A stretch of 64,000 bases of DNA from Eubacteriales bacterium (GTDB lineage Bacteria > Bacillota > Clostridia > Lachnospirales > Lachnospiraceae): the NCBI GenBank assembly GCA_030539395.1, contig JAUNSC010000006.1, forward strand, positions 1 through 64,000. The letters are read 5' to 3'. Shown here piece after piece: positions 1 to 64,000 of this stretch. Position numbers and translations under genes: made by a program. Every line of letters starts with the position of its first letter. Within the stretch, counting starts at the first letter, position 1. The notes under the pieces are model-generated. The model worked only from the letters and a program-made list of their open reading frames with translations, was not told the DNA's origin and ran no database searches.

Positions 1-110
1 TGCTCTATGGTGTGGATGCCGGTGTTGTAATTCTGCTGATGTTACTGGAAATTCTCTTGTTGCGAAGTTATAAAAGAAAAAAAGACACTTTGAAGGTTAA
101 AGTGGAATAA
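1..110 (+). CDS. C-terminal end of a membrane protein (partial)
   Basis: An open frame entering from the left edge (first full codon at 3) ends at TAA 108-110. The visible 35 residues are one strongly hydrophobic helix (VVILLMLLEILLL) followed by a short basic tail (RSYKRKKDTLKVKVE), as at the cytoplasmic end of a transporter whose last helix exits inward. A strong terminator follows at once, so this closes its transcript. The family cannot be named from this fragment; a transporter is only a guess. Confidence 0.55.
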   Translation, partial: LYGVDAGVVILLMLLEILLLRSYKRKKDTLKVKVE

Positions 111-120
111 ACTGAATTTT

Positions 121-153
121 AAAAACGGGGCTTCTGCGAAGCTCCGTTTTTTG
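121..153 (+). terminator. Rho-independent terminator of the upstream membrane gene
   Basis: A 9-bp stem (CGGGGCTTC with GAAGCTCCG, one G-T pair) with a three-base loop is flanked by A-rich sequence and followed by a run of T. It lies 11 bases after the stop of the partial gene. Confidence 0.85.
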
Positions 154-170
154 AAAGAAGATTTTAAATA

Positions 171-199
171 TTGCCCGAAAGGCATAGGTGTATTATTAT
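171..199 (+). promoter_or_regulatory. Sigma-A-type promoter of the LysR gene
   Basis: TTGCCC (171-176), a 17-base spacer and TATTAT (194-199). The site lies between the upstream terminator and the LysR start at 239. Confidence 0.55.
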
Positions 200-238
200 A
201 TAATAAAATAGCTATGGATATTTGAAAGGAGCTTTCAA

Positions 239-1129
239 ATGGAAATCAGAGTTCTTCGTTATTTTTTGACCGTTGTGAGGGAAGAAAGCATTACAAAGGC
301 ATCAGAGGTTTTGCATATTACCCAACCCACTTTGAGTCGGCAACTATCTCAGATGGAGGAAGACGTCGGCGTCAAATTATTTGAACGAGGCCCTCGAAAA
401 ATCACGCTGACCAATGAGGGGATTCTTTTGCGGCGGCGAGCAGAAGAAATTTTGCAGCTTGTTGATAAAACGGAAAAAGAACTTGTAGAGCAGGAAGAAC
501 AGGTGGAAGGTAAAATTTCTATTGGCTGCGGTGAAATTGCCTCTGTACAATTATTACCGGAACTGTTTCAAACATTTCGGGAAAAATATCCTCGCGTTAG
601 CTTCGACATCTTCACCGCTACAGCGGATTTGGTAAAAGAGCAAATGGATAAAGGATTACTTGATATTGGCCTGCTGCTTGAGCCGGTTGATATTGAAAAA
701 TACGATTTTATCCGTTTGGATATGAAAGAAAACTGGGTTGTTCTGATGCGCCCGGATGATCCTTTATCTCAAAAGGAATGTGTTACAGCAAAAGACTTGT
801 CTACTCTTCCATTGATCCTTCCACGCCGGATGAGCGTGCAAAGCGAGTTGGCGAGTTGGTTCGGAGACTATTATGAAGGGCTTAACGTAGTCTTTACCAG
901 TAATTTAAGTACCAATGGCGCAATTATGGTAAGTAATGGGTTGGCCTGCTCACTGGTGATCGAGGGAGCAGTACCATTTTGGGATCAATCAAAGATTGTA
1001 TATAGACCACTGTCGCCGGTACTGACAACAACAAGCGTGCTGGCATGGAAACGTAGACAGCCGTTTGGTTTGGCAGCCACAAAATTTATTGAATACGCAA
1101 AATGCTTTTTGGGCATGAGTCGCCCATAA
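239..1129 (+). CDS. LysR-family transcriptional regulator
   Basis: A 296-residue protein, the usual LysR length. The N-terminal winged helix-turn-helix is clear (KASEVLHITQPTLSRQL, about residues 21-37), followed by the linker helix and, from about residue 90, a type 2 periplasmic-binding-like effector domain. The start has AAAGGAG just upstream. LysR regulators usually control neighbouring or divergent genes; here the next genes on the same strand are a MerR regulator and an oxidoreductase cluster (1.6-4.1 kb), which are plausible targets, but the ligand cannot be read from the sequence. Confidence 0.9.
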   Translation: MEIRVLRYFLTVVREESITKASEVLHITQPTLSRQLSQMEEDVGVKLFERGPRKITLTNEGILLRRRAEEILQLVDKTEKELVEQEEQVEGKISIGCGEIASVQLLPELFQTFREKYPRVSFDIFTATADLVKEQMDKGLLDIGLLLEPVDIEKYDFIRLDMKENWVVLMRPDDPLSQKECVTAKDLSTLPLILPRRMSVQSELASWFGDYYEGLNVVFTSNLSTNGAIMVSNGLACSLVIEGAVPFWDQSKIVYRPLSPVLTTTSVLAWKRRQPFGLAATKFIEYAKCFLGMSRP

Positions 1130-1169
1130 AAACCAAGTATTTGATATATCGGACTTTCTGTTTTATCAT

Positions 1170-1216
1170 GTAAGTGCAGTTGGAAGAAACCCTTTTCTGA
1201 CAGCACTTACTTTTTT
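1170..1216 (+). terminator. Terminator after the LysR gene
   Basis: GTAAGTGC (1170-1177) pairs with GCACTTAC (1203-1210), followed by six T. The wide loop can hold an inner AGAAA/TTTCT helix. It separates the LysR gene from the MerR gene. Confidence 0.7.
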
Positions 1217-1237
1217 GTTTTAGAACGGAGAGTATCA

Positions 1238-1591
1238 ATGACACTGAAAGAGGCAAGTGAGCGGTTCCGTATCAGTATAGAGAAACTAAACTACTATAAG
1301 GAAAATGGACTGATCGTGTATGAAACACTTGTGAATGATGTGCCTGACTATACAGAGGATGAACTTCGTAAGGTGGGTGTCATTCATGCTTTATTGACGG
1401 CAGGGATGGACGTCAATATGCTGCGAAAATATTTACAGTTGCTCCGCAAAAAAGTTGGAAGCAAAGACGAACAAATCAGGATTCTCCGAAAGCAGCGTTG
1501 TGAACTGCTGGACGAGATTCACCGAAAGCAGCAGTCTTTAGATGAACTCGATTACATGATTGATGAGATCAAGAAAACAGGAGGCTTGTAA
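1238..1591 (+). CDS. MerR-family transcriptional regulator
   Basis: A 117-residue protein that begins almost directly with the MerR helix-turn-helix (KEASERFRISIEKLNYYKEN), continues with the wing (YTEDELRKVGVIHALLTAGM) and ends in a coiled-coil dimerisation helix (about residues 70-110). There is no C-terminal effector domain and no cysteine-rich metal site, so it belongs to the small YhdM/AdhR-like class that often sits next to alcohol or aldehyde redox genes. It is 3 bases from the broken flavodoxin gene and is probably the first gene of the 1.2-4.1 kb operon. Whether it still has an intact target set is unclear because two of those genes are broken. Confidence 0.88.
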   Translation: MTLKEASERFRISIEKLNYYKENGLIVYETLVNDVPDYTEDELRKVGVIHALLTAGMDVNMLRKYLQLLRKKVGSKDEQIRILRKQRCELLDEIHRKQQSLDELDYMIDEIKKTGGL

Positions 1592-1594
1592 ATT

Positions 1595-2066
1595 ATGAAA
1601 CACTTTGCGGCCCTATTGCTTCCTCTGCTGCCGATATGCGCTTTGACTGCTTGTGGCAATCAGGAGCGGGAAGCACCGGTATTTACCACAGATACCCTCG
1701 TGCCTTTGGAAAGCACAAAATCTTCCAAAACGGAAAGCGCTCAAGAACCTGCGGAGGATCCGACAAACAGCAATATTCTGATTGCCTATTTTTCACGCTA
1801 TGGAAATACAGAATAGCCCGATGATGTGGATGCCACCACATCTGCCAGTATTGTATCAGATGAAAATGGGCGGTATGGAACAACGGAATATGTTGCAAAT
1901 CTGATTCAACAGGCAGTCGGAGGTGATGTCCTTTCTGGAGCAGTATGACATTGTGTTTATCGGCTATCCGATCTGGTGGTATAGCTGTCCAATGGCAATT
2001 CATTCGTTTCTTGATACGCATGATCTCAGTGGAAAACAGGTTTATCTGTTCACATGAAACCGAAGG
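1595..2066 (+). pseudogene. Broken flavodoxin-family lipoprotein
   Basis: The N-terminus is intact: a lipoprotein signal (LLPICALTAC), a linker, then the flavodoxin FMN-binding start NILIAYFSRYGNTE. A TAG stop follows at 1814-1816. Flavodoxin sequence continues in the same frame after the stop (DDVDATTSASIVSDENGRYG, then TEYVANLIQQAVGGDV), shifts frame near 1928 with apparent loss of an internal segment, and resumes as LEQYDIVFIGYPIWWYSCPM and HSFLDTHDLSGKQVYLF before being cut off just ahead of the aldo/keto reductase. A nonsense codon, an internal deletion with frameshift and a lost C-terminus together make this a decayed gene rather than a sequencing slip. When intact it would have been a surface-attached FMN electron carrier. 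Confidence 0.85.
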
Positions 2067-2093
2067 GCTTGGAGGATTAAAGGAGGACACGAT

Positions 2094-3197
2094 ATGAAAC
2101 AAATGCAATATCGAAGGCTGCCCCACGGAGGGGATAACATCAGTATTATAGGACTTGGCACCAGTTCCATTCAGGCAGCCAGTGAACGGGAAATTGAAGA
2201 GACCGTTCGTTATGCCCTGGAGCGGGGCATCAACTATTTTGATATGGCTTCTGCCGAGGCAAAACCCTTTGCAGCCTATGGCCGCGCATTGGCAGGAAAT
2301 CGGAAAAAAGCATATTTCCAGATTCATTTTGGAGCAAATTATGCCACAGGTACATACGGCTGGACAACGAACTTGGATACGATCAAACGCTCTGTTGATT
2401 GGCAGCTTCACGCACTGCAGACGGATTATATCGATTTTGGATTTATCCACTGCATCGATGAGATCGCAGACCTGCGAAAAGTGGAAAAGGCGGGTGTGAT
2501 CCGCTATATTCAGGAGTTGCAAAGCCAGGGAGTGGTTCGTCACATCGGCCTGTCCTCCCATACGCCAGAGCTTGCCAATCGTGTGCTGGATATGGGAATT
2601 CTGGATATGCTGATGTTCAGCATTAATCCCGGTTACGATTACCGCAAAGGTGCATATGGAATTGGCAATGTGGAGGAACGAATGGCGCTGTACCGCCGAT
2701 GCGAAAAGGAAGGTGTCGGCATTTCTGTTATGAAAGCCTTCAGCGGAGGGCAGCTTTTGGAGGCTCGAACATCCCCATTTGGTCAGGCGCTTACAGAATA
2801 TCAGTGCCTGCAATATGCCCTGGATAAACCGGGAGTATTGACGGTTCTTCCCGGTATTCGTGGGAAAGAGGATTTGGACGGCATCCTCGGTTTCCTGGAA
2901 GCGAAGCCGGAAGAAACGGACTATTCTGTCATCGGCAATTTTGCGCCCCAGGATGCAAATGGTAAGTGCGTTTACTGCAATCACTGCAAACCTTGTCCGG
3001 AAGGATTGGACATCGGTCTGATAAATAAGTATTATGATTTGTCCAGGGCGGGAGACAGTCTTGCTCATAGTCACTATGAGAAGCTGGAAAAGAAAGCGTC
3101 TGATTGTGTGAAATGCGGGCACTGCAATACGCGCTGTCCGTTCCATGTGGATCAGGTTTCAAGAATGGAGACTATTGCAGCATATTTTGATAAATAA
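2094..3197 (+). CDS. Aldo/keto reductase with C-terminal 4Fe-4S domain
   Basis: A 367-residue protein: an AKR TIM barrel (about 1-270) followed by a ferredoxin-like tail with CVYCNHCKPCP (about 284-294) and CVKCGHCNTRCPF (about 340-352), which can hold two 4Fe-4S clusters. AAAGGAGG precedes the start. In the barrel, the Asp of YFDMASAEAK and the His of IDFGFIHCID are in the expected places, but the usual tetrad Tyr and Lys are not apparent (the strand that normally ends in TK reads QIHFG). This variant AKR-ferredoxin family is common in anaerobic Firmicutes and probably draws electrons from ferredoxin or flavodoxin, which fits the flavodoxin remnant just upstream. The substrate is unknown. 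Confidence 0.88.
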   Translation: MKQMQYRRLPHGGDNISIIGLGTSSIQAASEREIEETVRYALERGINYFDMASAEAKPFAAYGRALAGNRKKAYFQIHFGANYATGTYGWTTNLDTIKRSVDWQLHALQTDYIDFGFIHCIDEIADLRKVEKAGVIRYIQELQSQGVVRHIGLSSHTPELANRVLDMGILDMLMFSINPGYDYRKGAYGIGNVEERMALYRRCEKEGVGISVMKAFSGGQLLEARTSPFGQALTEYQCLQYALDKPGVLTVLPGIRGKEDLDGILGFLEAKPEETDYSVIGNFAPQDANGKCVYCNHCKPCPEGLDIGLINKYYDLSRAGDSLAHSHYEKLEKKASDCVKCGHCNTRCPFHVDQVSRMETIAAYFDK

Positions 3198-3217
3198 TTG
3201 AAAAGGAGACTTAAATT

Positions 3218-3622
3218 ATGAGAGCAGATGAATTTCAACAGATTTTTCCTTTAGGAGATAAAAATGATGCTTATGCCAAATTTTTTGTAGGGCAAAGCTA
3301 TCTCAAAATGCTGACTACCGAGCGTATTGGTATTGCCAATGTAACATTTGAACCGGGATGCCGCAATAACTGGCATATCCACCACAAAGGCGGCCAGATT
3401 TTACTTTGCACTGCCGGACGGGGATATTATCAGGAATGGGGCAAGCCTGCACAGGAACTAAAGCCGGGAGATGTTGTCAACATTCCGCCGGAAGTGAAAC
3501 ACTGGCACGGAGCAGCACCGGATAGTTGGTTTTCCCACCTGGCTGTTGAGGTTCCGGCAGAAGGTGCGTCCAATGAATGGCTGGAAGCGGTGGATGCGCA
3601 GGAATACGGAAAGTTAATATAA
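3218..3622 (+). CDS. Cupin-domain protein
   Basis: A 134-residue single-domain cupin. Cupin motif 1 is HIHHKGGQILLCTAGRGYY and motif 2 is PGDVVNIPPEVKHWHGAAP, so the metal-binding histidines are present. It starts 20 bases after the aldo/keto reductase with AAAGGAG upstream and is followed by a carboxymuconolactone-decarboxylase-like gene. This cupin plus CMD pairing recurs in Firmicutes redox operons, often annotated as cupin or mandelonitrile-lyase-like, but no reaction can be assigned here. Confidence 0.85.
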   Translation: MRADEFQQIFPLGDKNDAYAKFFVGQSYLKMLTTERIGIANVTFEPGCRNNWHIHHKGGQILLCTAGRGYYQEWGKPAQELKPGDVVNIPPEVKHWHGAAPDSWFSHLAVEVPAEGASNEWLEAVDAQEYGKLI

Positions 3623-3637
3623 AGGAGGTTGCCGTCA

Positions 3638-3958
3638 ATGAGCAAAGTAACTGCAGGACACGACGCTTTGGGGGATTTTGCACCCAAATTTGCAGAAATG
3701 AACGACGATGTGCTGTTTGGGGAGATTTGGTCACGGGAGGAACAGTTATCTCCCCGTGATCGGAGCATGATCACCGTATCAGCCCTGATGGCCAGCGGTA
3801 TTCTGGATAGTTCTCTGGAACATCATATCCGAACCGCGAAAGCCAATGGAATCACAAAAGAGGAAATGGCCGAGATGCTGACACAGCTTGCTTTTTATGC
3901 CGGATGGCCCAAAGCGTGGGCGGCGTTTCGGATTGCAAAAGAAGTATACACAAATTAG
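3638..3958 (+). CDS. Carboxymuconolactone decarboxylase-family protein
   Basis: A 106-residue all-helical protein (FAEMNDDVLFGEIW, RDRSMITVSALMASG, GWPKAWAAF), typical of the small CMD/AhpD-like fold. I use ATG 3638, nine bases after AAAGGAGG, rather than an in-frame TTG at 3629 that touches the ribosome site. No CxxC of the AhpD peroxidase type is present, so a thiol peroxidase role is not supported. It is the third intact gene of the oxidoreductase operon. Its substrate is not known. Confidence 0.85.
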   Translation: MSKVTAGHDALGDFAPKFAEMNDDVLFGEIWSREEQLSPRDRSMITVSALMASGILDSSLEHHIRTAKANGITKEEMAEMLTQLAFYAGWPKAWAAFRIAKEVYTN

Positions 3959-3969
3959 GAGGAAGAAAT

Positions 3970-4095
3970 ATGAGTTTCACAATCTTTATGCCGACAAAAT
4001 GGATTTTTGGCGCTGGAGCGCTGAACGAATTGGGCAAACAGTCCCTTCCGGGTAATAAGGCTATGCTTGTTACCTCCAAGAAGGGTATATCATGA
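3970..4095 (+). pseudogene. N-terminal stub of an iron-containing alcohol dehydrogenase
   Basis: After a ribosome site (AGGAGGAA) an ATG opens a frame that matches the start of class III iron alcohol dehydrogenases (FMPTKWIFGAGALNELG, then LPGNKAMLVTSKKG), but it stops after 41 residues where about 380 are expected. The NAD- and metal-binding parts are absent and unrelated sequence follows, so the gene was truncated by a deletion or rearrangement with its joint near 4090. Confidence 0.8.
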
Positions 4096-4098
4096 CTC

Positions 4099-4209
4099 AT
4101 GCGGCTATTGTGTATTTTAATTATTATATTTGTCATTATATCTGCTATACAGCAACGGTTCAGTAAACAAATAGTAACAGTAGTTGGTGCATGTTTCTAT
4201 ATTCAATAA
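4099..4209 (+). pseudogene. Possible C-terminal remnant of a membrane protein
   Basis: A 36-codon frame with one hydrophobic helix (LLCILIIIFVIISAI) and a basic tail (QQRFSKQ), ending at TAA 4207-4209 inside the base of a terminator. It has no ribosome site of its own and starts where the alcohol dehydrogenase stub ends. This pattern resembles the last helix of an ABC permease joined to the stub by a deletion. It is too short to identify. Confidence 0.35.
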
Positions 4210-4252
4210 AAAAACCAGGAAAATCAACAGAGTTTGATGGACCTGGTTTTTG
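4207..4252. terminator. Bidirectional terminator
   Basis: AAAACCAGG pairs with CCTGGTTTT around an inner ATCAA/TTGAT hairpin, with A and T runs on both sides. It ends the decayed left-hand region and could also stop transcripts from the GH15 gene on the other strand, whose stop is at 4348. The remaining bases to 4347 show nothing else. Confidence 0.7.
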
Positions 4253-4347
4253 AATAAAAGTATGCAGTTGTATGACGAATCTTCATCAAGGATTCCTCAA
4301 ACCAGCCTCTTATAAAAGTTGCCCCTCAAAAAACGAAAGGATCAAAT

Positions 4348-5505
4348 TTATTCAGTTGCGTCTTTCAGGGCTTTGCAGGCAATAATATACATTGCATGTG
4401 ACCAGAGTAAAGGCGCCGGAGATTCATGCCACCATTTTGTTTCCCATTCGTCTTTTATGTCCGGGTAGTTAAGATGATCAAATATCTGCTCCGGGAAAAG
4501 ACCATCACTTTCAGTATGCTCTTCACACCATTTTAAAAGTTCTTCGGCCCTGGCATATTCCCCGATTGCGGTATAGTACCAGGAAAGCCAACAGGTCAGT
4601 ACAATCCATTCACCTCCCCCATAATAGACATCTTTTCTATAACGTTTTACCCCGCCAAATAAAAGTTGTTCTTCCACCTGTTTGACAGTTGCCAGTGTGA
4701 GCGGGTCATTAAAGTCGAAAACTCCATAAGGAATAAAGAGCCACAGAGAGTTTCCGTCAATATCTGTGCTGCCTACATATTTTGGCAGGAAATTGCAGGA
4801 AGATGCAGCATCTCTTAAAATTGAACGAATTTTTTCAATCCAGTTAGTGATGTCGGGATCGTTTTTGAATTCGTTAATAGCGATAAGACCTCCGGCAATA
4901 CTTCCAAGTGTTCCGATAGCGCGTTCCTGACCGTATTCTTCCCAGGGATCGTAGCAGGGCATTTCCCAGGTTAATTTTAGATATTCGATGGTGAGACTAA
5001 TGCTTTCACTGCATTCCTCCAAAATTTTGTAATCACCTGTAGTTTTAGCGTAGTGGCAAATTCCCCATAACCAGGCTCCATAGCAGTCGGTTTGGAAGTT
5101 TGGCCAGCTGTTTCCGTTATCGATACCATTTAATGAATAGATTTTTGGCCATTTTGTAAAATAGAACGGAACATCTCCGGAAACTGTCGGTTCTATATCC
5201 CCATCCATGGTAAAACGGGCGGGGAGAAAATCAGATTCGGTTAAAGTAATTCCGGAATCTAATTTGTTTTTTAAAGAATACACTATCTCTTTATGTTTTA
5301 GAAGTGTTTTGTCCATCCAAAGAAGAAAACGGCGGGTGGATTCAGCATGTCCGCTCGCTAATGCTCCGCAGGCCGTAAAGATACCATCACGCGGCCAGCA
5401 AAAACGAAATCTTGGAAAGGAAGGCGAAGCTGGAAAAGAACCGGATGCGTCTTGATTCTCTAAAATGATCTGGATGCTTTTTTTCAGTAACGTGTTTCTA
5501 TCCAT
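4348..5505 (-). CDS. GH15 glucoamylase-like glycoside hydrolase
   Basis: A 385-residue protein with the (alpha/alpha)6-barrel signatures of the GH15 family: CWPRDGIFTACGAL near residue 36, FQTDCYGAWLWGI near 145 and WHESPAPLLWSHAMYI near the C-terminus. A glutamate in CYDPWEEYG fits the general acid and one in LFPEQIFD fits the general base. There is no signal peptide, so it acts in the cytoplasm, presumably cutting alpha-linked gluco-oligosaccharides delivered by the divergent ABC importer. The start has AGGAGG upstream. Expression is probably controlled with the transporter by the LacI regulator, since the same operator overlaps its promoter. Linkage preference (alpha-1,4 or alpha-1,6) cannot be read. 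Confidence 0.8.
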   Translation of the reverse strand: MDRNTLLKKSIQIILENQDASGSFPASPSFPRFRFCWPRDGIFTACGALASGHAESTRRFLLWMDKTLLKHKEIVYSLKNKLDSGITLTESDFLPARFTMDGDIEPTVSGDVPFYFTKWPKIYSLNGIDNGNSWPNFQTDCYGAWLWGICHYAKTTGDYKILEECSESISLTIEYLKLTWEMPCYDPWEEYGQERAIGTLGSIAGGLIAINEFKNDPDITNWIEKIRSILRDAASSCNFLPKYVGSTDIDGNSLWLFIPYGVFDFNDPLTLATVKQVEEQLLFGGVKRYRKDVYYGGGEWIVLTCWLSWYYTAIGEYARAEELLKWCEEHTESDGLFPEQIFDHLNYPDIKDEWETKWWHESPAPLLWSHAMYIIACKALKDATE

Positions 5506-5524
5506 TGTTAATTACCTCCTGTAT

Positions 5525-5540
5525 TTGGAAATGATTCCAT
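5525..5540. promoter_or_regulatory. LacI-type operator, GH15 side
   Basis: TTGGAAATGATTCCAT contains inverted arms TGGAA and TTCCA around ATGA. It sits directly downstream of the minus-strand -10 box of the GH15 gene, over the expected transcription start. It matches the operator at 5644-5659. Confidence 0.75.
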
Positions 5541-5543
5541 ATA

Positions 5544-5572
5544 AATATACGATAAAATTTGCAAAAAAGCAA
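5544..5572 (-). promoter_or_regulatory. Promoter of the GH15 gene
   Basis: On the minus strand: TTGCTT (plus coordinates 5567-5572), a 17-base spacer and TATATT (5544-5549). The operator at 5525-5540 follows immediately. Confidence 0.65.
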
Positions 5573-5600
5573 GTTGTTTTGAAATTTTTTCGAAAAAATA

Positions 5601-5629
5601 TTGACAGTATCAGGTTTTTTTGCTAGGAT
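5601..5629 (+). promoter_or_regulatory. Promoter of the sugar ABC importer operon
   Basis: A perfect TTGACA (5601-5606), a 17-base spacer and TAGGAT (5624-5629) with an extended TGC before it. The operator at 5644-5659 lies just past the expected start site, a repression geometry. Confidence 0.8.
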
Positions 5630-5643
5630 AAAGTTGTCCGGAT

Positions 5644-5659
5644 ATGGAAATGATTCCAT
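5644..5659. promoter_or_regulatory. LacI-type operator, importer side
   Basis: ATGGAAATGATTCCAT, a perfect 6-base inverted repeat (ATGGAA/TTCCAT) around ATGA. The same core occurs at 5525-5540 on the other divergent promoter. The LacI regulator at 8745-9779 in the same operon is the obvious ligand. Confidence 0.8.
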
Positions 5660-5686
5660 GAAAATAAGATACAGGGAGGAAAGAAA

Positions 5687-6934
5687 ATGAAAAAAAGAAT
5701 GTCATTTGTAGTAGGAACTTTTTTAGCAACTTTTATGGCTCTTGGAAGTCAGGCAGTGCTTGCTGCTGGTGATGAAAGCGTAACGCTTCAGCTTCTTCAG
5801 TTTAAAGAAGATCAGGCAGCAATCGTGAAAGCTATGGTAGAAGATTTCAATGCGCAGAGTGAAGGAATTACTGTAGAAGCTACTATTCTGGGAGATGATT
5901 TTTCTGCAACCAGACAGGCAAGATTTGCAGGGGGAGAAGGACCGGATATCTTTTTTGTAGAAGGGTATAGTGATGCACAGACCTGGCTGGAATATCTTAC
6001 CGATTTATCGGATGAAGAATGGACAGCAGATCTGGCTGCAAACACGGTGGACGGTGTAACATTTGACGGAAAAATTTATGGTTTTCCGATTGGCCTGGAA
6101 GGTTATGGCTTTGTTTATAACAAGGATCTTTTTGAAAAAGCCGGAATTACTGAGCTCCCTCAGACAATCACAGAATTGAAAGCGGTAGATGAAAAGCTGA
6201 AAGAAAGTGGTATTCAGGCAAGCTGCGATGCTATGGCAGAATGGTGGTTTACCGGTCAGCATCTTATGAGCATCCCGTTTGGAACCATTGAAGATCCGCA
6301 GGGATTTGCAGCGGCTGTTACAGCCGGTGAAAAAACAATTGCAGATAATCCTTATATGCAGGGATTCTTTGATATCCTGGATATCATGGTTGAATATGGA
6401 GAAGGTAATGATTCTATTGGTATGGATTATAATGCTTCTATCGCAAAATTTGCAGCAGGAGAAACTGCTATGATGATGACCGGAAACTGGGCGGAAGTTT
6501 CAATTACTACAGCAAATCCGGATATTAATATCGGCATCTTTGCGGTTCCCATGTCCGATGATGCGCAAGATGCAAGAATAGCAACCAATGTTTCTGCATA
6601 TTACGCAATTAATAATCAGTCGAAATATGTAGAAGAAGCAAAAGAATTCTTGAACTGGATGCATGATCATTATCAGGAGTATTTTGTAGATCAGCTTAAC
6701 CTGATTCCTGCATTTACTGAAGGTATTACAACAGATAATCTGGGAATGATTGCAGGTGAAATCAGTGAATATGTAAGCGAAGGAAAAACAAGTCCGTTTG
6801 CATTCTTCTTTTGGCCCACAGGAGCAAACCAGGAATTCCATGCACCGCTTCAGCAATATGCGGCAGGCGTACTTGATCGTGATGGAGCATTGACTGAAAT
6901 GCAGTCTATCTGGGATAAATACGCAAGTAACTGA
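5687..6934 (+). CDS. Carbohydrate ABC transporter substrate-binding protein
   Basis: A 415-residue family 1 extracellular solute-binding protein. A signal peptide (MKKRMSFVVGTFLATFMALG, cut near VLA-AGD) precedes the bilobed domain; QARFAGGEGPDIFFVEG and GETAMMMTGNWAEV are typical sugar-binding-protein segments. The signal has no lipobox cysteine, which is unusual in a Gram-positive cell where such proteins are normally lipid-anchored. AGGGAGG lies before the start. It is the first gene of the SBP-permease-permease-LacI-lactonase operon. Together with the GH15 enzyme it suggests uptake of a gluco-oligosaccharide, but the ligand is inferred only from context. Confidence 0.9.
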   Translation: MKKRMSFVVGTFLATFMALGSQAVLAAGDESVTLQLLQFKEDQAAIVKAMVEDFNAQSEGITVEATILGDDFSATRQARFAGGEGPDIFFVEGYSDAQTWLEYLTDLSDEEWTADLAANTVDGVTFDGKIYGFPIGLEGYGFVYNKDLFEKAGITELPQTITELKAVDEKLKESGIQASCDAMAEWWFTGQHLMSIPFGTIEDPQGFAAAVTAGEKTIADNPYMQGFFDILDIMVEYGEGNDSIGMDYNASIAKFAAGETAMMMTGNWAEVSITTANPDINIGIFAVPMSDDAQDARIATNVSAYYAINNQSKYVEEAKEFLNWMHDHYQEYFVDQLNLIPAFTEGITTDNLGMIAGEISEYVSEGKTSPFAFFFWPTGANQEFHAPLQQYAAGVLDRDGALTEMQSIWDKYASN

Positions 6935-6947
6935 TCATTTATCTATC

Positions 6948-6980
6948 ACATGCTGTACGCAGTAAAAACGTGCAGCATGT
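6948..6980 (+). other. Intercistronic stem-loop between binding protein and permease
   Basis: ACATGCTGTACG pairs with CGTGCAGCATGT (12 pairs, one T-G) around a 9-base A-rich loop, with no T run after it. Such hairpins behind binding-protein genes commonly protect the upstream mRNA and lower permease expression; that role is inferred here. Confidence 0.65.
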
Positions 6981-7017
6981 ATGATTAGTGGGGCATGAAA
7001 CATAGAAAATATCAGGG

Positions 7018-7902
7018 GTGGTGTTAAGGAGGATGAAAAGAAAAAAACGTTCGGTTGTAGAGTATGTTTTGTTTCTGCTTCCGATGTGTACGCTTTTTAT
7101 AATTATCAGTCTGGTACCATTTTTGGAAGGTATCCGGTTATCTTTTCGTGATTGGAATGGTGTCAGTTCAACAAGTAATTTTGTAGGACTGCAAAATTAT
7201 ATTACTATTTTTAAAGACAAAGATTTTGGACGGGCATGTCTTTTTTCATTGAAATTCGTAATCTGCAGTGTAATTTTAGTTAATGTAATTGGTCTGGCAT
7301 TGGCGCTTGCTGTAAACAGTAAATTAAAGACGAAAAATGTGCTGCGTACGGTATTTTTTCTTCCGCAATTGATTGGCGGCCTGGTAGTTGGATACATTTG
7401 GAAATTTATTTTTTCCAATGTTTTTCCGAAAATGGCGGAGTCTTTGCATTTGAGTTTTCTGGATGTGGGATGGTTTACTTCACCTGCATACGCTTTTATT
7501 GCTCTTTTGATTGTATTTGTGTGGCAGTATAGTGGATACTTGATGATTATTTATGTTGCAGCATTACAGAATGTTCCGAAAGAATTGATAGAAAGTTCGA
7601 AGATTGATGGAACAGATAATTTTCAGAGACTGCGGATGATTATTTTACCATTAATACGGAATTCCGTTACGATATGTATCTTTCTGTCTATTTCAACAGC
7701 ATTCAAAATGTATGACCTGAATGTTTCATTAACGGGTGGCGCTCCATTTAACAGTACAGTTTCTGCTACGTTTTATATTTATAGAGAAGCATTCAAGGGG
7801 AATCGTTTCAGTTATGCAGCTGCAGAAGGTATTTTATTTGCACTGGCACTTGGTGTTGTGACATTGCTTCAGATGAAACTGACCAGTCAGAAGGAGGAAT
7901 AG
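7018..7902 (+). CDS. Sugar ABC transporter permease, MalF type
   Basis: An inner-membrane permease of up to 294 residues with about six helices and the cytoplasmic EAA-like loop ESSKIDGTDNFQRLR (about residues 195-210) that docks on the ATPase. The N-terminus has the usual basic stretch then VVEYVLFLLPMCTLF. The start is uncertain: GTG 7018 and GTG 7021 are possible, while ATG 7033 directly abuts an AAGGAGG and leaves no spacing. No ATPase gene is encoded in the operon, so a shared MsmK-type ATPase elsewhere probably powers it. Confidence 0.88.
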   Translation: MVLRRMKRKKRSVVEYVLFLLPMCTLFIIISLVPFLEGIRLSFRDWNGVSSTSNFVGLQNYITIFKDKDFGRACLFSLKFVICSVILVNVIGLALALAVNSKLKTKNVLRTVFFLPQLIGGLVVGYIWKFIFSNVFPKMAESLHLSFLDVGWFTSPAYAFIALLIVFVWQYSGYLMIIYVAALQNVPKELIESSKIDGTDNFQRLRMIILPLIRNSVTICIFLSISTAFKMYDLNVSLTGGAPFNSTVSATFYIYREAFKGNRFSYAAAEGILFALALGVVTLLQMKLTSQKEE

Positions 7903-7904
7903 AT

Positions 7905-8726
7905 ATGAAGACGAAGACAAGAATCAGCTTCGGGATTTTTACCTGGATAATTGCGATTATCTATATTTCCCCATTGTATTTTGTTATCTCAAATGCATTA
8001 AAAGGCTATGAACAGGTGACAATAGATCCGGTGTCTTTTCCCAATCCAATTATCTGGAAAAATTTTATTGAAGCATGGAATGGAATGGGGTATATTCGGG
8101 CATTTGTGAATACCTTAATTATTACTGCGGGAAGTATAGTGGGGATTATTCTGGTATGTTCTCTTGGATCGTATATGCTGGTTCGCAGATATCATCCAAT
8201 CAGTAATATGATTTATATGCTGATCATTTCCATGATGTTTGTACCTTTTCAGGCAATGATGATTCCGCTGGTTAAGGTATCCAGCGCATTGCATCTGAAT
8301 AATAATTTGCCGGGAGAAATCATCATATATATTGGCTGTGGAATTCCTATGGCAATGTTCTTATTTTATGGTTTTATAAAAAATATTCCGTATGAGCTGG
8401 AAGAAGCGGCTATGATAGATGGTGCTGGGACATGGAGAATATTTACTCAAATTGTTTTTCCTTTGCTGAAGTCTATTACTGTCACAGTGGCTATTCTGGA
8501 TATGCTTTGGATCTGGAATGACTTTTTGCTTCCGGTTATCACAATCAGTAAAGAAAGTATGCGGACCCTTACACTTTCGTACTATTTTTACTTCGGTGAA
8601 TACGTAAATCAGTGGCATCTTGCTCTTTCTGCTGTTATACTGTCTATTGTACCCGCAATTGTTTTTTATTTCTTTGGACAGAAGTATATAATTGAAGGAA
8701 TTGTTGCGGGAGCAGTAAAAGGTTGA
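7905..8726 (+). CDS. Sugar ABC transporter permease, MalG type
   Basis: A 273-residue permease two bases after the MalF-type gene, with GGAGG before its ATG. It has six predicted helices and the conserved loop EEAAMIDGAGTWRIF (about residues 165-180). It forms the membrane pore with the preceding permease for import of the sugar bound by the 5687-6934 protein. Confidence 0.9.
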   Translation: MKTKTRISFGIFTWIIAIIYISPLYFVISNALKGYEQVTIDPVSFPNPIIWKNFIEAWNGMGYIRAFVNTLIITAGSIVGIILVCSLGSYMLVRRYHPISNMIYMLIISMMFVPFQAMMIPLVKVSSALHLNNNLPGEIIIYIGCGIPMAMFLFYGFIKNIPYELEEAAMIDGAGTWRIFTQIVFPLLKSITVTVAILDMLWIWNDFLLPVITISKESMRTLTLSYYFYFGEYVNQWHLALSAVILSIVPAIVFYFFGQKYIIEGIVAGAVKG

Positions 8727-8744
8727 TTAGAGAGAGGTAGAAAA

Positions 8745-9779
8745 ATGGGAGAAAATAAAACAATTACAATTAAGGATGTTGCGAAAGAGGCCGGTGTAGG
8801 CGTTGGAACGGTATCTCGGGTTTTAAACAATGATTCTCATGTGAGCCCTAAGACACGCGAAATTGTGGAACAGGCTATGGAGCGTCTGGATTATAAGCCG
8901 AATTTGTTTGCCAGAGGTTTAAAATCCAATAATTCACGCAGTATAGGGGTAATTGTGGCAGATATTACAAATCCTGTTTTTTCTAAGGTGATTCGTGGTA
9001 TAGAAGAAAATCTGCATAAGAAAGGCTTTGGTATGTTTCTTTTTGATACTGAAATGCAGGAAGAAAAAGTATATCAGAGTATCAATATTATGGAGGAAAA
9101 AAAAGTAGAAGGGATTTTTATCCTTGGTGAGCATTTTGATAAGGAAAAATTGAAAAAACTAATTTCGCTGAATATTCCGGTTGTTACAGTGACAACTCAA
9201 ATTCCGATTTATGGAAGAGGCATACCCGGGAACTTTGCTAGTATTACCATTAATAATGAAAGGGCTGCTTATAGTGCAACAGATTTTTTGTGCAAAAAAG
9301 GGATGAAAAAAATCGCGTTATTGATGTCTGCGGAAGATGATGAAAATGTAGGAAAAGATAGATATCAGGGCTTTTATAATGCGCTGAAGGATAATGGAAT
9401 AGAATTTAATCCGGAATTAGTCTGTTTCAACGAGCGTTTATCAATGGAAAGCGGATATCGGGGAATTTTTAAGCTTCATGAGAAAAAAATTAAGTTTGAT
9501 TCTGTGTTTGCGATATCTGATTTATCTGCTTTGGGAGCAATAAGAGCACTGTTTGAACTGGGATATCGTGTCCCGGAGGATATAGCGGTAGTTGGTTTTG
9601 ACGGTATTGAACAGGGAATTTATAGTATTCCTTCTCTTACGACTATTGACCAGCCCAGATTTTTAATGGGACAGACGGCAGCAAATATAATGTTGGATAT
9701 GGTCAATAAGAAAAAAGTAATAAGCAGGGAAGCAATTTTGGATTTTGAATTTATAGAAAGGGAGTCGACTGGACAGTGA
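8745..9779 (+). CDS. LacI-family transcriptional repressor
   Basis: A 344-residue LacI/GalR protein. The N-terminal helix-turn-helix (TIKDVAKEAGVGVGTVSRVL) and hinge (NLFARGLKSNNSRSIGVI) are followed by a periplasmic-binding-like sugar sensor, ending with the usual PEDIAVVGFDG and SLTTIDQP. It is encoded inside the transporter operon. It probably represses both divergent promoters by binding the two TGGAA-ATGA-TTCCA operators at 5525 and 5644 and releases them when the imported sugar is present. Confidence 0.93.
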   Translation: MGENKTITIKDVAKEAGVGVGTVSRVLNNDSHVSPKTREIVEQAMERLDYKPNLFARGLKSNNSRSIGVIVADITNPVFSKVIRGIEENLHKKGFGMFLFDTEMQEEKVYQSINIMEEKKVEGIFILGEHFDKEKLKKLISLNIPVVTVTTQIPIYGRGIPGNFASITINNERAAYSATDFLCKKGMKKIALLMSAEDDENVGKDRYQGFYNALKDNGIEFNPELVCFNERLSMESGYRGIFKLHEKKIKFDSVFAISDLSALGAIRALFELGYRVPEDIAVVGFDGIEQGIYSIPSLTTIDQPRFLMGQTAANIMLDMVNKKKVISREAILDFEFIERESTGQ

Positions 9780-10810
9780 AATATGAATTTTACCTTGGCA
9801 GTTATGCGGCAGCCGGGGAAGATAGTATTTATAAGTATGAGCTGGATACTGAAACGGGTATTTTACAAAGGAAGAACGCGATAAAAGGTATACATAATCC
9901 GTCTTATGTATTGCTTCATCCAAATGAAAAGGTGCTGTACTCTGTAGAAGAATTAACTCCGGAAGGCCGGGTAGCAGTATTTTCCAGGGACAGGATGTTA
10001 GAGAAAGTTTTTTCTGTGTCATCGGAAGGAGCAGATCCCTGTCATCTGGCTTTGGATGAAAACGGAGAGTTTTTGTTCGTGTCAAATTACACAAGCGGAA
10101 GCTTGTCTGTATTCCGGTTAGATCCGGATGGAAGAGAGATCGTTCTTGTTGACCATAAACAGCATAAGGGATGTGGTAAAAATACAGAACGTCAAGAAGG
10201 ACCACATGTACATTTTTCGGGGATTGTTGATGGAATATTATATGTGTGTGATTTAGGTTTGGACTGTCTTGTCAGTTATAAACTGGATCGAGAAACAGGA
10301 AAATTATCAGATGTAAAAAAAAGTGTGCGTTTACCGGATGGCTTTGGCCCGAGACATTTTGCAGTGAATAGCACTCATCCTGGATTTATTTATGTAGTTG
10401 GAGAACTGACCGGTGAAGTCGCTGTATTAAAAAAGAATGAAGGAGTGTATGAGATAGTACAGAAAATCAGCTCTTTGCCAGCGTTCTTTGAGGGAGATAA
10501 TACAGCAGCTGCAATTAAATTCAGTGAGGATGGAAAAGTACTGTTTATTTCAAATCGAGGAAGTGACAGTATTACAAGTTTTATCGTGCTGGAAAATGGA
10601 ATGTTGGAGACAGGGGATATCTGTTCCAGCGGAGGAAAGGGACCAAGAGATTTTGAGATTTTTGATAAAATGATCGTAGCTGCCAATCAGTATACAGATA
10701 ATTTGGCGGTGATAAAATATTCAGAAGATACTGGAAAAATGCAATTGGTATCAAAGAATGAAGAGGTGCCAAAACCAGTGATGATACAAGTATTAAAAAG
10801 AAAGAATTAA
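9776..10810 (+). CDS. Lactonase-family beta-propeller protein (6-phosphogluconolactonase-like)
   Basis: A 344-residue protein beginning at a GTG that overlaps the LacI stop (GTGA), so it is translationally coupled. It consists of repeated beta-propeller blades; FYLGSYAAAGEDSIYKYELD, DPCHLALDENGEFLFVSNYT, GPRHFAVNSTHPGFIYVVGE and GPRDFEIF are typical of the seven-bladed YbhE/Pgl lactonases. No signal peptide is seen. In this sugar operon it may hydrolyse an aldonolactone from sugar oxidation, but a true 6-phosphogluconolactone activity is not proven, because the family also covers other lactones. Confidence 0.82.
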   Translation: MKYEFYLGSYAAAGEDSIYKYELDTETGILQRKNAIKGIHNPSYVLLHPNEKVLYSVEELTPEGRVAVFSRDRMLEKVFSVSSEGADPCHLALDENGEFLFVSNYTSGSLSVFRLDPDGREIVLVDHKQHKGCGKNTERQEGPHVHFSGIVDGILYVCDLGLDCLVSYKLDRETGKLSDVKKSVRLPDGFGPRHFAVNSTHPGFIYVVGELTGEVAVLKKNEGVYEIVQKISSLPAFFEGDNTAAAIKFSEDGKVLFISNRGSDSITSFIVLENGMLETGDICSSGGKGPRDFEIFDKMIVAANQYTDNLAVIKYSEDTGKMQLVSKNEEVPKPVMIQVLKRKN

Positions 10811-10827
10811 TAAAATAGTTGGACAAC

Positions 10828-10871
10828 ATAGCCTCGAAGAATTTAATGCAATTTTTTCGAGGCTATTTTTA
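10828..10871 (+). terminator. Terminator of the sugar operon
   Basis: An 11-bp stem (ATAGCCTCGAA with TTCGAGGCTAT) is followed by a T run, 18 bases after the lactonase stop. Confidence 0.85.
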
Positions 10872-10892
10872 AGAGAAATTGAGGAGAAAGAT

Positions 10893-11188
10893 ATGCGAAC
10901 ACTTAAAATGGTTGTGATTGGAGCTGGACAGATTGTAAAAATGAATCATCTGCCCAATTATTTGAGTATGAATTGTGTAAAGATAGTGGGGATTAGTGAT
11001 ACCAATATATTGGCTGCAAAAAGTGTGGCGGAAAAATTTAGTATTCCGACATATTTCGGAAACCATAAACAAATGTTAGAAGAATTAAAGCCAGATGCGG
11101 CGACAATCTGTGTTCCGAACCGATGCATTTTACAGCTCTGCGGAGACAGGTGAAGCAAAAATTTTTTAAGAATGGATTTGTTTTCTGA
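10893..11188 (+). pseudogene. Truncated Gfo/Idh/MocA-family oxidoreductase
   Basis: From ATG 10893 (GAGGAG upstream) the frame encodes an NAD-binding Rossmann start (MVVIGAGQIVKMNHLPNYL, then VKIVGISDTN) and the motif PDAATICVPNR, then stops at 11153 after 86 residues. A shift of one base after PNR gives MHFTAL, which fits the expected continuation, and that frame ends near 11182. Full-length members have about 330-380 residues, so both a frameshift and loss of the C-terminal domain are present. It follows the sugar operon and was probably its oxidoreductase partner. Confidence 0.75.
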
Positions 11189-11306
11189 ATTGCTGTATGC
11201 AAAAAAATTGGAGTTGTGTTACAATAAGCATGCAAACGGATTTGAGATTTGATTTCGTATTTTTAGAAAATATCTATAGGAAAAACGAAACGGAAGGTAT
11301 TTAGGG

Positions 11307-12167
11307 ATGAAGTTCGATCTGAAAGAGGATGGAAAAAGGATACTTGCAGTATGTGTGGCTGCAGTGATTATGGCACTGAATATTAAATCATTTGTGCGAA
11401 CCGGAGGGTTATATCCGGGCGGGGCAACAGGTTTGGCACTTTTGATTCAACGGGGTGCGGAAATGGCATATCACGTAGAACTGCCATATACGTTGATCAA
11501 TTTGATGCTGAACGCAATACCGGTCTTTATCGGTTTTCGTTTTATTGGAAAAAAATTTACCCTGTATTCCTGCCTGATGATCATATTGACAAGTGTATTG
11601 ACCGATGTGATTCCGGGAACTGTCATTACTTATGATACGTTGCTGATCAGTGTTTTCGGCGGTATTATTAATGGGTTTGTCATTAGTCTCTGCCTGGCGA
11701 TGAATGCGACCACCGGAGGGACGGATTTTATCGCCATATTTCTTTCGGAACGCAAAGGCATCGACTCCTGGAATATCGTGCTGGGATTTAATGTCATCAT
11801 ACTGGCAGCTGCGGGTCTTTTGTTTGGATGGGATAAGGCATTATATTCTATTATTTTCCAGTTTACTTCTACGCAGGTACTACATATGTGCTACAAAAAA
11901 TATCAGCAGCAGACATTGTTTATCGTAACGAATCATGCCGAGGATGTTTATGAGGCAATTACAAGAATCAGCCATCATGGTGCGACCATCATGAACGGTG
12001 AAGGACCATATGAGAAAAAGGAACGAAAATTTGTATATTCGGTGGTTTCCAGCGCCGAGAGCAAAAAGGTGATTCGCGAGATAAAAAAAGTTGATCCGTC
12101 TTCTTTTGTAAATGTTATGAAAACAGAGATGGTGGAGGGCAGATTTTACTATAAGCAGAATGAGTAA
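11307..12167 (+). CDS. YitT-family membrane protein (DUF161/DUF2179)
   Basis: A 286-residue protein. About five N-terminal helices (AVCVAAVIMALNIKSF, GGLYPGGATGLALLIQ, the strongly conserved NATTGGTDFIAIFLSERKG) are followed by a cytoplasmic DUF2179 domain (TLFIVTNHAEDVYEAIT, HHGATIMNGEGPYEKKERKF). This is the architecture of the YitT family, membrane proteins of unknown transport function common in Firmicutes. A TGTTACAAT extended -10 at 11217-11225 may be its promoter, although the -35 is poor. It stands alone between a decayed gene and a terminator. Confidence 0.88.
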   Translation: MKFDLKEDGKRILAVCVAAVIMALNIKSFVRTGGLYPGGATGLALLIQRGAEMAYHVELPYTLINLMLNAIPVFIGFRFIGKKFTLYSCLMIILTSVLTDVIPGTVITYDTLLISVFGGIINGFVISLCLAMNATTGGTDFIAIFLSERKGIDSWNIVLGFNVIILAAAGLLFGWDKALYSIIFQFTSTQVLHMCYKKYQQQTLFIVTNHAEDVYEAITRISHHGATIMNGEGPYEKKERKFVYSVVSSAESKKVIREIKKVDPSSFVNVMKTEMVEGRFYYKQNE

Positions 12168-12176
12168 AAAAGAATG

Positions 12177-12206
12177 GACCCGCAGGTGTATGCCTGTGGG
12201 TTTTGT
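12177..12206 (+). terminator. Terminator after the YitT gene
   Basis: ACCCGCAGG pairs with CCTGTGGGT (9 pairs, one G-T) around TGTATG, followed by TTTTG. It lies directly after the stop codon. Confidence 0.8.
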
Positions 12207-12288
12207 TATTCTGCAAGTTTGTTTATATTTTAGACAATAGTGTATATGGACAGTTTTATGGACGGGGTAATATAATGCCTGTAAATGA

Positions 12289-12366
12289 TCAGATGTGATA
12301 TGGGAACCTGTAGTAGCCGGCATAGAAGTTCATCACATGTTTCATATAGTGTATAAACTTTTTCAT
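12289..12366 (-). CDS. Small 25-residue ORF with a strong ribosome site
   Basis: On the minus strand AAAGGAGG sits 7-8 bases before an ATG that opens a 25-codon frame: MKKFIHYMKHVMNFYAGYYR and then FPYHI. The peptide is basic and aromatic-rich with an amphipathic helix pattern. It lies between the YitT gene (convergent) and an AraC regulator (divergent), in about 300 bases with nothing else. Its start loosely recalls small Clostridia peptides that open with a MKK-H-MK-NFY pattern, but no family can be assigned. The main support is the near-perfect ribosome site; chance is not excluded. Confidence 0.45.
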   Translation of the reverse strand: MKKFIHYMKHVMNFYAGYYRFPYHI

Positions 12367-12475
12367 GTTGTATCCTCCTTTCTTTCGTTTACAGGCCCAT
12401 AATACAGCACGGGCGTAAGAATTACGTGCCAAAAAATGATAGAATATGGTCAAAAATTGCAGGGGAGATGAGATT

Positions 12476-13291
12476 ATGATTCCTTCATATGAAGACAGAA
12501 AAGAAAGTCTGTATATGGTACATAGAGTATCCAAACATGTATCACCGCATCTGCATAATTCGGCAGAGTTTGTATATGTTACGGAGGGAACATTGGAATT
12601 GGGGGTTGGACAGGAGCTGTATCATATGGAGAAAGGCGATCTCGGGATCGTTTTTCCTGATGTAATCCATCATTATCAGGTATTATCACCTCAAAGCAGC
12701 AAGGCATATTATCTGATGGCATCGCCGGCTCTGTGCGGTCAGTTTTCAGATGATATAAAAAAATACTGCCCGGAAAATCCTGTGATCAAAAAAGAGCAGG
12801 TGCATCCGGATATTTGCAGGGTATTGCGTTTGCTGATATCAGAATTGAACAGCAAAGAGCAAAATCCGGCTGTTGAGCAGGCATATATACAAATTATTAT
12901 GGCAAGAAGCATGCCCTGTTTTAAAATGATTGAAAAATGCAGCATTGGCAGCAATGATATTATCTATCAGACCGTATCTTATGTGGCAAAACATTTTAGA
13001 GAGGAATTATCTCTGGAAATTGTGGCAAAAGATCTGGGGGTCAGCAAGTATGTCTTGTCCAGAGTATTTTCAGGAACTTTTCACAGTAATTTTAAACAGT
13101 ATATAAATGAACAGAGGCTGAACTATGTAAGCACACTGCTGGAATGTACGGATCAGACAATAACGGAGATATGCATGGATGCCGGGTTTGAGAGCCAGAG
13201 AACATTTAACCGTGTATTTCAGGAGAAGTATAAAATGACCCCGAGAGAATACCGGAAATTGTGTAAGAACAGATATTTGATGCAGGAATAA
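12476..13291 (+). CDS. AraC-family transcriptional regulator
   Basis: A 271-residue regulator. I choose ATG 12476 because AGGGGAG lies eight bases upstream; an in-frame ATG at 12446 has no ribosome site. The N-terminal cupin sensor (HLHNSAEFVYVTEGTLELGV, KGDLGIVFPDVIHHY) binds a small effector, and the C-terminal pair of helix-turn-helix motifs is clear (LSLEIVAKDLGVSKYVLSRV and ITEICMDAGFESQRTFNRVF). Nearest genes are the divergent 25-residue ORF and the convergent second AraC gene, so its target is not obvious. Confidence 0.9.
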   Translation: MIPSYEDRKESLYMVHRVSKHVSPHLHNSAEFVYVTEGTLELGVGQELYHMEKGDLGIVFPDVIHHYQVLSPQSSKAYYLMASPALCGQFSDDIKKYCPENPVIKKEQVHPDICRVLRLLISELNSKEQNPAVEQAYIQIIMARSMPCFKMIEKCSIGSNDIIYQTVSYVAKHFREELSLEIVAKDLGVSKYVLSRVFSGTFHSNFKQYINEQRLNYVSTLLECTDQTITEICMDAGFESQRTFNRVFQEKYKMTPREYRKLCKNRYLMQE

Positions 13292-13331
13292 AGGAAAGGA
13301 AAATGACGGAGTTCCTTTCCTTTATTTTTGC
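13289..13331. terminator. Bidirectional terminator between convergent AraC genes
   Basis: TAAAGGAAAGGAA pairs with TTCCTTTCCTTTA around a ten-base loop, with T-rich sequence after it. It overlaps the stop codon of the upstream AraC gene and faces the 3' end of the minus-strand one. Confidence 0.75.
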
Positions 13332-13343
13332 CTTTGAAAGATT

Positions 13344-14207
13344 TCAGATCATATCCTGTTTCAGCTGGCTTCTGAATTCGGAAGGTGACATGCCGCATTG
13401 TTTTTTAAAAATGCGGCTGAAATAGAGTGGATTTTCATATCCGATAATATCAGAAATTTCAGAGACGTTATATGAAGTAGTCTCCAGAAGAGTCCGTGCG
13501 TTTGTTATACGGAGTGACAGGATATATTGGGCCGGAGTGACAGTGGCATATTCTTTAAAGTTCCGGATAAACCAGCTGACACTCATATTGTGGGAAGCAG
13601 CATATTCTTCTATGCTGATTTTTTTGTTATAGTTTGCATGAAAATACTGGACGGCAGCGTTCATTTCATTGCTCAGGAAAAGGCTTTTGCTTTTGGGTTT
13701 GGCAAGAGTCACACGATGAATCATGATCAGCAGTTCATAAAGATAATTTATGAGGAGCTCTTCATAGTCTGTCTTACAGAGCTGCAGTTCCCGGATCATA
13801 GATGAGAAAATACGCTTATATTCCAGAGAAGTGCCTGTATGAATGACATGAACATCATCTGCAATTCCGTGGCTTCGGAGGATATTTTTTACATTACTGC
13901 CTGTAAAGTGAACCCAGTATACTTCTGTCTGGTCTTTACCGTAGTAATAGTAGCGTTGTTCTTCCTTTGGGCGGTAGATGACCATGTTTCCGGCGGAAAT
14001 AATTTCTTCAACACCATTGAAATAAAAATGAGCTTTGCCGGAGGCAATATACAGTATCTGGTAGTCAAGACGGCCGCGGGGACGATGTGTGGGCAGTTTC
14101 GGGATGGTGAACAGGTGATATGTGCCGCAGCTGCCTACAAAAAGAGGATGCTTTTTATCCTTGAAATCAACTCTCGTATTATGCCAGTATGCAGAATCTA
14201 TATACAT
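13344..14207 (-). CDS. AraC-family regulator of the adjacent beta-galactosidase genes
   Basis: A 287-residue regulator with an N-terminal cupin-like sensor (GRLDYQILYIASGKAHFYF, GNMVIYRPKEEQRYYYYGKD) and a C-terminal AraC DNA-binding domain (ISIEEYAASHNMSVSWFIRN, SEISDIIGYENPLYFSRIF). It is divergent from the beta-galactosidase gene with a 203-base shared upstream region that contains repeated TTGTGCATATTTT motifs. By position it most likely activates the beta-galactosidase and symporter pair in response to a galactoside or derived sugar; this is inference. Confidence 0.9.
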   Translation of the reverse strand: MYIDSAYWHNTRVDFKDKKHPLFVGSCGTYHLFTIPKLPTHRPRGRLDYQILYIASGKAHFYFNGVEEIISAGNMVIYRPKEEQRYYYYGKDQTEVYWVHFTGSNVKNILRSHGIADDVHVIHTGTSLEYKRIFSSMIRELQLCKTDYEELLINYLYELLIMIHRVTLAKPKSKSLFLSNEMNAAVQYFHANYNKKISIEEYAASHNMSVSWFIRNFKEYATVTPAQYILSLRITNARTLLETTSYNVSEISDIIGYENPLYFSRIFKKQCGMSPSEFRSQLKQDMI

Positions 14208-14230
14208 GTACGATCACTCCCTTCGCAAAA

Positions 14231-17491
<3,261 letters not shown>

Positions 17492-17519
17492 TTGCGAATA
17501 TGAATAGGAGAATTTCAGA

Positions 17520-18905
17520 ATGGAAGAGAAAAAATATTTAAAATGGTATAACAAAGTAGGATATGGTTCCGGTGATATAGCGGGAAATGTAGTGTATGCA
17601 TTCCTGTCATCCTTTGTTATGATTTATCTTACCAATACGGTGGGATTAAGTGCAGGTATTGTGGGAACTTTGATCGCAGTATCAAAATTGTTTGACGGTG
17701 TTACGGATGTATTTTTTGGCTCTATGATTGATAAGACAAAGAGCAGGATGGGAAAAGCAAGACCCTGGATGCTGTATGGATATATCGGATGTGCGGTAAC
17801 ACTGGCTGCTATTTTTGCAATCCCGGTGAACCTGGGAGAGACAGCGCAGTATGCATGGTTTTTCATTGCCTATACGCTGTTAAATGCAGTTTTTTATACG
17901 GCAAATAATATTGCGTATTCTGCACTGACTGCGCTGGTAACAAAAAACAGCAGGGAAAGAGTTGAAATGGGATCCTATCGCTTTATCTTTGCTTTTTCAA
18001 CCAGCCTTCTGATTCAGTCTGTTACGATTAAATTTGTTTCTGTTCTTGGCGGCGGAGCTGCGGGCTGGAGAACAGCAGCTATTATTTATGCAGTCATCGG
18101 TCTGATTGTCAACACAATATCTGTTTTATCTGTAAAAGAGCTGCCGGAAGAAGAACTGAACGAATCTGCCGGTACAGTAGACGAGAAATACAGCCTTCTT
18201 GTAGCTGCAAAACTCCTGCTTTCTAATAAATTTTATATCATGATCTGCGTTACGTATATTCTTCAGCAGATTTATACAGCAATGCTGAATATGGGCATTT
18301 ACTATATGACCTACGTTCTTTTAAATGAAAATCTGTATCCGCTTTTTTCATGGGCCATCAATATCCCGCTGATTATTGCACTGATCATCACTCCGGCTCT
18401 GGTGGAAAAATGGAAAGGAATCTATAAACTGAATGTTACCGGATATGCAGTCGGTACTCTGGGAAGAGCTCTGGTTGTTGTAGCGGCTTATTTGGGAAGT
18501 GTTCCTCTTATGCTGATATTTACCGGAATTGCGGCCTTTGGAATGGGACCATGGCAGGGGGATATGAACGCGGTAATTGCAAACTGTTCTGAATATACAT
18601 GGCTTACAAAACATAAACGGGTGGATGGAACAATGTATTCCTGCACATCTCTGGGCATCAAACTTGGCGGCGGTCTCGGAATTGCGATCACAGGATGGCT
18701 GTTAGAATTCAGCGGTTTCAATGGATCAACAGCGGTTCAGTCTGCATCCTGCATGAATATGCTCCATATCATGTATCTGTGGATTCCGGTAACTATTTCA
18801 TTGATTATGACATTTGTGATGTCAAAAATGAATGTAGAGAAAGCAAACGATGAATTGAGAAAAAAGAAAGAGTCTGAAGAGAATGAGGTTCTGACAGACA
18901 GATAA
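17520..18905 (+). CDS. GPH-family glycoside/cation symporter
   Basis: A 461-residue membrane protein with about twelve helices. The N-terminus has the MelB/GPH signature (KVGYGSGDIAGNVVYAF and DGVTDVFFGSMIDKTKSR). It starts 28 bases after the beta-galactosidase and is probably co-transcribed. It likely imports an unphosphorylated beta-galactoside with Na+ or H+ for cytoplasmic hydrolysis. There is no C-terminal IIA domain of the LacS type, so PTS control acts elsewhere if at all. Confidence 0.92.
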   Translation: MEEKKYLKWYNKVGYGSGDIAGNVVYAFLSSFVMIYLTNTVGLSAGIVGTLIAVSKLFDGVTDVFFGSMIDKTKSRMGKARPWMLYGYIGCAVTLAAIFAIPVNLGETAQYAWFFIAYTLLNAVFYTANNIAYSALTALVTKNSRERVEMGSYRFIFAFSTSLLIQSVTIKFVSVLGGGAAGWRTAAIIYAVIGLIVNTISVLSVKELPEEELNESAGTVDEKYSLLVAAKLLLSNKFYIMICVTYILQQIYTAMLNMGIYYMTYVLLNENLYPLFSWAINIPLIIALIITPALVEKWKGIYKLNVTGYAVGTLGRALVVVAAYLGSVPLMLIFTGIAAFGMGPWQGDMNAVIANCSEYTWLTKHKRVDGTMYSCTSLGIKLGGGLGIAITGWLLEFSGFNGSTAVQSASCMNMLHIMYLWIPVTISLIMTFVMSKMNVEKANDELRKKKESEENEVLTDR

Positions 18906-19079
18906 TTGAAAAAAGAAAAGATTTTGTTTTATGTGCAGTGTTCATATCTGGATATTGTTTTGGGAAGGTGATATAATTCACATGGGCGATTGTCCGGTAC
19001 AGTTGTCTGTTTGTACAGGCAACTGTATGATATCGGTGGGAATGAGCCCCCGGAACAGGTAAAAGGGACAGAAGACGGC

Positions 19080-19841
19080 ATGATATACAAAAGAAAGAAG
19101 ATAAAAGAAGATTATTACGAACGGCACAAAAGGAAACAAAAGAGAAGAGCTGCCTGGGTAAGGATGGAAAAGGGAATTCTCCTGGCGCTGCCTGTGCTGC
19201 TTGTGATATGGGGAATCTCCCGGCTGCTGCCGGAAAAAGATCCAGAATCAGAGATAAAACAGGAACTGACAGAAGAGTATACGGAAGCAGTGAAGGAAAC
19301 AGAGACAGAAAATGAACGGCGGAATCATGTGCCGCAGCCGGATATAGATGTGCAGCTTTTGAGCATAAACGAGTTTTCAAGGCCGGGAGAGGAGACAGAG
19401 GAAATCCGGAAAATAGTAGTGCATTACATAGGTAATCCGGGAACATCCGCACAGCAAAACCGGGACTATTTTGAAAGTCTGAAAGATTTGCAGAATGCTT
19501 CTATGAGTTCCAACTTTATAATCGGTATGGAGGGCGAAATTATTGAGTGTGTTCCGCCGGGGGAAGTGGCATACGCTTCCAAATCAATGAATTATTATTC
19601 GATTTCGGTTGAAAATTGCCATCCGGATACATCCGGAAAATTTACGGATGCCACATACCGGTCATGTGTACATTTGGTCGCATATTTGCTTGAAGAATAT
19701 GGGCTGGAAAGAGAGGATATCATCCGTCATTATGATGTGACCGGGAAAAAGTGTCCTTTATATTATGTGGAAAATGAAGACAGGTGGGAGAAATTCAAGG
19801 ATGATGTAATGGCTTACATTGAAGAAGAGGTGTCCGATTGA
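19080..19841 (+). CDS. N-acetylmuramoyl-L-alanine amidase (Amidase_2/PGRP), membrane anchored
   Basis: A 253-residue protein from ATG 19080. A basic cytoplasmic tail (KRKKIKEDYYERHKRKQKRR) leads into one membrane helix (GILLALPVLLVIWGISRLLP), then a charged linker and an extracytoplasmic amidase_2 domain. The zinc ligands fit IVVHYIGNPGTS, VENCHPDTSG and IIRHYDVTGKKCP. It cleaves the bond between muramic acid and the stem peptide. The open frame extends upstream to a TTG at 18990, but TATAAT at 18972-18977 would then place the start only a few bases from transcription initiation, so I prefer 19080, although its ribosome site is weak. Confidence 0.85.
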   Translation: MIYKRKKIKEDYYERHKRKQKRRAAWVRMEKGILLALPVLLVIWGISRLLPEKDPESEIKQELTEEYTEAVKETETENERRNHVPQPDIDVQLLSINEFSRPGEETEEIRKIVVHYIGNPGTSAQQNRDYFESLKDLQNASMSSNFIIGMEGEIIECVPPGEVAYASKSMNYYSISVENCHPDTSGKFTDATYRSCVHLVAYLLEEYGLEREDIIRHYDVTGKKCPLYYVENEDRWEKFKDDVMAYIEEEVSD

Positions 19842-19856
19842 CACCTCTTCTGTATT
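19824..19856. terminator. Terminator embedded in the amidase stop region
   Basis: GAAGAGGTGTC (19824-19834) pairs with GACACCTCTTC (19840-19850) around CGATT. The left arm encodes the last codons of the amidase and the right arm includes its TGA. It lies between convergent genes only 15 bases apart. Confidence 0.75.
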
Positions 19857-20558
19857 TTAATCTAATATTTCTCCGTTTGTAGAAATTGTTATGACCTGCC
19901 ATGGAATAAATTTTCCGCTTGCCTGAAGTGCGCACTTTGCAGCATGTTCGATGCCGCCGCAGCAGGGGACTTCCATACGGATAATGGTGACGCTTTTGAT
20001 ATTGTTGTGTTCAATGATCTTCGTCAGTTTCTCAGTATAGTCTCCCTCATCCAGTTTAGGGCAGCCGATCAGTGTTATGTGGTTCCGGATAAATTTGCTG
20101 TGAAAATTTCCATAGGCATAAGCGGTGCAGTCAGCTGCCACGAGGAGATTTGCATTTTCAAAATATGGTGCATTTACCGGTACGAGTTTGATCTGTACCG
20201 GCCACTGTGAAAGCTGGCTGGAGGTGGACATTACGGCAGATGTACTGTGACCGGAAGCTTCACGCCGTATGGATTTTGATTGTGTTCCGGGACAACCGCA
20301 TGGCAGGGGAGAAGACGATTTTTTGTTCTTTGCGGAAAGAACCGCAGCTTCATTATAAGCAGGTGCTTCCCGTTCCTCAAAAGAGATGGCATCTGCAGGG
20401 CAGGCCGGCAGACAATCCCCCAGACCATCACAATAATCCTCCCGTGTGAGTTTTGCTTTACCGTTTATCATTTCAATGGCTCCCTCATGACATGCTGCAG
20501 CACATGCACCGCAGCCGTTACATTTGTCTTCATTAATTTTAATAATTTTTCGTATCAT
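19857..20558 (-). CDS. 4Fe-4S binding protein (ferredoxin-like, Fe-S regulator partner)
   Basis: A 233-residue protein. The N-terminal 60 residues are a bacterial two-cluster ferredoxin (CNGCGACAAACHEGA and CDGLGDCLPACPA). The rest (about 130-233) is a conserved domain with cysteines in AADCTAYAYG, IGCPKLDEGD and VPCCGGIEHAA, which could hold another metal site. It is divergent from a Crp/Fnr gene with 92 bases between starts, a common pairing in Clostridia, often near hydroxylamine reductase. An electron-transfer or redox-sensing role is likely but not proven. AGGAGG-like AACCTCC in the plus strand marks its ribosome site. Confidence 0.85.
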   Translation of the reverse strand: MIRKIIKINEDKCNGCGACAAACHEGAIEMINGKAKLTREDYCDGLGDCLPACPADAISFEEREAPAYNEAAVLSAKNKKSSSPLPCGCPGTQSKSIRREASGHSTSAVMSTSSQLSQWPVQIKLVPVNAPYFENANLLVAADCTAYAYGNFHSKFIRNHITLIGCPKLDEGDYTEKLTKIIEHNNIKSVTIIRMEVPCCGGIEHAAKCALQASGKFIPWQVITISTNGEILD

Positions 20559-20578
20559 TTTTAACCTCCCGAATGTTA

Positions 20579-20607
20579 TTGACTTTACGAATCTATCTTA
20601 GTATAAT
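20579..20607 (+). promoter_or_regulatory. Promoter of the Crp/Fnr gene
   Basis: TTGACT (20579-20584), a 17-base spacer and a perfect TATAAT (20602-20607). Transcription would start near 20614, just before the palindrome at 20623. Confidence 0.8.
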
Positions 20608-20622
20608 GGGCAAGGTATGTAT

Positions 20623-20636
20623 GTTGAAATTTCAAC
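20623..20636. promoter_or_regulatory. Crp/Fnr-type palindromic operator
   Basis: GTTGAAATTTCAAC is a perfect 14-base palindrome resembling the FNR/CRP half-site pattern TTGA-N4-TCAA. Its place about ten bases past the predicted start site suggests negative autoregulation of the Crp/Fnr gene. Confidence 0.7.
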
Positions 20637-20650
20637 GAGCGGAGATATTT

Positions 20651-21331
20651 ATGAAAAAATATTTTGATTCTGAGATACTGCGGGAGTGTCCGTTGTTCTA
20701 TGACATTGCAGATGAGGATCTGCTGGTGATGCTTGATTGTCTCGGAGCAAAAGTTGTGAGCTATAAAAAAAGAGAGACGATTATGTCAGAGGGAGAACCG
20801 GCAAGAAACATCGGCATTGTTCTTTCCGGGGCTGCTCAGATCATACGGGTGGATTACTTTGGAAACAGAAGTATCGTGGCAGACCTTCGTCCGGCTGAAT
20901 TGTTCGGAGAATCTTTTGCGTGTGCAGGGGTAGAAGCTGTGCCCGTGGACGTGGTGGCAACTGAGGATACAGAAGCTTTGATGATTGACTGCCTGCGTAT
21001 CACGCAATCCTGTACCAGTGCCTGTGAGTTCCACCGGAAGATTATTTACAATCTGCTGAAGGTTGTGGCCACAAAGAATCTGATGTTTCATCAGAAAATT
21101 GAGATTACCTCAAAGCGCTCCACCCGGGCAAAACTGATTGCGTATCTTTTGTTTCAGGCTCAGAAAAACAAAAGCGACAGCTTTGAAATTCCATATAACC
21201 GGCAGGAACTGGCGGATTATCTTGGGGTAGAACGAACAGGCTTGTCTGTGGAAATCAGCAAATTATGCAAAGAGGGCCTGGTTGAAACAGAAAAAAAGCG
21301 ATTCAGGATTCTTAAAAATATAGAATGCTGA
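20651..21331 (+). CDS. Crp/Fnr-family transcriptional regulator
   Basis: A 226-residue protein: an N-terminal cyclic-nucleotide-binding-like beta roll (ETIMSEGEPARNIGIVLSGA, DLRPAELFGESFACAG) and a C-terminal winged helix-turn-helix (IPYNRQELADYLGVERTGLS). I use ATG 20651 with GGAG six bases upstream; earlier in-frame starts lie upstream of the promoter start site. Cysteines around CLRITQSCTSAC are present but no N-terminal FNR cluster motif is seen. In Clostridia such proteins respond to nitrosative or redox stress and often partner an Fe-S protein, as here. Confidence 0.9.
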   Translation: MKKYFDSEILRECPLFYDIADEDLLVMLDCLGAKVVSYKKRETIMSEGEPARNIGIVLSGAAQIIRVDYFGNRSIVADLRPAELFGESFACAGVEAVPVDVVATEDTEALMIDCLRITQSCTSACEFHRKIIYNLLKVVATKNLMFHQKIEITSKRSTRAKLIAYLLFQAQKNKSDSFEIPYNRQELADYLGVERTGLSVEISKLCKEGLVETEKKRFRILKNIEC

Positions 21332-21366
21332 AAGTAAGAATTTTGTAGGAAGGATTAGACATTAAT

Positions 21367-22287
21367 ATGAGACAGTCACAAATGAGAAATTCGTTAATAT
21401 TGCTTTTGACAGCAACAATTTGGGGTGTTGCTTTTGTTGCCCAGAGTGTGGGAATGGATTATGTGGGGCCGTTTACCTTCAACTGTGTGAGGTCTTTGAT
21501 AGGCGGTCTGGTTCTTCTGCCATGTATGGCAGTATTGGATAAAATAAATCCGCCTCAAAAAAAGGCAGATGAAACAGAGGCCGAAAAAAGGGCACAGAGA
21601 AAAATACTGTTTACCGGCGGAATCTGCTGCGGACTGGCGCTCTGTGCAGCCAGCAGTTTTCAGCAGATTGGGATTATGTATACGACAGTTGGAAAAGCCG
21701 GATTTATCACTGCTTTTTATATTATCATAGTTCCGGTGCTGGGGCTGTTATTTGGCAGGAAGTGCGGGATAAATGTCTGGATCGGGGTTGTACTTGCTCT
21801 GGCGGGACTGTACTTTCTTTGTATAACAGAAAGCCTGTCTGTCGGAAAAGGTGATATACTTGTGTTTATATGTGCGATCATATTTTCCATACATATTATG
21901 GTAATTGATCATTTTTCACCTCTTGCAGACGGGGTAAAGCTCTCCTGCATCCAGTTTTTTGTAAGCGGTATTATCTGCGCAGTTCCGATGCTGCTGATAG
22001 AAAAACCGCAGATCGCTCAGCTGCTGCAGGCATGGCAGCCGATACTTTATGCCGGAGTAATGTCCTGCGGGGTGGCTTATACCTTGCAGATCGTCGGACA
22101 AAAAGGGATGAACCCTACGGTTGCATCCCTCATACTGAGTCTTGAATCGGTTATTTCTGTGATTGCGGGGGCAATTATCCTGCATCAGATACTTTCTGCA
22201 AGAGAACTGCTTGGCTGTGTACTTATGTTTGCTGCTATTCTGCTTGCTCAGCTTCCTCAGCCCCGTAAGAAATCAGGTGTTCAATAA
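21367..22287 (+). CDS. EamA-family DMT transporter
   Basis: A 306-residue protein with ten predicted helices in two EamA halves (LLLTATIWGVAFVAQSVGMD in the first, SLILSLESVISVIAGAIILH in the second). It is a drug/metabolite-superfamily exporter of unknown substrate. It starts 36 bases after the Crp/Fnr gene and may be read with it. Its last 53 bases overlap, tail to tail, the 3' end of the gene on the other strand. Confidence 0.9.
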   Translation: MRQSQMRNSLILLLTATIWGVAFVAQSVGMDYVGPFTFNCVRSLIGGLVLLPCMAVLDKINPPQKKADETEAEKRAQRKILFTGGICCGLALCAASSFQQIGIMYTTVGKAGFITAFYIIIVPVLGLLFGRKCGINVWIGVVLALAGLYFLCITESLSVGKGDILVFICAIIFSIHIMVIDHFSPLADGVKLSCIQFFVSGIICAVPMLLIEKPQIAQLLQAWQPILYAGVMSCGVAYTLQIVGQKGMNPTVASLILSLESVISVIAGAIILHQILSARELLGCVLMFAAILLAQLPQPRKKSGVQ

Positions 22288-22978
22288 AGCGGATAACGTT
22301 TTCCTGACGCTCTGTGTTTGCAACAACACCGATAATTACATTTTCAGCTGTACCGCCGAAGTCTTTATAAAGTGAATTGCCGCTTATATTGATTCCGTGC
22401 GGTGCGGCCGGATACGTTCCGGTAATATTTCCCTGCTGGTCTGTTTCAACTTCGCTGGACTCTATGATCCGGCTTTTTATTTTTTCATAAAGTTCTGCGG
22501 GAAGCAGCTCAGACAGATCTGCAAAATAGCCCATCTGAGAGTATTTCTCAAAATCATTCTCATCAACAAAAACAATATCGATAGCCTGGCCGGAAGTCAA
22601 AGTAGAGAATTTAATCTGTGAAGTATAGTCCGACAGGTTATAATTTGATATGTCAAGATACTCATTTTTGTCTGTAAGTTCATAAAAGTCCCGGAGATAA
22701 TCATTCAGACCGGTTGTGTCGGCGGCATATGCTTCATTCAGAAAGGCAATTCCCAGAACAGATTCCTGATGCCTGAAAAGGATCGTATATATAACAGAAC
22801 CGGCAAGGATCAGCACAACAGCCGCAATCAGAACCGTCTTGAGATAATAATCTTTGAAATATCCGGCTTTTTCTTTTTTGCTCATGGCAGAGGTGTCTTT
22901 TTTTCCAAAAGATTCATCGCGTTTCTGGTATAACAGAGAATCATCTCCCAGAGCGGTCTTTTTGTTTTCAATATCCAT
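22235..22978 (-). CDS. Membrane-anchored protein of unknown function
   Basis: A 247-residue protein with a charged N-terminal cytoplasmic stretch (ending SKKEKAGYFKDYY), one membrane helix (TVLIAAVVLILAGSVIYTIL) and an outside domain. The outside domain (AIDIVFVDENDFEKYSQMGY, FADLSELLP, APHGINISGNSLY) resembles a degenerate solute-binding-protein fold of the kind found next to transport genes in Lachnospiraceae. I do not recognise a named family. Its 3' end runs 53 bases into the DMT transporter gene on the opposite strand, so the two end inside each other. Confidence 0.75.
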   Translation of the reverse strand: MDIENKKTALGDDSLLYQKRDESFGKKDTSAMSKKEKAGYFKDYYLKTVLIAAVVLILAGSVIYTILFRHQESVLGIAFLNEAYAADTTGLNDYLRDFYELTDKNEYLDISNYNLSDYTSQIKFSTLTSGQAIDIVFVDENDFEKYSQMGYFADLSELLPAELYEKIKSRIIESSEVETDQQGNITGTYPAAPHGINISGNSLYKDFGGTAENVIIGVVANTERQENVIRFIEHLISYGAEEAEQAE

Positions 22979-23081
22979 AAGTCGTCCTCACTGCGTAAAA
23001 TTATTAACCATAGTTTAGCACATGGAAGAGAAAAAGTGTATTAAATCTTTGTAAAACAGAATTGTAACGACAGTGTTTTAA

Positions 23082-23110
23082 TTGAATATCATTTTAAAAT
23101 ATGTTATACT
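23082..23110 (+). promoter_or_regulatory. Promoter of the pyrH operon
   Basis: TTGAAT (23082-23087), a 17-base spacer and TATACT (23105-23110), 40 bases before the pyrH start. Confidence 0.75.
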
Positions 23111-23150
23111 GTTCCAAAATAAACAGAAGATTCAAGATGGAGAGTGTGAT

Positions 23151-23846
23151 ATGAAACGAGTATTGCTTAAACTGAGCGGCGAAGCGCTTGCAGGTGAGAA
23201 GAAAACGGGCTTTGATGAGCCGACGGTTGTGGGGGTCGCAAAGCAGGTAAAACAGCTTGTTGACAGTGGTATCGAAGTTGGAATTGTGATTGGCGGAGGA
23301 AATTTCTGGAGAGGACGTTCCAGCGAAAATATCGACCGCACGAAAGCAGACCAGATCGGTATGCTGGCAACCGTTATGAATTGTATTTATGTATCTGAGA
23401 TATTCCGCTTTGCCGGAATGAAGACTCAGGTATTCACACCTTTTGTGTGCGGAGCGTTTACAGAGCTGTTTTCCAAAGATAAGGCAAACGAGTGTTTTGA
23501 AAAAGGAATGGTTGCTTTCTTTGCAGGAGGTACCGGACATCCTTATTTTTCAACAGATACGACCACGGTTTTGCGTGCAATTGAGATAGAAGCGGAAGTG
23601 ATCCTTCTTGCAAAATCCATTGATGGTGTGTATGACTGTGATCCGAAATCTAATCCGGATGCAAAGAAATACGATGAGATCACGATCCAGGAAGTGATAG
23701 ACAAGCGCCTTCAGGTTGTGGATCTGGCAGCTTCCATTTTGTGTATGGAAAACAAAATGCCAATGCTGGTATTTGGATTAAACGGAGATAACAGTATCGT
23801 TAATACAGCAGGCGGCAATTTCAGCGGTACAAAGGTTACCGTATAA
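23151..23846 (+). CDS. pyrH: UMP kinase
   Basis: A 231-residue amino-acid-kinase-fold enzyme that phosphorylates UMP to UDP. Visible signatures are the N-terminal phosphate-binding KRVLLKLSGEALAGE, VIGGGNFWRGR, and the catalytic region FFAGGTGHPYFSTDTTTVLR with KSIDGVYDCDPK. I use ATG 23151, the usual family start; the upstream extension overlaps the promoter. It is followed after 31 bases by frr, the conserved pyrH-frr order; rpsB and tsf are not next to it here. Confidence 0.97.
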   Translation: MKRVLLKLSGEALAGEKKTGFDEPTVVGVAKQVKQLVDSGIEVGIVIGGGNFWRGRSSENIDRTKADQIGMLATVMNCIYVSEIFRFAGMKTQVFTPFVCGAFTELFSKDKANECFEKGMVAFFAGGTGHPYFSTDTTTVLRAIEIEAEVILLAKSIDGVYDCDPKSNPDAKKYDEITIQEVIDKRLQVVDLAASILCMENKMPMLVFGLNGDNSIVNTAGGNFSGTKVTV

Positions 23847-23877
23847 TATAAAAGCTTAAGACCAGGAGGAAAGAAAA

Positions 23878-24429
23878 ATGGATGAAAGAATGAAAATTTA
23901 TGATGAGAAGATGACGAAATCTTATAACAACCTGTTATCTGAATTCGGAGCAATCCGGGCGGGACGTGCAAATCCCCATGTGCTGGACAGAATCATGGTA
24001 GATTATTATGGGACACCGACTCCGATCCAGCAGGTTGGAAATGTAAATGTTCCGGAACCGCGTATGATCCAGATTCAGCCGTGGGATGGCAGTATGTTAA
24101 AAGCAATTGAAAAGGCAATCCAGAAGTCTGATCTGGGAATCAATCCGACAAATGACGGAAAAGTGATCCGTCTGGTGTTCCCGGAACTGACAGAGGAACG
24201 CAGAAAAGACCTTGTTAAGGAAGTAAAGAAAAAGGGTGAAGCGGCAAAAGTAGCTGTCCGCAATATCCGCCGTGATGCCAATGATGCATTTAAGAAACTG
24301 AAAGGAACAGAGGTTTCTGAAGATAAGATCAAAGAGCTTGAGAATGACGCACAGAAGCAGACTGATAAATATATCAGGGAAATTGATAAAGCAGTAGAAG
24401 AAAAATCAAAAGAAATCATGACTGTATAA
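23878..24429 (+). CDS. frr: Ribosome recycling factor
   Basis: A 183-residue protein of normal RRF length: the three-helix-bundle domain and the small beta domain ([20 protein letters not shown]). The C-terminal helix region [18 protein letters not shown] and [16 protein letters not shown] is diagnostic. It splits post-termination ribosomes with EF-G. AGGAGG precedes the start, and the gene is in the pyrH operon. Confidence 0.97.
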
Positions 24430-24437
24430 AATACAAT

Positions 24438-24460
24438 CTGCGTCCGCATGCCGGGCGCAG
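24438..24460 (+). other. Intercistronic hairpin between frr and uppS
   Basis: CTGCGTCCG pairs with CGGGCGCAG (9 pairs, one T-G) around CATGC. It is GC-rich with no T run, so it is more likely an mRNA-processing or stabilising hairpin than a terminator. Confidence 0.5.
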
Positions 24461-24483
24461 AAGTTCTTATAAAGAGGGTTGGA

Positions 24484-25197
24484 ATGGATAGAAGTGAATT
24501 GAGAATACCGCGGCATGTGGCCATTATCCTGGACGGCAATGGACGCTGGGCGAAAAGCAAGGGAATGCCTCGCAATTACGGTCATTCCAGAGGTGCAAAA
24601 AATCTTGAAGTCATCTGTGAAGATGCCTGGAATATTGGAATAAAATATCTGACGGTATATTTATTTTCTACAGAAAACTGGAAGCGCTCAAAAGAGGAAG
24701 TAGACGGCCTGATGAGACTGTTTCGCAGTTATACGAAAACATGCATTAAAACTGCGCAGAAAAATAATATGAAAGTGCGGGTGTTGGGAGATCCTTCGGC
24801 ACTTGATGCAGACTTGCAGAAAAGCCTGCGGGATCTGGTGGAAAGTTCAAAAGATAACACCGGATTGAATTTTCAGATTGCCATTAATTACGGGAGCAGG
24901 GATGAGATCGTCCGGGCAGTCCGGCACCTCGCCGCAGATTGTGTGTGCGGAAACGTGAAAACGGAAGAGATCACAGAAGAGATGTTTTCGTCTTATCTTG
25001 ATACGCGTGAAGTACCCGATCCTGACCTTTTGATACGCACCAGCGGAGAACTGAGACTGTCCAATTATCTGATGTGGCAGCTGGCGTACAGTGAGTTTTA
25101 TTTTACGGATATACCCTGGCCGGCATTTACGAAAGAAAATTTGTGGCAGGCAATTGAAAAATACAACGGAAGAGAAAGACGTTACGGAGGAAATTAG
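24484..25197 (+). CDS. uppS: Undecaprenyl diphosphate synthase (isoprenyl transferase)
   Basis: A 237-residue cis-prenyltransferase that makes undecaprenyl diphosphate for cell-wall lipid carriers. HVAIILDGNGRWAKSKGMPR is the catalytic Asp and diphosphate loop; TVYLFSTENWKRSKEEV and PDLLIRTSGELRLSNYLMWQ are the other family blocks. ATG 24484 follows AAAGAGG; the longer frame from 24448 lacks one. It overlaps nothing and is followed immediately by cdsA. Confidence 0.96.
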   Translation: MDRSELRIPRHVAIILDGNGRWAKSKGMPRNYGHSRGAKNLEVICEDAWNIGIKYLTVYLFSTENWKRSKEEVDGLMRLFRSYTKTCIKTAQKNNMKVRVLGDPSALDADLQKSLRDLVESSKDNTGLNFQIAINYGSRDEIVRAVRHLAADCVCGNVKTEEITEEMFSSYLDTREVPDPDLLIRTSGELRLSNYLMWQLAYSEFYFTDIPWPAFTKENLWQAIEKYNGRERRYGGN

Positions 25198-25198
25198 G

Positions 25199-26008
25199 AT
25201 GTTTTGGGTGAGATTGCGAAGCAGCATATTGTTGATGGCAGTGGCTCTGCTGACGATTATTTCCGGAGGCTATGTGCTTTTCGGCACGCTTCTTGCGGTA
25301 TCTGTCATCGGTCTTGGCGAATTGTACCGTGCAGCAGGAGTGCAGGAAGAAGGAAAGACAGGACTTGCGATTCTCGGATATATTGCAGCAGGAGGCTATT
25401 ATGCACTGCTGCTGTTTCATCTGGAAGAATACAGTATGATCTATATCGTTATGGTGCTGATGGCAATGATGTTCTGCTATGTGTTTACTTTTCCGAAATT
25501 TCGGGCAGAACAGATTATGGCGGCTTTTTTTGGCATAGTATATGTATGTGTGATGCTTTCCTGCATCTATCTCACCAGAAATCTGTCAGATGGAGCATTT
25601 CTTGTATGGCTGATCTTTATCAGCTCATGGGGATGTGACACCTGCGCTTACTGTGTGGGAATGTTGATCGGAAAACATAAAATGTCTCCGATATTAAGTC
25701 CGAAAAAATCTGTGGAAGGTGCAGTCGGCGGAGTAGCGGGAGCTGCGCTTCTGGGAGCGCTTTACGCAGCTGTTGTGGGAAAATATCTCCAGGCGGAAGA
25801 TCAGGTGGTGGTTTATGCGGTCATCTGTGCGGTGGGAGCATTGATCTCTATGGTTGGCGATCTGGCGGCTTCTGCAATAAAACGAAATCATGAGATTAAA
25901 GATTATGGCACCCTGATTCCGGGGCATGGCGGGATCATGGACCGTTTTGACAGTGTGATTTTTACGGCGCCCATGATTTATTTCCTTGCAACGGTACTGA
26001 TTCGATAA
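25199..26008 (+). CDS. cdsA: Phosphatidate cytidylyltransferase
   Basis: A 269-residue membrane enzyme that turns phosphatidic acid and CTP into CDP-diacylglycerol. It has seven or eight helices and the C-terminal CDP-transferase signature SMVGDLAASAIKRNHEIKDY with LIPGHGGIMDRFDS. GGAGG lies before ATG 25199, one base after the uppS stop codon. Confidence 0.95.
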   Translation: MFWVRLRSSILLMAVALLTIISGGYVLFGTLLAVSVIGLGELYRAAGVQEEGKTGLAILGYIAAGGYYALLLFHLEEYSMIYIVMVLMAMMFCYVFTFPKFRAEQIMAAFFGIVYVCVMLSCIYLTRNLSDGAFLVWLIFISSWGCDTCAYCVGMLIGKHKMSPILSPKKSVEGAVGGVAGAALLGALYAAVVGKYLQAEDQVVVYAVICAVGALISMVGDLAASAIKRNHEIKDYGTLIPGHGGIMDRFDSVIFTAPMIYFLATVLIR

Positions 26009-26021
26009 GAGGAGGAAAAAA

Positions 26022-27164
26022 GTGAAAACAATTGCGGTGTTAGGTTCCACCGGTTCTATAGGAACACAGACTCTGGAAGTGGCCAGGGCTAACGGAGATT
26101 TGAAAATAGCTGCACTTGCAGCAGGACGAAATATAAAGATGCTGGAGAATCAGATCAGAGAATTTCACCCTTCAGCAGTCGCAGTATGGGAAGAAGAAGC
26201 TGCAGCACAGCTGCGGACGGCAGTGGCTGATCTGGATGTGAAGGTTGTTGCCGGAATGGATGGTCTGATTGAGATATCCACATTGCCGGAGGTGGAAATC
26301 CTTGTGACTGCAATCGTAGGTATGATAGGTATCCGTCCTACGATTGAGGCAATAAAAGCAGGAAAGGATATTGCGCTGGCAAATAAGGAAACATTGGTGA
26401 CAGCAGGGCATATCATTATGCCGCTGGCAAAAGAATGTAACGTGCGCATCCTGCCGGTGGACAGTGAGCACAGCGCCATTTTCCAGTCACTGAACGGAGA
26501 AAACAGAGAAAGGGTCGCAAAGCTTTTAATTACAGCTTCCGGCGGCCCTTTCAGAGGGAGAACCAGAGAACAGTTAAAAAATGTAAAGGTAGAGGACGCG
26601 CTGAAACATCCAAACTGGAGTATGGGACAGAAGATTACGATTGATTCTGCAACCCTGGTAAATAAAGGCCTTGAAGTAATGGAGGCGAAATGGCTGTTCG
26701 GCATTGATCTGGACCGTATTCAGGTTGTCGTGCAGCCCCAGAGCGTGATCCATTCTATGGTAGAGTTTGTGGATGGGGCCATTATTGCGGAGCTGGGCAC
26801 ACCGGATATGAAGCTGCCGATCCAGTATGCACTTTACTATCCGGACAGACGGTTTCTTGCCGGCGAACGGCTTGACTTTGGTAAACTTGCCCGTATTACT
26901 TTTGAGGAGCCGGACACGGATGTTTTTTCTGGTCTTCCTCTGGCATATCGGGCGGCAGGAGAAGGCGGTTCTATGCCAACGGTGTTTAATGCCGCAAATG
27001 AAAAGGCGGTCAGCAAGTTTTTACACCGGCAAATAAACTTCCTTGATATTTATGAAATTATAACAGAGTGTATGGATGCACATAAGACGATACAGAATCC
27101 TGGTGTGGAGGAAATTCTGGACGCAGAAGCAGCGACCTATGAATTGATTGAAAGCAGGTGGTAA
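26022..27164 (+). CDS. dxr: 1-deoxy-D-xylulose 5-phosphate reductoisomerase
   Basis: A 380-residue enzyme of the MEP isoprenoid pathway that converts DXP to MEP with NADPH. The Rossmann start (TIAVLGSTGSIGTQTLEVAR), the metal/substrate region (VDSEHSAIFQSL), the loop HPNWSMGQKITIDSATLVNK and the C-terminal FNAANEKAV are all present. The start has AGGAGGAA upstream. Position between cdsA and rseP is the standard order in Firmicutes; ispG lies about 35 kb away at 61.8 kb. Confidence 0.97.
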   Translation: MKTIAVLGSTGSIGTQTLEVARANGDLKIAALAAGRNIKMLENQIREFHPSAVAVWEEEAAAQLRTAVADLDVKVVAGMDGLIEISTLPEVEILVTAIVGMIGIRPTIEAIKAGKDIALANKETLVTAGHIIMPLAKECNVRILPVDSEHSAIFQSLNGENRERVAKLLITASGGPFRGRTREQLKNVKVEDALKHPNWSMGQKITIDSATLVNKGLEVMEAKWLFGIDLDRIQVVVQPQSVIHSMVEFVDGAIIAELGTPDMKLPIQYALYYPDRRFLAGERLDFGKLARITFEEPDTDVFSGLPLAYRAAGEGGSMPTVFNAANEKAVSKFLHRQINFLDIYEIITECMDAHKTIQNPGVEEILDAEAATYELIESRW

Positions 27165-27165
27165 C

Positions 27166-28194
27166 TTGAGTATTATTATTGCACTTTTTATTTTCAGCCT
27201 GATTATTCTTTTCCATGAACTGGGCCATTTTCTTCTGGCAAAGAAGAATGGAGTGACGGTTGTAGAATTTTCTCTGGGCATGGGCCCGCGACTTTTGAGT
27301 AAAGAATGGCATGGCACCATATATTCCTGGAAACTGCTGCCCTTTGGGGGTTCATGTATGATGCTGGGTGAGGACGAGGCGGCAGGTGAGCCGGGAACAT
27401 TTGGGAGCAAGTCCGTATGGGCCCGCATTTCCGTGATCGCGGCAGGTCCGGTTTTTAATTTTATTCTGGCTTTTATTTTTTCTGTTATTGTAGTTTCATT
27501 GCGTGGATATGATCCGGCTGTCATTACGGATATATCAGAAGGATTCCCGGCACAGGAAGCCGGTCTTCAGGCTGGAGACGTAATTACAAAATTAAATAAT
27601 AAGTCCATTCATATGGCAAGTGAGATTACAGATTATATCAGCTTTCATCCGGGGGAGAGCCTTCGGGTAGCGTACAGAAGAGACGGGGAAAAATATACGG
27701 CATATATTGAGCCGAAACAGGATGAAAATGGCAGATATGTCATGGGAATCAGTCTTGGTGCAGGGTATATCAGGGGAAACATATTTGATAATCTGAAATA
27801 TGGTGTTTATGAAGTAAAATATTGGATAGACCTGACTTTTATGAGCATAAAAATGCTGGCCAGCGGGCAGGCAGGCGTAAAGGACATGTCAGGGCCTGTG
27901 GGCGTCGTAAGCGCTATAGGCGGAGTATATACACAAAGTGCAAAAAGAGGTGCCCTTGTAGTACTTATCAGTATGCTTAATATGGCGATTTTGCTTTCTG
28001 CAAATATCGGAGTTATGAATCTTCTGCCGATTCCGGCACTGGATGGGGGAAGACTGGTATTCCTTGTTATAGAAGCGATCAGGGGAAAACGGATTAATCC
28101 TGATAAAGAGGCAATGGTGCATTTTGTGGGATTAATGGCGTTGATGGCATTGATGGTTGTGGTAATGTATAATGATATCACAAATTTGTTTTAA
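27166..28194 (+). CDS. rseP: Site-2 intramembrane metalloprotease RseP/RasP
   Basis: A 342-residue protease that cuts anti-sigma factors and remnant signal peptides within the membrane. The zinc motif HELGH is in the first helix (IILFHELGHFLLAKKNG), a PDZ domain follows (PAQEAGLQAGDVITKLNNKS), and NLLPIPALDGGRLVF holds the third zinc ligand. I use TTG 27166, two bases after dxr, with AGGTGG upstream; the frame from 27148 also begins with TTG and is not excluded. Confidence 0.94.
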   Translation: MSIIIALFIFSLIILFHELGHFLLAKKNGVTVVEFSLGMGPRLLSKEWHGTIYSWKLLPFGGSCMMLGEDEAAGEPGTFGSKSVWARISVIAAGPVFNFILAFIFSVIVVSLRGYDPAVITDISEGFPAQEAGLQAGDVITKLNNKSIHMASEITDYISFHPGESLRVAYRRDGEKYTAYIEPKQDENGRYVMGISLGAGYIRGNIFDNLKYGVYEVKYWIDLTFMSIKMLASGQAGVKDMSGPVGVVSAIGGVYTQSAKRGALVVLISMLNMAILLSANIGVMNLLPIPALDGGRLVFLVIEAIRGKRINPDKEAMVHFVGLMALMALMVVVMYNDITNLF

Positions 28195-28251
28195 GCAGGA
28201 AGGGATTGTGCATATACTGTCATGGAAAGAAGATTTTGAGGTAATGTGCAC

Positions 28252-29517
28252 ATGCGGAAAACAAATATAAGATCAATGCAGCAGGACACTTCACAGGGAA
28301 GACTCCGTATAAGCGTGGAGTCTTCCCTTCGTGATATACCCATTTCGGATGCCCGTATAGAGATATCATATTCCGGAGATCCTGACAGCACAGTGGAAGA
28401 ACTTCGTACGGATGAAAACGGGCAGACAGAGATTATTGAACTTGAAGCGCCTCCGGTAGAATACAGCCTGACACCGGGAGAAGAGCAGCCCTATTCAGAA
28501 TATACGTACAGGGTATCGGCAGAAGGATTTGAGACGATCACTGTGTCCGGTTCGGAGATTCTGGCAGGCCAGCTTGCCCTGCAGGATATACGGCTTCGTC
28601 CGCTGGAAGCGCAGAATGTGCCGGATGTGGTAGTTATTCCGGCGCATACCCTGTATGGAAATTATCCTCCGAAAATAGCAGAAGCGGAAGTAAAACCGGT
28701 GAGTCAGACAGGAGAAATCGTTTTATCCAGAGTCGTAATTCCGGAATTTGTGATTGTGCATGACGGTTCTCCCAGGGATACAACGGCATCAGATTACTAT
28801 GTACGTTATCGTGATTATATAAAGAATGTGGCGTCCAGTGAAATCTATTCTACCTGGCCAAGGGCGGCGCTGGAGGCGAATATTCTGGCAATCATGTCGT
28901 TTACCCTGAATCGTGTGTACACAGAGTGGTACCGAAACAAGGGATTTAATTTTACAATCACATCATCAACAGCTTTTGATCATAAATGGATATATGGCAG
29001 AAATATATTTGAGAGCATATCGGAAGCGGTGGATGACCTGTTTGATAATTACCTGTCCAGGCCGAATGTGAGACAGCCGATCCTTACTCAGTATTGTGAC
29101 GGGAACCGGGTGACCTGTCCAAGCTGGATGAGTCAGTGGGGATCGAAAAATCTGGCAGATCAGGGCTACTCTGCTGTGGAGATTCTCCGTTATTATTATG
29201 GAGATACGATGTATGTTAATACGGCGGAAGAAGTGGCAGGAGTTCCGGTTTCCTGGCCGGGGTATAGTCTGCGACGCGGTTCTTCCGGAGAGCCGGTGCG
29301 GCAGATGCAGGAGCAGCTTAATGCTATATCGAATAACTATCCGCTGATACCCAGGATTGCGGTGGACGGCGTTTTCGGACCGGCCACAGAGAATGCAGTC
29401 AGAGTATTTCAGCAGGTATTCAATTTAACCCAGGATGGCATTGTGGGCAGGCGGACCTGGAATAAAATCCAGGAAATCTATGTGGGGGTAACAAGGATTG
29501 CAGAATTGTATCCTTAG
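28252..29517 (+). CDS. Peptidoglycan-binding protein with SpoIID-like domain
   Basis: A 421-residue protein with a beta-rich N-terminal region resembling a carboxypeptidase-regulatory-like fold (LRISVESSLRDIPISDARIE), a central SpoIID/LytB-like section (SEIYSTWPRAALEANILAIM, FNFTITSSTAFDHKW, QYCDGNRVTCPSWMSQWGSK) and a C-terminal peptidoglycan-binding domain (EPVRQMQEQLNAISNNYPLI, VDGVFGPATENAVRVFQQ). I see no signal peptide, which is normal for this Clostridia family, possibly released or used in the forespore. It follows rseP by 57 bases. A role in sporulation or wall remodelling is inferred from domains. Confidence 0.8.
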   Translation: MRKTNIRSMQQDTSQGRLRISVESSLRDIPISDARIEISYSGDPDSTVEELRTDENGQTEIIELEAPPVEYSLTPGEEQPYSEYTYRVSAEGFETITVSGSEILAGQLALQDIRLRPLEAQNVPDVVVIPAHTLYGNYPPKIAEAEVKPVSQTGEIVLSRVVIPEFVIVHDGSPRDTTASDYYVRYRDYIKNVASSEIYSTWPRAALEANILAIMSFTLNRVYTEWYRNKGFNFTITSSTAFDHKWIYGRNIFESISEAVDDLFDNYLSRPNVRQPILTQYCDGNRVTCPSWMSQWGSKNLADQGYSAVEILRYYYGDTMYVNTAEEVAGVPVSWPGYSLRRGSSGEPVRQMQEQLNAISNNYPLIPRIAVDGVFGPATENAVRVFQQVFNLTQDGIVGRRTWNKIQEIYVGVTRIAELYP

Positions 29518-29580
29518 AGACCCTGGATAATTTGTAAATAAATGAGTAATATACCAGAGGATAAGAGTGGGAGAGAGCAT

Positions 29581-30786
29581 ATGAAAAGGACGTGGGAGCA
29601 GCGGCGCAGGCGTGTCTGTGAGATTATAGAAATAGGAAATGACAGTGATTTTATCAGCCGGGGCTATGATTTCCTGAACACGCTGTGTATTATTATCAAC
29701 CTTATAGTCAGCGTTATGTATACTTTTGAGGGAATCAGGAGCCGGTACGGAAGTATACTTCTTACAATTGAAGGCATTACAGTACTTTCTTTTGCGGTGG
29801 ATTATTTTCTGCGCATATGGACTGCAAAATATACCCGGCAGGATATGGGGGAGATAAAGGCGATTTTGAAATATATGTTTTCCTTTACCGGAGTTGTGGA
29901 TATTTTATCGTTTCTGCCCTACTATCTTCCAGTGTTTTTTCCGTCGGGGGCGGTGGCTTTCCGTATGTTCAGGGTAATCCGTATTTTCCGTCTTTTCAGA
30001 ATCAACGCCTACTATGACTCTCTGAATGTTATTACAGAAGTCATTGTAGGCAAAAGTCAGCAGCTGCTTTCTTCTGTTTTTATTATTCTTGTTCTTATGC
30101 TGGCATCCAGCCTGTGTATGTACAGTTTGGAGCACAGTGCCCAACCGGATGTGTTTACCAATGCTTTTTCCGGAATCTGGTGGTCGGTATCTACACTGCT
30201 GACAATAGGTTATGGTGATATTTATCCTATTACAACTATGGGGAAAGCCTTCAGCATCATTATCACATTCCTTGGAGTGGGTATGGTAGCGATTCCTACC
30301 GGTATTATTTCTGCGGGATTCGTAGATCAGTATACCAGGGTTAAGAGAATGAGCGATTATGGAAATGAAGAAGATATTCGGTTTATAAAAATACATATTA
30401 CAAAATCTGATAAATGGGCAGATCAGATGATCAGGGATCTGGGACTGCCTTACGGGGTGATCGTTGCGGCGATCAGAAGAAATCATAAAATTATTATCCC
30501 CAAGGGAGATGTCGTTCTTCGACCGGATGATGTGATCGTATTGGGTGCGGAGTCGTTCCATGATAATGAACATATTAATCTGAAAGAGGTTGTTCTGAAA
30601 AAGCAGAACCCGTGGATTGGTCAGTATATCCGTGATCTTGACATTTCGAGATTAACAATTATTGTCATGGTAAAGCGCAAAGATACTGTTCTTATTCCCA
30701 AGGGTGATTTGTTGCTTTTGGAGGGGGATACTGTAATTCTCTATACGCAGAAGCATCTGGCACATGCCGATACAATTGCAATTTAA
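29581..30786 (+). CDS. Voltage-gated potassium channel with two RCK C-domains
   Basis: A 401-residue ion transporter: six membrane helices with an arginine-rich S4 (VAFRMFRVIRIFRLFRIN), pore helix and selectivity filter TIGYGD (residues 208-213), then two cytoplasmic TrkA-C domains, each with an IPKGD hairpin (HKIIIPKGDVVLRPDDVIVL and DTVLIPKGDLLLLEGDTVIL). No TrkA-N (NAD-binding) domain lies between them, so gating by a small ligand would rely on RCK-C alone, a layout known for some c-di-AMP-responsive proteins. ATG 29581 is preferred because a GGGAGAG lies upstream; ATG 29542 is an alternative without one. Confidence 0.88.
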   Translation: MKRTWEQRRRRVCEIIEIGNDSDFISRGYDFLNTLCIIINLIVSVMYTFEGIRSRYGSILLTIEGITVLSFAVDYFLRIWTAKYTRQDMGEIKAILKYMFSFTGVVDILSFLPYYLPVFFPSGAVAFRMFRVIRIFRLFRINAYYDSLNVITEVIVGKSQQLLSSVFIILVLMLASSLCMYSLEHSAQPDVFTNAFSGIWWSVSTLLTIGYGDIYPITTMGKAFSIIITFLGVGMVAIPTGIISAGFVDQYTRVKRMSDYGNEEDIRFIKIHITKSDKWADQMIRDLGLPYGVIVAAIRRNHKIIIPKGDVVLRPDDVIVLGAESFHDNEHINLKEVVLKKQNPWIGQYIRDLDISRLTIIVMVKRKDTVLIPKGDLLLLEGDTVILYTQKHLAHADTIAI

Positions 30787-30849
30787 GAACCATGCAAAAA
30801 ATTGTTCAGACTCATGCAAGAATTTAAAAAAACATACCTCTGTTTGGGG

Positions 30850-30878
30850 TTGTCAAATAAAGGGTTTTGTGTTATCAT
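30850..30878 (+). promoter_or_regulatory. Promoter of carAB
   Basis: TTGTCA (30850-30855), a 17-base spacer and TATCAT (30873-30878). This leaves a leader of about 107 bases before carA. Confidence 0.75.
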
Positions 30879-30905
30879 ATGTGCAATTTGGGGCAAAATG
30901 GGAGA

Positions 30906-30934
30906 GGGGAAAAATCAATGGTGATTTATTCCCC
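30906..30934 (+). promoter_or_regulatory. Hairpin in the carA leader
   Basis: GGGGAAAAATCA pairs with TGATTTATTCCCC (12 pairs, one bulged A) around ATGG, followed by TTTATTATG. The T run is weak, so it might be an attenuator or only a protective hairpin. I do not see a PyrR-type anti-antiterminator sequence. Confidence 0.5.
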
Positions 30935-30991
30935 TTTATTATGCCTGAGAAACAATTTTCACGCAGCGGCACAGAAAGGCAGGTTCATTTT

Positions 30992-32065
30992 ATGAAAGCA
31001 TTTCTTATATTGGAAGACGGCACCGTGTTTACCGGTAAAAGCATTGGCTCTGCCAGAGAAGTCATCAGCGAAGTGGTATTTAATACTTCTATGACAGGTT
31101 ATCTGGAAGTTCTCACCGACCCTTCTTATGCGGGACAGGCAGTGGTGATGACTTATCCGTTAATCGGTAATTATGGTATTTGTTATGAGGACATGGAATC
31201 TGGAAGACCATGGCCGGATGCATATATTGTCAGAGAATTATCACGTATTCCCAGTAACTTCCGTTCGGAAGAGACGATTCAGAACTTCTTATTAAAATAC
31301 GATATTCCCGGAATCTCCGGAGTTGATACCCGAGCACTCACTAAAATTCTTCGCGAAAAAGGCACTATGAATGGTATGGTGACTACAAATGAGAATTATG
31401 ATCTGGAAGAGATTTTACCAAAACTGAAGGAATATACTACCGGAAAAGTAGTCGAAAAAGTAAGCTGCAAAGAAAAATATGTGTTGGAGGGGGACGGCCC
31501 GAAAGTGGCACTGCTTGACCTGGGAGCAAAGCGTAATATTGCCCGTTCCCTGAATCAGCGCGGCTGTGAAGTGACTGTTTATCCGGCCCTTACTCCCGCG
31601 CAGGAAATTATTGACAGCAGACCGGATGGAATCATGCTCTCTAACGGGCCGGGGGATCCTAAGGAATGTGCATCGATCATTGAAGAAATAAAGAAACTGT
31701 ATGCAACAGAAATTCCGATTTTCGCGATCTGTCTGGGACATCAGCTGATGGCTCTGGCAAACGGTGCGGATACTTATAAAATGAAATACGGACACAGAGG
31801 CGGAAATCATCCGGTGAAGGATTTAAACACCGGACGGGTTTACATTTCCTCTCAGAATCACGGATATGTGGTGGACACAAAGAATCTGGATCCGGCTGTT
31901 GCGGTTCCGGCATTTATAAATGTAAACGATGGTACAAATGAGGGACTTTCCTATACCGGAAAGAATATTTTTACCGTACAGTTTCATCCGGAAGCATGTC
32001 CCGGACCGCTTGATTCAGGATATCTGTTTGACCGGTTTATAAAGATGATGGAGGTGAACAAATAA
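30992..32065 (+). CDS. carA: Carbamoyl-phosphate synthase small subunit
   Basis: A 357-residue glutamine amidotransferase subunit. An N-terminal CPSase small-chain domain is followed by a class I GATase with the catalytic Cys in IFAICLGHQLMAL and His-Glu in TVQFHPEACPGP. It feeds ammonia to CarB for pyrimidine and arginine synthesis. I use ATG 30992 (SYNONYM extension from 30764 overlaps the channel gene and promoter). The stop TAA overlaps the carB ATG (TAATG), so the two are translationally coupled. Confidence 0.97.
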   Translation: MKAFLILEDGTVFTGKSIGSAREVISEVVFNTSMTGYLEVLTDPSYAGQAVVMTYPLIGNYGICYEDMESGRPWPDAYIVRELSRIPSNFRSEETIQNFLLKYDIPGISGVDTRALTKILREKGTMNGMVTTNENYDLEEILPKLKEYTTGKVVEKVSCKEKYVLEGDGPKVALLDLGAKRNIARSLNQRGCEVTVYPALTPAQEIIDSRPDGIMLSNGPGDPKECASIIEEIKKLYATEIPIFAICLGHQLMALANGADTYKMKYGHRGGNHPVKDLNTGRVYISSQNHGYVVDTKNLDPAVAVPAFINVNDGTNEGLSYTGKNIFTVQFHPEACPGPLDSGYLFDRFIKMMEVNK

Positions 32066-35000
32066 TGCCAAAGAATCCTGATATTAAAAAAGTTCTGGTA
32101 ATTGGTTCCGGCCCTATTGTGATCGGACAGGCAGCAGAGTTTGACTATGCGGGAACCCAGGCATGCCGTTCTCTGAAAGAAGAAGGAATTGAGGTTGTTC
32201 TTTTAAACTCCAATCCGGCAACGATCATGACGGATAAGGATATTGCGGACCGTGTATATATTGAGCCGCTGACAGTAGAAGTGGTGGAACAGCTGATTTT
32301 AAAGGAAAAGCCGGATAGTGTACTTCCCACACTGGGAGGCCAGGCAGGACTTAATCTTGCCATGGAACTGGAAGAACGGGGATTTTTAAAAGAAAATAAT
32401 GTCCGTCTGATCGGAACTACTTCCATGACGATCAAAAAAGCAGAAGACCGTCTGGAATTTAAAAATACAATGGAAAAAATCGGTGAGCCCATTGCTGCTT
32501 CCCGTGTGGTGGAGACCGTGGAAGACGGCGTGGAATTTACCAATACCATCGGTTATCCCGTGGTACTGCGTCCGGCTTATACCCTTGGGGGCAGCGGCGG
32601 CGGCATTGCCCATAATTATGAGGAATTAGTTGAGATATTGCAGAACGGCCTCCGCCTTTCCCGTGTGGGACAGGTCCTTGTAGAACGGTGCATTGCAGGC
32701 TGGAAAGAAATAGAATACGAAGTAATGCGGGACAGCGCCGGGAACTGTATCACAGTATGTAATATGGAAAATATTGATCCGGTTGGTGTGCATACCGGTG
32801 ACAGTATTGTTGTGGCTCCGTCCCAGACACTGGGAGATAAGGAGTACCAGATGCTGCGTTCCTCCGCGCTTAACATTATCACGGAACTTGGCATTACCGG
32901 CGGATGTAATGTTCAGTATGCCCTGCATCCGGAAAGTTTTGAATACTGTGTTATTGAGGTGAACCCCCGTGTCAGCCGTTCTTCAGCGCTGGCATCAAAG
33001 GCCACCGGTTATCCCATTGCGAAGGTTGCTGCAAAAATAGCCCTGGGATATACTCTGGATGAAATCAAAAATGCAATTACAGGAAAGACATACGCCAGCT
33101 TTGAGCCTATGCTGGACTATTGTGTTGTAAAGATTCCGAGACTTCCTTTTGATAAATTCATCAGTGCTAAGAGAACGCTGACAACTCAGATGAAAGCAAC
33201 CGGTGAGGTTATGAGCATCTGCGATAACTTTGAGGGAGCGCTCATGAAAGCAATCCGTTCCCTGGAGCAGCATGTGGATTGTTTGATGTCTTATGATTTT
33301 ACGGGACTTTCAGATGAACAGCTGCAAAAGCAGCTGGAAAAAGTGGATGATCGCCGTATCTGGGTGATTGCGGAGGCACTTCGCAGAGGGATGGATTATG
33401 ATACCATACATGAAATTACAAAAATCGACATCTGGTTCATTGATAAACTGGCGATTCTTATAGAGATGGAAAAGGCGCTGCAGACACAGGAACTGACTGT
33501 GGATCTTTTAAAAGAGGCAAAGCGGATTGAGTTTCCCGACAATGTGATTGCAAGGCTTACCGGTAAAACGGAAAATGAGATTAAACAGATGCGCTATGAA
33601 AACGGTATCACGGCGGCATACAAAATGGTAGACACCTGTGCGGCTGAGTTTGAGGCCAGCACACCTTATTACTACTCCGTATTTGGCAGCGAAAACGAAG
33701 CGGAAGCGTCAAATGACCGTAAAAAGGTTCTGGTACTGGGATCCGGACCGATCCGTATCGGTCAGGGAATTGAGTTTGATTTCTGTTCGGTACATTGTAC
33801 GTGGGCATTTTCAAAAGAGGGTTATGAGACGATTATTGTCAACAACAATCCGGAGACAGTCAGTACAGACTTTGATATTGCAGATAAACTGTATTTTGAG
33901 CCTCTCACGCCGGAGGATGTGGAGAATATTGTAAATCTGGAAAAACCCGATGGCGCAGTGGTACAGTTCGGCGGTCAGACAGCTATTAAGCTGACAGAGA
34001 GCCTGATGAAAATGGGCGTGCCTATTCTGGGAACTTCAGCAGAAAATGTAGATGCGGCGGAAGACAGAGAATTGTTTGATGAAATCCTGGAAAAATGCGG
34101 GATTCCCCGTCCTGCAGGGCACACAGTATTTACTGCAGAGGAAGCGAAAAAAGCAGCAAATGAGCTGGGGTATCCGGTGCTGGTGCGGCCTTCTTATGTG
34201 CTGGGAGGTCAGGGCATGAGAATCGCGATCAATGATGAGGATATAGATGAGTTTATCGGCATCATTAACCGTATTGCGCAGGAACATCCCATTCTTGTTG
34301 ATAAATACCTGATGGGCAAGGAGATTGAGGTAGATGCGGTATGTGACGGCACGGACATAGTGATTCCGGGTATCATGGAGCATATTGAACGTGCGGGTAT
34401 TCATTCCGGGGACAGTATTTCCGTATATCCGGCCCGCAGCATCAGCCAGAAAGTAAAAGATACGATTGAGGACTATACGAAGAAACTGGCACAGTCCCTG
34501 CATGTAATTGGTATGATTAATATTCAGTTTATTGCCTGTGGAGATGAAGTGTATGTTATCGAAGTGAATCCCCGTTCCAGCCGTACAGTGCCTTATATCA
34601 GCAAGGTAACGGGAATCCCCATTGTTCCCCTGGCAACAAAAGTGATTCTGGGACAGAAAATAAAAGATCTTGGCTACACACCGGGGCTTCAGCCTGAAGC
34701 AGATTATTTTGCCATCAAAATGCCGGTATTTTCCTTTGAGAAAATCCGCGGAGCCGATATCAGTCTGGGGCCGGAGATGAAATCTACCGGGGAATGTCTG
34801 GGTATCGCAAAGACTTTTAATGAAGCTCTTTATAAAGCATTCCTGGGCGCGGGAATCAATCTTCCAAAATATCACAATATGATTATGACAGTCAGAGATG
34901 AGGATAAGGAAGAGGCTGCGGAGATCGGAAAACGGTTTGAGGCATTAGGTTACAATATTTATGCTACAAAGGGAACTGCCAGAACTCTTATGGATGCTGA

Positions 35001-35262
35001 TGTACAGGTGCGTATGACGCGAAAGGTGGAGCAGGAATCACCGAATATCCTCGACCTGATTCTGGGACACAAAATTGATCTCGTTATTGATATTCCGTCA
35101 CAGGGCGTGGAACATGCAAAAGACGGATTCGTGATCCGAAGAAATGCCATTGAGACAGGCGTTAATGTGCTGACAGCAATTGACACGGCCAAAGCCCTGG
35201 TAACAAGTCTTGAGAATACGAGCATAAAGAAACTGGAACTGATTGATATTGCACAGGTGTGA
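32065..35262 (+). CDS. carB: Carbamoyl-phosphate synthase large subunit
   Basis: A 1065-residue protein of standard length: two homologous ATP-grasp halves (KVLVIGSGPIVIGQAAEFDY at the start and KVLVLGSGPIRIGQGIEFDF at the middle) and a C-terminal MGS-like regulatory domain (VIDIPSQGVEHAKDGFVIRR). Each half uses one ATP to build carbamoyl phosphate from bicarbonate and ammonia. It overlaps the carA stop by one base. Confidence 0.98.
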   Translation: MPKNPDIKKVLVIGSGPIVIGQAAEFDYAGTQACRSLKEEGIEVVLLNSNPATIMTDKDIADRVYIEPLTVEVVEQLILKEKPDSVLPTLGGQAGLNLAMELEERGFLKENNVRLIGTTSMTIKKAEDRLEFKNTMEKIGEPIAASRVVETVEDGVEFTNTIGYPVVLRPAYTLGGSGGGIAHNYEELVEILQNGLRLSRVGQVLVERCIAGWKEIEYEVMRDSAGNCITVCNMENIDPVGVHTGDSIVVAPSQTLGDKEYQMLRSSALNIITELGITGGCNVQYALHPESFEYCVIEVNPRVSRSSALASKATGYPIAKVAAKIALGYTLDEIKNAITGKTYASFEPMLDYCVVKIPRLPFDKFISAKRTLTTQMKATGEVMSICDNFEGALMKAIRSLEQHVDCLMSYDFTGLSDEQLQKQLEKVDDRRIWVIAEALRRGMDYDTIHEITKIDIWFIDKLAILIEMEKALQTQELTVDLLKEAKRIEFPDNVIARLTGKTENEIKQMRYENGITAAYKMVDTCAAEFEASTPYYYSVFGSENEAEASNDRKKVLVLGSGPIRIGQGIEFDFCSVHCTWAFSKEGYETIIVNNNPETVSTDFDIADKLYFEPLTPEDVENIVNLEKPDGAVVQFGGQTAIKLTESLMKMGVPILGTSAENVDAAEDRELFDEILEKCGIPRPAGHTVFTAEEAKKAANELGYPVLVRPSYVLGGQGMRIAINDEDIDEFIGIINRIAQEHPILVDKYLMGKEIEVDAVCDGTDIVIPGIMEHIERAGIHSGDSISVYPARSISQKVKDTIEDYTKKLAQSLHVIGMINIQFIACGDEVYVIEVNPRSSRTVPYISKVTGIPIVPLATKVILGQKIKDLGYTPGLQPEADYFAIKMPVFSFEKIRGADISLGPEMKSTGECLGIAKTFNEALYKAFLGAGINLPKYHNMIMTVRDEDKEEAAEIGKRFEALGYNIYATKGTARTLMDADVQVRMTRKVEQESPNILDLILGHKIDLVIDIPSQGVEHAKDGFVIRRNAIETGVNVLTAIDTAKALVTSLENTSIKKLELIDIAQV

Positions 35263-35319
35263 GAGCCTCATCTGCGCAGAGACAAATTATTCAGCGAATT
35301 GCAGCTGTAAGTGAATAAG

Positions 35320-35365
35320 AATCCCCGGAGGTGCGTTGAAACGAACATCCGGGGATTTCTGTTTT
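35320..35365. terminator. Terminator between carB and the ABC-F gene
   Basis: AATCCCCGGA pairs with TCCGGGGATT (10 pairs) around a loop that can form an inner GCGTT/AACG helix. It is followed by TCTGTTTTG on the plus strand and lies 58 bases past carB, facing the end of the minus-strand ABC-F gene. Confidence 0.75.
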
Positions 35366-35394
35366 GAAGATGAGTATAAAAATAAATATCTGTA

Positions 35395-37032
35395 TCAATC
35401 TTTTTCCATGGAAGGATCTACTGTATAAACCTGACGCTTTCTTGCCATTTCATCGCTTGCAAGATATTCGTCATAGGTGGTGATCTTGTCGATCATTGTA
35501 CCGTTCGGCAGGATTTCCATGATACGGTTTGCCGTCGTCTGCACGATCTGGTGGTCGCGGGAAGTGAAGATCATTACTCCCGGGAACTTGATCATACCAT
35601 TGTTCAATGCTGTGATGGACTCCATATCCAGGTGGTTGGTGGGCTCATCAAAAAGGAGCACATTTGCACCGGAGATCATCATTTTAGAAAGCAGGCAGCG
35701 GACTTTTTCACCGCCGGAAAGAACTTTTACTTTCTTAACGCCGTCATCGCCCGCAAAAAGCATACGTCCAAGGAAACCGCGGACATAGGTTGCATCTTTA
35801 ATTTCGGAATACTGTGTCAGCCAGTCTACAATGATCAGGTCATTATCGAATTCCTTTGTGTAGTCCTTCGGGAAATAAGCCTGAGTAGTGGTGATGCCCC
35901 ACTTGTAAGTTCCGGCATCCGGCTCCATCTCACCTGCCAGGATCTGGAGCAGCACAGTTTTTGCAAGCTCATTTCCGCCTACAAGAGCAATCTTGTCATC
36001 GTGGCCCACAGTGAAAGTTAAGTTGTCCAGCACTTTTACGCCGTCAATTGTCTTGGTAAGGCCTTCCACAGCCAGCACTTCGTTTCCGATCTCACGGTTC
36101 GGGCGGAAATCGATGTACGGATATTTCCGGCTGGAGGGCTTGATGGTATCCAGCTCGATTTTTTCAAGAGCACGTTTTCTGGAAGTTGCCTGTCTGGATT
36201 TAGATGCGTTTGCAGAGAAGCGGGAAATAAATTCCTGCAGTTCTTTGATTTTTTCTTCTTTCTTTTTGTTGGCTTCCTTCATCTGCCGGATCATCAACTG
36301 GCTGGATTCATACCAGAAATCATAGTTTCCGGCATAGAGCTGAATTTTGCCGTAGTCGATATCTGCTGTGAAAGTACATACTTTATTCAGGAAATAGCGG
36401 TCATGGGAAACCACAATAACAGTATTCGGAAAATCAATCAGGAATTCTTCGAGCCATTCAATGGCTGCCAGATCCAGGTGGTTGGTCGGCTCGTCCAGAA
36501 GCAGGATATCAGGATTCCCGAACAGGGCACGTGCCAGAAGAACTTTTACTTTCTCTGCACCGCCAAGATCTTTCATCATCATATAGTGAAGGTCAGTGTC
36601 GATTCCCAGACCATTTAATAACTGGGCTGCATCGGATTCTGCTTCCCAGCCGTTCATCTCGGCAAATTCGCCCTCAAGCTCGCTGGCCCGGATTCCGTCC
36701 TCTTCTGAAAAGTCTTCTTTGGCATAGATTGCTTCTTTTTCTTTCATAATGTCGTAAAGACGCTGGTTACCCATGATTACAGTATCCAGCACCGGAAATT
36801 CGTCATATTTGAAGTGATCCTGTTCCAACACAGAAAGGCGCTGACCGGGTGTAATAACGATTTCGCCGTTGGTGGTATCCAGGTCACCGGAAAGAATTTT
36901 CAGAAAGGTAGATTTTCCGGCACCGTTGGCACCGATCAGACCATAACAGTTTCCTTCGGTGAATTTGATATTTACATCTTCAAATAATGCCTTTTTTCCG
37001 ATTCTGAGAGTGACATTGTTTGCACTGATCAT
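35395..37032 (-). CDS. ABC-F family ATPase (YkpA/YbiT type)
   Basis: A 545-residue soluble ATPase with two ABC domains and no membrane part, of the ribosome-associated ABC-F class. The first Walker A is GANGAGKSTFLK with LLLDEPTNHLDLAAIEWLEE; the second Walker A is degenerate (GGNELAKTVLLQ), a change I recall from Firmicutes YkpA/YbiT-like members. The linker arm FSANASKSRQATSRKRALEK is the typical P-site interaction motif. It is probably a translation-rescue or ribosome-regulating factor rather than an exporter. Its leader is structured (see 37033-37145). Confidence 0.93.
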   Translation of the reverse strand: MISANNVTLRIGKKALFEDVNIKFTEGNCYGLIGANGAGKSTFLKILSGDLDTTNGEIVITPGQRLSVLEQDHFKYDEFPVLDTVIMGNQRLYDIMKEKEAIYAKEDFSEEDGIRASELEGEFAEMNGWEAESDAAQLLNGLGIDTDLHYMMMKDLGGAEKVKVLLARALFGNPDILLLDEPTNHLDLAAIEWLEEFLIDFPNTVIVVSHDRYFLNKVCTFTADIDYGKIQLYAGNYDFWYESSQLMIRQMKEANKKKEEKIKELQEFISRFSANASKSRQATSRKRALEKIELDTIKPSSRKYPYIDFRPNREIGNEVLAVEGLTKTIDGVKVLDNLTFTVGHDDKIALVGGNELAKTVLLQILAGEMEPDAGTYKWGITTTQAYFPKDYTKEFDNDLIIVDWLTQYSEIKDATYVRGFLGRMLFAGDDGVKKVKVLSGGEKVRCLLSKMMISGANVLLFDEPTNHLDMESITALNNGMIKFPGVMIFTSRDHQIVQTTANRIMEILPNGTMIDKITTYDEYLASDEMARKRQVYTVDPSMEKD

Positions 37033-37145
37033 ATTTTGTCCTCATTTCTCCTTATTCCATAATTTGCATTTGTCCAATAAATCCGTCGTCACAGTCCGCT
37101 GCCTGTTTTCAGGCATGCATAAAGTCTGTATCGGCGGACTCATCC
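37033..37145 (-). promoter_or_regulatory. Structured 5' leader of the ABC-F gene
   Basis: Reading the minus strand, GTCCGC pairs with GCGGAC, enclosing a GCCTG-AAAA-CAGGC hairpin and a 19-base unpaired side. Downstream, CGGAT can compete with the 5' GTCCG for pairing. A 33-codon frame (starting MSPPIQTLCMPENRQRTVTT) begins in this leader at 37145 and stops just before the gene's ribosome site, but it has no good ribosome site itself. Attenuation leaders with small ORFs are known upstream of ABC-F antibiotic-resistance genes. Confidence 0.4.
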
Positions 37146-37152
37146 ATGCAAA

Positions 37153-37180
37153 ATTATATAACAATTCGCAGAAAATGCAA
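37153..37180 (-). promoter_or_regulatory. Promoter of the ABC-F gene
   Basis: On the minus strand: TTGCAT (plus coordinates 37175-37180), a 16-base spacer and a perfect TATAAT (37153-37158). Confidence 0.7.
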
Positions 37181-37187
37181 GTGTTTA

Positions 37188-37216
37188 TTGAGATTTTGAA
37201 ATTTTTGTGTTATTCT
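37188..37216 (+). promoter_or_regulatory. Promoter of the LCP gene
   Basis: TTGAGA (37188-37193), a 17-base spacer and TATTCT (37211-37216). It is back to back with the ABC-F promoter. Confidence 0.65.
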
Positions 37217-37301
37217 ATGCACGAAAGCAGAATGCAGTGAAAATAAAAGAAAAGAACCATTGCAAATGCTGAGGGAGGGAATAAAAAAACAGGAGGTCAT
37301 T

Positions 37302-38333
37302 ATGGCAAGATATGAAAGAAGAAGGAAGCGCCGCGTTCTGCGTTTTGTCCTGGAAGTAATTTTACTTCTGGTTCTGGCAGTGGCGCTTCTGGTCGGATCA
37401 AAAATCGCAAAGATCAACAAAGGAAATATTCAGGTATCAAATCTGGTAAAGAACGACAGTATTGACGCAGCGGAGAGAGACCAGATGGACGGTTTTACAG
37501 ATATCGCTCTGTTCGGTGTGGATTCGCGTGAAGGGGATCTGGAATCCGGTACAAACAGTGATACGATCATGATATGCAGCATTAATAAAAAGACAGGTGA
37601 GATAAAACTGGTATCCGTATACCGCGATACTTATCTGGATATGACAGACGGGCGATACAGCAAATGCAACTCTGCGTACGCCACAGGCGGAGCCCAGCAG
37701 GCGATCAGCATGTTAAATAAAAACCTGGATCTGAATATCTCAGACTATGTGACAGTAAACTTCCAGGCGGTAGTGGACATCATTGACATGGTCGGCGGTG
37801 TGGACATCACGCTCACCGAAGGAGAAGTGGAATATTTGAACGGCTATCTGGTAGAGGGGCGCCAGATGCTTGGACGGGACTGCGAAGACGTACCGGGACC
37901 GGGACTTCAGCACCTGAACGGCATGCAGGCACTCGCATACAGCCGTATCCGTTATATCGGACTGGATTTTGAGAGAACCGAGCGTCAGCGCACAGTGCTG
38001 GAACAGGTCTTTGGCAAAGTGAAAAGCAGCGATCTTCTGGAAATGAATAAAATGATCGATACGATTCTGCCGGAAGTATCCACCAGTCTGTCCATGACAG
38101 AGCTTCTTGGGCTGGCAGCCAAAGCAGGAAGCTACAGTATGGGGGAGAACCAGGGATTTCCGTTTGACCTGACCATGATGGATATCTCGGCGGGAGACTG
38201 TGTTGTCCCGGTAAATCTGGCAGCAAATGTCAGTCAGCTCCACAGCTTTTTATATGGAACGGAAAATTATCAGCCGTCGGCAGTGGTGCAGGAGATCAGC
38301 GACAATATCGCCAATGAGACGGGTGCATATTAG
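37302..38333 (+). CDS. LytR-CpsA-Psr (LCP) family cell-wall polymer transferase
   Basis: A 343-residue protein: a basic N-terminus (RYERRRKRRVLRF), one membrane helix (VLEVILLLVLAVALLVGS) and an outside LCP domain. Conserved blocks are IALFGVDSREGD, SDTIMICSINKKTGEIKLVS with the following VYRDTYLD, and LAYSRIRYIGLDFERTERQR. The family attaches secondary polymers such as teichoic acids to peptidoglycan from a lipid carrier. ATG 37302 follows AGGAGGT; earlier in-frame starts lack it. Confidence 0.92.
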   Translation: MARYERRRKRRVLRFVLEVILLLVLAVALLVGSKIAKINKGNIQVSNLVKNDSIDAAERDQMDGFTDIALFGVDSREGDLESGTNSDTIMICSINKKTGEIKLVSVYRDTYLDMTDGRYSKCNSAYATGGAQQAISMLNKNLDLNISDYVTVNFQAVVDIIDMVGGVDITLTEGEVEYLNGYLVEGRQMLGRDCEDVPGPGLQHLNGMQALAYSRIRYIGLDFERTERQRTVLEQVFGKVKSSDLLEMNKMIDTILPEVSTSLSMTELLGLAAKAGSYSMGENQGFPFDLTMMDISAGDCVVPVNLAANVSQLHSFLYGTENYQPSAVVQEISDNIANETGAY

Positions 38334-38342
38334 GGGAGCGGC

Positions 38343-38855
38343 ATGGCTTTGAAAAACAGAAATGACAGGACACTGGCTGAAAAAGCGGCGCTGTACGGCG
38401 TGCTGACAGCACTGGCCATGATTTTAAGTTATATAGAAATGTTAATACCGATCAGTATAGGGGTCCCGGGAGTAAAACCGGGACTTGCCAATCTTGTGGT
38501 ATTTACCGCACTTTATATGATGAAACCGATAGATGCTTTTGTGATTTCAATTGTGCGGGTTATTTTGGTTGGATTTACTTTTGGGAATCTTTCGGCAATG
38601 CTTTACAGCCTTGCCGGAGCAGTTTTAAGTTTTTTTATGATGTGGCTTTGCAGGAAAAAAAACTGGCTTTCCAGGACCGGCGTCAGTGTCGTGGGAGGAG
38701 TCAGTCACAATACAGGTCAGCTTCTGGTGGCATCAGTGGTGCTGGAAAATGCGGCTGTATTTGTGTATCTGCCAGCGCTTCTTCTGGCGGGAATGATAAT
38801 GGGAGCGCTTCTCGGCATACTGGGCTCACTGATTATGGAAAGACTTCCAAAATAG
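38343..38855 (+). CDS. Gx transporter family protein (heptaprenyl diphosphate synthase component I-like)
   Basis: A 170-residue membrane protein with about five helices. The start (AALYGVLTALAMILSYIEML) and the block IGVPGVKPGLANLVVFTAL are typical of Pfam Hpre_diP_synt_I, now usually called Gx transporter and related to ECF S components that bind small substrates. It is 9 bases after the LCP gene and followed by a terminator and then rnfC. In several gut Clostridia the same family sits beside NusG_II, FMN_bind and ApbE genes, so it may serve the electron-transfer locus; this is inference. Confidence 0.82.
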   Translation: MALKNRNDRTLAEKAALYGVLTALAMILSYIEMLIPISIGVPGVKPGLANLVVFTALYMMKPIDAFVISIVRVILVGFTFGNLSAMLYSLAGAVLSFFMMWLCRKKNWLSRTGVSVVGGVSHNTGQLLVASVVLENAAVFVYLPALLLAGMIMGALLGILGSLIMERLPK

Positions 38856-38875
38856 ATTGGTAAAAAATTAACAAA

Positions 38876-38910
38876 AAACTCTCTGAAAAACAGAGAGTTT
38901 TTGTGTTTTT
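38876..38910 (+). terminator. Terminator before the rnf operon
   Basis: AAACTCTCTG pairs with CAGAGAGTTT around AAAAA, followed by a long T-rich run. Confidence 0.88.
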
Positions 38911-38934
38911 TGTGCAATACATATGAAATTTCAG

Positions 38935-38963
38935 TTGAAATGTGAGCTTAAACGGATTAATAT
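38935..38963 (+). promoter_or_regulatory. Promoter of the rnf operon
   Basis: TTGAAA (38935-38940), a 17-base spacer and TAATAT (38958-38963), followed by TAATAATAG. It lies between the terminator at 38876 and rnfC. Confidence 0.65.
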
Positions 38964-39006
38964 AATAATAGCTATATTTATGCAACAAGAGAGAAGGAGA
39001 AAAAAT

Positions 39007-40332
39007 ATGAGATTAGCGACATTTAAGGGTGGCGTTCATCCGGATGACGGGAAACGGTTTACAAAAGATAAACCGGTTCAGACGTATCTGCCCAAGGGAG
39101 AGCTGGTTTTTCCGCTGTCACAGCATATTGGCGCTCCGGCAAAAGCAATTGTCCAGAAAAAGGATCAGGTTTTGATGGGGCAGACGATTGCGCAGGCAGG
39201 CGGATTTGTATCGGCTGACATTGTAAGTTCAGTGTCCGGAACCGTCAAGGCAATTGAACCGAGACTTACGCTTTCTGGTGCGAAGATTGATTCTATCGTG
39301 ATTGAGAATGATGGGAATTATACACCTGTAGAGGGACTTGGCAGGTATCGTGATTACACGAAGATGACAAAACAGGAGATTCTGGATGCGGTTAAAGCGG
39401 CAGGAATTGTCGGACTTGGCGGTGCAGGCTTTCCCACACATGTAAAACTGATGCCGAAAGAGCCGGACAAGATTGATTATATCATTGTTAACGGTGCAGA
39501 GTGTGAACCGTATCTTACAAGTGATTATCGCATGATGATGGAATGTCCGGAACAGATCGTCAGTGGTTTAAAAGTAATGCTCCGGCTTTTTGATAATGCC
39601 CAGGGGGTGATTGCTGTAGAAGCAAATAAGCCGATGGGAATTAAAAACCTGGAGGAACTTGTAAAGAACGAGGAACGTATTAAGGTTGTGCCACTGAAAA
39701 CAAAATACCCGCAGGGAGCGGAGCGCAACCTGATTTATGCAGTTACAGGGCGTAAAATAAATTCTACAAAGCTTCCGGCAGATGCAGGCTGTATCGTGGA
39801 TAACGTGGATACGGTCATTGCAATACATATGGCTGTATGTGAAAGCACACCGCTGATGCGCAGGATTTTTACAGTTACAGGTGACGGAATCAATAATCCG
39901 AGCAACTTCCAGGTAAAGATCGGTACTTCTTATGCAGAACTTGCAGAAGCGGCAGGCGGGCTCAGGGAAGGTGTAAAGAAAGTAATTTCAGGTGGTCCCA
40001 TGATGGGAATGTCAATTCCGACACTGGATGTCCCGGTAGTAAAGACTTCTTCCGCTCTTACCTGTTTCATGAAAGATGATGTGGAACGTTTTGAAGAGAC
40101 GGCATGTATCCGCTGCGGAAAATGTGTCTCTGTCTGTCCTTCCAATATTGTTCCGCAGATGATGATGGATGCGGCAATGAAATATGATACTCAGAAATTT
40201 GTGGCTTTAAACGGCATGGAATGCTGCGAATGCGGAAGCTGTACTTTTGCATGCCCGGCACGCAGGCCGCTCACACAGGCTTTCCGCCAGATGCGTCAGG
40301 CGGTAATAGCTGAGAGAAGAAAGAAAGGATAG
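39007..40332 (+). CDS. rnfC: Rnf complex subunit C
   Basis: A 441-residue peripheral subunit of the ferredoxin:NAD+ oxidoreductase. Blocks: an N-terminal barrel sandwich domain (FKGGVHPDDGKRFTKDKP), the NADH/FMN-binding region (VGLGGAGFPTHVKLMPKEP, IVNGAECEPYLTSDYRMMME) and two 4Fe-4S motifs near the C-terminus (CIRCGKCVSVCP and CCECGSCTFACP). ATG 39007 has GGAG seven bases upstream; the longer frame from 38923 overlaps the promoter. It leads the operon rnfC-DG-E-A-B, the Clostridia order. Confidence 0.96.
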   Translation: MRLATFKGGVHPDDGKRFTKDKPVQTYLPKGELVFPLSQHIGAPAKAIVQKKDQVLMGQTIAQAGGFVSADIVSSVSGTVKAIEPRLTLSGAKIDSIVIENDGNYTPVEGLGRYRDYTKMTKQEILDAVKAAGIVGLGGAGFPTHVKLMPKEPDKIDYIIVNGAECEPYLTSDYRMMMECPEQIVSGLKVMLRLFDNAQGVIAVEANKPMGIKNLEELVKNEERIKVVPLKTKYPQGAERNLIYAVTGRKINSTKLPADAGCIVDNVDTVIAIHMAVCESTPLMRRIFTVTGDGINNPSNFQVKIGTSYAELAEAAGGLREGVKKVISGGPMMGMSIPTLDVPVVKTSSALTCFMKDDVERFEETACIRCGKCVSVCPSNIVPQMMMDAAMKYDTQKFVALNGMECCECGSCTFACPARRPLTQAFRQMRQAVIAERRKKG

Positions 40333-40343
40333 GAGGGGGCTTT

Positions 40344-41909
40344 ATGAACAACTTTTTGAATGTGTCATCATCCCCTCACGTAAGGGGAAGTGAGTCCACA
40401 AAGAGCATTATGTATGATGTGGCGCTTGCACTGCTTCCGGCAACAGCGTTTGGTGTATACCGGTTCGGATTGTATTCTTTACTTGTTATTGTAGTTGGTA
40501 TTGCATTTGCACTTCTTTCAGAGTATATGTTCCAGACTCTCACGGGACAAAAAGTCACAGTGACAGATGGAAGCGCTTTGGTGACGGGACTTTTGCTGGC
40601 TCTGAATCTGCCGCCGACAGTTCCGCTCTGGATTCCGGCGCTGGGCAGCATATTTGCCATTGTTTTTGTTAAACAGTTCTTTGGCGGAATCGGACAGAAC
40701 TTTATGAACCCGGCATTGGGTGCAAGATGTTTTCTGCTGATTTCATTTACCAGCACGATGAGTACATACGTGGCAGACGGAGTTTCAGGTGCGACGCCGC
40801 TTGCTCTTCTGGCGGAGGGACAGAAGGTTTCTCTCGGCAATATGTTCCTTGGTTTTACAGCAGGGACAATTGGTGAGGTCTCCGCACTGGCTCTGCTGAT
40901 CGGCGGTATTTATCTTCTGGTGAAGAAGATCATTACCTGGGAGATTCCGGTAATTTATATTGTTTCTTTTGTAATATTTGAACTGATTTTTGGCGCACAG
41001 CCAGGCAGTCTTTCTTTTGCAGCGGCACAGGTGTGCGGCGGTGGCCTGATGCTGGGAGCGTTCTTCATGGCAACAGATTATGTGACCAGCCCGATTACGA
41101 AAAAGGGAAAAATCCTGTATGGTGTACTGCTCGGTATACTTACTGGCATCCTTCGTACATACGGAGCATCGGCAGAAGGAGTATCTTATGCGATCATCAT
41201 CAGCAATCTTCTCGTTCCGCTGATTGAGAAAATAACCATGCCGACAGCATTTGGTTATGAAGCCGGAGCACTTGAGGGCAAAAAGGGATTTTCTGTTGAA
41301 ACCTATAAAGCTGCTATCACTCTCTGTGGTATTACACTGGTAGCGGGACTTGCTCTTGGCGGAGCATATCAGCTTACAAAGGCTCCGATCGAGAGGGCAG
41401 AGGAAGAAGCTGCAAAAGCAGCATATGTTTCTGTATGCCCGGATGCAGATTCATTTGAAGATTCGGAAAATCTGCTGGCAGCTATTGAGCAGCTGACCGC
41501 GGATGACGGAACTGTAGCCGGTGGCGAATACGGCAATGTGGTTTATGAAAGTGTTTACGATGCACTGGATGCCGGCGGTAATGTGGTCGGCTATGTGGTG
41601 AATGTGACCAGTAAAGATGGATTTGGCGGAGAGGTGACTGTGAGCGTTGGTATCCGCGCTGACAGATCAGTATCAGGCATTGAGTTCCTGACTATCAATG
41701 AGACGGCAGGACTTGGTATGAAAGCAACTGAAGACGCGTTCAAAGGCCAGTATGTGGGCGATGAACCGATTGATAAATTTGAACTGGTAAAAGAAGCTGC
41801 GGCAAGTGAAAATCAGATTGAAGCAATCAGTGGTGCAACGATTACTTCGACAGCGGTGACCAATGCCGTTAACGCAGCACTGCAGCTTGTCGGCAGTGCA
41901 GCAGAATAG
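40344..41909 (+). CDS. rnfD-rnfG: Fused Rnf subunits D and G
   Basis: One 521-codon frame covers both proteins. Residues 1 to about 318 are RnfD, a membrane protein of about ten helices with the flavin site SGAT at 148-151 (in DGVSGATPLAL). From about 328, VETYKAAITLCGITLVAGLA begins a normal RnfG: one anchor helix, then an FMN_bind domain ending with SGATITSTAV (Thr 499). There is no stop, start codon or AGGAGG between the two halves. Both SGAT threonines are expected sites of covalent FMN attached by ApbE. Elsewhere D and G are usually separate adjacent genes. The fused form would force a 1:1 ratio and fix the G flavin beside D. Confidence 0.93.
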   Translation: MNNFLNVSSSPHVRGSESTKSIMYDVALALLPATAFGVYRFGLYSLLVIVVGIAFALLSEYMFQTLTGQKVTVTDGSALVTGLLLALNLPPTVPLWIPALGSIFAIVFVKQFFGGIGQNFMNPALGARCFLLISFTSTMSTYVADGVSGATPLALLAEGQKVSLGNMFLGFTAGTIGEVSALALLIGGIYLLVKKIITWEIPVIYIVSFVIFELIFGAQPGSLSFAAAQVCGGGLMLGAFFMATDYVTSPITKKGKILYGVLLGILTGILRTYGASAEGVSYAIIISNLLVPLIEKITMPTAFGYEAGALEGKKGFSVETYKAAITLCGITLVAGLALGGAYQLTKAPIERAEEEAAKAAYVSVCPDADSFEDSENLLAAIEQLTADDGTVAGGEYGNVVYESVYDALDAGGNVVGYVVNVTSKDGFGGEVTVSVGIRADRSVSGIEFLTINETAGLGMKATEDAFKGQYVGDEPIDKFELVKEAAASENQIEAISGATITSTAVTNAVNAALQLVGSAAE

Positions 41910-41921
41910 GAGGTGTGCGGG

Positions 41922-42620
41922 ATGAACGAATATAAAGAGCGAATCTTAAATGGTATCATCAAAGAAAACCCGACTTTTATTCTGGTATTGGGTATGTGTC
42001 CGACTCTGGCGGTTACTACATCGGTAAACAATGCTATTGGTATGGGGCTTTCAACAACAGCGGTGCTGATTTTATCAAACCTGATCATTTCATGCATGAG
42101 GAACGTTATTCCTGACAAAGTAAGGATCCCGGGATACATTGTGGTCATTGCATCACTGGTAACAGTAGTGGAGCTTGTATTGAAGGCATATATTCCATCT
42201 CTGTATTCAGCATTGGGATTATATATACCGCTTATTGTAGTAAACTGTATTATTCTTGGACGTGCAGAAGCATATGCATCAAAAGCGACACCGCTTTTTG
42301 CAGCAGCTGACGGTGTGGGCATGGGACTTGGATTTACGATCGCATTGTCTCTGATCGGCCTGTTCCGTGAACTTATCGGTGCAGGAACGATTATGGGGCT
42401 GCATGTGATGCCGTCGGGCTATCAGCCGATTGCGATTTTTGTATCTGCACCGGGGGCTTTTATCGTTCTTGGGGCTCTGATTGCAATCTTGAATGGATTG
42501 AATATACAGAATAACGGTAACAAGAAAGTAGAAGGCTGTTCCGGTGACTGCTGCAGCTGCGGTGCAGGTGCCTGTGCAGATCGAAAAGAAGAGCAGAAAA
42601 TAGAAGGACAGGAGGGATGA
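41922..42620 (+). CDS. rnfE: Rnf complex subunit E with cysteine-rich tail
   Basis: A 232-residue membrane subunit with six helices and the conserved NPTFILVLGMCPTLAVTTSV, where the cysteine contributes to an intramembrane Fe-S centre shared with RnfA. ATG 41922 follows AGGAGGTG. The cytoplasmic C-terminus ends with five cysteines in a 13-residue stretch (CSGDCCSCGAGAC, residues 206-218) and a charged end, which plain RnfE/NqrD proteins lack as far as I know. This could bind a metal. The stop overlaps the ATG at 42617 but the next gene most likely starts at 42623. Confidence 0.94.
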   Translation: MNEYKERILNGIIKENPTFILVLGMCPTLAVTTSVNNAIGMGLSTTAVLILSNLIISCMRNVIPDKVRIPGYIVVIASLVTVVELVLKAYIPSLYSALGLYIPLIVVNCIILGRAEAYASKATPLFAAADGVGMGLGFTIALSLIGLFRELIGAGTIMGLHVMPSGYQPIAIFVSAPGAFIVLGALIAILNGLNIQNNGNKKVEGCSGDCCSCGAGACADRKEEQKIEGQEG

Positions 42621-42622
42621 AC

Positions 42623-43198
42623 ATGTCGGAAATGGTATTAGTTTTAGTTGGTGCGGCTTTGGTAAACAACGTTGTGCTCAGCCAGTTCTATGGTCTGTGT
42701 CCGTTCCTCGGTGTTTCCAGGCAGGTGAAGACAGCAGCCAGCATGGGTGTTGCGGTTATCTTTGTAATTACGATCGCATCTGCGGTGGCAAGCCTGATTT
42801 ATGATCTGGTTCTGACTCCGCTGGATATTCAGTTTCTGCAGACAATTGTGTTTATTCTTGTAATTGCGGGATTGGTACAGTTTGTAGAAATGTTCCTGAA
42901 AAAATCAAGTCCGGCTCTGTATCAGTCGCTGGGCGTATATCTGCCGCTTATTACAACAAACTGTGCGGTGCTTGGAGTGGCATTGACAAACGTGCAGAAA
43001 GAGTATTCTTTTGCAACAAGTGTGGTAAACGGTATTGGAACATCGGTTGGATTTACGATCGCTATTGTTATTCTGGCGGGTATTCGTGAGAAAATGGAAA
43101 ATAATAATATCGTTGAGCCGTTGAAAGGAATGCCCATCGTATTGTTTACGGCAGCATTGATGGCAATTGCGTTTAACGGATTTTCCGGATTGATCTAA
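42623..43198 (+). CDS. rnfA: Rnf complex subunit A
   Basis: A 191-residue membrane subunit of six helices homologous to RnfE in inverted topology. LVNNVVLSQFYGLCPFLGVS carries the conserved cysteine that with RnfE forms the membrane Fe-S centre; LPLITTNCAVLGVAL is the second cysteine block. I use ATG 42623 because GGAGGG lies six bases upstream; ATG 42617 touches it. Confidence 0.96.
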   Translation: MSEMVLVLVGAALVNNVVLSQFYGLCPFLGVSRQVKTAASMGVAVIFVITIASAVASLIYDLVLTPLDIQFLQTIVFILVIAGLVQFVEMFLKKSSPALYQSLGVYLPLITTNCAVLGVALTNVQKEYSFATSVVNGIGTSVGFTIAIVILAGIREKMENNNIVEPLKGMPIVLFTAALMAIAFNGFSGLI

Positions 43199-43210
43199 GG
43201 AGGAGAGAAG

Positions 43211-44011
43211 ATGAGTGTACTGACATCAATTATCCTGACAGCGCTTGTTGTCGGGGTGGTAGGTTTAATCGTGGGATTCCTCCTGGTGACAGCCGGTGAG
43301 AAATTCAAAGTGGAAGTTAATGAAAAAGAAGTTGCAATCAGAGCTGAACTTCCTGGAAATAACTGCGGCGGATGTGGTTATCCGGGATGTGATGGTCTGG
43401 CAGCAGCTATTGCTAATGGGGAAGCACCTGCAAATGCATGTCCTGTGGGTGGATCCAGGGTTGGAGCAAAAATCAGTGAAATCCTTGGTGTGGAGGCTGC
43501 CGATTCCAGGAAAATGGTTGCATTTGTCCGCTGCTCAGGTGATTGCGATACGGCGCTTGATAAATGTAACTATCTCGGAATTAAAGACTGCCGTGCAGCA
43601 GCAGTTGTTCCGGGACGCGGCGCGAAGCATTGTGTAAAAGGCTGTAAAGGATTTGGTTCCTGCGTCAGTGTCTGTAAATTTGATGCGATTCATGTGGTGA
43701 ATGGTATTGCCGTAGTGGATCGGAATAAATGTGTGGGATGCGGAAAATGTGCTGCAACCTGTCCTAACGGGTTGATCGTATTGATTCCGGAAGACGCAAA
43801 ATATGTGGTACAGTGTAATTCTCAGGATAAAGGGAAAGCTGTTAAAGAGGCTTGTTCAGCCGGATGTCTTGGTTGTACGGCATGTACAAAGCAATGTGAA
43901 TTTGGTGCGATTACCATGAATGGAAATGTTGCTGTTATCGACCAGGAAAAATGCCAGAAATGCGGAAAATGTGCAGAGAAGTGTCCGGTAAAAATTATCA
44001 GAGAGAGGTAG
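43211..44011 (+). CDS. rnfB: Rnf complex subunit B
   Basis: A 266-residue subunit that takes electrons from ferredoxin. An N-terminal membrane helix is followed by a 4Fe-4S motif (NNCGGCGYPGCDGLA), a second (CVKGCKGFGSCVSVC) and ferredoxin repeats (CVGCGKCAATCP, CLGCTACTKQCEFG, CQKCGKCAEKCP), giving many clusters in one chain as in clostridial RnfB. GGAGG precedes the ATG. Confidence 0.96.
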   Translation: MSVLTSIILTALVVGVVGLIVGFLLVTAGEKFKVEVNEKEVAIRAELPGNNCGGCGYPGCDGLAAAIANGEAPANACPVGGSRVGAKISEILGVEAADSRKMVAFVRCSGDCDTALDKCNYLGIKDCRAAAVVPGRGAKHCVKGCKGFGSCVSVCKFDAIHVVNGIAVVDRNKCVGCGKCAATCPNGLIVLIPEDAKYVVQCNSQDKGKAVKEACSAGCLGCTACTKQCEFGAITMNGNVAVIDQEKCQKCGKCAEKCPVKIIRER

Positions 44012-44014
44012 AAC

Positions 44015-45307
44015 ATGAAAAGCAGGCAAAAAGGAATAGTTTCTCTTGTGCTTATGGTTGTTTTGGCACTGGTTTTAGTATTTAGTTCAGACAGTATTTA
44101 TGATGCACTGAAGCAGCAGTCCCAGACAACGGCAGGAAGTACGGAAGGAACTGCAATTGAAACAAGTGCAGCCGGATTTGGCGGTGATGTGGTGGTATCT
44201 ACTGTCATCGGCGATGATGGAAGCATCGCCGGTGTCTCTATAGTAGATTGCAGTACAGAAACAGATACGATCGGCCAGGTGGCTGCTCCCGAAATTGCAA
44301 AAGCAATTGTAGAAGCACAGAGTCTGGATGTAGACGGCGTAGCAGGAGCTACTGTGACAAGTGATGCAGTGAAATCAGCAGTAGAGGCTGCTCTGACTGA
44401 AGCCGGGGTGGATGCTGCAGCATTTAGATCGAAATCAGATGATGAAGCACCCGAAGAAGCTGCGGAAGAAATCAGTGAGACAGCAGAGGAAGCTTCAGAG
44501 ACAGCCGGTGAGACAGCAGAGGAAGCTGCGGAAGAAATCAGTGAGACAGCAGAGGAAACTGCAGAAGAAGTCAGCGAGACAGATATGGAGTCCGGGGAAG
44601 CATCTGAGACAACAACAGATGATATAGCGGTGCCGGCAGGTGAATACGAAGCAAGCGCACCAGGCTATGGCGGGGATGTTAAGATCAGTGTGATCATGAA
44701 TGAAGACGGTTCTGTGGGTGCGGTAAAGATTCTTGATATGAGTTCAGAAACACCGGACATAGGACAGGAAGCAGCGCCTGAGGTGGCAAAGCAGATTGTT
44801 CTGGCCCAGAGCGCTGATGTAGACGGCGTCAGCGGTGCAACTGTGACATCAAATGCGGTGATAGAAGCTGCGGCTCTTGTATTTACAGGCAGCGGCAGTC
44901 CGGCAGAAAGCGCAGATGAAGCTTTATCAGAAGAAACAACGGAAGAAACTGCGGATGCGGCGGAGGAAACGACAGAAGTGACTGATGGAGCAGACGAGAA
45001 TGAAGGCGCGGATGCTTCAGCAGTTATTGTGGTACCGGCAGGGGAGTATGAAGCATCAGCTCCCGGAAGCAACGGAGATGTGAAAGTCGGCGTGGTTATT
45101 ACAGCAGACGGATCCATTGCAGCAGTAAAAATTCTTGATATGGCCGGCGAGACATCAGATGAGGAGCAGGCAGCTGCTCTGGAAATGGCAAAAACGATCG
45201 TGACAGATCAGACGGCAGAAGCTGTGAGCAGTTCAAATCCGACCGGCGATGCAGTAGCAGCGGCAGTTGCAATGGTGCTTGCAGGTGAAGGAACTCCTGT
45301 TCAGTAA
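44015..45307 (+). CDS. Membrane-anchored protein with three FMN_bind domains
   Basis: A 430-residue protein starting three bases after rnfB. One N-terminal helix (GIVSLVLMVVLALVLVFSSD) anchors it; the rest is outside. Three FMN_bind repeats follow, near residues 45-128, 208-292 and 343-425. The first two have the ApbE target (GVAGATVTSDAV and GVSGATVTSNAV); in the third the site reads AVSSSNPTGDAV and has lost SGAT, so it probably carries no covalent flavin. Domains are joined by long Glu/Thr/Ser-rich linkers containing a 22-residue repeat. It is most likely an extracytoplasmic electron wire between Rnf and downstream acceptors. The family with this layout has no accepted gene name that I know. 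Confidence 0.88.
   Translation: MKSRQKGIVSLVLMVVLALVLVFSSDSIYDALKQQSQTTAGSTEGTAIETSAAGFGGDVVVSTVIGDDGSIAGVSIVDCSTETDTIGQVAAPEIAKAIVEAQSLDVDGVAGATVTSDAVKSAVEAALTEAGVDAAAFRSKSDDEAPEEAAEEISETAEEASETAGETAEEAAEEISETAEETAEEVSETDMESGEASETTTDDIAVPAGEYEASAPGYGGDVKISVIMNEDGSVGAVKILDMSSETPDIGQEAAPEVAKQIVLAQSADVDGVSGATVTSNAVIEAAALVFTGSGSPAESADEALSEETTEETADAAEETTEVTDGADENEGADASAVIVVPAGEYEASAPGSNGDVKVGVVITADGSIAAVKILDMAGETSDEEQAAALEMAKTIVTDQTAEAVSSSNPTGDAVAAAVAMVLAGEGTPVQ
44459..44580 (+). repeat. 66-base tandem repeat in the FMN_bind linker
   Basis: The segment from 44459 recurs at 44525 with period 66 bases (22 codons), giving EEAAEEISETAEE twice. It keeps the reading frame and codes for acidic, disordered linker. 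Such repeats can change copy number by slippage without breaking the gene. Confidence 0.8.
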
Positions 45308-45388
45308 ACAGTATGGAAAGTGCATACCCATTTGGGTATTCTCAGATTTAAATGCTTTGTATGGGCACTTGTGCGATAAGGTATAAGA

Positions 45389-45417
45389 AATGGCATCGGA
45401 TTCCGGTGCCATTTTTT
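45389..45417 (+). terminator. Terminator of the rnf operon
   Basis: AATGGCATCGG pairs with CCGGTGCCATT around ATT, followed by TTTTT. It lies 81 bases after the FMN_bind gene and is the clear end of the rnf operon. Confidence 0.82.
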
Positions 45418-45486
45418 AAAATAGAAAATTCCTGTTTTATAAAAGTATTCATTGCATTGAGACCCGGATAAAAGCTCTTAAAAAGT

Positions 45487-45861
45487 TTACCATGCGGTAG
45501 AATCTACGGAATCCGTTCCGCCCTCTTCTATGGTAATAATAAGATTATGGGGCAGGCATGCGATAACCTCTCCTGTATGGGAAATTGTACCGGTGCGCAC
45601 ACAGGTAAGATCCGGGCAGTTAGCTTGTGTCACAGACACGGCCCCGTCTTTTACTACAATGGTGTTTGTTCCACCGATAGTATCGTCTACGGATAATTCC
45701 GTATTTTGGAAGAGCTTTAGCTCTGCAATTATCTTTCCGCGCTGGGTGACGATGGCAGTGGCGCCTTCTTTACCCAAAATAAGTTTACTTATCAGAAAAC
45801 CGGCAAAAATCAGTATGGTAATAAATATAAATAGTATGGCAGTATTTCTTTTTTGCTTCAT
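45487..45861 (-). CDS. NusG domain II-containing protein
   Basis: A 124-residue protein with an N-terminal membrane helix (TAILFIFITILIFAGFLISK) and an outside NusG_II-like domain with two conserved cysteine blocks (CPDLTCVRTG and VIACLPHNLIITIEEGG). It is 14 bases after apbE in the same direction. The cysteines are spaced for a disulfide or a metal. NusG_II proteins recur beside FMN_bind and ApbE genes in gut Clostridia, so a place in the flavin electron-transfer chain is likely; the precise role is unknown. Confidence 0.85.
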   Translation of the reverse strand: MKQKRNTAILFIFITILIFAGFLISKLILGKEGATAIVTQRGKIIAELKLFQNTELSVDDTIGGTNTIVVKDGAVSVTQANCPDLTCVRTGTISHTGEVIACLPHNLIITIEEGGTDSVDSTAW

Positions 45862-45875
45862 TTTAAAGATTCCTT

Positions 45876-46856
45876 TTATGAAAAAGTTTTGTGGATCTCA
45901 TAGTTTTGGAGGATAAAAATAGCTTCTACATCTTTAAGCGAATCGATTAGTTTTCGTGCCTTTTCATATCCCAGAGTCAGACATGTAGTACTTAACGCGT
46001 CACCGGTGAGAGAAGAGTCACAGATAATGGAAACTTCCCAGATGTCATTTTCGACAGGATAACCCGTATCGGGGGACAGAATGTGATGGTAAACAGTGCC
46101 ATCTTTTTCAAAGTATCTTTCATAGATGCCTGAAGATACAACCGTCTTATCTGAGACTTCCACAATTTCTGCCAGTGTACCGCGGTCATCAAAGGGTTTT
46201 TGGATACCGATCCGCCAGTTTGATCCGTCCGGTTTAGTACCGATGGTCAGTACATTTCCGCCAAGATTTAAGTTGCCGGAGGTTACTCCGTTTTCTGTGA
46301 GGTATTTTTTCATATTATCTGCAGCGTAACCTTTTACCAGGGCTCCCAGATCAATCATTGTGTTGTCGTCCTCGAAGGTGAGAATATTTCCCTCTAAAGA
46401 AATCCTGGAGGCATCTACAGAAGTAAGCGCTGTCTGAATATCTGCTTCTAAAGGCAGTACCGGATTTTCACTTTTGAAATCCCATAAATCTGATAAAGGC
46501 GCAACTGTAATGTCAAACATACCTTCAGATATCTGGTAGTATTCTAATCCGACAGATATCAAATCGGCGATTTCGTCAGAAACAGCAATACTTTTTCCTG
46601 CACGGTGGTTAATCTTGTAAAGTTCACTGCTGTTGTCTGTCCTGCTGAAAATGTGTTCATAGTTCTGGCACATCCGGACGCAGTGGTCCATCAGCTCATC
46701 ACCATTTTCTCCGGCGTAGAACTGAAGACTGATAACCGTATCAAAATATATGAGATTTTTTTCGTAGAGTTCTTCTTTTGGGGCTGAAACACATCCGGTA
46801 CAGGCAAAAAGAATACCAGTCAGGCCCAACAGAGGCAATATTTTTTTGGAGGTCAT
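45876..46856 (-). CDS. apbE: FAD:protein FMN transferase, lipoprotein
   Basis: A 326-residue ApbE with a lipoprotein signal (LLGLTGILFACTGC). The catalytic core is clear: YFDTVISLQFYAG, the metal- and flavin-binding IDLGALVKGYAADNM, GTKPDGSNWRIGIQKPF and the C-terminal TGDALSTTCLTLGYEKA. It transfers FMN from FAD to the Thr of SGAT motifs in FMN_bind proteins outside the membrane; at least five such motifs occur nearby (RnfD, RnfG, two in 44015-45307, two in 47051-49615). I use ATG 46856; a GTG at 46865 is an alternative. It is divergent from the flavoprotein reductase. Confidence 0.93.
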   Translation of the reverse strand: MTSKKILPLLGLTGILFACTGCVSAPKEELYEKNLIYFDTVISLQFYAGENGDELMDHCVRMCQNYEHIFSRTDNSSELYKINHRAGKSIAVSDEIADLISVGLEYYQISEGMFDITVAPLSDLWDFKSENPVLPLEADIQTALTSVDASRISLEGNILTFEDDNTMIDLGALVKGYAADNMKKYLTENGVTSGNLNLGGNVLTIGTKPDGSNWRIGIQKPFDDRGTLAEIVEVSDKTVVSSGIYERYFEKDGTVYHHILSPDTGYPVENDIWEVSIICDSSLTGDALSTTCLTLGYEKARKLIDSLKDVEAIFILQNYEIHKTFS

Positions 46857-46893
46857 GTTATACACCGTCTTTATTAAGAATATAATCTCAGAT

Positions 46894-46899
46894 ATTATA
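46894..46899 (-). promoter_or_regulatory. -10 box of the apbE promoter
   Basis: A perfect TATAAT on the minus strand, about 38 bases before the apbE start. The -35 region is poor (A-rich), so it may need an activator. Confidence 0.45.
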
Positions 46900-46973
46900 A
46901 CACCGGACCTTTATTTTTTCTACATAAATTGCAATCTTTTACCGGAATAGTACATGAACCTTCTTAAAAGGAA

Positions 46974-47003
46974 TTGACTGGAAAGGAGCATTGGCAGTAT
47001 AAT
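46974..47003 (+). promoter_or_regulatory. Promoter of the flavoprotein reductase gene
   Basis: TTGACT (46974-46979), an 18-base spacer and a perfect TATAAT (46998-47003). It lies between the divergent apbE promoter and the gene. Confidence 0.8.
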
Positions 47004-47050
47004 AAATTAATATAAAAACAACAAAGTAATAGTAAAGGGAGGTTTTTTGG

Positions 47051-49615
47051 GTGATGGAGAAGAACCATTTACGCCGGGTTACCGCGCTGGTAATGAGCGG
47101 TGCCATGGCAGTGTCCATGACAGGCGGTGCAGTTCTGGCTGAGGGCGATTATACTGCCGGCGCTTATGCTGGTCAGGCAGACGGATTTGGCGGAAAAGTT
47201 TCCGTTGTGATCACGACAGACGGAAATACCATTTCAGATGTTACGGTTATTGGTGATGATGAGACACCTAACATAGGAGGGGCTCATCTTGAAGAACTGG
47301 GACAGATGATCAAAGATGCACAGGGTGCAGAAATAGATGGAGTTGCCGGTGCAACGATTACATCTGATGCTGTTAAAGAAGCTGCACAGGCAGCTATTGA
47401 TATGGCACAGGGAAAAGGAGGAAGTGCAGACGGTGAAGAGCTGACCTTCACGGCAGGCACATATACGGGTACGGCAGAAGGCTATAACGGGCCGGTTTCT
47501 CTGGACGTTACCTTTGATGAGAAGGGAATTACGGATATCCAGGTAAGCGAACATGCTGAAACAAATTATGTGGGAACTCCCGCATTTGATATTATGATTC
47601 CGGATGCAATTGAAGCAAATGGTTCAGGCATTGATACAGTATCCGGTGCAACTTTCACCAGCCGTGCTGTGAAAGAGGCATTAAATGATGCGGCTGAACA
47701 GGCTGCCGCTTCAAATATGAGTGCGTTTAAGAGCAATACTGTAGTACATGAGGCACAGGCAGATATGGATCTGACTGCTGATGTGGTAATTGTAGGCGCC
47801 GGCGGTGCCGGCATGGGAGCTGCAGCACAGGCGGCACAGAATGGAGATACTGTTCTCGTTCTGGAAGAGAATGCGGAAATCGGTGGAAATACTCTGGTTT
47901 CCGGAGGTGCTTTTCAGTCTGTAATGCCTTATCTGGTATGGGATGCAGAAGATCCTGATGCAACAACAGCAGTTTGGGCTTATAATGGACAGACTTATGA
48001 CAAAGTAATGTCTACACAGGGCTGTATTGATACTCTGAAGACAATTCTGGAATGGTCTGAGGAGCCGTTTGACGGTGATTATTTCAAGGATCATGAATAT
48101 GTGGCCGGCGAGATTGATGAACTGAGCAAACATGGAGTACATGAGGAATATCTGCCGACACTGCAGGCGTTAAAAGCTGAGATCCAGGAATATCTTGACT
48201 GGGCACAGCCAAAACTGGATGCAGGTACGCCGGAAAATGAGATCACGCTGTTTTCTACAGTAAACTTACATATTTTCCAGACCTATTATGGCGGTCTGCG
48301 TCAGAATTCTGACAAGACAGAGTGGATTTACGGTGATTATGAACTGGTAAGTCAATTTATCGAAGATGGCCAGGGACTGAAGGAATGGCTGGAAGATCAG
48401 GGAGCAATGTTTGATGACGCAAGTCAGCCGACTTTGATCGGAGCGTTGTGGTACAGAGAAAATCAGTTTGTGGGCGGTGATCTTGACGGAGATGGCGAAG
48501 CAGAAGTTCCGGCTCAGTGGGGAACTTATTTTGCAACCACAAAGAACACTGTATTAAATACTTCTGAAACTGCATCAGATAATAAGATCATGACCCGCAC
48601 TGGGGCAGAAAGCCTTATTGTGGAAGATGGCAAAGTAACAGGAGTACAGGCTGTTATGTATGACGGCACAAAGGTGACTGCTCATGCAAATAAAGGTGTA
48701 ATTCTGGCAACAGGTGGTTATGCTGCAAATATCGGCATGGTAATGGAGACGAATGAATACTGGGATCCGGCATTTATCACTGATGCAACTAAGACTACAA
48801 ACCGTTCTTCTATGACCGGTGACGGTATTACAATGGGTGAAGAAGCCGGTGCAGCTTCTACCGGTGAAGGATGGGCACAGATGATGCCTATTTCCTGGAT
48901 TGACAATGGCAACCTCGCATTTGGTGCAGGAACGTATGCTGTATATATTAACCCGACAACAGGTGCGCGTTTTGTAAACGAATCTGCAGAACGTGATGTA
49001 CTTTCTCTGGGTGAGTTTAATAATGGTGTTGAAGTAAACGGTGCACAGGGTGTATTCCTTGAGATTTCCAATGCCGATGAGATGGTTGGACGCCCATATC
49101 CGTACGATGACTATGAGAACAATGTATCCGGCAAAGAACAGGTAGATGGACGGGTATACTTCGTGACAGGTGCAGATGAACTCCAGGCAGTTCTGGATGA
49201 GTATGGAATGGAAGCGGACCCGGCTGCAATTTATGAGACGATCGAAGCATATGACAGAGCGATCATGGCTGGCGAACAGCCGGAAGACGTTGCAAAGAGT
49301 CAGGCAAGCCGGCTTATCGGTAATGCAGAGCTGGATGAGAAAGATAACTACAATGCAGATACTTATGAATTGGATGGTGTACTGCTTCGTGTAAGAATCA
49401 TGGCTCCGTCTACACATCATACCATGGGTGGTCTGTCTACTGATGCACAGCGCCATGTACTGGATGAAGAAGGCAATATTATTGAAGGACTGTATGCAGC
49501 TGGTGAAGTTACCGGCGGTATCCATGGCGGTAATCGTCTGGGTGGTAACGCGATCGTGGAAATTTTCGTTTCCGGCCGTACAGCAGCAAATGCGATTCAG
49601 GAAGACAATAAATAG
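47051..49615 (+). CDS. Secreted flavoprotein reductase with two FMN_bind domains
   Basis: An 854-residue protein: a cleavable signal peptide (ending GGAVLA-EGD), FMN_bind 1 (GVAGATITSDAV, Thr 102), FMN_bind 2 (TVSGATFTSRAV, Thr 201) and a fumarate-reductase-type FAD domain from about 240 (VVIVGAGGAGMGAAAQAAQN to RLGGNAIVEIFVSGRTAA). Fumarate-reductase catalytic residues fit Arg 648 (AERDVLS), THHTMGG (788-794) and Arg 829. At the place where fumarate reductases usually have QxHP this protein has QMMP (610-613), so the substrate may not be fumarate. Electrons would pass from the Rnf flavins through the FMN domains to FAD. GTG 47051 and ATG 47054 are both possible; GGAGG is eight bases before the GTG. 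Confidence 0.9.
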   Translation: MMEKNHLRRVTALVMSGAMAVSMTGGAVLAEGDYTAGAYAGQADGFGGKVSVVITTDGNTISDVTVIGDDETPNIGGAHLEELGQMIKDAQGAEIDGVAGATITSDAVKEAAQAAIDMAQGKGGSADGEELTFTAGTYTGTAEGYNGPVSLDVTFDEKGITDIQVSEHAETNYVGTPAFDIMIPDAIEANGSGIDTVSGATFTSRAVKEALNDAAEQAAASNMSAFKSNTVVHEAQADMDLTADVVIVGAGGAGMGAAAQAAQNGDTVLVLEENAEIGGNTLVSGGAFQSVMPYLVWDAEDPDATTAVWAYNGQTYDKVMSTQGCIDTLKTILEWSEEPFDGDYFKDHEYVAGEIDELSKHGVHEEYLPTLQALKAEIQEYLDWAQPKLDAGTPENEITLFSTVNLHIFQTYYGGLRQNSDKTEWIYGDYELVSQFIEDGQGLKEWLEDQGAMFDDASQPTLIGALWYRENQFVGGDLDGDGEAEVPAQWGTYFATTKNTVLNTSETASDNKIMTRTGAESLIVEDGKVTGVQAVMYDGTKVTAHANKGVILATGGYAANIGMVMETNEYWDPAFITDATKTTNRSSMTGDGITMGEEAGAASTGEGWAQMMPISWIDNGNLAFGAGTYAVYINPTTGARFVNESAERDVLSLGEFNNGVEVNGAQGVFLEISNADEMVGRPYPYDDYENNVSGKEQVDGRVYFVTGADELQAVLDEYGMEADPAAIYETIEAYDRAIMAGEQPEDVAKSQASRLIGNAELDEKDNYNADTYELDGVLLRVRIMAPSTHHTMGGLSTDAQRHVLDEEGNIIEGLYAAGEVTGGIHGGNRLGGNAIVEIFVSGRTAANAIQEDNK

Positions 49616-49630
49616 GAAGTATTTCCGGAC

Positions 49631-49665
49631 AAAAATAAAGAGCCGAATAACGGCTCTTTATTTTT
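49631..49665. terminator. Bidirectional terminator after the reductase gene
   Basis: AAAAATAAAGAGCCG pairs perfectly with CGGCTCTTTATTTTT around AATAA. It serves both the reductase and the convergent minus-strand gene. Confidence 0.9.
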
Positions 49666-49674
49666 GCAGTTTTT

Positions 49675-50937
49675 TCATGATTCAGAAGCTTTTGGAAGAT
49701 ACATATGTATCTTATCGATTCTGTTTTTATCTACGGAATCGACCACCAGCTTAATTTCACCGGCAGCAGTGACTGTTTCACCGGCAACAGGAAGATGATC
49801 AAGATATTCTATCATAAGACCGCCAAGGGAATCATAATCTTCCGAGTGGAGAGATAATCCCAGGGCATCATTGATATCATCCAGTTTCATAGAAGCTTCT
49901 ATCACATACTCTTCATCGGAAATTTTCTTTATCAGCTCTTCTTCATCCTTGTCGTATTCATCACGGATTTCACCGACAATTTCTTCAAGAAGATCCTCCA
50001 GAGTAATCAGTCCGGCAGTTGCACCGTATTCGTCCAGAACGATCGTAAAATTAATAGAAGCCTGACGCATTTCTTCCAGAAGCTCAGAGGTGTTTTTGTA
50101 TTCATAGGTAAAATATGGTTCACGCATCAGACTGCGGATATTAAAGGAACCTGCATCACAGAAAAGAAGATCTTTAATGTTAAGGACACCAATCACATTA
50201 TCTGTGCTTTCTTCATAGACCGGAAGCCGTGTGAATTTTTCTTCCCGGAATACATTCATTACGTTATCGTAGGAAGCATTTACATCAACAGAAACCATGT
50301 CTACACGGGGAACCATAATATCCCTGGCCTGTGTATCCCCAAAATCAAACACATTATAGATCATCTGCTTTTCTTCCTGCTCAATAACACCATCTTCATG
50401 ACTGACATCCACATAGGTGCGCAGTTCTGTTTCTGTCATAGTACTGCCGCTGTTTTTCGTATCAATATGCAGCAGGCTCAGAAAGAGGTGAGAAAGCTGG
50501 TTGGTGATAAAAATAAGCGGGGTCAGGATTTTCATTAATATCCATATTATCCGGGCATAGGCGAGGGCAAGTTTTTCGGCGTAAAAAGTAGCAAAGGTCT
50601 TAGGCGATATCTCACCGAAAATTAATACTAACAGAGTCAGGACGCCGGTACCGATACTGATTCCCAGATTTCCAAACAGATTCATCATCAGGGAAGTGGT
50701 AAGGGAAGACGCTGTCAGATTAACAATGTTGTTCCCTATTAAAATAGCACCAAGCATTTTACCGGGATCTTCTGTTACCTTCAGCAGCGTAGCAGCGCGG
50801 CGGTCTCCATCAGATGCCAATCCTTTGATCCTTATTTTGTTTACAGTAGTAAGTGCTGTTTCCGCAGAGGAAAAAAATGCGGATAATATCAGCAAGATTA
50901 GTATAACGCCAAGTTGTATGGTGTCATCTGAACCCAA
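49675..50937 (-). CDS. Hemolysin-family/CorC-type membrane protein (CNNM domain, CBS pair)
   Basis: A 420-residue protein: a DUF21/CNNM membrane domain of four helices (LGVILILLILSAFFSSAETA, GNLGISIGTGVLTLLVLIFG), two CBS domains (ARDIMVPRVDMVSVDVN, RLPVYEESTDNVIGVLNIK) and a C-terminal CorC_HlyC domain (TIVLDEYGATAGLITLEDLL). The family is linked to magnesium export. I use TTG 50937, eight bases after AAAGGAG on the minus strand; the longer frame from 50961 has its start upstream of that site. Confidence 0.88.
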   Translation of the reverse strand: MGSDDTIQLGVILILLILSAFFSSAETALTTVNKIRIKGLASDGDRRAATLLKVTEDPGKMLGAILIGNNIVNLTASSLTTSLMMNLFGNLGISIGTGVLTLLVLIFGEISPKTFATFYAEKLALAYARIIWILMKILTPLIFITNQLSHLFLSLLHIDTKNSGSTMTETELRTYVDVSHEDGVIEQEEKQMIYNVFDFGDTQARDIMVPRVDMVSVDVNASYDNVMNVFREEKFTRLPVYEESTDNVIGVLNIKDLLFCDAGSFNIRSLMREPYFTYEYKNTSELLEEMRQASINFTIVLDEYGATAGLITLEDLLEEIVGEIRDEYDKDEEELIKKISDEEYVIEASMKLDDINDALGLSLHSEDYDSLGGLMIEYLDHLPVAGETVTAAGEIKLVVDSVDKNRIDKIHMYLPKASES

Positions 50938-50986
50938 AACATCATCTCCTTTTTTGTACAAAAGTTCAGATTGTATTTATCAATAC

Positions 50987-51015
50987 ATAATACCTTATAT
51001 CAGTAAAAAATTCAA
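50987..51015 (-). promoter_or_regulatory. Promoter of the CorC-type gene
   Basis: On the minus strand: TTGAAT (plus coordinates 51010-51015), a 17-base spacer and TATTAT (50987-50992). Confidence 0.6.
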
Positions 51016-51125
51016 TAAAACGCTTTAAATTTTATAGTTTTATAATATTTTCAGGTTGTCATATACAGGAGATATTACGCATATATTGAAACAAAGGTAA
51101 AAATAAGCGGATATGAGGGAGGAAG

Positions 51126-51491
51126 ATGATGAGAAGCAGTGCAAATATCAGGACAGTGCTGAAGGCCTTGATTTTTTCTTATATTATAACAGGAGCCATG
51201 TTACTGTTGACGGCTGTATTGCTGTATAAAATGGAACCTGAACAGAGTTTTGTGTCAGCGGGAATACTGGTGATATATGTGCTCAGCAGTTTTCTTGGAG
51301 GACTGGCAGCAGGAAAGAGCATTGGCAGCAGAAAATTTATATGGGGACTGATTACCGGTGCGGCTTATTTTTTCTTTCTTCTGGCGGCTTCATGGATGTT
51401 CGGAGGAGGGACACATTCCGGTGCAAGCCAGATTATTACGACCATGCTGCTCTGTCTTGGGGGCGGTACGCTGGGAGGTATGCTGGCGTGA
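51126..51491 (+). CDS. TIGR04086-family membrane protein
   Basis: A 121-residue protein with four helices (VLKALIFSYIITGAMLLLTA, GILVIYVLSSFLGGLAAGKS, FIWGLITGAAYFFFLLAA, TTMLLCLGGGTLGGMLA). The glycine-rich pattern is the TIGR04086 family of spore-forming Firmicutes, function unknown. GGAGG lies just before two consecutive ATGs (51126, 51129). Confidence 0.82.
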   Translation: MMRSSANIRTVLKALIFSYIITGAMLLLTAVLLYKMEPEQSFVSAGILVIYVLSSFLGGLAAGKSIGSRKFIWGLITGAAYFFFLLAASWMFGGGTHSGASQIITTMLLCLGGGTLGGMLA

Positions 51492-51505
51492 CAAAAAGAA
51501 AAATG

Positions 51506-51534
51506 TTGCTTTTTACTGTATTATGTGATATAGT
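51506..51534 (+). promoter_or_regulatory. Promoter of rho
   Basis: TTGCTT (51506-51511), a 17-base spacer and TATAGT (51529-51534). The roughly 130-base leader to rho is where Rho autoregulation usually acts; I see no clear hairpin in it. Confidence 0.6.
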
Positions 51535-51670
51535 GTGAATGTTTAAAGAGTATATTCTATTCATATCGTTTCAGGTCATATCAGACAAAGGTCCCGTATA
51601 TACAAATAGAAAATTGTTGACGTAATGTGGAGTGGATAAATACAAAAGCGGGAAAGAAAGGATTTAATTT

Positions 51671-53092
51671 ATGACAAGAGAGCAGTACGAGTCACTTTCA
51701 GCAGTGCAGTTAAAGGATATTGCAAAGGCGAGAGGTATAAAGGTTTCTGCCGGAATGCGTAAAGCAGAAGTGGTAGAATTGATGCTTGAAGAAGATTTAA
51801 AAAGGGAGCAGCAGGATCTTGCCGAAGGAAAAGAAAAGGCTGCGGCACCGGTCAGGGTTGAGACGGAAAAGCAGTTGAATTCAGATAAAGCGGAGACGGC
51901 TGCACAGAAAAATACTGCCGAAGGAACAAATTCGGACAAGCCGCCTATGGATATTGCACAGCTTGACAGCGGTGTGACTGCCAGGGGAATATTGGAAGTG
52001 CTGCCGGATGGGTATGGATTTATCCGCAGCAATAATTATCTTCCCGGAGAGAATGACGTTTATGTATCGCCTTCTCAGATTCGCCGTTTTGGTCTCAAAA
52101 CAGGAGATATCCTTGCGGGAAATACAAGGATCAAGACGATGCAGGAGAAATTCAGCGCTTTGCTTTATCTGACATCCATAAATGGAAAAACACCTTCTGA
52201 AGCAGCCAGAAGATATAATTTTGAGGATATGACGCCAATTTTCCCAAATGAGAGACTTAGGCTTGAGCGCAGCAGCAAAGAAGTTTCAATGCGCATCGTG
52301 GATTTGATTTCACCTGTCGGGAAGGGACAGCGAGGAATGATCGTATCTCAGCCCAAGGCAGGAAAAACAACACTTTTAAAAGATGTGGCTAAATCAATTT
52401 TGAGGAATAATCCGGAAATTCATCTGATGATCCTTCTGATCGACGAGCGTCCGGAGGAAGTAACAGATATAAAAGAAGCAATCGTAGGAAAGAATGTGGA
52501 AGTCATATATTCTACTTTTGATGAGCTGCCGGAGCATCATAAAAGAGTTTCTGAGATGGTGATTGAGCGTGCAAAGCGTCTGGTGGAACATAAGCAGGAT
52601 GTTGTCATTCTTCTGGATAGTATTACACGTCTTGCCAGAGCTTATAATCTGGTAGTTCCCCCAAGCGGACGTACTCTGTCAGGAGGTCTTGATCCTGCGG
52701 CATTGCATATGCCGAAAAGATTTTTTGGTGCGGCCAGAAATATGCGTGAGGGAGGAAGCCTGACGGTACTTGCGACTGCATTGGTGGATACCGGAAGCAA
52801 GATGGACGATGTCGTGTACGAGGAATTTAAAGGAACCGGTAATATGGAACTGGTACTTGACAGGAAGCTTTCTGAAAAACGGATATTTCCTGCTATTGAT
52901 ATTCAGAAATCCAGTACGCGCCGTGAAGATCTGCTGCTTGACAGAGATGAGCAGGAGGCTGTGGATATAATGCGGAGAGCGTTAAATGGAATGAAATCTG
53001 ATGAGGCGGTGGAAAATATTCTGAATCTGTTTGTCCGTACACGTGATAACAAAGAATTTGTACAGACTGTCAAAAAGCAGAAATATATTTAG
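51671..53092 (+). CDS. rho: Transcription termination factor Rho
   Basis: A 473-residue hexameric RNA helicase. An N-terminal SAP-like Rho_N ([18 protein letters not shown]) is followed by about 50 residues of Glu/Ala-rich linker, the cold-shock-like RNA-binding domain ([19 protein letters not shown]), Walker A ([12 protein letters not shown]), Walker B ([17 protein letters not shown]) and the R-loop/Q-loop region ([20 protein letters not shown]). All catalytic parts are intact. It is longer than the 420-residue E. coli form because of the linker, a common Firmicutes feature. Confidence 0.97.
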
Positions 53093-53095
53093 TAC

Positions 53096-53124
53096 TTGCA
53101 AAACCAGAGAGAATATGCTATACT
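53096..53124 (+). promoter_or_regulatory. Promoter of rpmE
   Basis: TTGCAA (53096-53101), a 17-base spacer and TATACT (53119-53124), starting directly after the rho stop codon. Confidence 0.78.
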
Positions 53125-53130
53125 TCCTGT

Positions 53131-53255
53131 GTTGTTTAACTGTATGGACTTACAGGGCTAGCCCGGGATATCTTGTCGTGGAAACATGAGGAGCGGCATT
53201 GGCCGGGAATCGACCGGACGGATCTGTTCGGTAAGCAGTTCACAAAAATGAGAAT
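53131..53255 (+). ncRNA. Structured leader of rpmE, candidate L31 leader
   Basis: About 140 GC-rich bases separate the rpmE promoter from its start, unusually long for this small gene. The segment contains complementary blocks (GGCCGGGAATCGACCGG near 53200 and nearby GTCGTGG/CATGAGG) that can fold. An L31 ribosomal-protein leader class is known in Firmicutes; this leader is in the right place, but I could not match its consensus by eye. Confidence 0.4.
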
Positions 53256-53269
53256 AAGAGGTGAAAAAA

Positions 53270-53473
53270 ATGAGAGAAGGAATCCATCCTGATTACCATC
53301 AGGCAACCGTAACATGCAACTGCGGCAATACATTTACAACAGGTTCTACAAAGAAAGATATCCATGTTGAAATCTGTTCTAAATGCCATTCATTCTACAC
53401 AGGACAGCAGAAATCAGCAGCAGCTCGCGGTCGTATTGATAAATTCAATAAGAAATACGGTATTAAGGCATAA
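53270..53473 (+). CDS. rpmE: 50S ribosomal protein L31
   Basis: A 67-residue L31 of the zinc-binding type: CNCG and [10 protein letters not shown] give the C-x-C and C-x-x-C ligands. I use ATG 53270 with AGAGGTG seven bases upstream rather than the in-frame GTG 53261, which overlaps that site. The usual order rho-rpmE is kept. Confidence 0.95.
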
Positions 53474-53488
53474 TAGAGATTGGAATGA

Positions 53489-53522
53489 TAAGGTTGGGGT
53501 TGAAAAATCTCAACCTTTTTTA
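53489..53522 (+). terminator. Terminator after rpmE
   Basis: AAGGTTG pairs with CAACCTT, with an alternative inner GGTTGA/TCAACC hairpin, followed by TTTTT. It lies 16 bases past the stop codon. Confidence 0.75.
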
Positions 53523-53552
53523 CACTGTGGGAAGCATATTTGGAGGCGAAAT

Positions 53553-54635
53553 ATGAATATGAAAGGTTCCGGAATCGGAGGCCAGGCGGTCATGGAAGGT
53601 GTTATGATGAAAAATGGTGACCGGTATGCGGTGGCGGTACGTAAACCGGATAAAGAAATTATTGTAAAGACATCAGAGTCACCGGCATTCATCAAAGGCA
53701 GGAAGGTGTTGTCACTTCCCTTTATAAGAGGAGTGTTCAGCTTTGTGGACTCTCTTGTGCTGGGAATGAAGACACTGACTTATTCTGCCGGATTCTTTGA
53801 TGACGAAGAAGAGGAAGCTGAAAAAGAACCGTCTAAACTGGAGAAGAAGATAGACAGTTTTCTTAATACAAAAAAGGGTATGGATATCCTGCTTGGGATT
53901 ACGGTGGCAATATCTATGGTCCTTGCAGTAGGAATATTTATGATACTGCCCTATATGGCATCTACATTGCTGAAGAATATCGGAGCATCTCAGAATGTGA
54001 TCGTTGTGGCAGAGGGTATTTTGAAAATAGTAATTTTTCTTCTGTATATTAAACTGATTTCTACGATGAAAGATATTCAGAGAGTATTTATGTATCACGG
54101 CGCCGAACATAAGTGCATCAACTGTATTGAACATGGGCTGGAGCTGAATGTGGAAAATGTTATGAAAAGTTCCAGAGAACATAAGCGCTGCGGTACAAGT
54201 TTTCTTCTGATCGTAATGATTGTCAGTGTGATTGCCCATATGTTTATCCGGGTGGATTCAAAGATTCTTGGTCTTGTGATCCGTGTCCTGCTTCTTCCTG
54301 TAATTGCGGGCATTTCTTATGAGTTTATCCGCCTGGCAGGCTGTTCGGAAAATAAACTGGTAAATCTTTTGAGCAAACCGGGAATGATGCTTCAGCGTCA
54401 GACAACAAGGGAACCTTCACCGGATATGGTAGAGGTGGCCATCGCCTCGGTGGAAGCGGTATTTGACTGGAAAAAATTTCTGAATGAAAATTTCGGAACA
54501 GATTATGAGATTGTGGAAAAAGAATATGTCTGCGGTGAAACGATCGTTCCGGGAACAGAGAAAGAACATATGACCACAAATAAGGCAGATGCGGAAAATA
54601 TTTCCGGCGGTGCGGCAGATGGTGCCGTTTCATGA
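53553..54635 (+). CDS. DUF1385 membrane protein
   Basis: A 360-residue protein. The N-terminus GGQAVMEGVMMKNGDRYAVA is the DUF1385 signature; helices follow at GITVAISMVLAVGIFMILPY and IVIFLLYIKLISTM, with the conserved FMYHGAEHKCINCIEHG that looks like a metal site. Function is unknown. In Firmicutes it regularly lies between rpmE and prmC, as here. ATG 53553 has GGAGG six bases upstream. The stop overlaps prmC (ATGA). Confidence 0.9.
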   Translation: MNMKGSGIGGQAVMEGVMMKNGDRYAVAVRKPDKEIIVKTSESPAFIKGRKVLSLPFIRGVFSFVDSLVLGMKTLTYSAGFFDDEEEEAEKEPSKLEKKIDSFLNTKKGMDILLGITVAISMVLAVGIFMILPYMASTLLKNIGASQNVIVVAEGILKIVIFLLYIKLISTMKDIQRVFMYHGAEHKCINCIEHGLELNVENVMKSSREHKRCGTSFLLIVMIVSVIAHMFIRVDSKILGLVIRVLLLPVIAGISYEFIRLAGCSENKLVNLLSKPGMMLQRQTTREPSPDMVEVAIASVEAVFDWKKFLNENFGTDYEIVEKEYVCGETIVPGTEKEHMTTNKADAENISGGAADGAVS

Positions 54636-55468
54636 ATTGTCGGGAACTTTTACAAAATGGCAGGAATTATCTGGAATCCTGTAATGTACCGGATTCGGAC
54701 GTTGACGCATGGTTGTTATTTGAGTTCGTCACAGGAATAGACCGGACACATTATTTTTTAAGACAGACGGAAGAATGCGATACTAAATGGCAGGAAAAAT
54801 ATGAGGAACTGATTGAAAAGCGTGGACAACACATACCGCTTCAGCATTTGACGGGACAGCAGGAATTTATGGGATTTCCTTTCAGGGTGAATGAACATGT
54901 GCTGATACCAAGACAGGACACAGAGCTTCTGGTAACAGAGGCTTTGAAAAGGATAAAAGCAGGAAACAGCGTACTTGATATGTGTACCGGTTCCGGCTGC
55001 ATTATTATCAGTCTGCAAAAATTATGCGGCAGTCCAAAGGGCAGGTATGTGGCAGTGGATATATCAGAAGAGGCGCTTTTGACGGCTGAGGAGAATGCAG
55101 CCGGTCTTGGAGCGGACGTGGAATTTGTCCGCAGTGATCTGTTTGAAAAAGTTGATGGAAGATATGATTGCATTGTATCAAATCCGCCTTATATAAAAAG
55201 CGGTGAAATAGGGAAACTGATGCCGGAGGTAAAAGATCATGAGCCGGTCCTTGCACTGGATGGCCTGGAGGATGGGCTGTACTTTTACAGAAGGATAATA
55301 AAAGATGCAGCCAGGTATCTGAAAAGCGGCGGATGGCTGTTGTTCGAAATTGGATTTGATCAGGGAAAAGCTGTGTCAGAGTTGATGGAAGAGCAGGGAT
55401 ACACTGAGCTGGAAATAAAGAAAGATTTGGCCGGGCTTGACCGGGTTGTGATTGGAAAAAGCCGATAG
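54632..55468 (+). CDS. prmC: Release factor glutamine methyltransferase
   Basis: A 278-residue SAM-dependent enzyme that methylates the GGQ glutamine of RF1 and RF2. An N-terminal helical domain ([20 protein letters not shown]) precedes the Rossmann part ([18 protein letters not shown]) and catalytic NPPY ([20 protein letters not shown]). It starts inside the DUF1385 stop (ATGA overlap) and precedes its substrate gene prfA by 11 bases. Confidence 0.95.
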
Positions 55469-55479
55469 GAGGAAGAGAA

Positions 55480-56553
55480 ATGTTTGATAAACTGGAGGAT
55501 TTGCTGGTTCGATTTGAAGAACTTCTCAATGAATTGAATGAGCCTGGGGTGGCAGCTGATGCCGCTCGTTTTCAGAAACTCATGAAGGAGCAGAGCAGCC
55601 TGCAGCCCATTGTAGATGCATATAAGGAGTATAAAGATTGTAAGCAGACGGTGGAAGACAGCCTTTCCATGCTGGAGAGTGAGTCGGATGAAGAAATGCG
55701 GGAACTTTTAAAGGATGAGCTGAATACAGCAAAGGCCCGTATTACAGAGCTGGAGACAGAATTGAAAATTCTTCTTCTTCCGAAGGACCCGAATGATGAC
55801 AAAAACGTTATTGTGGAAATCCGCGCCGGAGCAGGCGGAGATGAAGCTGCGCTTTTTGCAGCGGAAATGTATCGTCTGTATGTAAAATATGCGGAAAAAC
55901 GCCGATGGAAAGTGGAAATGATGAATGCTGATGAAATTGGCATCGGAGGCATGAAGGAAGTCAATTTCATGATAAGCGGAGTTGGTGCATATTCCAGATT
56001 AAAATATGAGAGCGGTGTTCACCGTGTACAGCGTGTTCCGGAAACAGAATCCGGCGGAAGAATTCATACATCGACGATCACGGTGGCAGTGATGCCGGAA
56101 GTAGAAGATGTGGATGTCGTAATTGACGAGAAAGATATCCGCATAGACGTTATGCGTGCCTCCGGAAACGGCGGCCAGTGTGTCAATACGACAGACTCCG
56201 CAGTCAGACTGACCCACTATCCCACAGGAATCGTGGTGTACAGCCAGACAGAAAAATCTCAGCTGCAGAATAAGGCGAAGGCATTTGCCCTGCTGCGTGC
56301 AAAACTTTATGATATTGAGCAACAGAAAGCTCATGATGCTGAGGCGGAACTCCGGAGAAGCCAGATTGGTACCGGTGACCGTTCAGAAAAGATCCGTACT
56401 TACAACTTCCCCCAGGGCCGCGTGACAGATCATAGAATCAAACTTACCTTGTATAAGCTGGATTCTGTCATGAACGGAGATATCGATGAGCTGCTGGACA
56501 GCCTGATCGCGGCAGACCAGGCGGCGAAGCTTGTTAAAATGAATGAGGAATAA
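55480..56553 (+). CDS. prfA: Peptide chain release factor 1
   Basis: A 357-residue class I release factor reading UAA and UAG. The catalytic loop [18 protein letters not shown] (GGQ near 230) is intact, as are the PCRF domain ([18 protein letters not shown]) and [25 protein letters not shown] precedes the ATG. It ends the rpmE-DUF1385-prmC-prfA block. Confidence 0.97.
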
Positions 56554-56586
56554 AGGATCGGGTTCAATAATTCATAATGATGTAAG

Positions 56587-56628
56587 AGCCTTCTGTGAAA
56601 GTACAAATCACGGGAGGCTATTTTATTA
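56587..56628 (+). terminator. Terminator after prfA
   Basis: AGCCTTCTGTGA pairs with TCACGGGAGGCT (12 pairs, two T-G) around AAGTACAAA, followed by ATTTTATTA. Confidence 0.78.
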
Positions 56629-56745
56629 TGGATATTATGGAAAGAGAGAAAATTATCACTCAATTATGGCTGCGGGCAGACATTAAGTTTTGAAGATAAC
56701 AGGACAATGTTGTTCAGTGCACGTCAAAATTTTTTCGAGAAACAC

Positions 56746-56774
56746 TTGCGTTTATGTGATTTATATGATACAAT
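56746..56774 (+). promoter_or_regulatory. Promoter of the DUF5688 gene
   Basis: TTGCGT (56746-56751), a 17-base spacer and TACAAT (56769-56774). The 311 bases between prfA and DUF5688 hold, in order, the prfA terminator, this promoter and the palindrome at 56804. Confidence 0.6.
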
Positions 56775-56803
56775 TAGTGACACAAAACTTCTTGATTCAA
56801 ATC

Positions 56804-56817
56804 TGTGCGATCGCACA
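56804..56817. promoter_or_regulatory. 14-base perfect palindrome, possible operator
   Basis: TGTGCGATCGCACA lies about 25 bases past the predicted start of the DUF5688 transcript and is perfectly symmetric. It could be a repressor site; no regulator gene is adjacent. Confidence 0.45.
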
Positions 56818-56864
56818 AAATTTCCAAAAGTTTTATAAAATGAAGAGAAAGGGTGAATGTCTAT

Positions 56865-57743
56865 TTGAAGTATGAAGAGTTTATGGTATCTGTAAAGGCG
56901 GCAACGGAGGAAAGACTGGGAGAGGATGTGCAGGTACAGTTGCACAGAATCACAAAAAACAATTCGGTTGTTCTCGACGGGATGTCTATACGCAGAGAAG
57001 GAAATGGGATAGCTCCTACAATTTATCTGAATGACTTCTACCGGGATTATCAGGACGGGGCGGATATGTCGGAAATATTGGATGCGGTAGAAAAAATTTA
57101 TGAGAAAAGTCTTGAAAATGCTTCCTTTGATGGGGACTTTTATATGGATTTTGAAAATGTCAGGAAACATCTTGCCTGCCGGATCATCAACAGAGAAAGA
57201 AACAGTGAGCTTTTGAAAAAGATACCGCACAGGGATTTCCTGGATCTTGCAGCAGTGGTTTATTATTACTTTGAGAATGATCAAATGGGGACAGGCACAA
57301 TCCTGGTACATGACAGCCATTTGAAGAACTGGCAGGTAGATGCGCAGGAACTGCTGGAAATTGCAAGGGAAAATACCAGAAAATTATTACCGGAGGAATT
57401 TGTGAGCATGCGGCAGCTTCTGGAGAAATATCATGTATTATCGGAAGAAGACACGCAGGAGAACAGTATGTATGTTTTAACAAATAAGGGGAACTGGTTC
57501 GGGGCCGTATATATGATGTATGACTGCATTCTTGAGAAGATAGGAGAAAAGCTGGAGACAGATTTCTGGATACTTCCCAGCAGTATTCATGAATGCATTA
57601 TTGTTCCTGTCAAAATCAGTATGACGAAACAGGGATTGGAGGAGATGGTCAGGGAAATCAACCGCAGTGAGGTGGATGAAGAAGAATTCCTTTCAGACCG
57701 GGTATACTTGTATCAGAGGGATGTTCACCGGCTTCGGATGTAA
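56865..57743 (+). CDS. DUF5688 family protein
   Basis: A protein of about 292 residues in a family that Lachnospiraceae carry in several copies (DUF5688); function unknown. It has no signal peptide or membrane helix. Blocks such as RIINRERNSELLKKIPHRDF, FLDLAAVVYYYFENDQMGTG and WILPSSIHECIIVPVK match the family pattern. The start is uncertain: GTG 56853 overlaps the AAAGGG that would be its ribosome site, so I prefer TTG 56865 at a long spacing of eleven bases. Confidence 0.8.
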   Translation: MKYEEFMVSVKAATEERLGEDVQVQLHRITKNNSVVLDGMSIRREGNGIAPTIYLNDFYRDYQDGADMSEILDAVEKIYEKSLENASFDGDFYMDFENVRKHLACRIINRERNSELLKKIPHRDFLDLAAVVYYYFENDQMGTGTILVHDSHLKNWQVDAQELLEIARENTRKLLPEEFVSMRQLLEKYHVLSEEDTQENSMYVLTNKGNWFGAVYMMYDCILEKIGEKLETDFWILPSSIHECIIVPVKISMTKQGLEEMVREINRSEVDEEEFLSDRVYLYQRDVHRLRM

Positions 57744-57755
57744 AAAGACTTCAGG

Positions 57756-57793
57756 GCACAAAAGTCAGGGAGCCATTCCTTGACTTTTTGTGC
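57756..57793 (+). terminator. Terminator after the DUF5688 gene
   Basis: GCACAAAAGTCAGGGA pairs with TCCTTGACTTTTTGTGC (one bulge, one G-T) around GCCAT. Its 3' arm contains the -35 box of the tRNA promoter. Confidence 0.75.
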
Positions 57794-57808
57794 AATTTGT
57801 AGTATTGT
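57780..57808 (+). promoter_or_regulatory. Promoter of the tRNA-Arg gene
   Basis: TTGACT (57780-57785), a 17-base spacer and TATTGT (57803-57808). The -35 lies in the 3' arm of the preceding terminator. Confidence 0.65.
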
Positions 57809-57836
57809 ATTAAAGACGATGTACAGGATAGAGTAT

Positions 57837-57909
57837 GCACCTGTAGCTCAGGGGATAGAGCAGTGGTTTCCGGTACCACGTGTCGGGGGTTCGAATCCCT
57901 CCAGGTGTG
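57837..57909 (+). tRNA. tRNA-Arg (anticodon CCG)
   Basis: A full cloverleaf: acceptor GCACCTG/CAGGTGT (closing G-T pair), D-arm GCTC/GAGC, anticodon stem GTGGT/ACCAC with loop TTCCGGT (anticodon CCG at 57870-57872), variable GTGTC, T-arm GGGGG/CCCTC with loop TTCGAAT, discriminator G. The CCA end is not encoded. It reads CGG codons. Confidence 0.93.
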
Positions 57910-57949
57910 CTGATGTGACAAATGAGAAAATAAGAACGGAGGAAAAGTA

Positions 57950-58996
57950 ATGGACAATATCAGAGAATGGATTTCCGATAATCTGCGTTACATTTTGCTG
58001 GGTCTGGCACTTGTCCTTGTGCTGGCAGTTGCCATTCTTGGTATCAGGGCAATTACAAATATTGCAGGCGGCGGAATATCTTCTCAGCCCAAACAGACAG
58101 AAGCAGAGACGGAAACAGATGCTGCCGATGATACGATTGTAGAAACGAACAGTCAGAGTGACACGGCAGGAAGTTCACTTGTACAGAATGACGGCAAAGT
58201 ACTTACGACTATGACATCCTACTATTCTGCAAGGACAAACGGCGATACGGAAACTTTAAAAAAGATTGACCCGTCCATGGATGAGCAGGAGCAGACAAAT
58301 CTTACCAACAGTTATGTGGAAAGTTACAGCAATATTAAGACCTACTCCAAAGAAGGACCGACATCCGGAAACTATGTGGTTTATGTATGTTATGACGGTA
58401 AGGTAAAAGACATTGATACGCTGGTTCCGAGCCTGACACAGTTTTATCTGAAAACGAACGAAGAAGGCAGTCTGTATATTGCGGATGTCTCGGGAGACGC
58501 ACAGGCGGAACAGTTTGTGGAGGATACCAGAAAGAGCAGTGAAGTGCAGAATCTGATTGATGAGGTGGCTCAGAAATGTGAAGCGGCTGAGAATTCAGAT
58601 CCGGCTTTAAAGGAATTTATGCAGCAGTACGGCAATTCTCAGAGCAGTTCTGATGAAACGCAGGAAAGTCAGAATACGGAAATGGTTGCTACTGATGAAT
58701 GTAATGTCCGTGCAGAGGCAAATACAGACTGTGAAGTATATGACACATTGACAATCGGTCAGACAGTTACGGTAATCGCTCAGAGAGATGACGGTTGGAC
58801 AGAGATTGATTATAATGGTCAAAGTGCGTATGTAAGCAGCGAGTTCCTTGCAACACCTGAGGCAGCCCAGTCTGAGGCGGAAGCAGAGTATTTTGCTCCG
58901 GCAGCCAGTGATGACGGTTCCGGGACAGATGATGGTTCCTATGATGACGGAAGTTACAGCGATCAGGGAACATATGATGATGGAACAGCTTATTAA
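57950..58996 (+). CDS. Membrane-anchored SH3-domain protein
   Basis: A 348-residue protein. One N-terminal helix (YILLGLALVLVLAVAILG) is followed by a Thr/Asp/Glu-rich linker, a globular part of NTF2-like type (MTSYYSARTNGDTETLKKID), an SH3_3 bacterial domain (CNVRAEANTDCEVYDTLTIG, WTEIDYNGQSAYVSSEFLA) that may bind the cell wall, and an Asp/Gly/Tyr-rich tail (GSGTDDGSYDDGSYSDQGTY). Ribosome site GGAGG is present. A cell-surface role is likely; a specific function is not known. Confidence 0.82.
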   Translation: MDNIREWISDNLRYILLGLALVLVLAVAILGIRAITNIAGGGISSQPKQTEAETETDAADDTIVETNSQSDTAGSSLVQNDGKVLTTMTSYYSARTNGDTETLKKIDPSMDEQEQTNLTNSYVESYSNIKTYSKEGPTSGNYVVYVCYDGKVKDIDTLVPSLTQFYLKTNEEGSLYIADVSGDAQAEQFVEDTRKSSEVQNLIDEVAQKCEAAENSDPALKEFMQQYGNSQSSSDETQESQNTEMVATDECNVRAEANTDCEVYDTLTIGQTVTVIAQRDDGWTEIDYNGQSAYVSSEFLATPEAAQSEAEAEYFAPAASDDGSGTDDGSYDDGSYSDQGTYDDGTAY

Positions 58997-59035
58997 TTAT
59001 TAAAAAAATGAATCAGTACTATCTATATTATTCGC

Positions 59036-60488
<1,453 letters not shown>

Positions 60489-60521
60489 GATATCGCCTGA
60501 ATAAGAGTGCAGCAGATGTAT

Positions 60522-60560
60522 AACCCCTGTGGATAGAAATCCATGGGGGTTGGTTTTTTT
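60522..60560 (+). terminator. Terminator after gdhA
   Basis: AACCCC-TGTGGAT pairs with ATCCATG-GGGTT around AGAA, followed by GGTTTTTTT, 33 bases past the stop. Confidence 0.85.
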
Positions 60561-60627
60561 AGAAAGTTTTCTGTTTTTTTCTTTGAAACAGGATATGTGA
60601 AACAGGGCGAAGCAACGATATTTTTTC

Positions 60628-60656
60628 TTGACAACAGGAACGAAAAGGACAATAAT
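60628..60656 (+). promoter_or_regulatory. Promoter of ilvE
   Basis: A perfect TTGACA (60628-60633), a 17-base spacer and AATAAT (60651-60656). The leader to ilvE is only about 25 bases, so no T-box or leader peptide precedes this gene. Confidence 0.7.
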
Positions 60657-60687
60657 TATCAGTAAGGTTAAACAGGAGGATGAAAAA

Positions 60688-61758
60688 ATGTTAGATATCA
60701 AAATCACAAAAACAACGAACCCCAAACCGCTTCCGACAGAGGACAATCCCCTGGTATTTGGAACTATCTTTACAGATCATATGTATGTAATGGAATACAC
60801 AAAAGGTCAGGGATGGCATGATCCGGAAATTATGCCGTATCAGCCGATTGTGCTTGATCCGTCTGCAATGGTATTCCACTATGGTCAGGAGATGTTCGAA
60901 GGACTGAAAGCATATAAGACAGAAGATGGCAGAATTTTGCTGTTCCGTCCGGACAAAAACATTGAACGTGCAAATAATTCTAATAAACGTCTGATGATTC
61001 CGGAGATTCCGGAAGACGATTTTCTGAACGGTGTAAAAACTCTGGTAAAACTGGACCAGGCATGGATTCCTACAAAGCCGGGTACTTCTCTTTATATCAG
61101 ACCGTTTGTTATTGCTACAGACCCGTTCCTGGGTGTACGTCCGTCTGATACTTATAAATTTATCATTATCCTTTCCCCGGTTGGCGCATATTATCCGGAA
61201 GGACTTGATCCGGTAAAAATCTGGATAGAGGATGAATATGTACGTGCGGTAAGAGGCGGTATCGGAGAAGCAAAGACAGGCGGAAATTATGTAGCATCCC
61301 TTGCAGCTCAGATTAAAGCTCATGAAGAGGGATATTCACAGGTTCTGTGGCTGGACGGCGTTGAAAGAAAATATATCGAAGAAGTCGGTGCCATGAATAT
61401 CTTCTTTAAAATTAATGGTACTGTAGTTACCCCGAAGCTGAACGGAAGTATTCTTCCGGGTGTTACAAGGAATACCTGTGTGGCACTTTGCAAAGAATGG
61501 GGACTCCCCACAGAAGAACGCAGAATTTCTGTGGATGAGCTGGTGGAAGCTGCGAAGAACGGCACACTGGAAGAAGTATGGGGCAGCGGTACAGCGGCAG
61601 TTATTTCTCCGGTTGGTCATCTCCGTTATGAAAATGATGTATTCCAGATTAAAGATGGAGGAATCGGACCGGTAAGCCAGAAGCTTTATGATACGGTAAC
61701 AGGCATTCAGTTGGGTAAGATCGAAGATACCCACGGATGGACAGTTGAAGTAAAATAA
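60688..61758 (+). CDS. ilvE: Branched-chain amino acid aminotransferase
   Basis: A 356-residue fold-type IV PLP enzyme of the long (eukaryote-like/BCAT2) group. Blocks: MVFHYGQEMFEGLKAYKTED, IRPFVIATDPFLGV, the PLP-lysine region GGIGEAKTGGNYVASLAAQI and KYIEEVGAMNIFFKINGTVV. It makes or breaks down Val, Leu and Ile with 2-oxoglutarate and glutamate, which fits its place beside gdhA. ATG 60688 has AGGAGG eight or nine bases upstream. Confidence 0.95.
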   Translation: MLDIKITKTTNPKPLPTEDNPLVFGTIFTDHMYVMEYTKGQGWHDPEIMPYQPIVLDPSAMVFHYGQEMFEGLKAYKTEDGRILLFRPDKNIERANNSNKRLMIPEIPEDDFLNGVKTLVKLDQAWIPTKPGTSLYIRPFVIATDPFLGVRPSDTYKFIIILSPVGAYYPEGLDPVKIWIEDEYVRAVRGGIGEAKTGGNYVASLAAQIKAHEEGYSQVLWLDGVERKYIEEVGAMNIFFKINGTVVTPKLNGSILPGVTRNTCVALCKEWGLPTEERRISVDELVEAAKNGTLEEVWGSGTAAVISPVGHLRYENDVFQIKDGGIGPVSQKLYDTVTGIQLGKIEDTHGWTVEVK

Positions 61759-61772
61759 AAAGAAAAGTATTG

Positions 61773-61812
61773 AAACAGTCCTGTTTCTGATCCAGATACA
61801 GGGCTGTTTTTC
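61773..61812 (+). terminator. Terminator after ilvE
   Basis: AAACAGTCCTGT pairs with ACAGGGCTGTTT (12 pairs, one T-G) followed by TTT. Confidence 0.82.
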
Positions 61813-61824
61813 ATAAGGAGTGTT

Positions 61825-62880
61825 ATGTACAGAGAACATACAAAGACAGTGAAAATTGGTGACAGGGTGATCGGCGGCGGAAATCCGATTTTAATCCAGT
61901 CTATGACAAACACAAAAACAGAGGATGTGGCTGCAACGGTAGCGCAGATCCGGAAACTGACTGCGGCGGGATGTGAGATTATAAGATGCACGGTTCCAAC
62001 TGAAGAAGCAGCAAAAGCAATTGCTGAAATTAAAAAACAGATTTCTATTCCATTGGTGGCTGACATTCATTTTGATTATAAAATGGCAATTGCAGCCATG
62101 GAAAATGGAGCCGATAAAATCCGCATCAATCCGGGTAACATTGGAAGTAAAGACAGGGTAAAAGCAGTTGTGGACGCTGCAAGAGAGCGTAATATTCCTA
62201 TCCGTGTGGGGGTAAACAGCGGATCTCTGGAAAAAGAACTGGTAAAAAAGTATAATGGTGTAACAGCAGAGGGAATTGTGGAAAGCGCACTGGACAAAGT
62301 TCATATTATAGAAGATTTGGGATATGACAATCTGGTCATCAGTATAAAATCCTCTGATGTAATGATGTGTGTAAGAGCACATGAATTAATAGCGGAAAAG
62401 ACAGCTTACCCCCTTCATGTGGGAATTACAGAAGCGGGAACACTGATGTCCGGCAATATAAAATCAGCCGTCGGTCTGGGGCTTATCCTGTCTCAGGGAA
62501 TTGGCGATACAATCCGTGTATCTCTTACGGGTGATCCTGTGGAGGAAATCAAATCAGCAAAGCTGATCCTTCGTACGCTCGGACTTAGAAAAGGCGGAAT
62601 AGAAGTGGTATCCTGCCCAACCTGCGGGCGTACCAGTATAGATCTTATCGGTCTTGCCAATAAGGTGGAAAATATGGTGGCAGATATTCCTCTGGATATC
62701 AAAGTGGCAGTTATGGGATGTGTAGTAAACGGACCGGGAGAGGCAAAAGAGGCAGATATTGGCATTGCCGGAGGAAAGGGCGAAGGGCTTTTGATTAAAA
62801 AGGGCGAGGTTGTAAAGAAACTTCCTGAAGATCAGCTTCTGGCAGCCCTGAGGGAAGAATTGCTGAACTGGGAAAAATAA
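61825..62880 (+). CDS. ispG: 4-hydroxy-3-methylbut-2-en-1-yl diphosphate synthase
   Basis: A 351-residue Fe-S enzyme of the MEP isoprenoid pathway (GcpE). The TIM-barrel start NPILIQSMTNTKTEDVAATV and the C-terminal cluster cysteines (SCPTCGRTS and MGCVVNGPGEAKEADIGIAG) are intact. It reduces ME-cPP to HMBPP using flavodoxin or ferredoxin. It is followed by polC at 14 bases, whereas dxr and rseP of the same pathway group lie in the 26-28 kb operon. Confidence 0.96.
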   Translation: MYREHTKTVKIGDRVIGGGNPILIQSMTNTKTEDVAATVAQIRKLTAAGCEIIRCTVPTEEAAKAIAEIKKQISIPLVADIHFDYKMAIAAMENGADKIRINPGNIGSKDRVKAVVDAARERNIPIRVGVNSGSLEKELVKKYNGVTAEGIVESALDKVHIIEDLGYDNLVISIKSSDVMMCVRAHELIAEKTAYPLHVGITEAGTLMSGNIKSAVGLGLILSQGIGDTIRVSLTGDPVEEIKSAKLILRTLGLRKGGIEVVSCPTCGRTSIDLIGLANKVENMVADIPLDIKVAVMGCVVNGPGEAKEADIGIAGGKGEGLLIKKGEVVKKLPEDQLLAALREELLNWEK

Positions 62881-62894
62881 AAGATGAGGTATGT

Positions 62895-64000
62895 ATGAGC
62901 AGACAATTTACAGACGTATTTCCACAATTAAAAGTCGATGAGGAAGCAGAGAAGCTGCTGGCAAGAGTAACGGTTGAAAGAGTGACGATTACTTCTGCCA
63001 GAGATTATCTGCGCCTTTTTATTGCCTGTGATACCTGGATTGAAAAACGTATTATTTACAATATAGAAAATGCCATCAAAGAGCAATATTTTCCGGAAGA
63101 GCCCATTCAGATAAAAATTATTGAGAAATTTCATTTGTCAGATCAGTATACGCCGGAAAACCTTTTTCCCCTTTATCGGGAAAGCATTCTTCTGGAACTG
63201 AAGAATTACAGCATTTTTGAATATAATCTGCTGAGAAAGGCCAGGTGCAGCTTCCCGGCATCGGATACAATGGTGATGGAAATAGAGAAATCTGTGATTT
63301 CCAGAGGAAAGGCAGAGGAGGTTATCCGCATACTCGAGAAAGTTTTTTGTGAAAGATGCGGAATGTCCCTGAAGATAAATCTTCAGGAAAAACCGGCCCA
63401 GGTCAGCAGGGCCAGAAAAAACAGTGATATTAGAATTGAGCAGGAAGTAGCGGAAATCGTGCGCCGGGTGGAAGAAAATAAGAACCAGGATGACTCTTCG
63501 CGTGATGATACGCTTATGATAGATGAGGATGGCGCTGCCCGGGCAAATGGCGGTCAAAACGGAAAAACAGGGAAAAAAGTATCTGTGGAAGATGCCGGAA
63601 ACAAGAAAAATATTATTCAGGCCGGTGATAATGGAAGACAGAAAGGCGGTAATGGAGATGGCTTCCGAAAAGGCGGAGAATACCGGCGGCCGCTCAAACG
63701 CTCTGATAATCCGGATGTCCTTTATGGAAGAGACTTTGAGGAAGAGTGTATTGAAATAAGCAGTATACAGAATGAAATGGGCGAGGTGGCAGTGCGCGGT
63801 CAGGTGCGCAGCCTTGATGTGAGGGAACTGCGCAATGAAAAACGTCTGTTTATCATGGAGATCACAGATTTCACAGATACGATTACTGTAAAACTCTTTC
63901 TGCAGGCAGATCAGGCAGAAAAACTTGGAGAAGATATAAAAAAAGGCACTTTTTTGAAAATAAAGGGTGTTACGAATATCGACCGTTTTGACAGTCAGTT
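62895..64000 (+). CDS. polC: DNA polymerase III PolC-type alpha subunit (N-terminal part)
   Basis: The frame from ATG 62895 runs off the window after 368 codons. The visible part is the PolC N-terminal domain (DYLRLFIACDTWIEKRIIYN), a charged Gly/Lys/Asp-rich linker, and the start of the OB-fold (AVRGQVRSLDVRELRNEKRL). The exonuclease and polymerase domains lie beyond the edge. PolC is the replicative polymerase of low-GC Gram-positives. Confidence 0.93.
   Translation, partial: MSRQFTDVFPQLKVDEEAEKLLARVTVERVTITSARDYLRLFIACDTWIEKRIIYNIENAIKEQYFPEEPIQIKIIEKFHLSDQYTPENLFPLYRESILLELKNYSIFEYNLLRKARCSFPASDTMVMEIEKSVISRGKAEEVIRILEKVFCERCGMSLKINLQEKPAQVSRARKNSDIRIEQEVAEIVRRVEENKNQDDSSRDDTLMIDEDGAARANGGQNGKTGKKVSVEDAGNKKNIIQAGDNGRQKGGNGDGFRKGGEYRRPLKRSDNPDVLYGRDFEEECIEISSIQNEMGEVAVRGQVRSLDVRELRNEKRLFIMEITDFTDTITVKLFLQADQAEKLGEDIKKGTFLKIKGVTNIDRFDSQ

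Follow-up and report, generated by a model that had tools for sequence, protein, structure and literature searches.

A flavin relay and a secreted reductase encoded behind the Rnf genes of a Lachnospiraceae bacterium, probably passing electrons to an extracellular unsaturated acid

The Rnf complex is usually regarded as a closed ion pump working between ferredoxin and NAD+. The portion of Méheust et al. 2021 considered here (PMC8238504) describes RNF clusters in which RnfG is multi-flavinylated, as well as flavinylated enzymes resembling fumarate reductase, and also proposes a second exit of electrons from RNF. The kind of system analysed in the current study is thus already in print, as far as that portion goes. 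It shares with the locus described below RNF, multi-FMN_bind proteins, reductases combining FMN_bind with PF00890, and ApbE. In the RNF case of that portion the extra flavins are on RnfG, whereas here they are expected on two further proteins, one of them anchored and the other a reductase, and the RnfG of the current locus forms one chain with RnfD and carries a single site. The main text of PMC8238504 contains none of the words NusG, fused and Lachnospiraceae. The reductase clade and the variation of the parts that follow the Rnf genes look new.

Flavin-based extracellular electron transfer (EET) of Listeria is similar in that an FAD reductase outside the cytosol is connected through an FMN_bind domain with an electron source in the membrane (PMC8238504, in part) and in that the flavin is provided by EetB together with an ApbE homologue (PMC9973259, in part). 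The reductase encoded here has two FMN_bind domains and is without fumarate-specific residues, unlike the flavinylated fumarate reductase of Listeria. Its electron source appears to be Rnf, while that of Listeria EET is Ndh2 with quinone. Of the Listeria-type set of Ndh2, DmkA, EetA/B and PplA, only an EetB-type gene has been found at this locus, alongside ApbE.

The window analysed is a stretch of 64,000 nucleotides from an assembly that is 94% complete and comprises 77 contigs. An EetB-type exporter, the Rnf set, an anchored multi-FMN protein (referred to as the wire), a NusG_II protein, ApbE and a reductase of FMN-FMN-FAD organisation are all encoded within 11 kb (Table 1). These genes had been named in a first-pass annotation, and profile searches gave strong family matches for all of them.

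Table 1. Features of the Rnf locus, in positions of the window
Feature	Position	Strand	Evidence
Gx / EetB-type ECF-S protein (PF07456), probable FAD exporter subunit	38343..38855	+	Pfam 136 bits
Terminator-like hairpin, Gx gene/rnfC interval	38874..38902	+	consensus scan: 12 pairs, then T-rich tail
rnfC	39008..40332	+	TIGR01945 512 bits; ORF opens 38923, probable start ATG 39008
rnfD-rnfG gene fusion, 521 aa	40344..41909	+	TIGR01946 and TIGR01947 above cut-off, single frame
RnfD motif SGAT, aa 148-151	40785..40796	+	motif count script
RnfG motif SGAT, aa 496-499, first motif position E not D	41829..41840	+	motif count script
rnfE	41913..42620	+	TIGR01948 248 bits
rnfA	42617..43198	+	TIGR01943 258 bits
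rnfB	43211..44011	+	TIGR01944 93 bits, cut-off 68.7
Anchored multi-FMN protein (wire)	44015..45307	+	Pfam, motifs, domain comparison
AGAT motif, wire domain 1, aa 110-113	44342..44353	+	motif count script
SGAT motif, wire domain 2, aa 273-276	44831..44842	+	motif count script
Hairpin then T-run, between convergent wire and NusG_II genes	45390..45412	.	by eye; absent from consensus-scan list
NusG_II protein, cysteines CPDxxCV ... CLPH	45487..45861	-	PF07009 99 bits
apbE, FAD:protein FMN transferase	45876..46865	-	PF02424 281 bits; best PDB relative is an FMN transferase
Divergent region apbE/reductase gene, promoter-like sites on both strands	46866..47050	.	consensus scan
Secreted reductase	47051..49615	+	signal-peptide-like N-terminus, FMN_bind 1, FMN_bind 2, FAD_binding_2
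AGAT motif, reductase FMN domain 1, aa 99-102	47345..47356	+	motif count script
SGAT motif, reductase FMN domain 2, aa 198-201	47642..47653	+	motif count script
Terminator-like hairpin 3' of reductase gene	49630..49666	+	consensus scan: 16 pairs, then T-run

These genes do not make up a single operon: the NusG_II and ApbE genes lie on the minus strand, so that the locus comprises several transcription units, and the reductase gene seems from the consensus scan to be a unit of its own outside the rnf unit. The divergent region carries TTGACT and TATAAT spaced by 18 on the plus strand (46974-47003) and TAGAAA and TATAAT spaced by 17 on the minus strand (46922-46894); such promoter-like sites are near chance overall, since 30 occur in the scanned region against 25.7 expected. 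Read by eye, rnfC probably starts at the ATG that follows AGAGAAGGAG rather than at the first start of the reading frame.

The reading that we favour, with a probability of a little under 0.6, is an Rnf complex with an outward branch that runs through the wire to the secreted reductase and onto an extracellular mono-carboxylic 2-enoate. Reduced ferredoxin, or NADH with Rnf running backwards, would reduce the covalent flavins of the fused RnfD-RnfG. The two working flavins of the wire would accept electrons from these and hand them on to the reductase with its two covalent flavins and its FAD. The FAD would then deliver a hydride onto the double bond of the 2-enoate outside the membrane. EetB would export FAD and ApbE would attach flavins from it, as for Rnf alone. 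The route of the electrons, the class of substrate and any gain in energy are inferred here.

All the Rnf subunits (A, B, C, D, E and G) are present above their family cut-offs, and RnfD (300.5 bits, cut-off 207.05) and RnfG (104.4 bits, cut-off 102) are parts of one chain. This fusion has been identified in all seven full-length copies of the genus and, in a single frame, in at least 12 of 150 genomes, the present one being included in both counts; an Rnf match at E <= 1e-10 was obtained in 134 of these genomes. A count from the search table alone was rejected, as the in-frame stops in it are taken to mark neighbouring separate rnfD and rnfG genes. Five genomes in which both domains are spanned with such a stop have accordingly been left out; that the genes are adjacent and separate was verified in G061 and G141, and for G100, G042 and G043 it is assumed. 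No description of an RnfD-RnfG fusion was found in the open-access literature searched.

The six SGAT/AGAT motifs noticed earlier were all recovered by a script that searched [SA]GAT over 50 non-overlapping reading frames of the window, each of at least 150 residues. All six fall in the nine reading frames of the locus (3541 residues) and none in the 41 outside it (15,980 residues). The flavinylation motif is given as D-x-x-[S/T]-G-A-[S/T] in the parts of PMC12052999 and PMC10339131 considered, and three of the six fit it strictly (RnfD, wire domain 2 and reductase domain 2). At the RnfG site E stands in place of D, and at two others A takes the place of S/T. The RnfD motif reads DGVSGAT and that of RnfG EAISGAT; the D position of the latter is E, Q or N in the aligned congeners, and its acceptor is S in G121 and G153. 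Flavinylation is suggested by family membership.

The exporter is assigned to the EetB-type FAD exporter class by its PF07456 match and its Rnf/ApbE neighbourhood, and its family predicts export of FAD. The portion of PMC9973259 considered reports that EetB, a PF07456 protein, is required for FAD export in Listeria, and that EetB-type genes are located with Rnf in 572 Clostridia genomes. ApbE, with its PF02424 match and a hydrophobic N-terminal segment (residues 8-28), is a predicted exported protein, and the profile search found its sole copy in the assembly at this locus. The three cysteines of NusG_II are invariant in all four aligned sequences; no description of NusG_II with Rnf was found in the open-access literature searched. 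Three congeners carry ApbE followed by NusG_II directly behind rnfB with no flavin cargo, so both are ordinary companions of Rnf. Taken alone, ApbE, NusG_II and the exporter do not indicate extracellular respiration.

The wire gene starts three bases after the end of rnfB. Its product has one N-terminal hydrophobic segment, two FMN_bind domains, acid-rich repeat linkers and a degenerate third FMN_bind stretch, and its family points to an anchored topology. The first-pass annotation had called it a triple FMN_bind protein. Two domains stand above the Pfam cut-off with a GAT acceptor, which would place it among multi-flavinylated proteins, whereas the third, though related to the second (51% identity), scores 16.6 against a cut-off of 22 and has no acceptor threonine. 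The only PDB match at E <= 0.001 is 8p2b. In the part of PMC10339131 considered, CbFMN4 and SaFMN3 (PDB 8p2b) likewise have several FMN_bind domains with flexible linkers; the wire differs from them in its two usable sites with a degenerate third, its hydrophobic anchor and its location in an rnf operon.

The reductase matches FAD_binding_2 with 187 bits and has two FMN_bind stretches scoring 103 together. It thus combines PF00890 and FMN_bind in one predicted extracytosolic protein, export being judged from the N-terminal hydrophobic segment. A clade-specific insert of about 100 residues in the FAD_binding_2 region (about residues 295-400), lacking in urocanate reductase (UrdA) and flavocytochrome c3 (Fcc3), gave nothing in Pfam and, in the PDB, matches at chance level only (E 0.67 and 1). 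The protein falls below the cut-off of the flavocytochrome c subfamily TIGR01813 (198 bits against 285.45), as does an ortholog (L065, 200), while three other reductases score 334, 340 and 470.

By sequence the closest solved structures are UrdA (PDB 6t85 and others) and Fcc3, with E-values of 7.7e-42 and 7.9e-29. The tail-binding residues H365, T377 and E378 of Fcc3 are replaced by M612, F624 and G625, and fumarate was therefore rejected as the substrate. The catalytic residues of both enzymes, an acid Arg and a carboxylate-binding His and Arg (PMC10882135, in part), appear to be kept as R648, H789 and R829 in the phmmer alignment, in which we deduced a numbering offset of 128 for the UrdA chain, and are invariant in all seven orthologs. 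The tail-binding residues of UrdA (E177, Y373 and D388) align with A287, M612 and G627; since E177 and D388 bind the imidazole (PMC10882135, in part), urocanate was also rejected. The tail pocket, as read from pairwise alignment, would offer neither a second carboxylate nor an imidazole a charged partner, and it is strongly conserved across the seven orthologs.

Flow in the opposite direction, with the secreted enzyme drawing electrons from an extracellular substrate and Rnf using them to form reduced ferredoxin or NADH, is highly improbable. Rnf is reversible according to the part of PMC12052999 considered, and the superfamily includes dehydrogenases such as the 3-ketosteroid dehydrogenases. 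These match the reductase more weakly, however, than its best relatives, which are reductases, and the potential of covalent FMN, near -184 mV in SaFMN3 (PMC10339131, in part), suits outward flow to an enoate.

Orthologs of the reductase are sparse: they were found in seven genomes and are 71-75% identical to the window protein. The identity of the FAD domain (G121 79%, G156 83%, G160 81%) does not follow that of Rnf C, E, A and B together (78%, 65% and 45%, respectively), and the clade has therefore probably spread horizontally. A mobile element around the gene was rejected: 44000-50000 contains no flanking repeat as long as 18 bases, its GC content resembles that of the rnf genes, no plasmid relative is closer than 33% identity (five of 72,556 records at E <= 1e-40), and two peptide patterns gave no confirmed occurrence in viral contigs. 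The discordance would also fit an ordinary, closed Rnf served alone by the maturation genes, with a horizontally acquired reductase fed by another donor, such as a NapH-like membrane Fe-S protein or a soluble mediator. Within the neighbouring DNA examined the reductase lies away from Rnf in four of the seven ortholog genomes (G121, L001, L004 and L005), and two NapH-like membrane Fe-S proteins, possible donors to the reductase, are encoded elsewhere in the present genome. Their genes are on other contigs than the Rnf locus, however, and the assembly search placed all five FMN_bind matches, like ApbE, at that locus. Two Lachnospiraceae MAGs (L002 and L003), which represent one lineage with reductases 95% identical to each other, encode RnfC-DG-E-A-B-ApbE-reductase-NusG_II in a row, with a reductase 72% identical to that of the window. 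Two lineages with just 59% identity between their Rnf subunits thus both have the reductase next to Rnf. With the wire gene directly behind rnfB, and a congener fusion there, we regard the closed Rnf as unlikely.

That fusion, in congener G152, is a single protein of 986 residues organised as FMN-FMN-FAD reductase-FMN and homologous to the wire over its N-terminus and first FMN domain. Direct observations are the genes, their motifs, order and conservation, and this fusion, which is the best evidence that wire and reductase may act in series. Apart from the three congeners without cargo, the other four of the seven carry wires, a wire-reductase fusion, or a wire with a separate reductase in this slot. 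On co-occurrence in relatives, named beforehand as a point on which the proposal could fail, the outcome is split: every congener seen has the Rnf set with ApbE, but wire and reductase vary. The proposed chain from Rnf through covalent flavins to a terminal reductase stands as the best reading in view of the fusion and the MAG clusters, though the accessory genes alone are non-diagnostic.

The slots of G121 and G153 encode proteins with 3 and 5 FMN_bind stretches and no reductase. A multi-FMN protein, NosR, is proposed with ApbE for Fe(III) reduction in Clostridium (PMC13134045, in part). Both points would suit a wire and reductase devoted to non-specific electron transfer to Fe(III), soluble flavins or humics, with no dedicated organic acceptor. 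We consider this quite improbable, for the enoate-reductase catalytic residues in all seven orthologs and the conserved pocket would be superfluous in a mere electron carrier, and Pfam scans of wire and reductase gave no cell-wall-binding domain.

The rnf operon of the genus may tentatively be seen as a socket, behind whose rnfB an exchangeable cassette of flavin wire and reductase is swapped, fused or lost, the RnfD-RnfG fusion supporting a dedicated outward branch. The terminal member of the window's cassette would belong to a mobile clade of reductases that score under the cut-off of the NCBIfam models seen, and it would respire a 2-enoate, perhaps hydrophobic or aromatic, directly from ferredoxin without quinone or cytochrome. 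If Rnf feeds surface reductases through such a cassette, fermenting Lachnospiraceae would possess a quinone-free and cytochrome-free anaerobic respiration, and the terminal enzyme would be predictable from the genes behind rnfB. The series seen among the congeners, from no cargo through wire only and fusion to wire with separate reductase, makes the proposed second exit of Rnf testable among close relatives.

No substrate gene is common to the reductase neighbourhoods examined, and hence no substrate is named. In L001 a MerR regulator adjoins the reductase and a FeFe-hydrogenase gene is about 6 kb away, while the neighbours in L004 are an NlpA-type binding protein and a gene of a thiamine-transporter family. 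An FGGY kinase and a TRAP transporter (DctM) are encoded about 3 kb upstream of rnfC in L066 (L003); their counterpart in L002/L065 would fall past the contig end. The neighbourhood of L060 includes a glycoside hydrolase.

All the genes named by the first-pass annotation for a flavin-based electron-transfer locus have been identified in the window, and the locus is real and well bounded. Its features are listed in the table, including an anchored multi-FMN protein, referred to here as the wire, and a secreted FMN-FMN-FAD protein, referred to as the reductase.

Genes of the flavin-based electron-transfer locus in the window
Feature	Position	Strand	Remarks
EetB-type protein	38343-38855	+	
rnfC	likely start 39008	+	
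rnfDG	40344-41909	+	fusion
rnfE, rnfA, rnfB	after rnfDG; rnfB end 44011	+	
wire	44015-45307	+	430 aa, anchored, multi-FMN
nusG_II	45487-45861	-	
apbE	45876-46865	-	
reductase	47051-49615	+	854 aa, secreted, FMN-FMN-FAD

Terminator-like hairpins lie 3' of the EetB and reductase genes, and a hairpin with a T-run is read from the sequence between the convergent wire and NusG_II genes. At least four transcription units are suggested, namely lytR-eetB, rnfCDGEAB-wire, apbE-nusG_II and the reductase alone. The apbE-nusG_II unit and the reductase gene are divergent and 185 bases apart with promoter-like sites on both strands, the number of such sites in the scanned region being near chance overall (30 against 25.7 expected).

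The six [SA]GAT flavinylation motifs noted earlier are borne out, with six in nine ORFs of the locus and none in the 41 other ORFs of the window (at least 150 aa). In the assembly, which is 94% complete, FMN_bind has five matches and ApbE one, and all of them fall in this locus; this confinement and the clustering of the motifs are beyond chance. The published D-x-x-[S/T]-G-A-[S/T] pattern is strictly followed by three of the six motifs, the others departing from it by E in place of D (RnfG) or by A in place of S/T (two sites). The wire, annotated as a triple FMN_bind protein, has a third domain related to the second, with which it shares 51% identity. Against a Pfam cut-off of 22 this third domain scores only 16.6, and its acceptor is gone; by sequence it appears to be a dead bead. 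The linkers between the FMN domains are encoded by acid-rich direct repeats (44436-44978), three copies at a spacing of 33 bases and one further on.

The genus has eight genomes in this set, the window's own included, and the slot behind rnfB was compared in seven of them. In three congeners (G150, G151 and G155) it holds apbE and nusG_II immediately, followed by leuS or secA, without flavin cargo. In congener G121 the slot opens with a protein of three FMN_bind stretches, ahead of apbE. Congener G153 has tatA, tatC and a protein with five FMN_bind stretches, a count made uncertain by a masked run near the protein end, and then apbE. In G152 apbE is preceded by a 986-aa protein that combines three FMN_bind stretches with a FAD reductase, and the window has the wire, the inverted apbE-nusG_II pair and the separate reductase. 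A CNNM gene is found on the right in G152, G150 (behind leuS) and G121 and an ABC-F gene on the left in G152, G121 and G153; the flanks differ or lie beyond the contig end on the right of G153, G151 and G155 and on the left of G150.

This comparison indicates that ApbE and NusG_II accompany Rnf itself and that the wire and the reductase are variable cargo. The expected co-occurrence in related genomes holds for the Rnf set with ApbE, and the wire and the reductase vary between congeners. An association of EetB with Rnf agrees with PMC9973259, which describes EetB, a PF07456 protein, as required for FAD export in Listeria, with homologues beside Rnf in 572 Clostridia genomes.

The tatC and tatA family genes of G153 lie between rnfB and the multi-FMN gene (L059:7324-8832) and may point to folded export of the flavin cargo. 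In NusG_II and its relatives near ApbE the cysteines of CPDxxCV and CLPH are invariant (4/4 aligned); its PDB relatives 4obi, 4esn, 2kpp and 3ld7 are described as uncharacterized, hypothetical or Lin0431.

Full-length RnfD-RnfG is present in seven of the eight genus genomes, every copy being a one-frame fusion, and is broken by a contig end in the eighth. An Rnf match occurs in 134 of a family sample of 150 genomes, and a stop-free one-frame fusion in at least 12, the own genome included. The fusion is topologically reasonable since the RnfG part opens with a hydrophobic segment (322-342). No description of it was found in the open-access literature search; as a structural novelty it is modest.

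In the alignment the start of the G152 protein matches that of the wire, sharing its anchor, its first FMN domain and its acid-rich linker; another FMN domain, the FAD reductase and a final FMN domain follow. That a close relative has both functions on a single chain, encoded at this position of the operon, is good evidence for serial action of the wire and the reductase that are separate in the window. The fusion is no proof of electron transfer from Rnf, and its reductase part, 31% identical to the window's reductase, belongs to a different subfamily.

A path may be drawn on the observed genes, motifs, order, conservation and fusion. From the known families, FAD export, flavinylation and a U-shaped path through Rnf would be expected; electrons would exit from RnfG to the wire and pass to the reductase and its putative substrate. 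Outward flow may or may not build an ion gradient, since the export of electrons would be paid for in membrane potential unless an ion step compensated for it. The genes, the motifs and the congener fusion partly support the proposed Rnf-flavin-reductase chain; what speaks most strongly against it is the frequent separation of the reductase from Rnf, together with two NapH-like (Fer4_5) membrane Fe-S proteins encoded elsewhere in the genome (L070:6440-7303 and L071:6044-6877), on contigs without FMN_bind or ApbE match. A search of the genome for Ferric_reduct (MsrQ-type) proteins found none.

The earlier view that the chain is undescribed was too strong, since the class of system is already in print. 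Méheust et al. 2021 (PMC8238504) put forward a second exit from RNF and report multi-flavinylated RnfG, 3070 flavinylated proteins of the fumarate-reductase-like type and proteins in which several such domains occur; Huang et al. 2024 (PMC11334425) deal with the structures of Nqr/Rnf and multi-flavinylated proteins. The present arrangement, the reductase clade and the slot variation were not found described in the open-access literature search.

Weaker relatives of the reductase are common, with superfamily matches at E <=0.001 in 127 of the 150 family genomes; full-length orthologs, of 71-75% identity, are few. A pattern-limited scan of 84,980 species gave at least five MAG loci, a lower bound. 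The carriers in the family sample are the own genome and G121, the reductase having been sought solely at the Rnf slot in the other congeners; in an order sample of 392 genomes the own genome alone has a match at E <=1e-60, with two candidates per genome scored among the matches listed. In L002 and L003 (genomes G157 and G158), counted as one lineage because their reductases are 95% identical, the gene lies directly behind RnfC-DG-E-A-B-ApbE and ahead of NusG_II. These genomes have the RnfD-RnfG fusion, and G156, the source of L001, lacks it. In L001, L004, L005 and G121 the reductase is away from Rnf within the DNA fetched. In L004 (MAG RUG304; 9788-14314) and L005 (MAG SUG1538; 9821-14317) the ortholog and a second FAD reductase form a single in-frame fusion, the frames being ~1500 aa long.

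The FAD domain of the window's reductase shares 79%, 83% and 81% identity with those of G121, G156 and G160, and Rnf C+E+A+B shares 78%, 65% and 45%; for G160 the Rnf compared is possibly another paralogue. In the FAD-domain tree the own genome is not paired with G121, the branch joining G121 to G157/G158 having a support of only 0.74. The housekeeping control Rho discriminates poorly: over unequal lengths its identity is 79% for G121 and 68-76% for the others. The simplest reading of these comparisons would be that the reductase spread horizontally and reached the Rnf neighbourhood at least twice.

Besides its other Rnf set, G160 encodes a 901-aa ORF with RnfD-like domain beside a second rnfC-like gene (L063:4749-7451), and a 945-aa frame of G159 also matches RnfD. 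Genome G065 of the same family (2.9 Mb) is rich in reductases and FMN_bind, with 12 reductase and 14 wire matches over many contigs.

Among solved enzymes, urocanate reductase (E 7.7e-42) is the nearest by sequence, followed by flavocytochrome c3 (E 7.9e-29), in which T377 is one of the substrate-holding residues. The arginine that serves as acid aligns with R648, and the histidine and arginine that bind the carboxylate align with H789 and R829, all three invariant in 7/7 orthologs; the positions holding the other end of fumarate or urocanate align with M612, F624, G625, A287 and G627. The residue roles in UrdA and those of Fcc3 H365 and E378 are from the available text of PMC10882135. The reductase scores 198 against TIGR01813 (cut-off 285), three other compared reductases scoring 334, 340 and 470 (the last being the second half of the L004 frame), and is under the cut-off of every NCBIfam model among the best 25 of 97 matches. 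For the insert at about 295-400, Pfam gives no match and the PDB only chance-level ones. The residues weakly point to a 2-enoate as the substrate, mono-carboxylic and with a tail that is neutral and perhaps aromatic.

The L002 DNA (L065) is not comparable in its upstream region, where the contig ends; in the L003 DNA, with the reductase behind Rnf in the same genome, a DctM-type TRAP transporter gene (L066:4417-5697) lies ~3 kb before rnfC and is a possible clue to the substrate.
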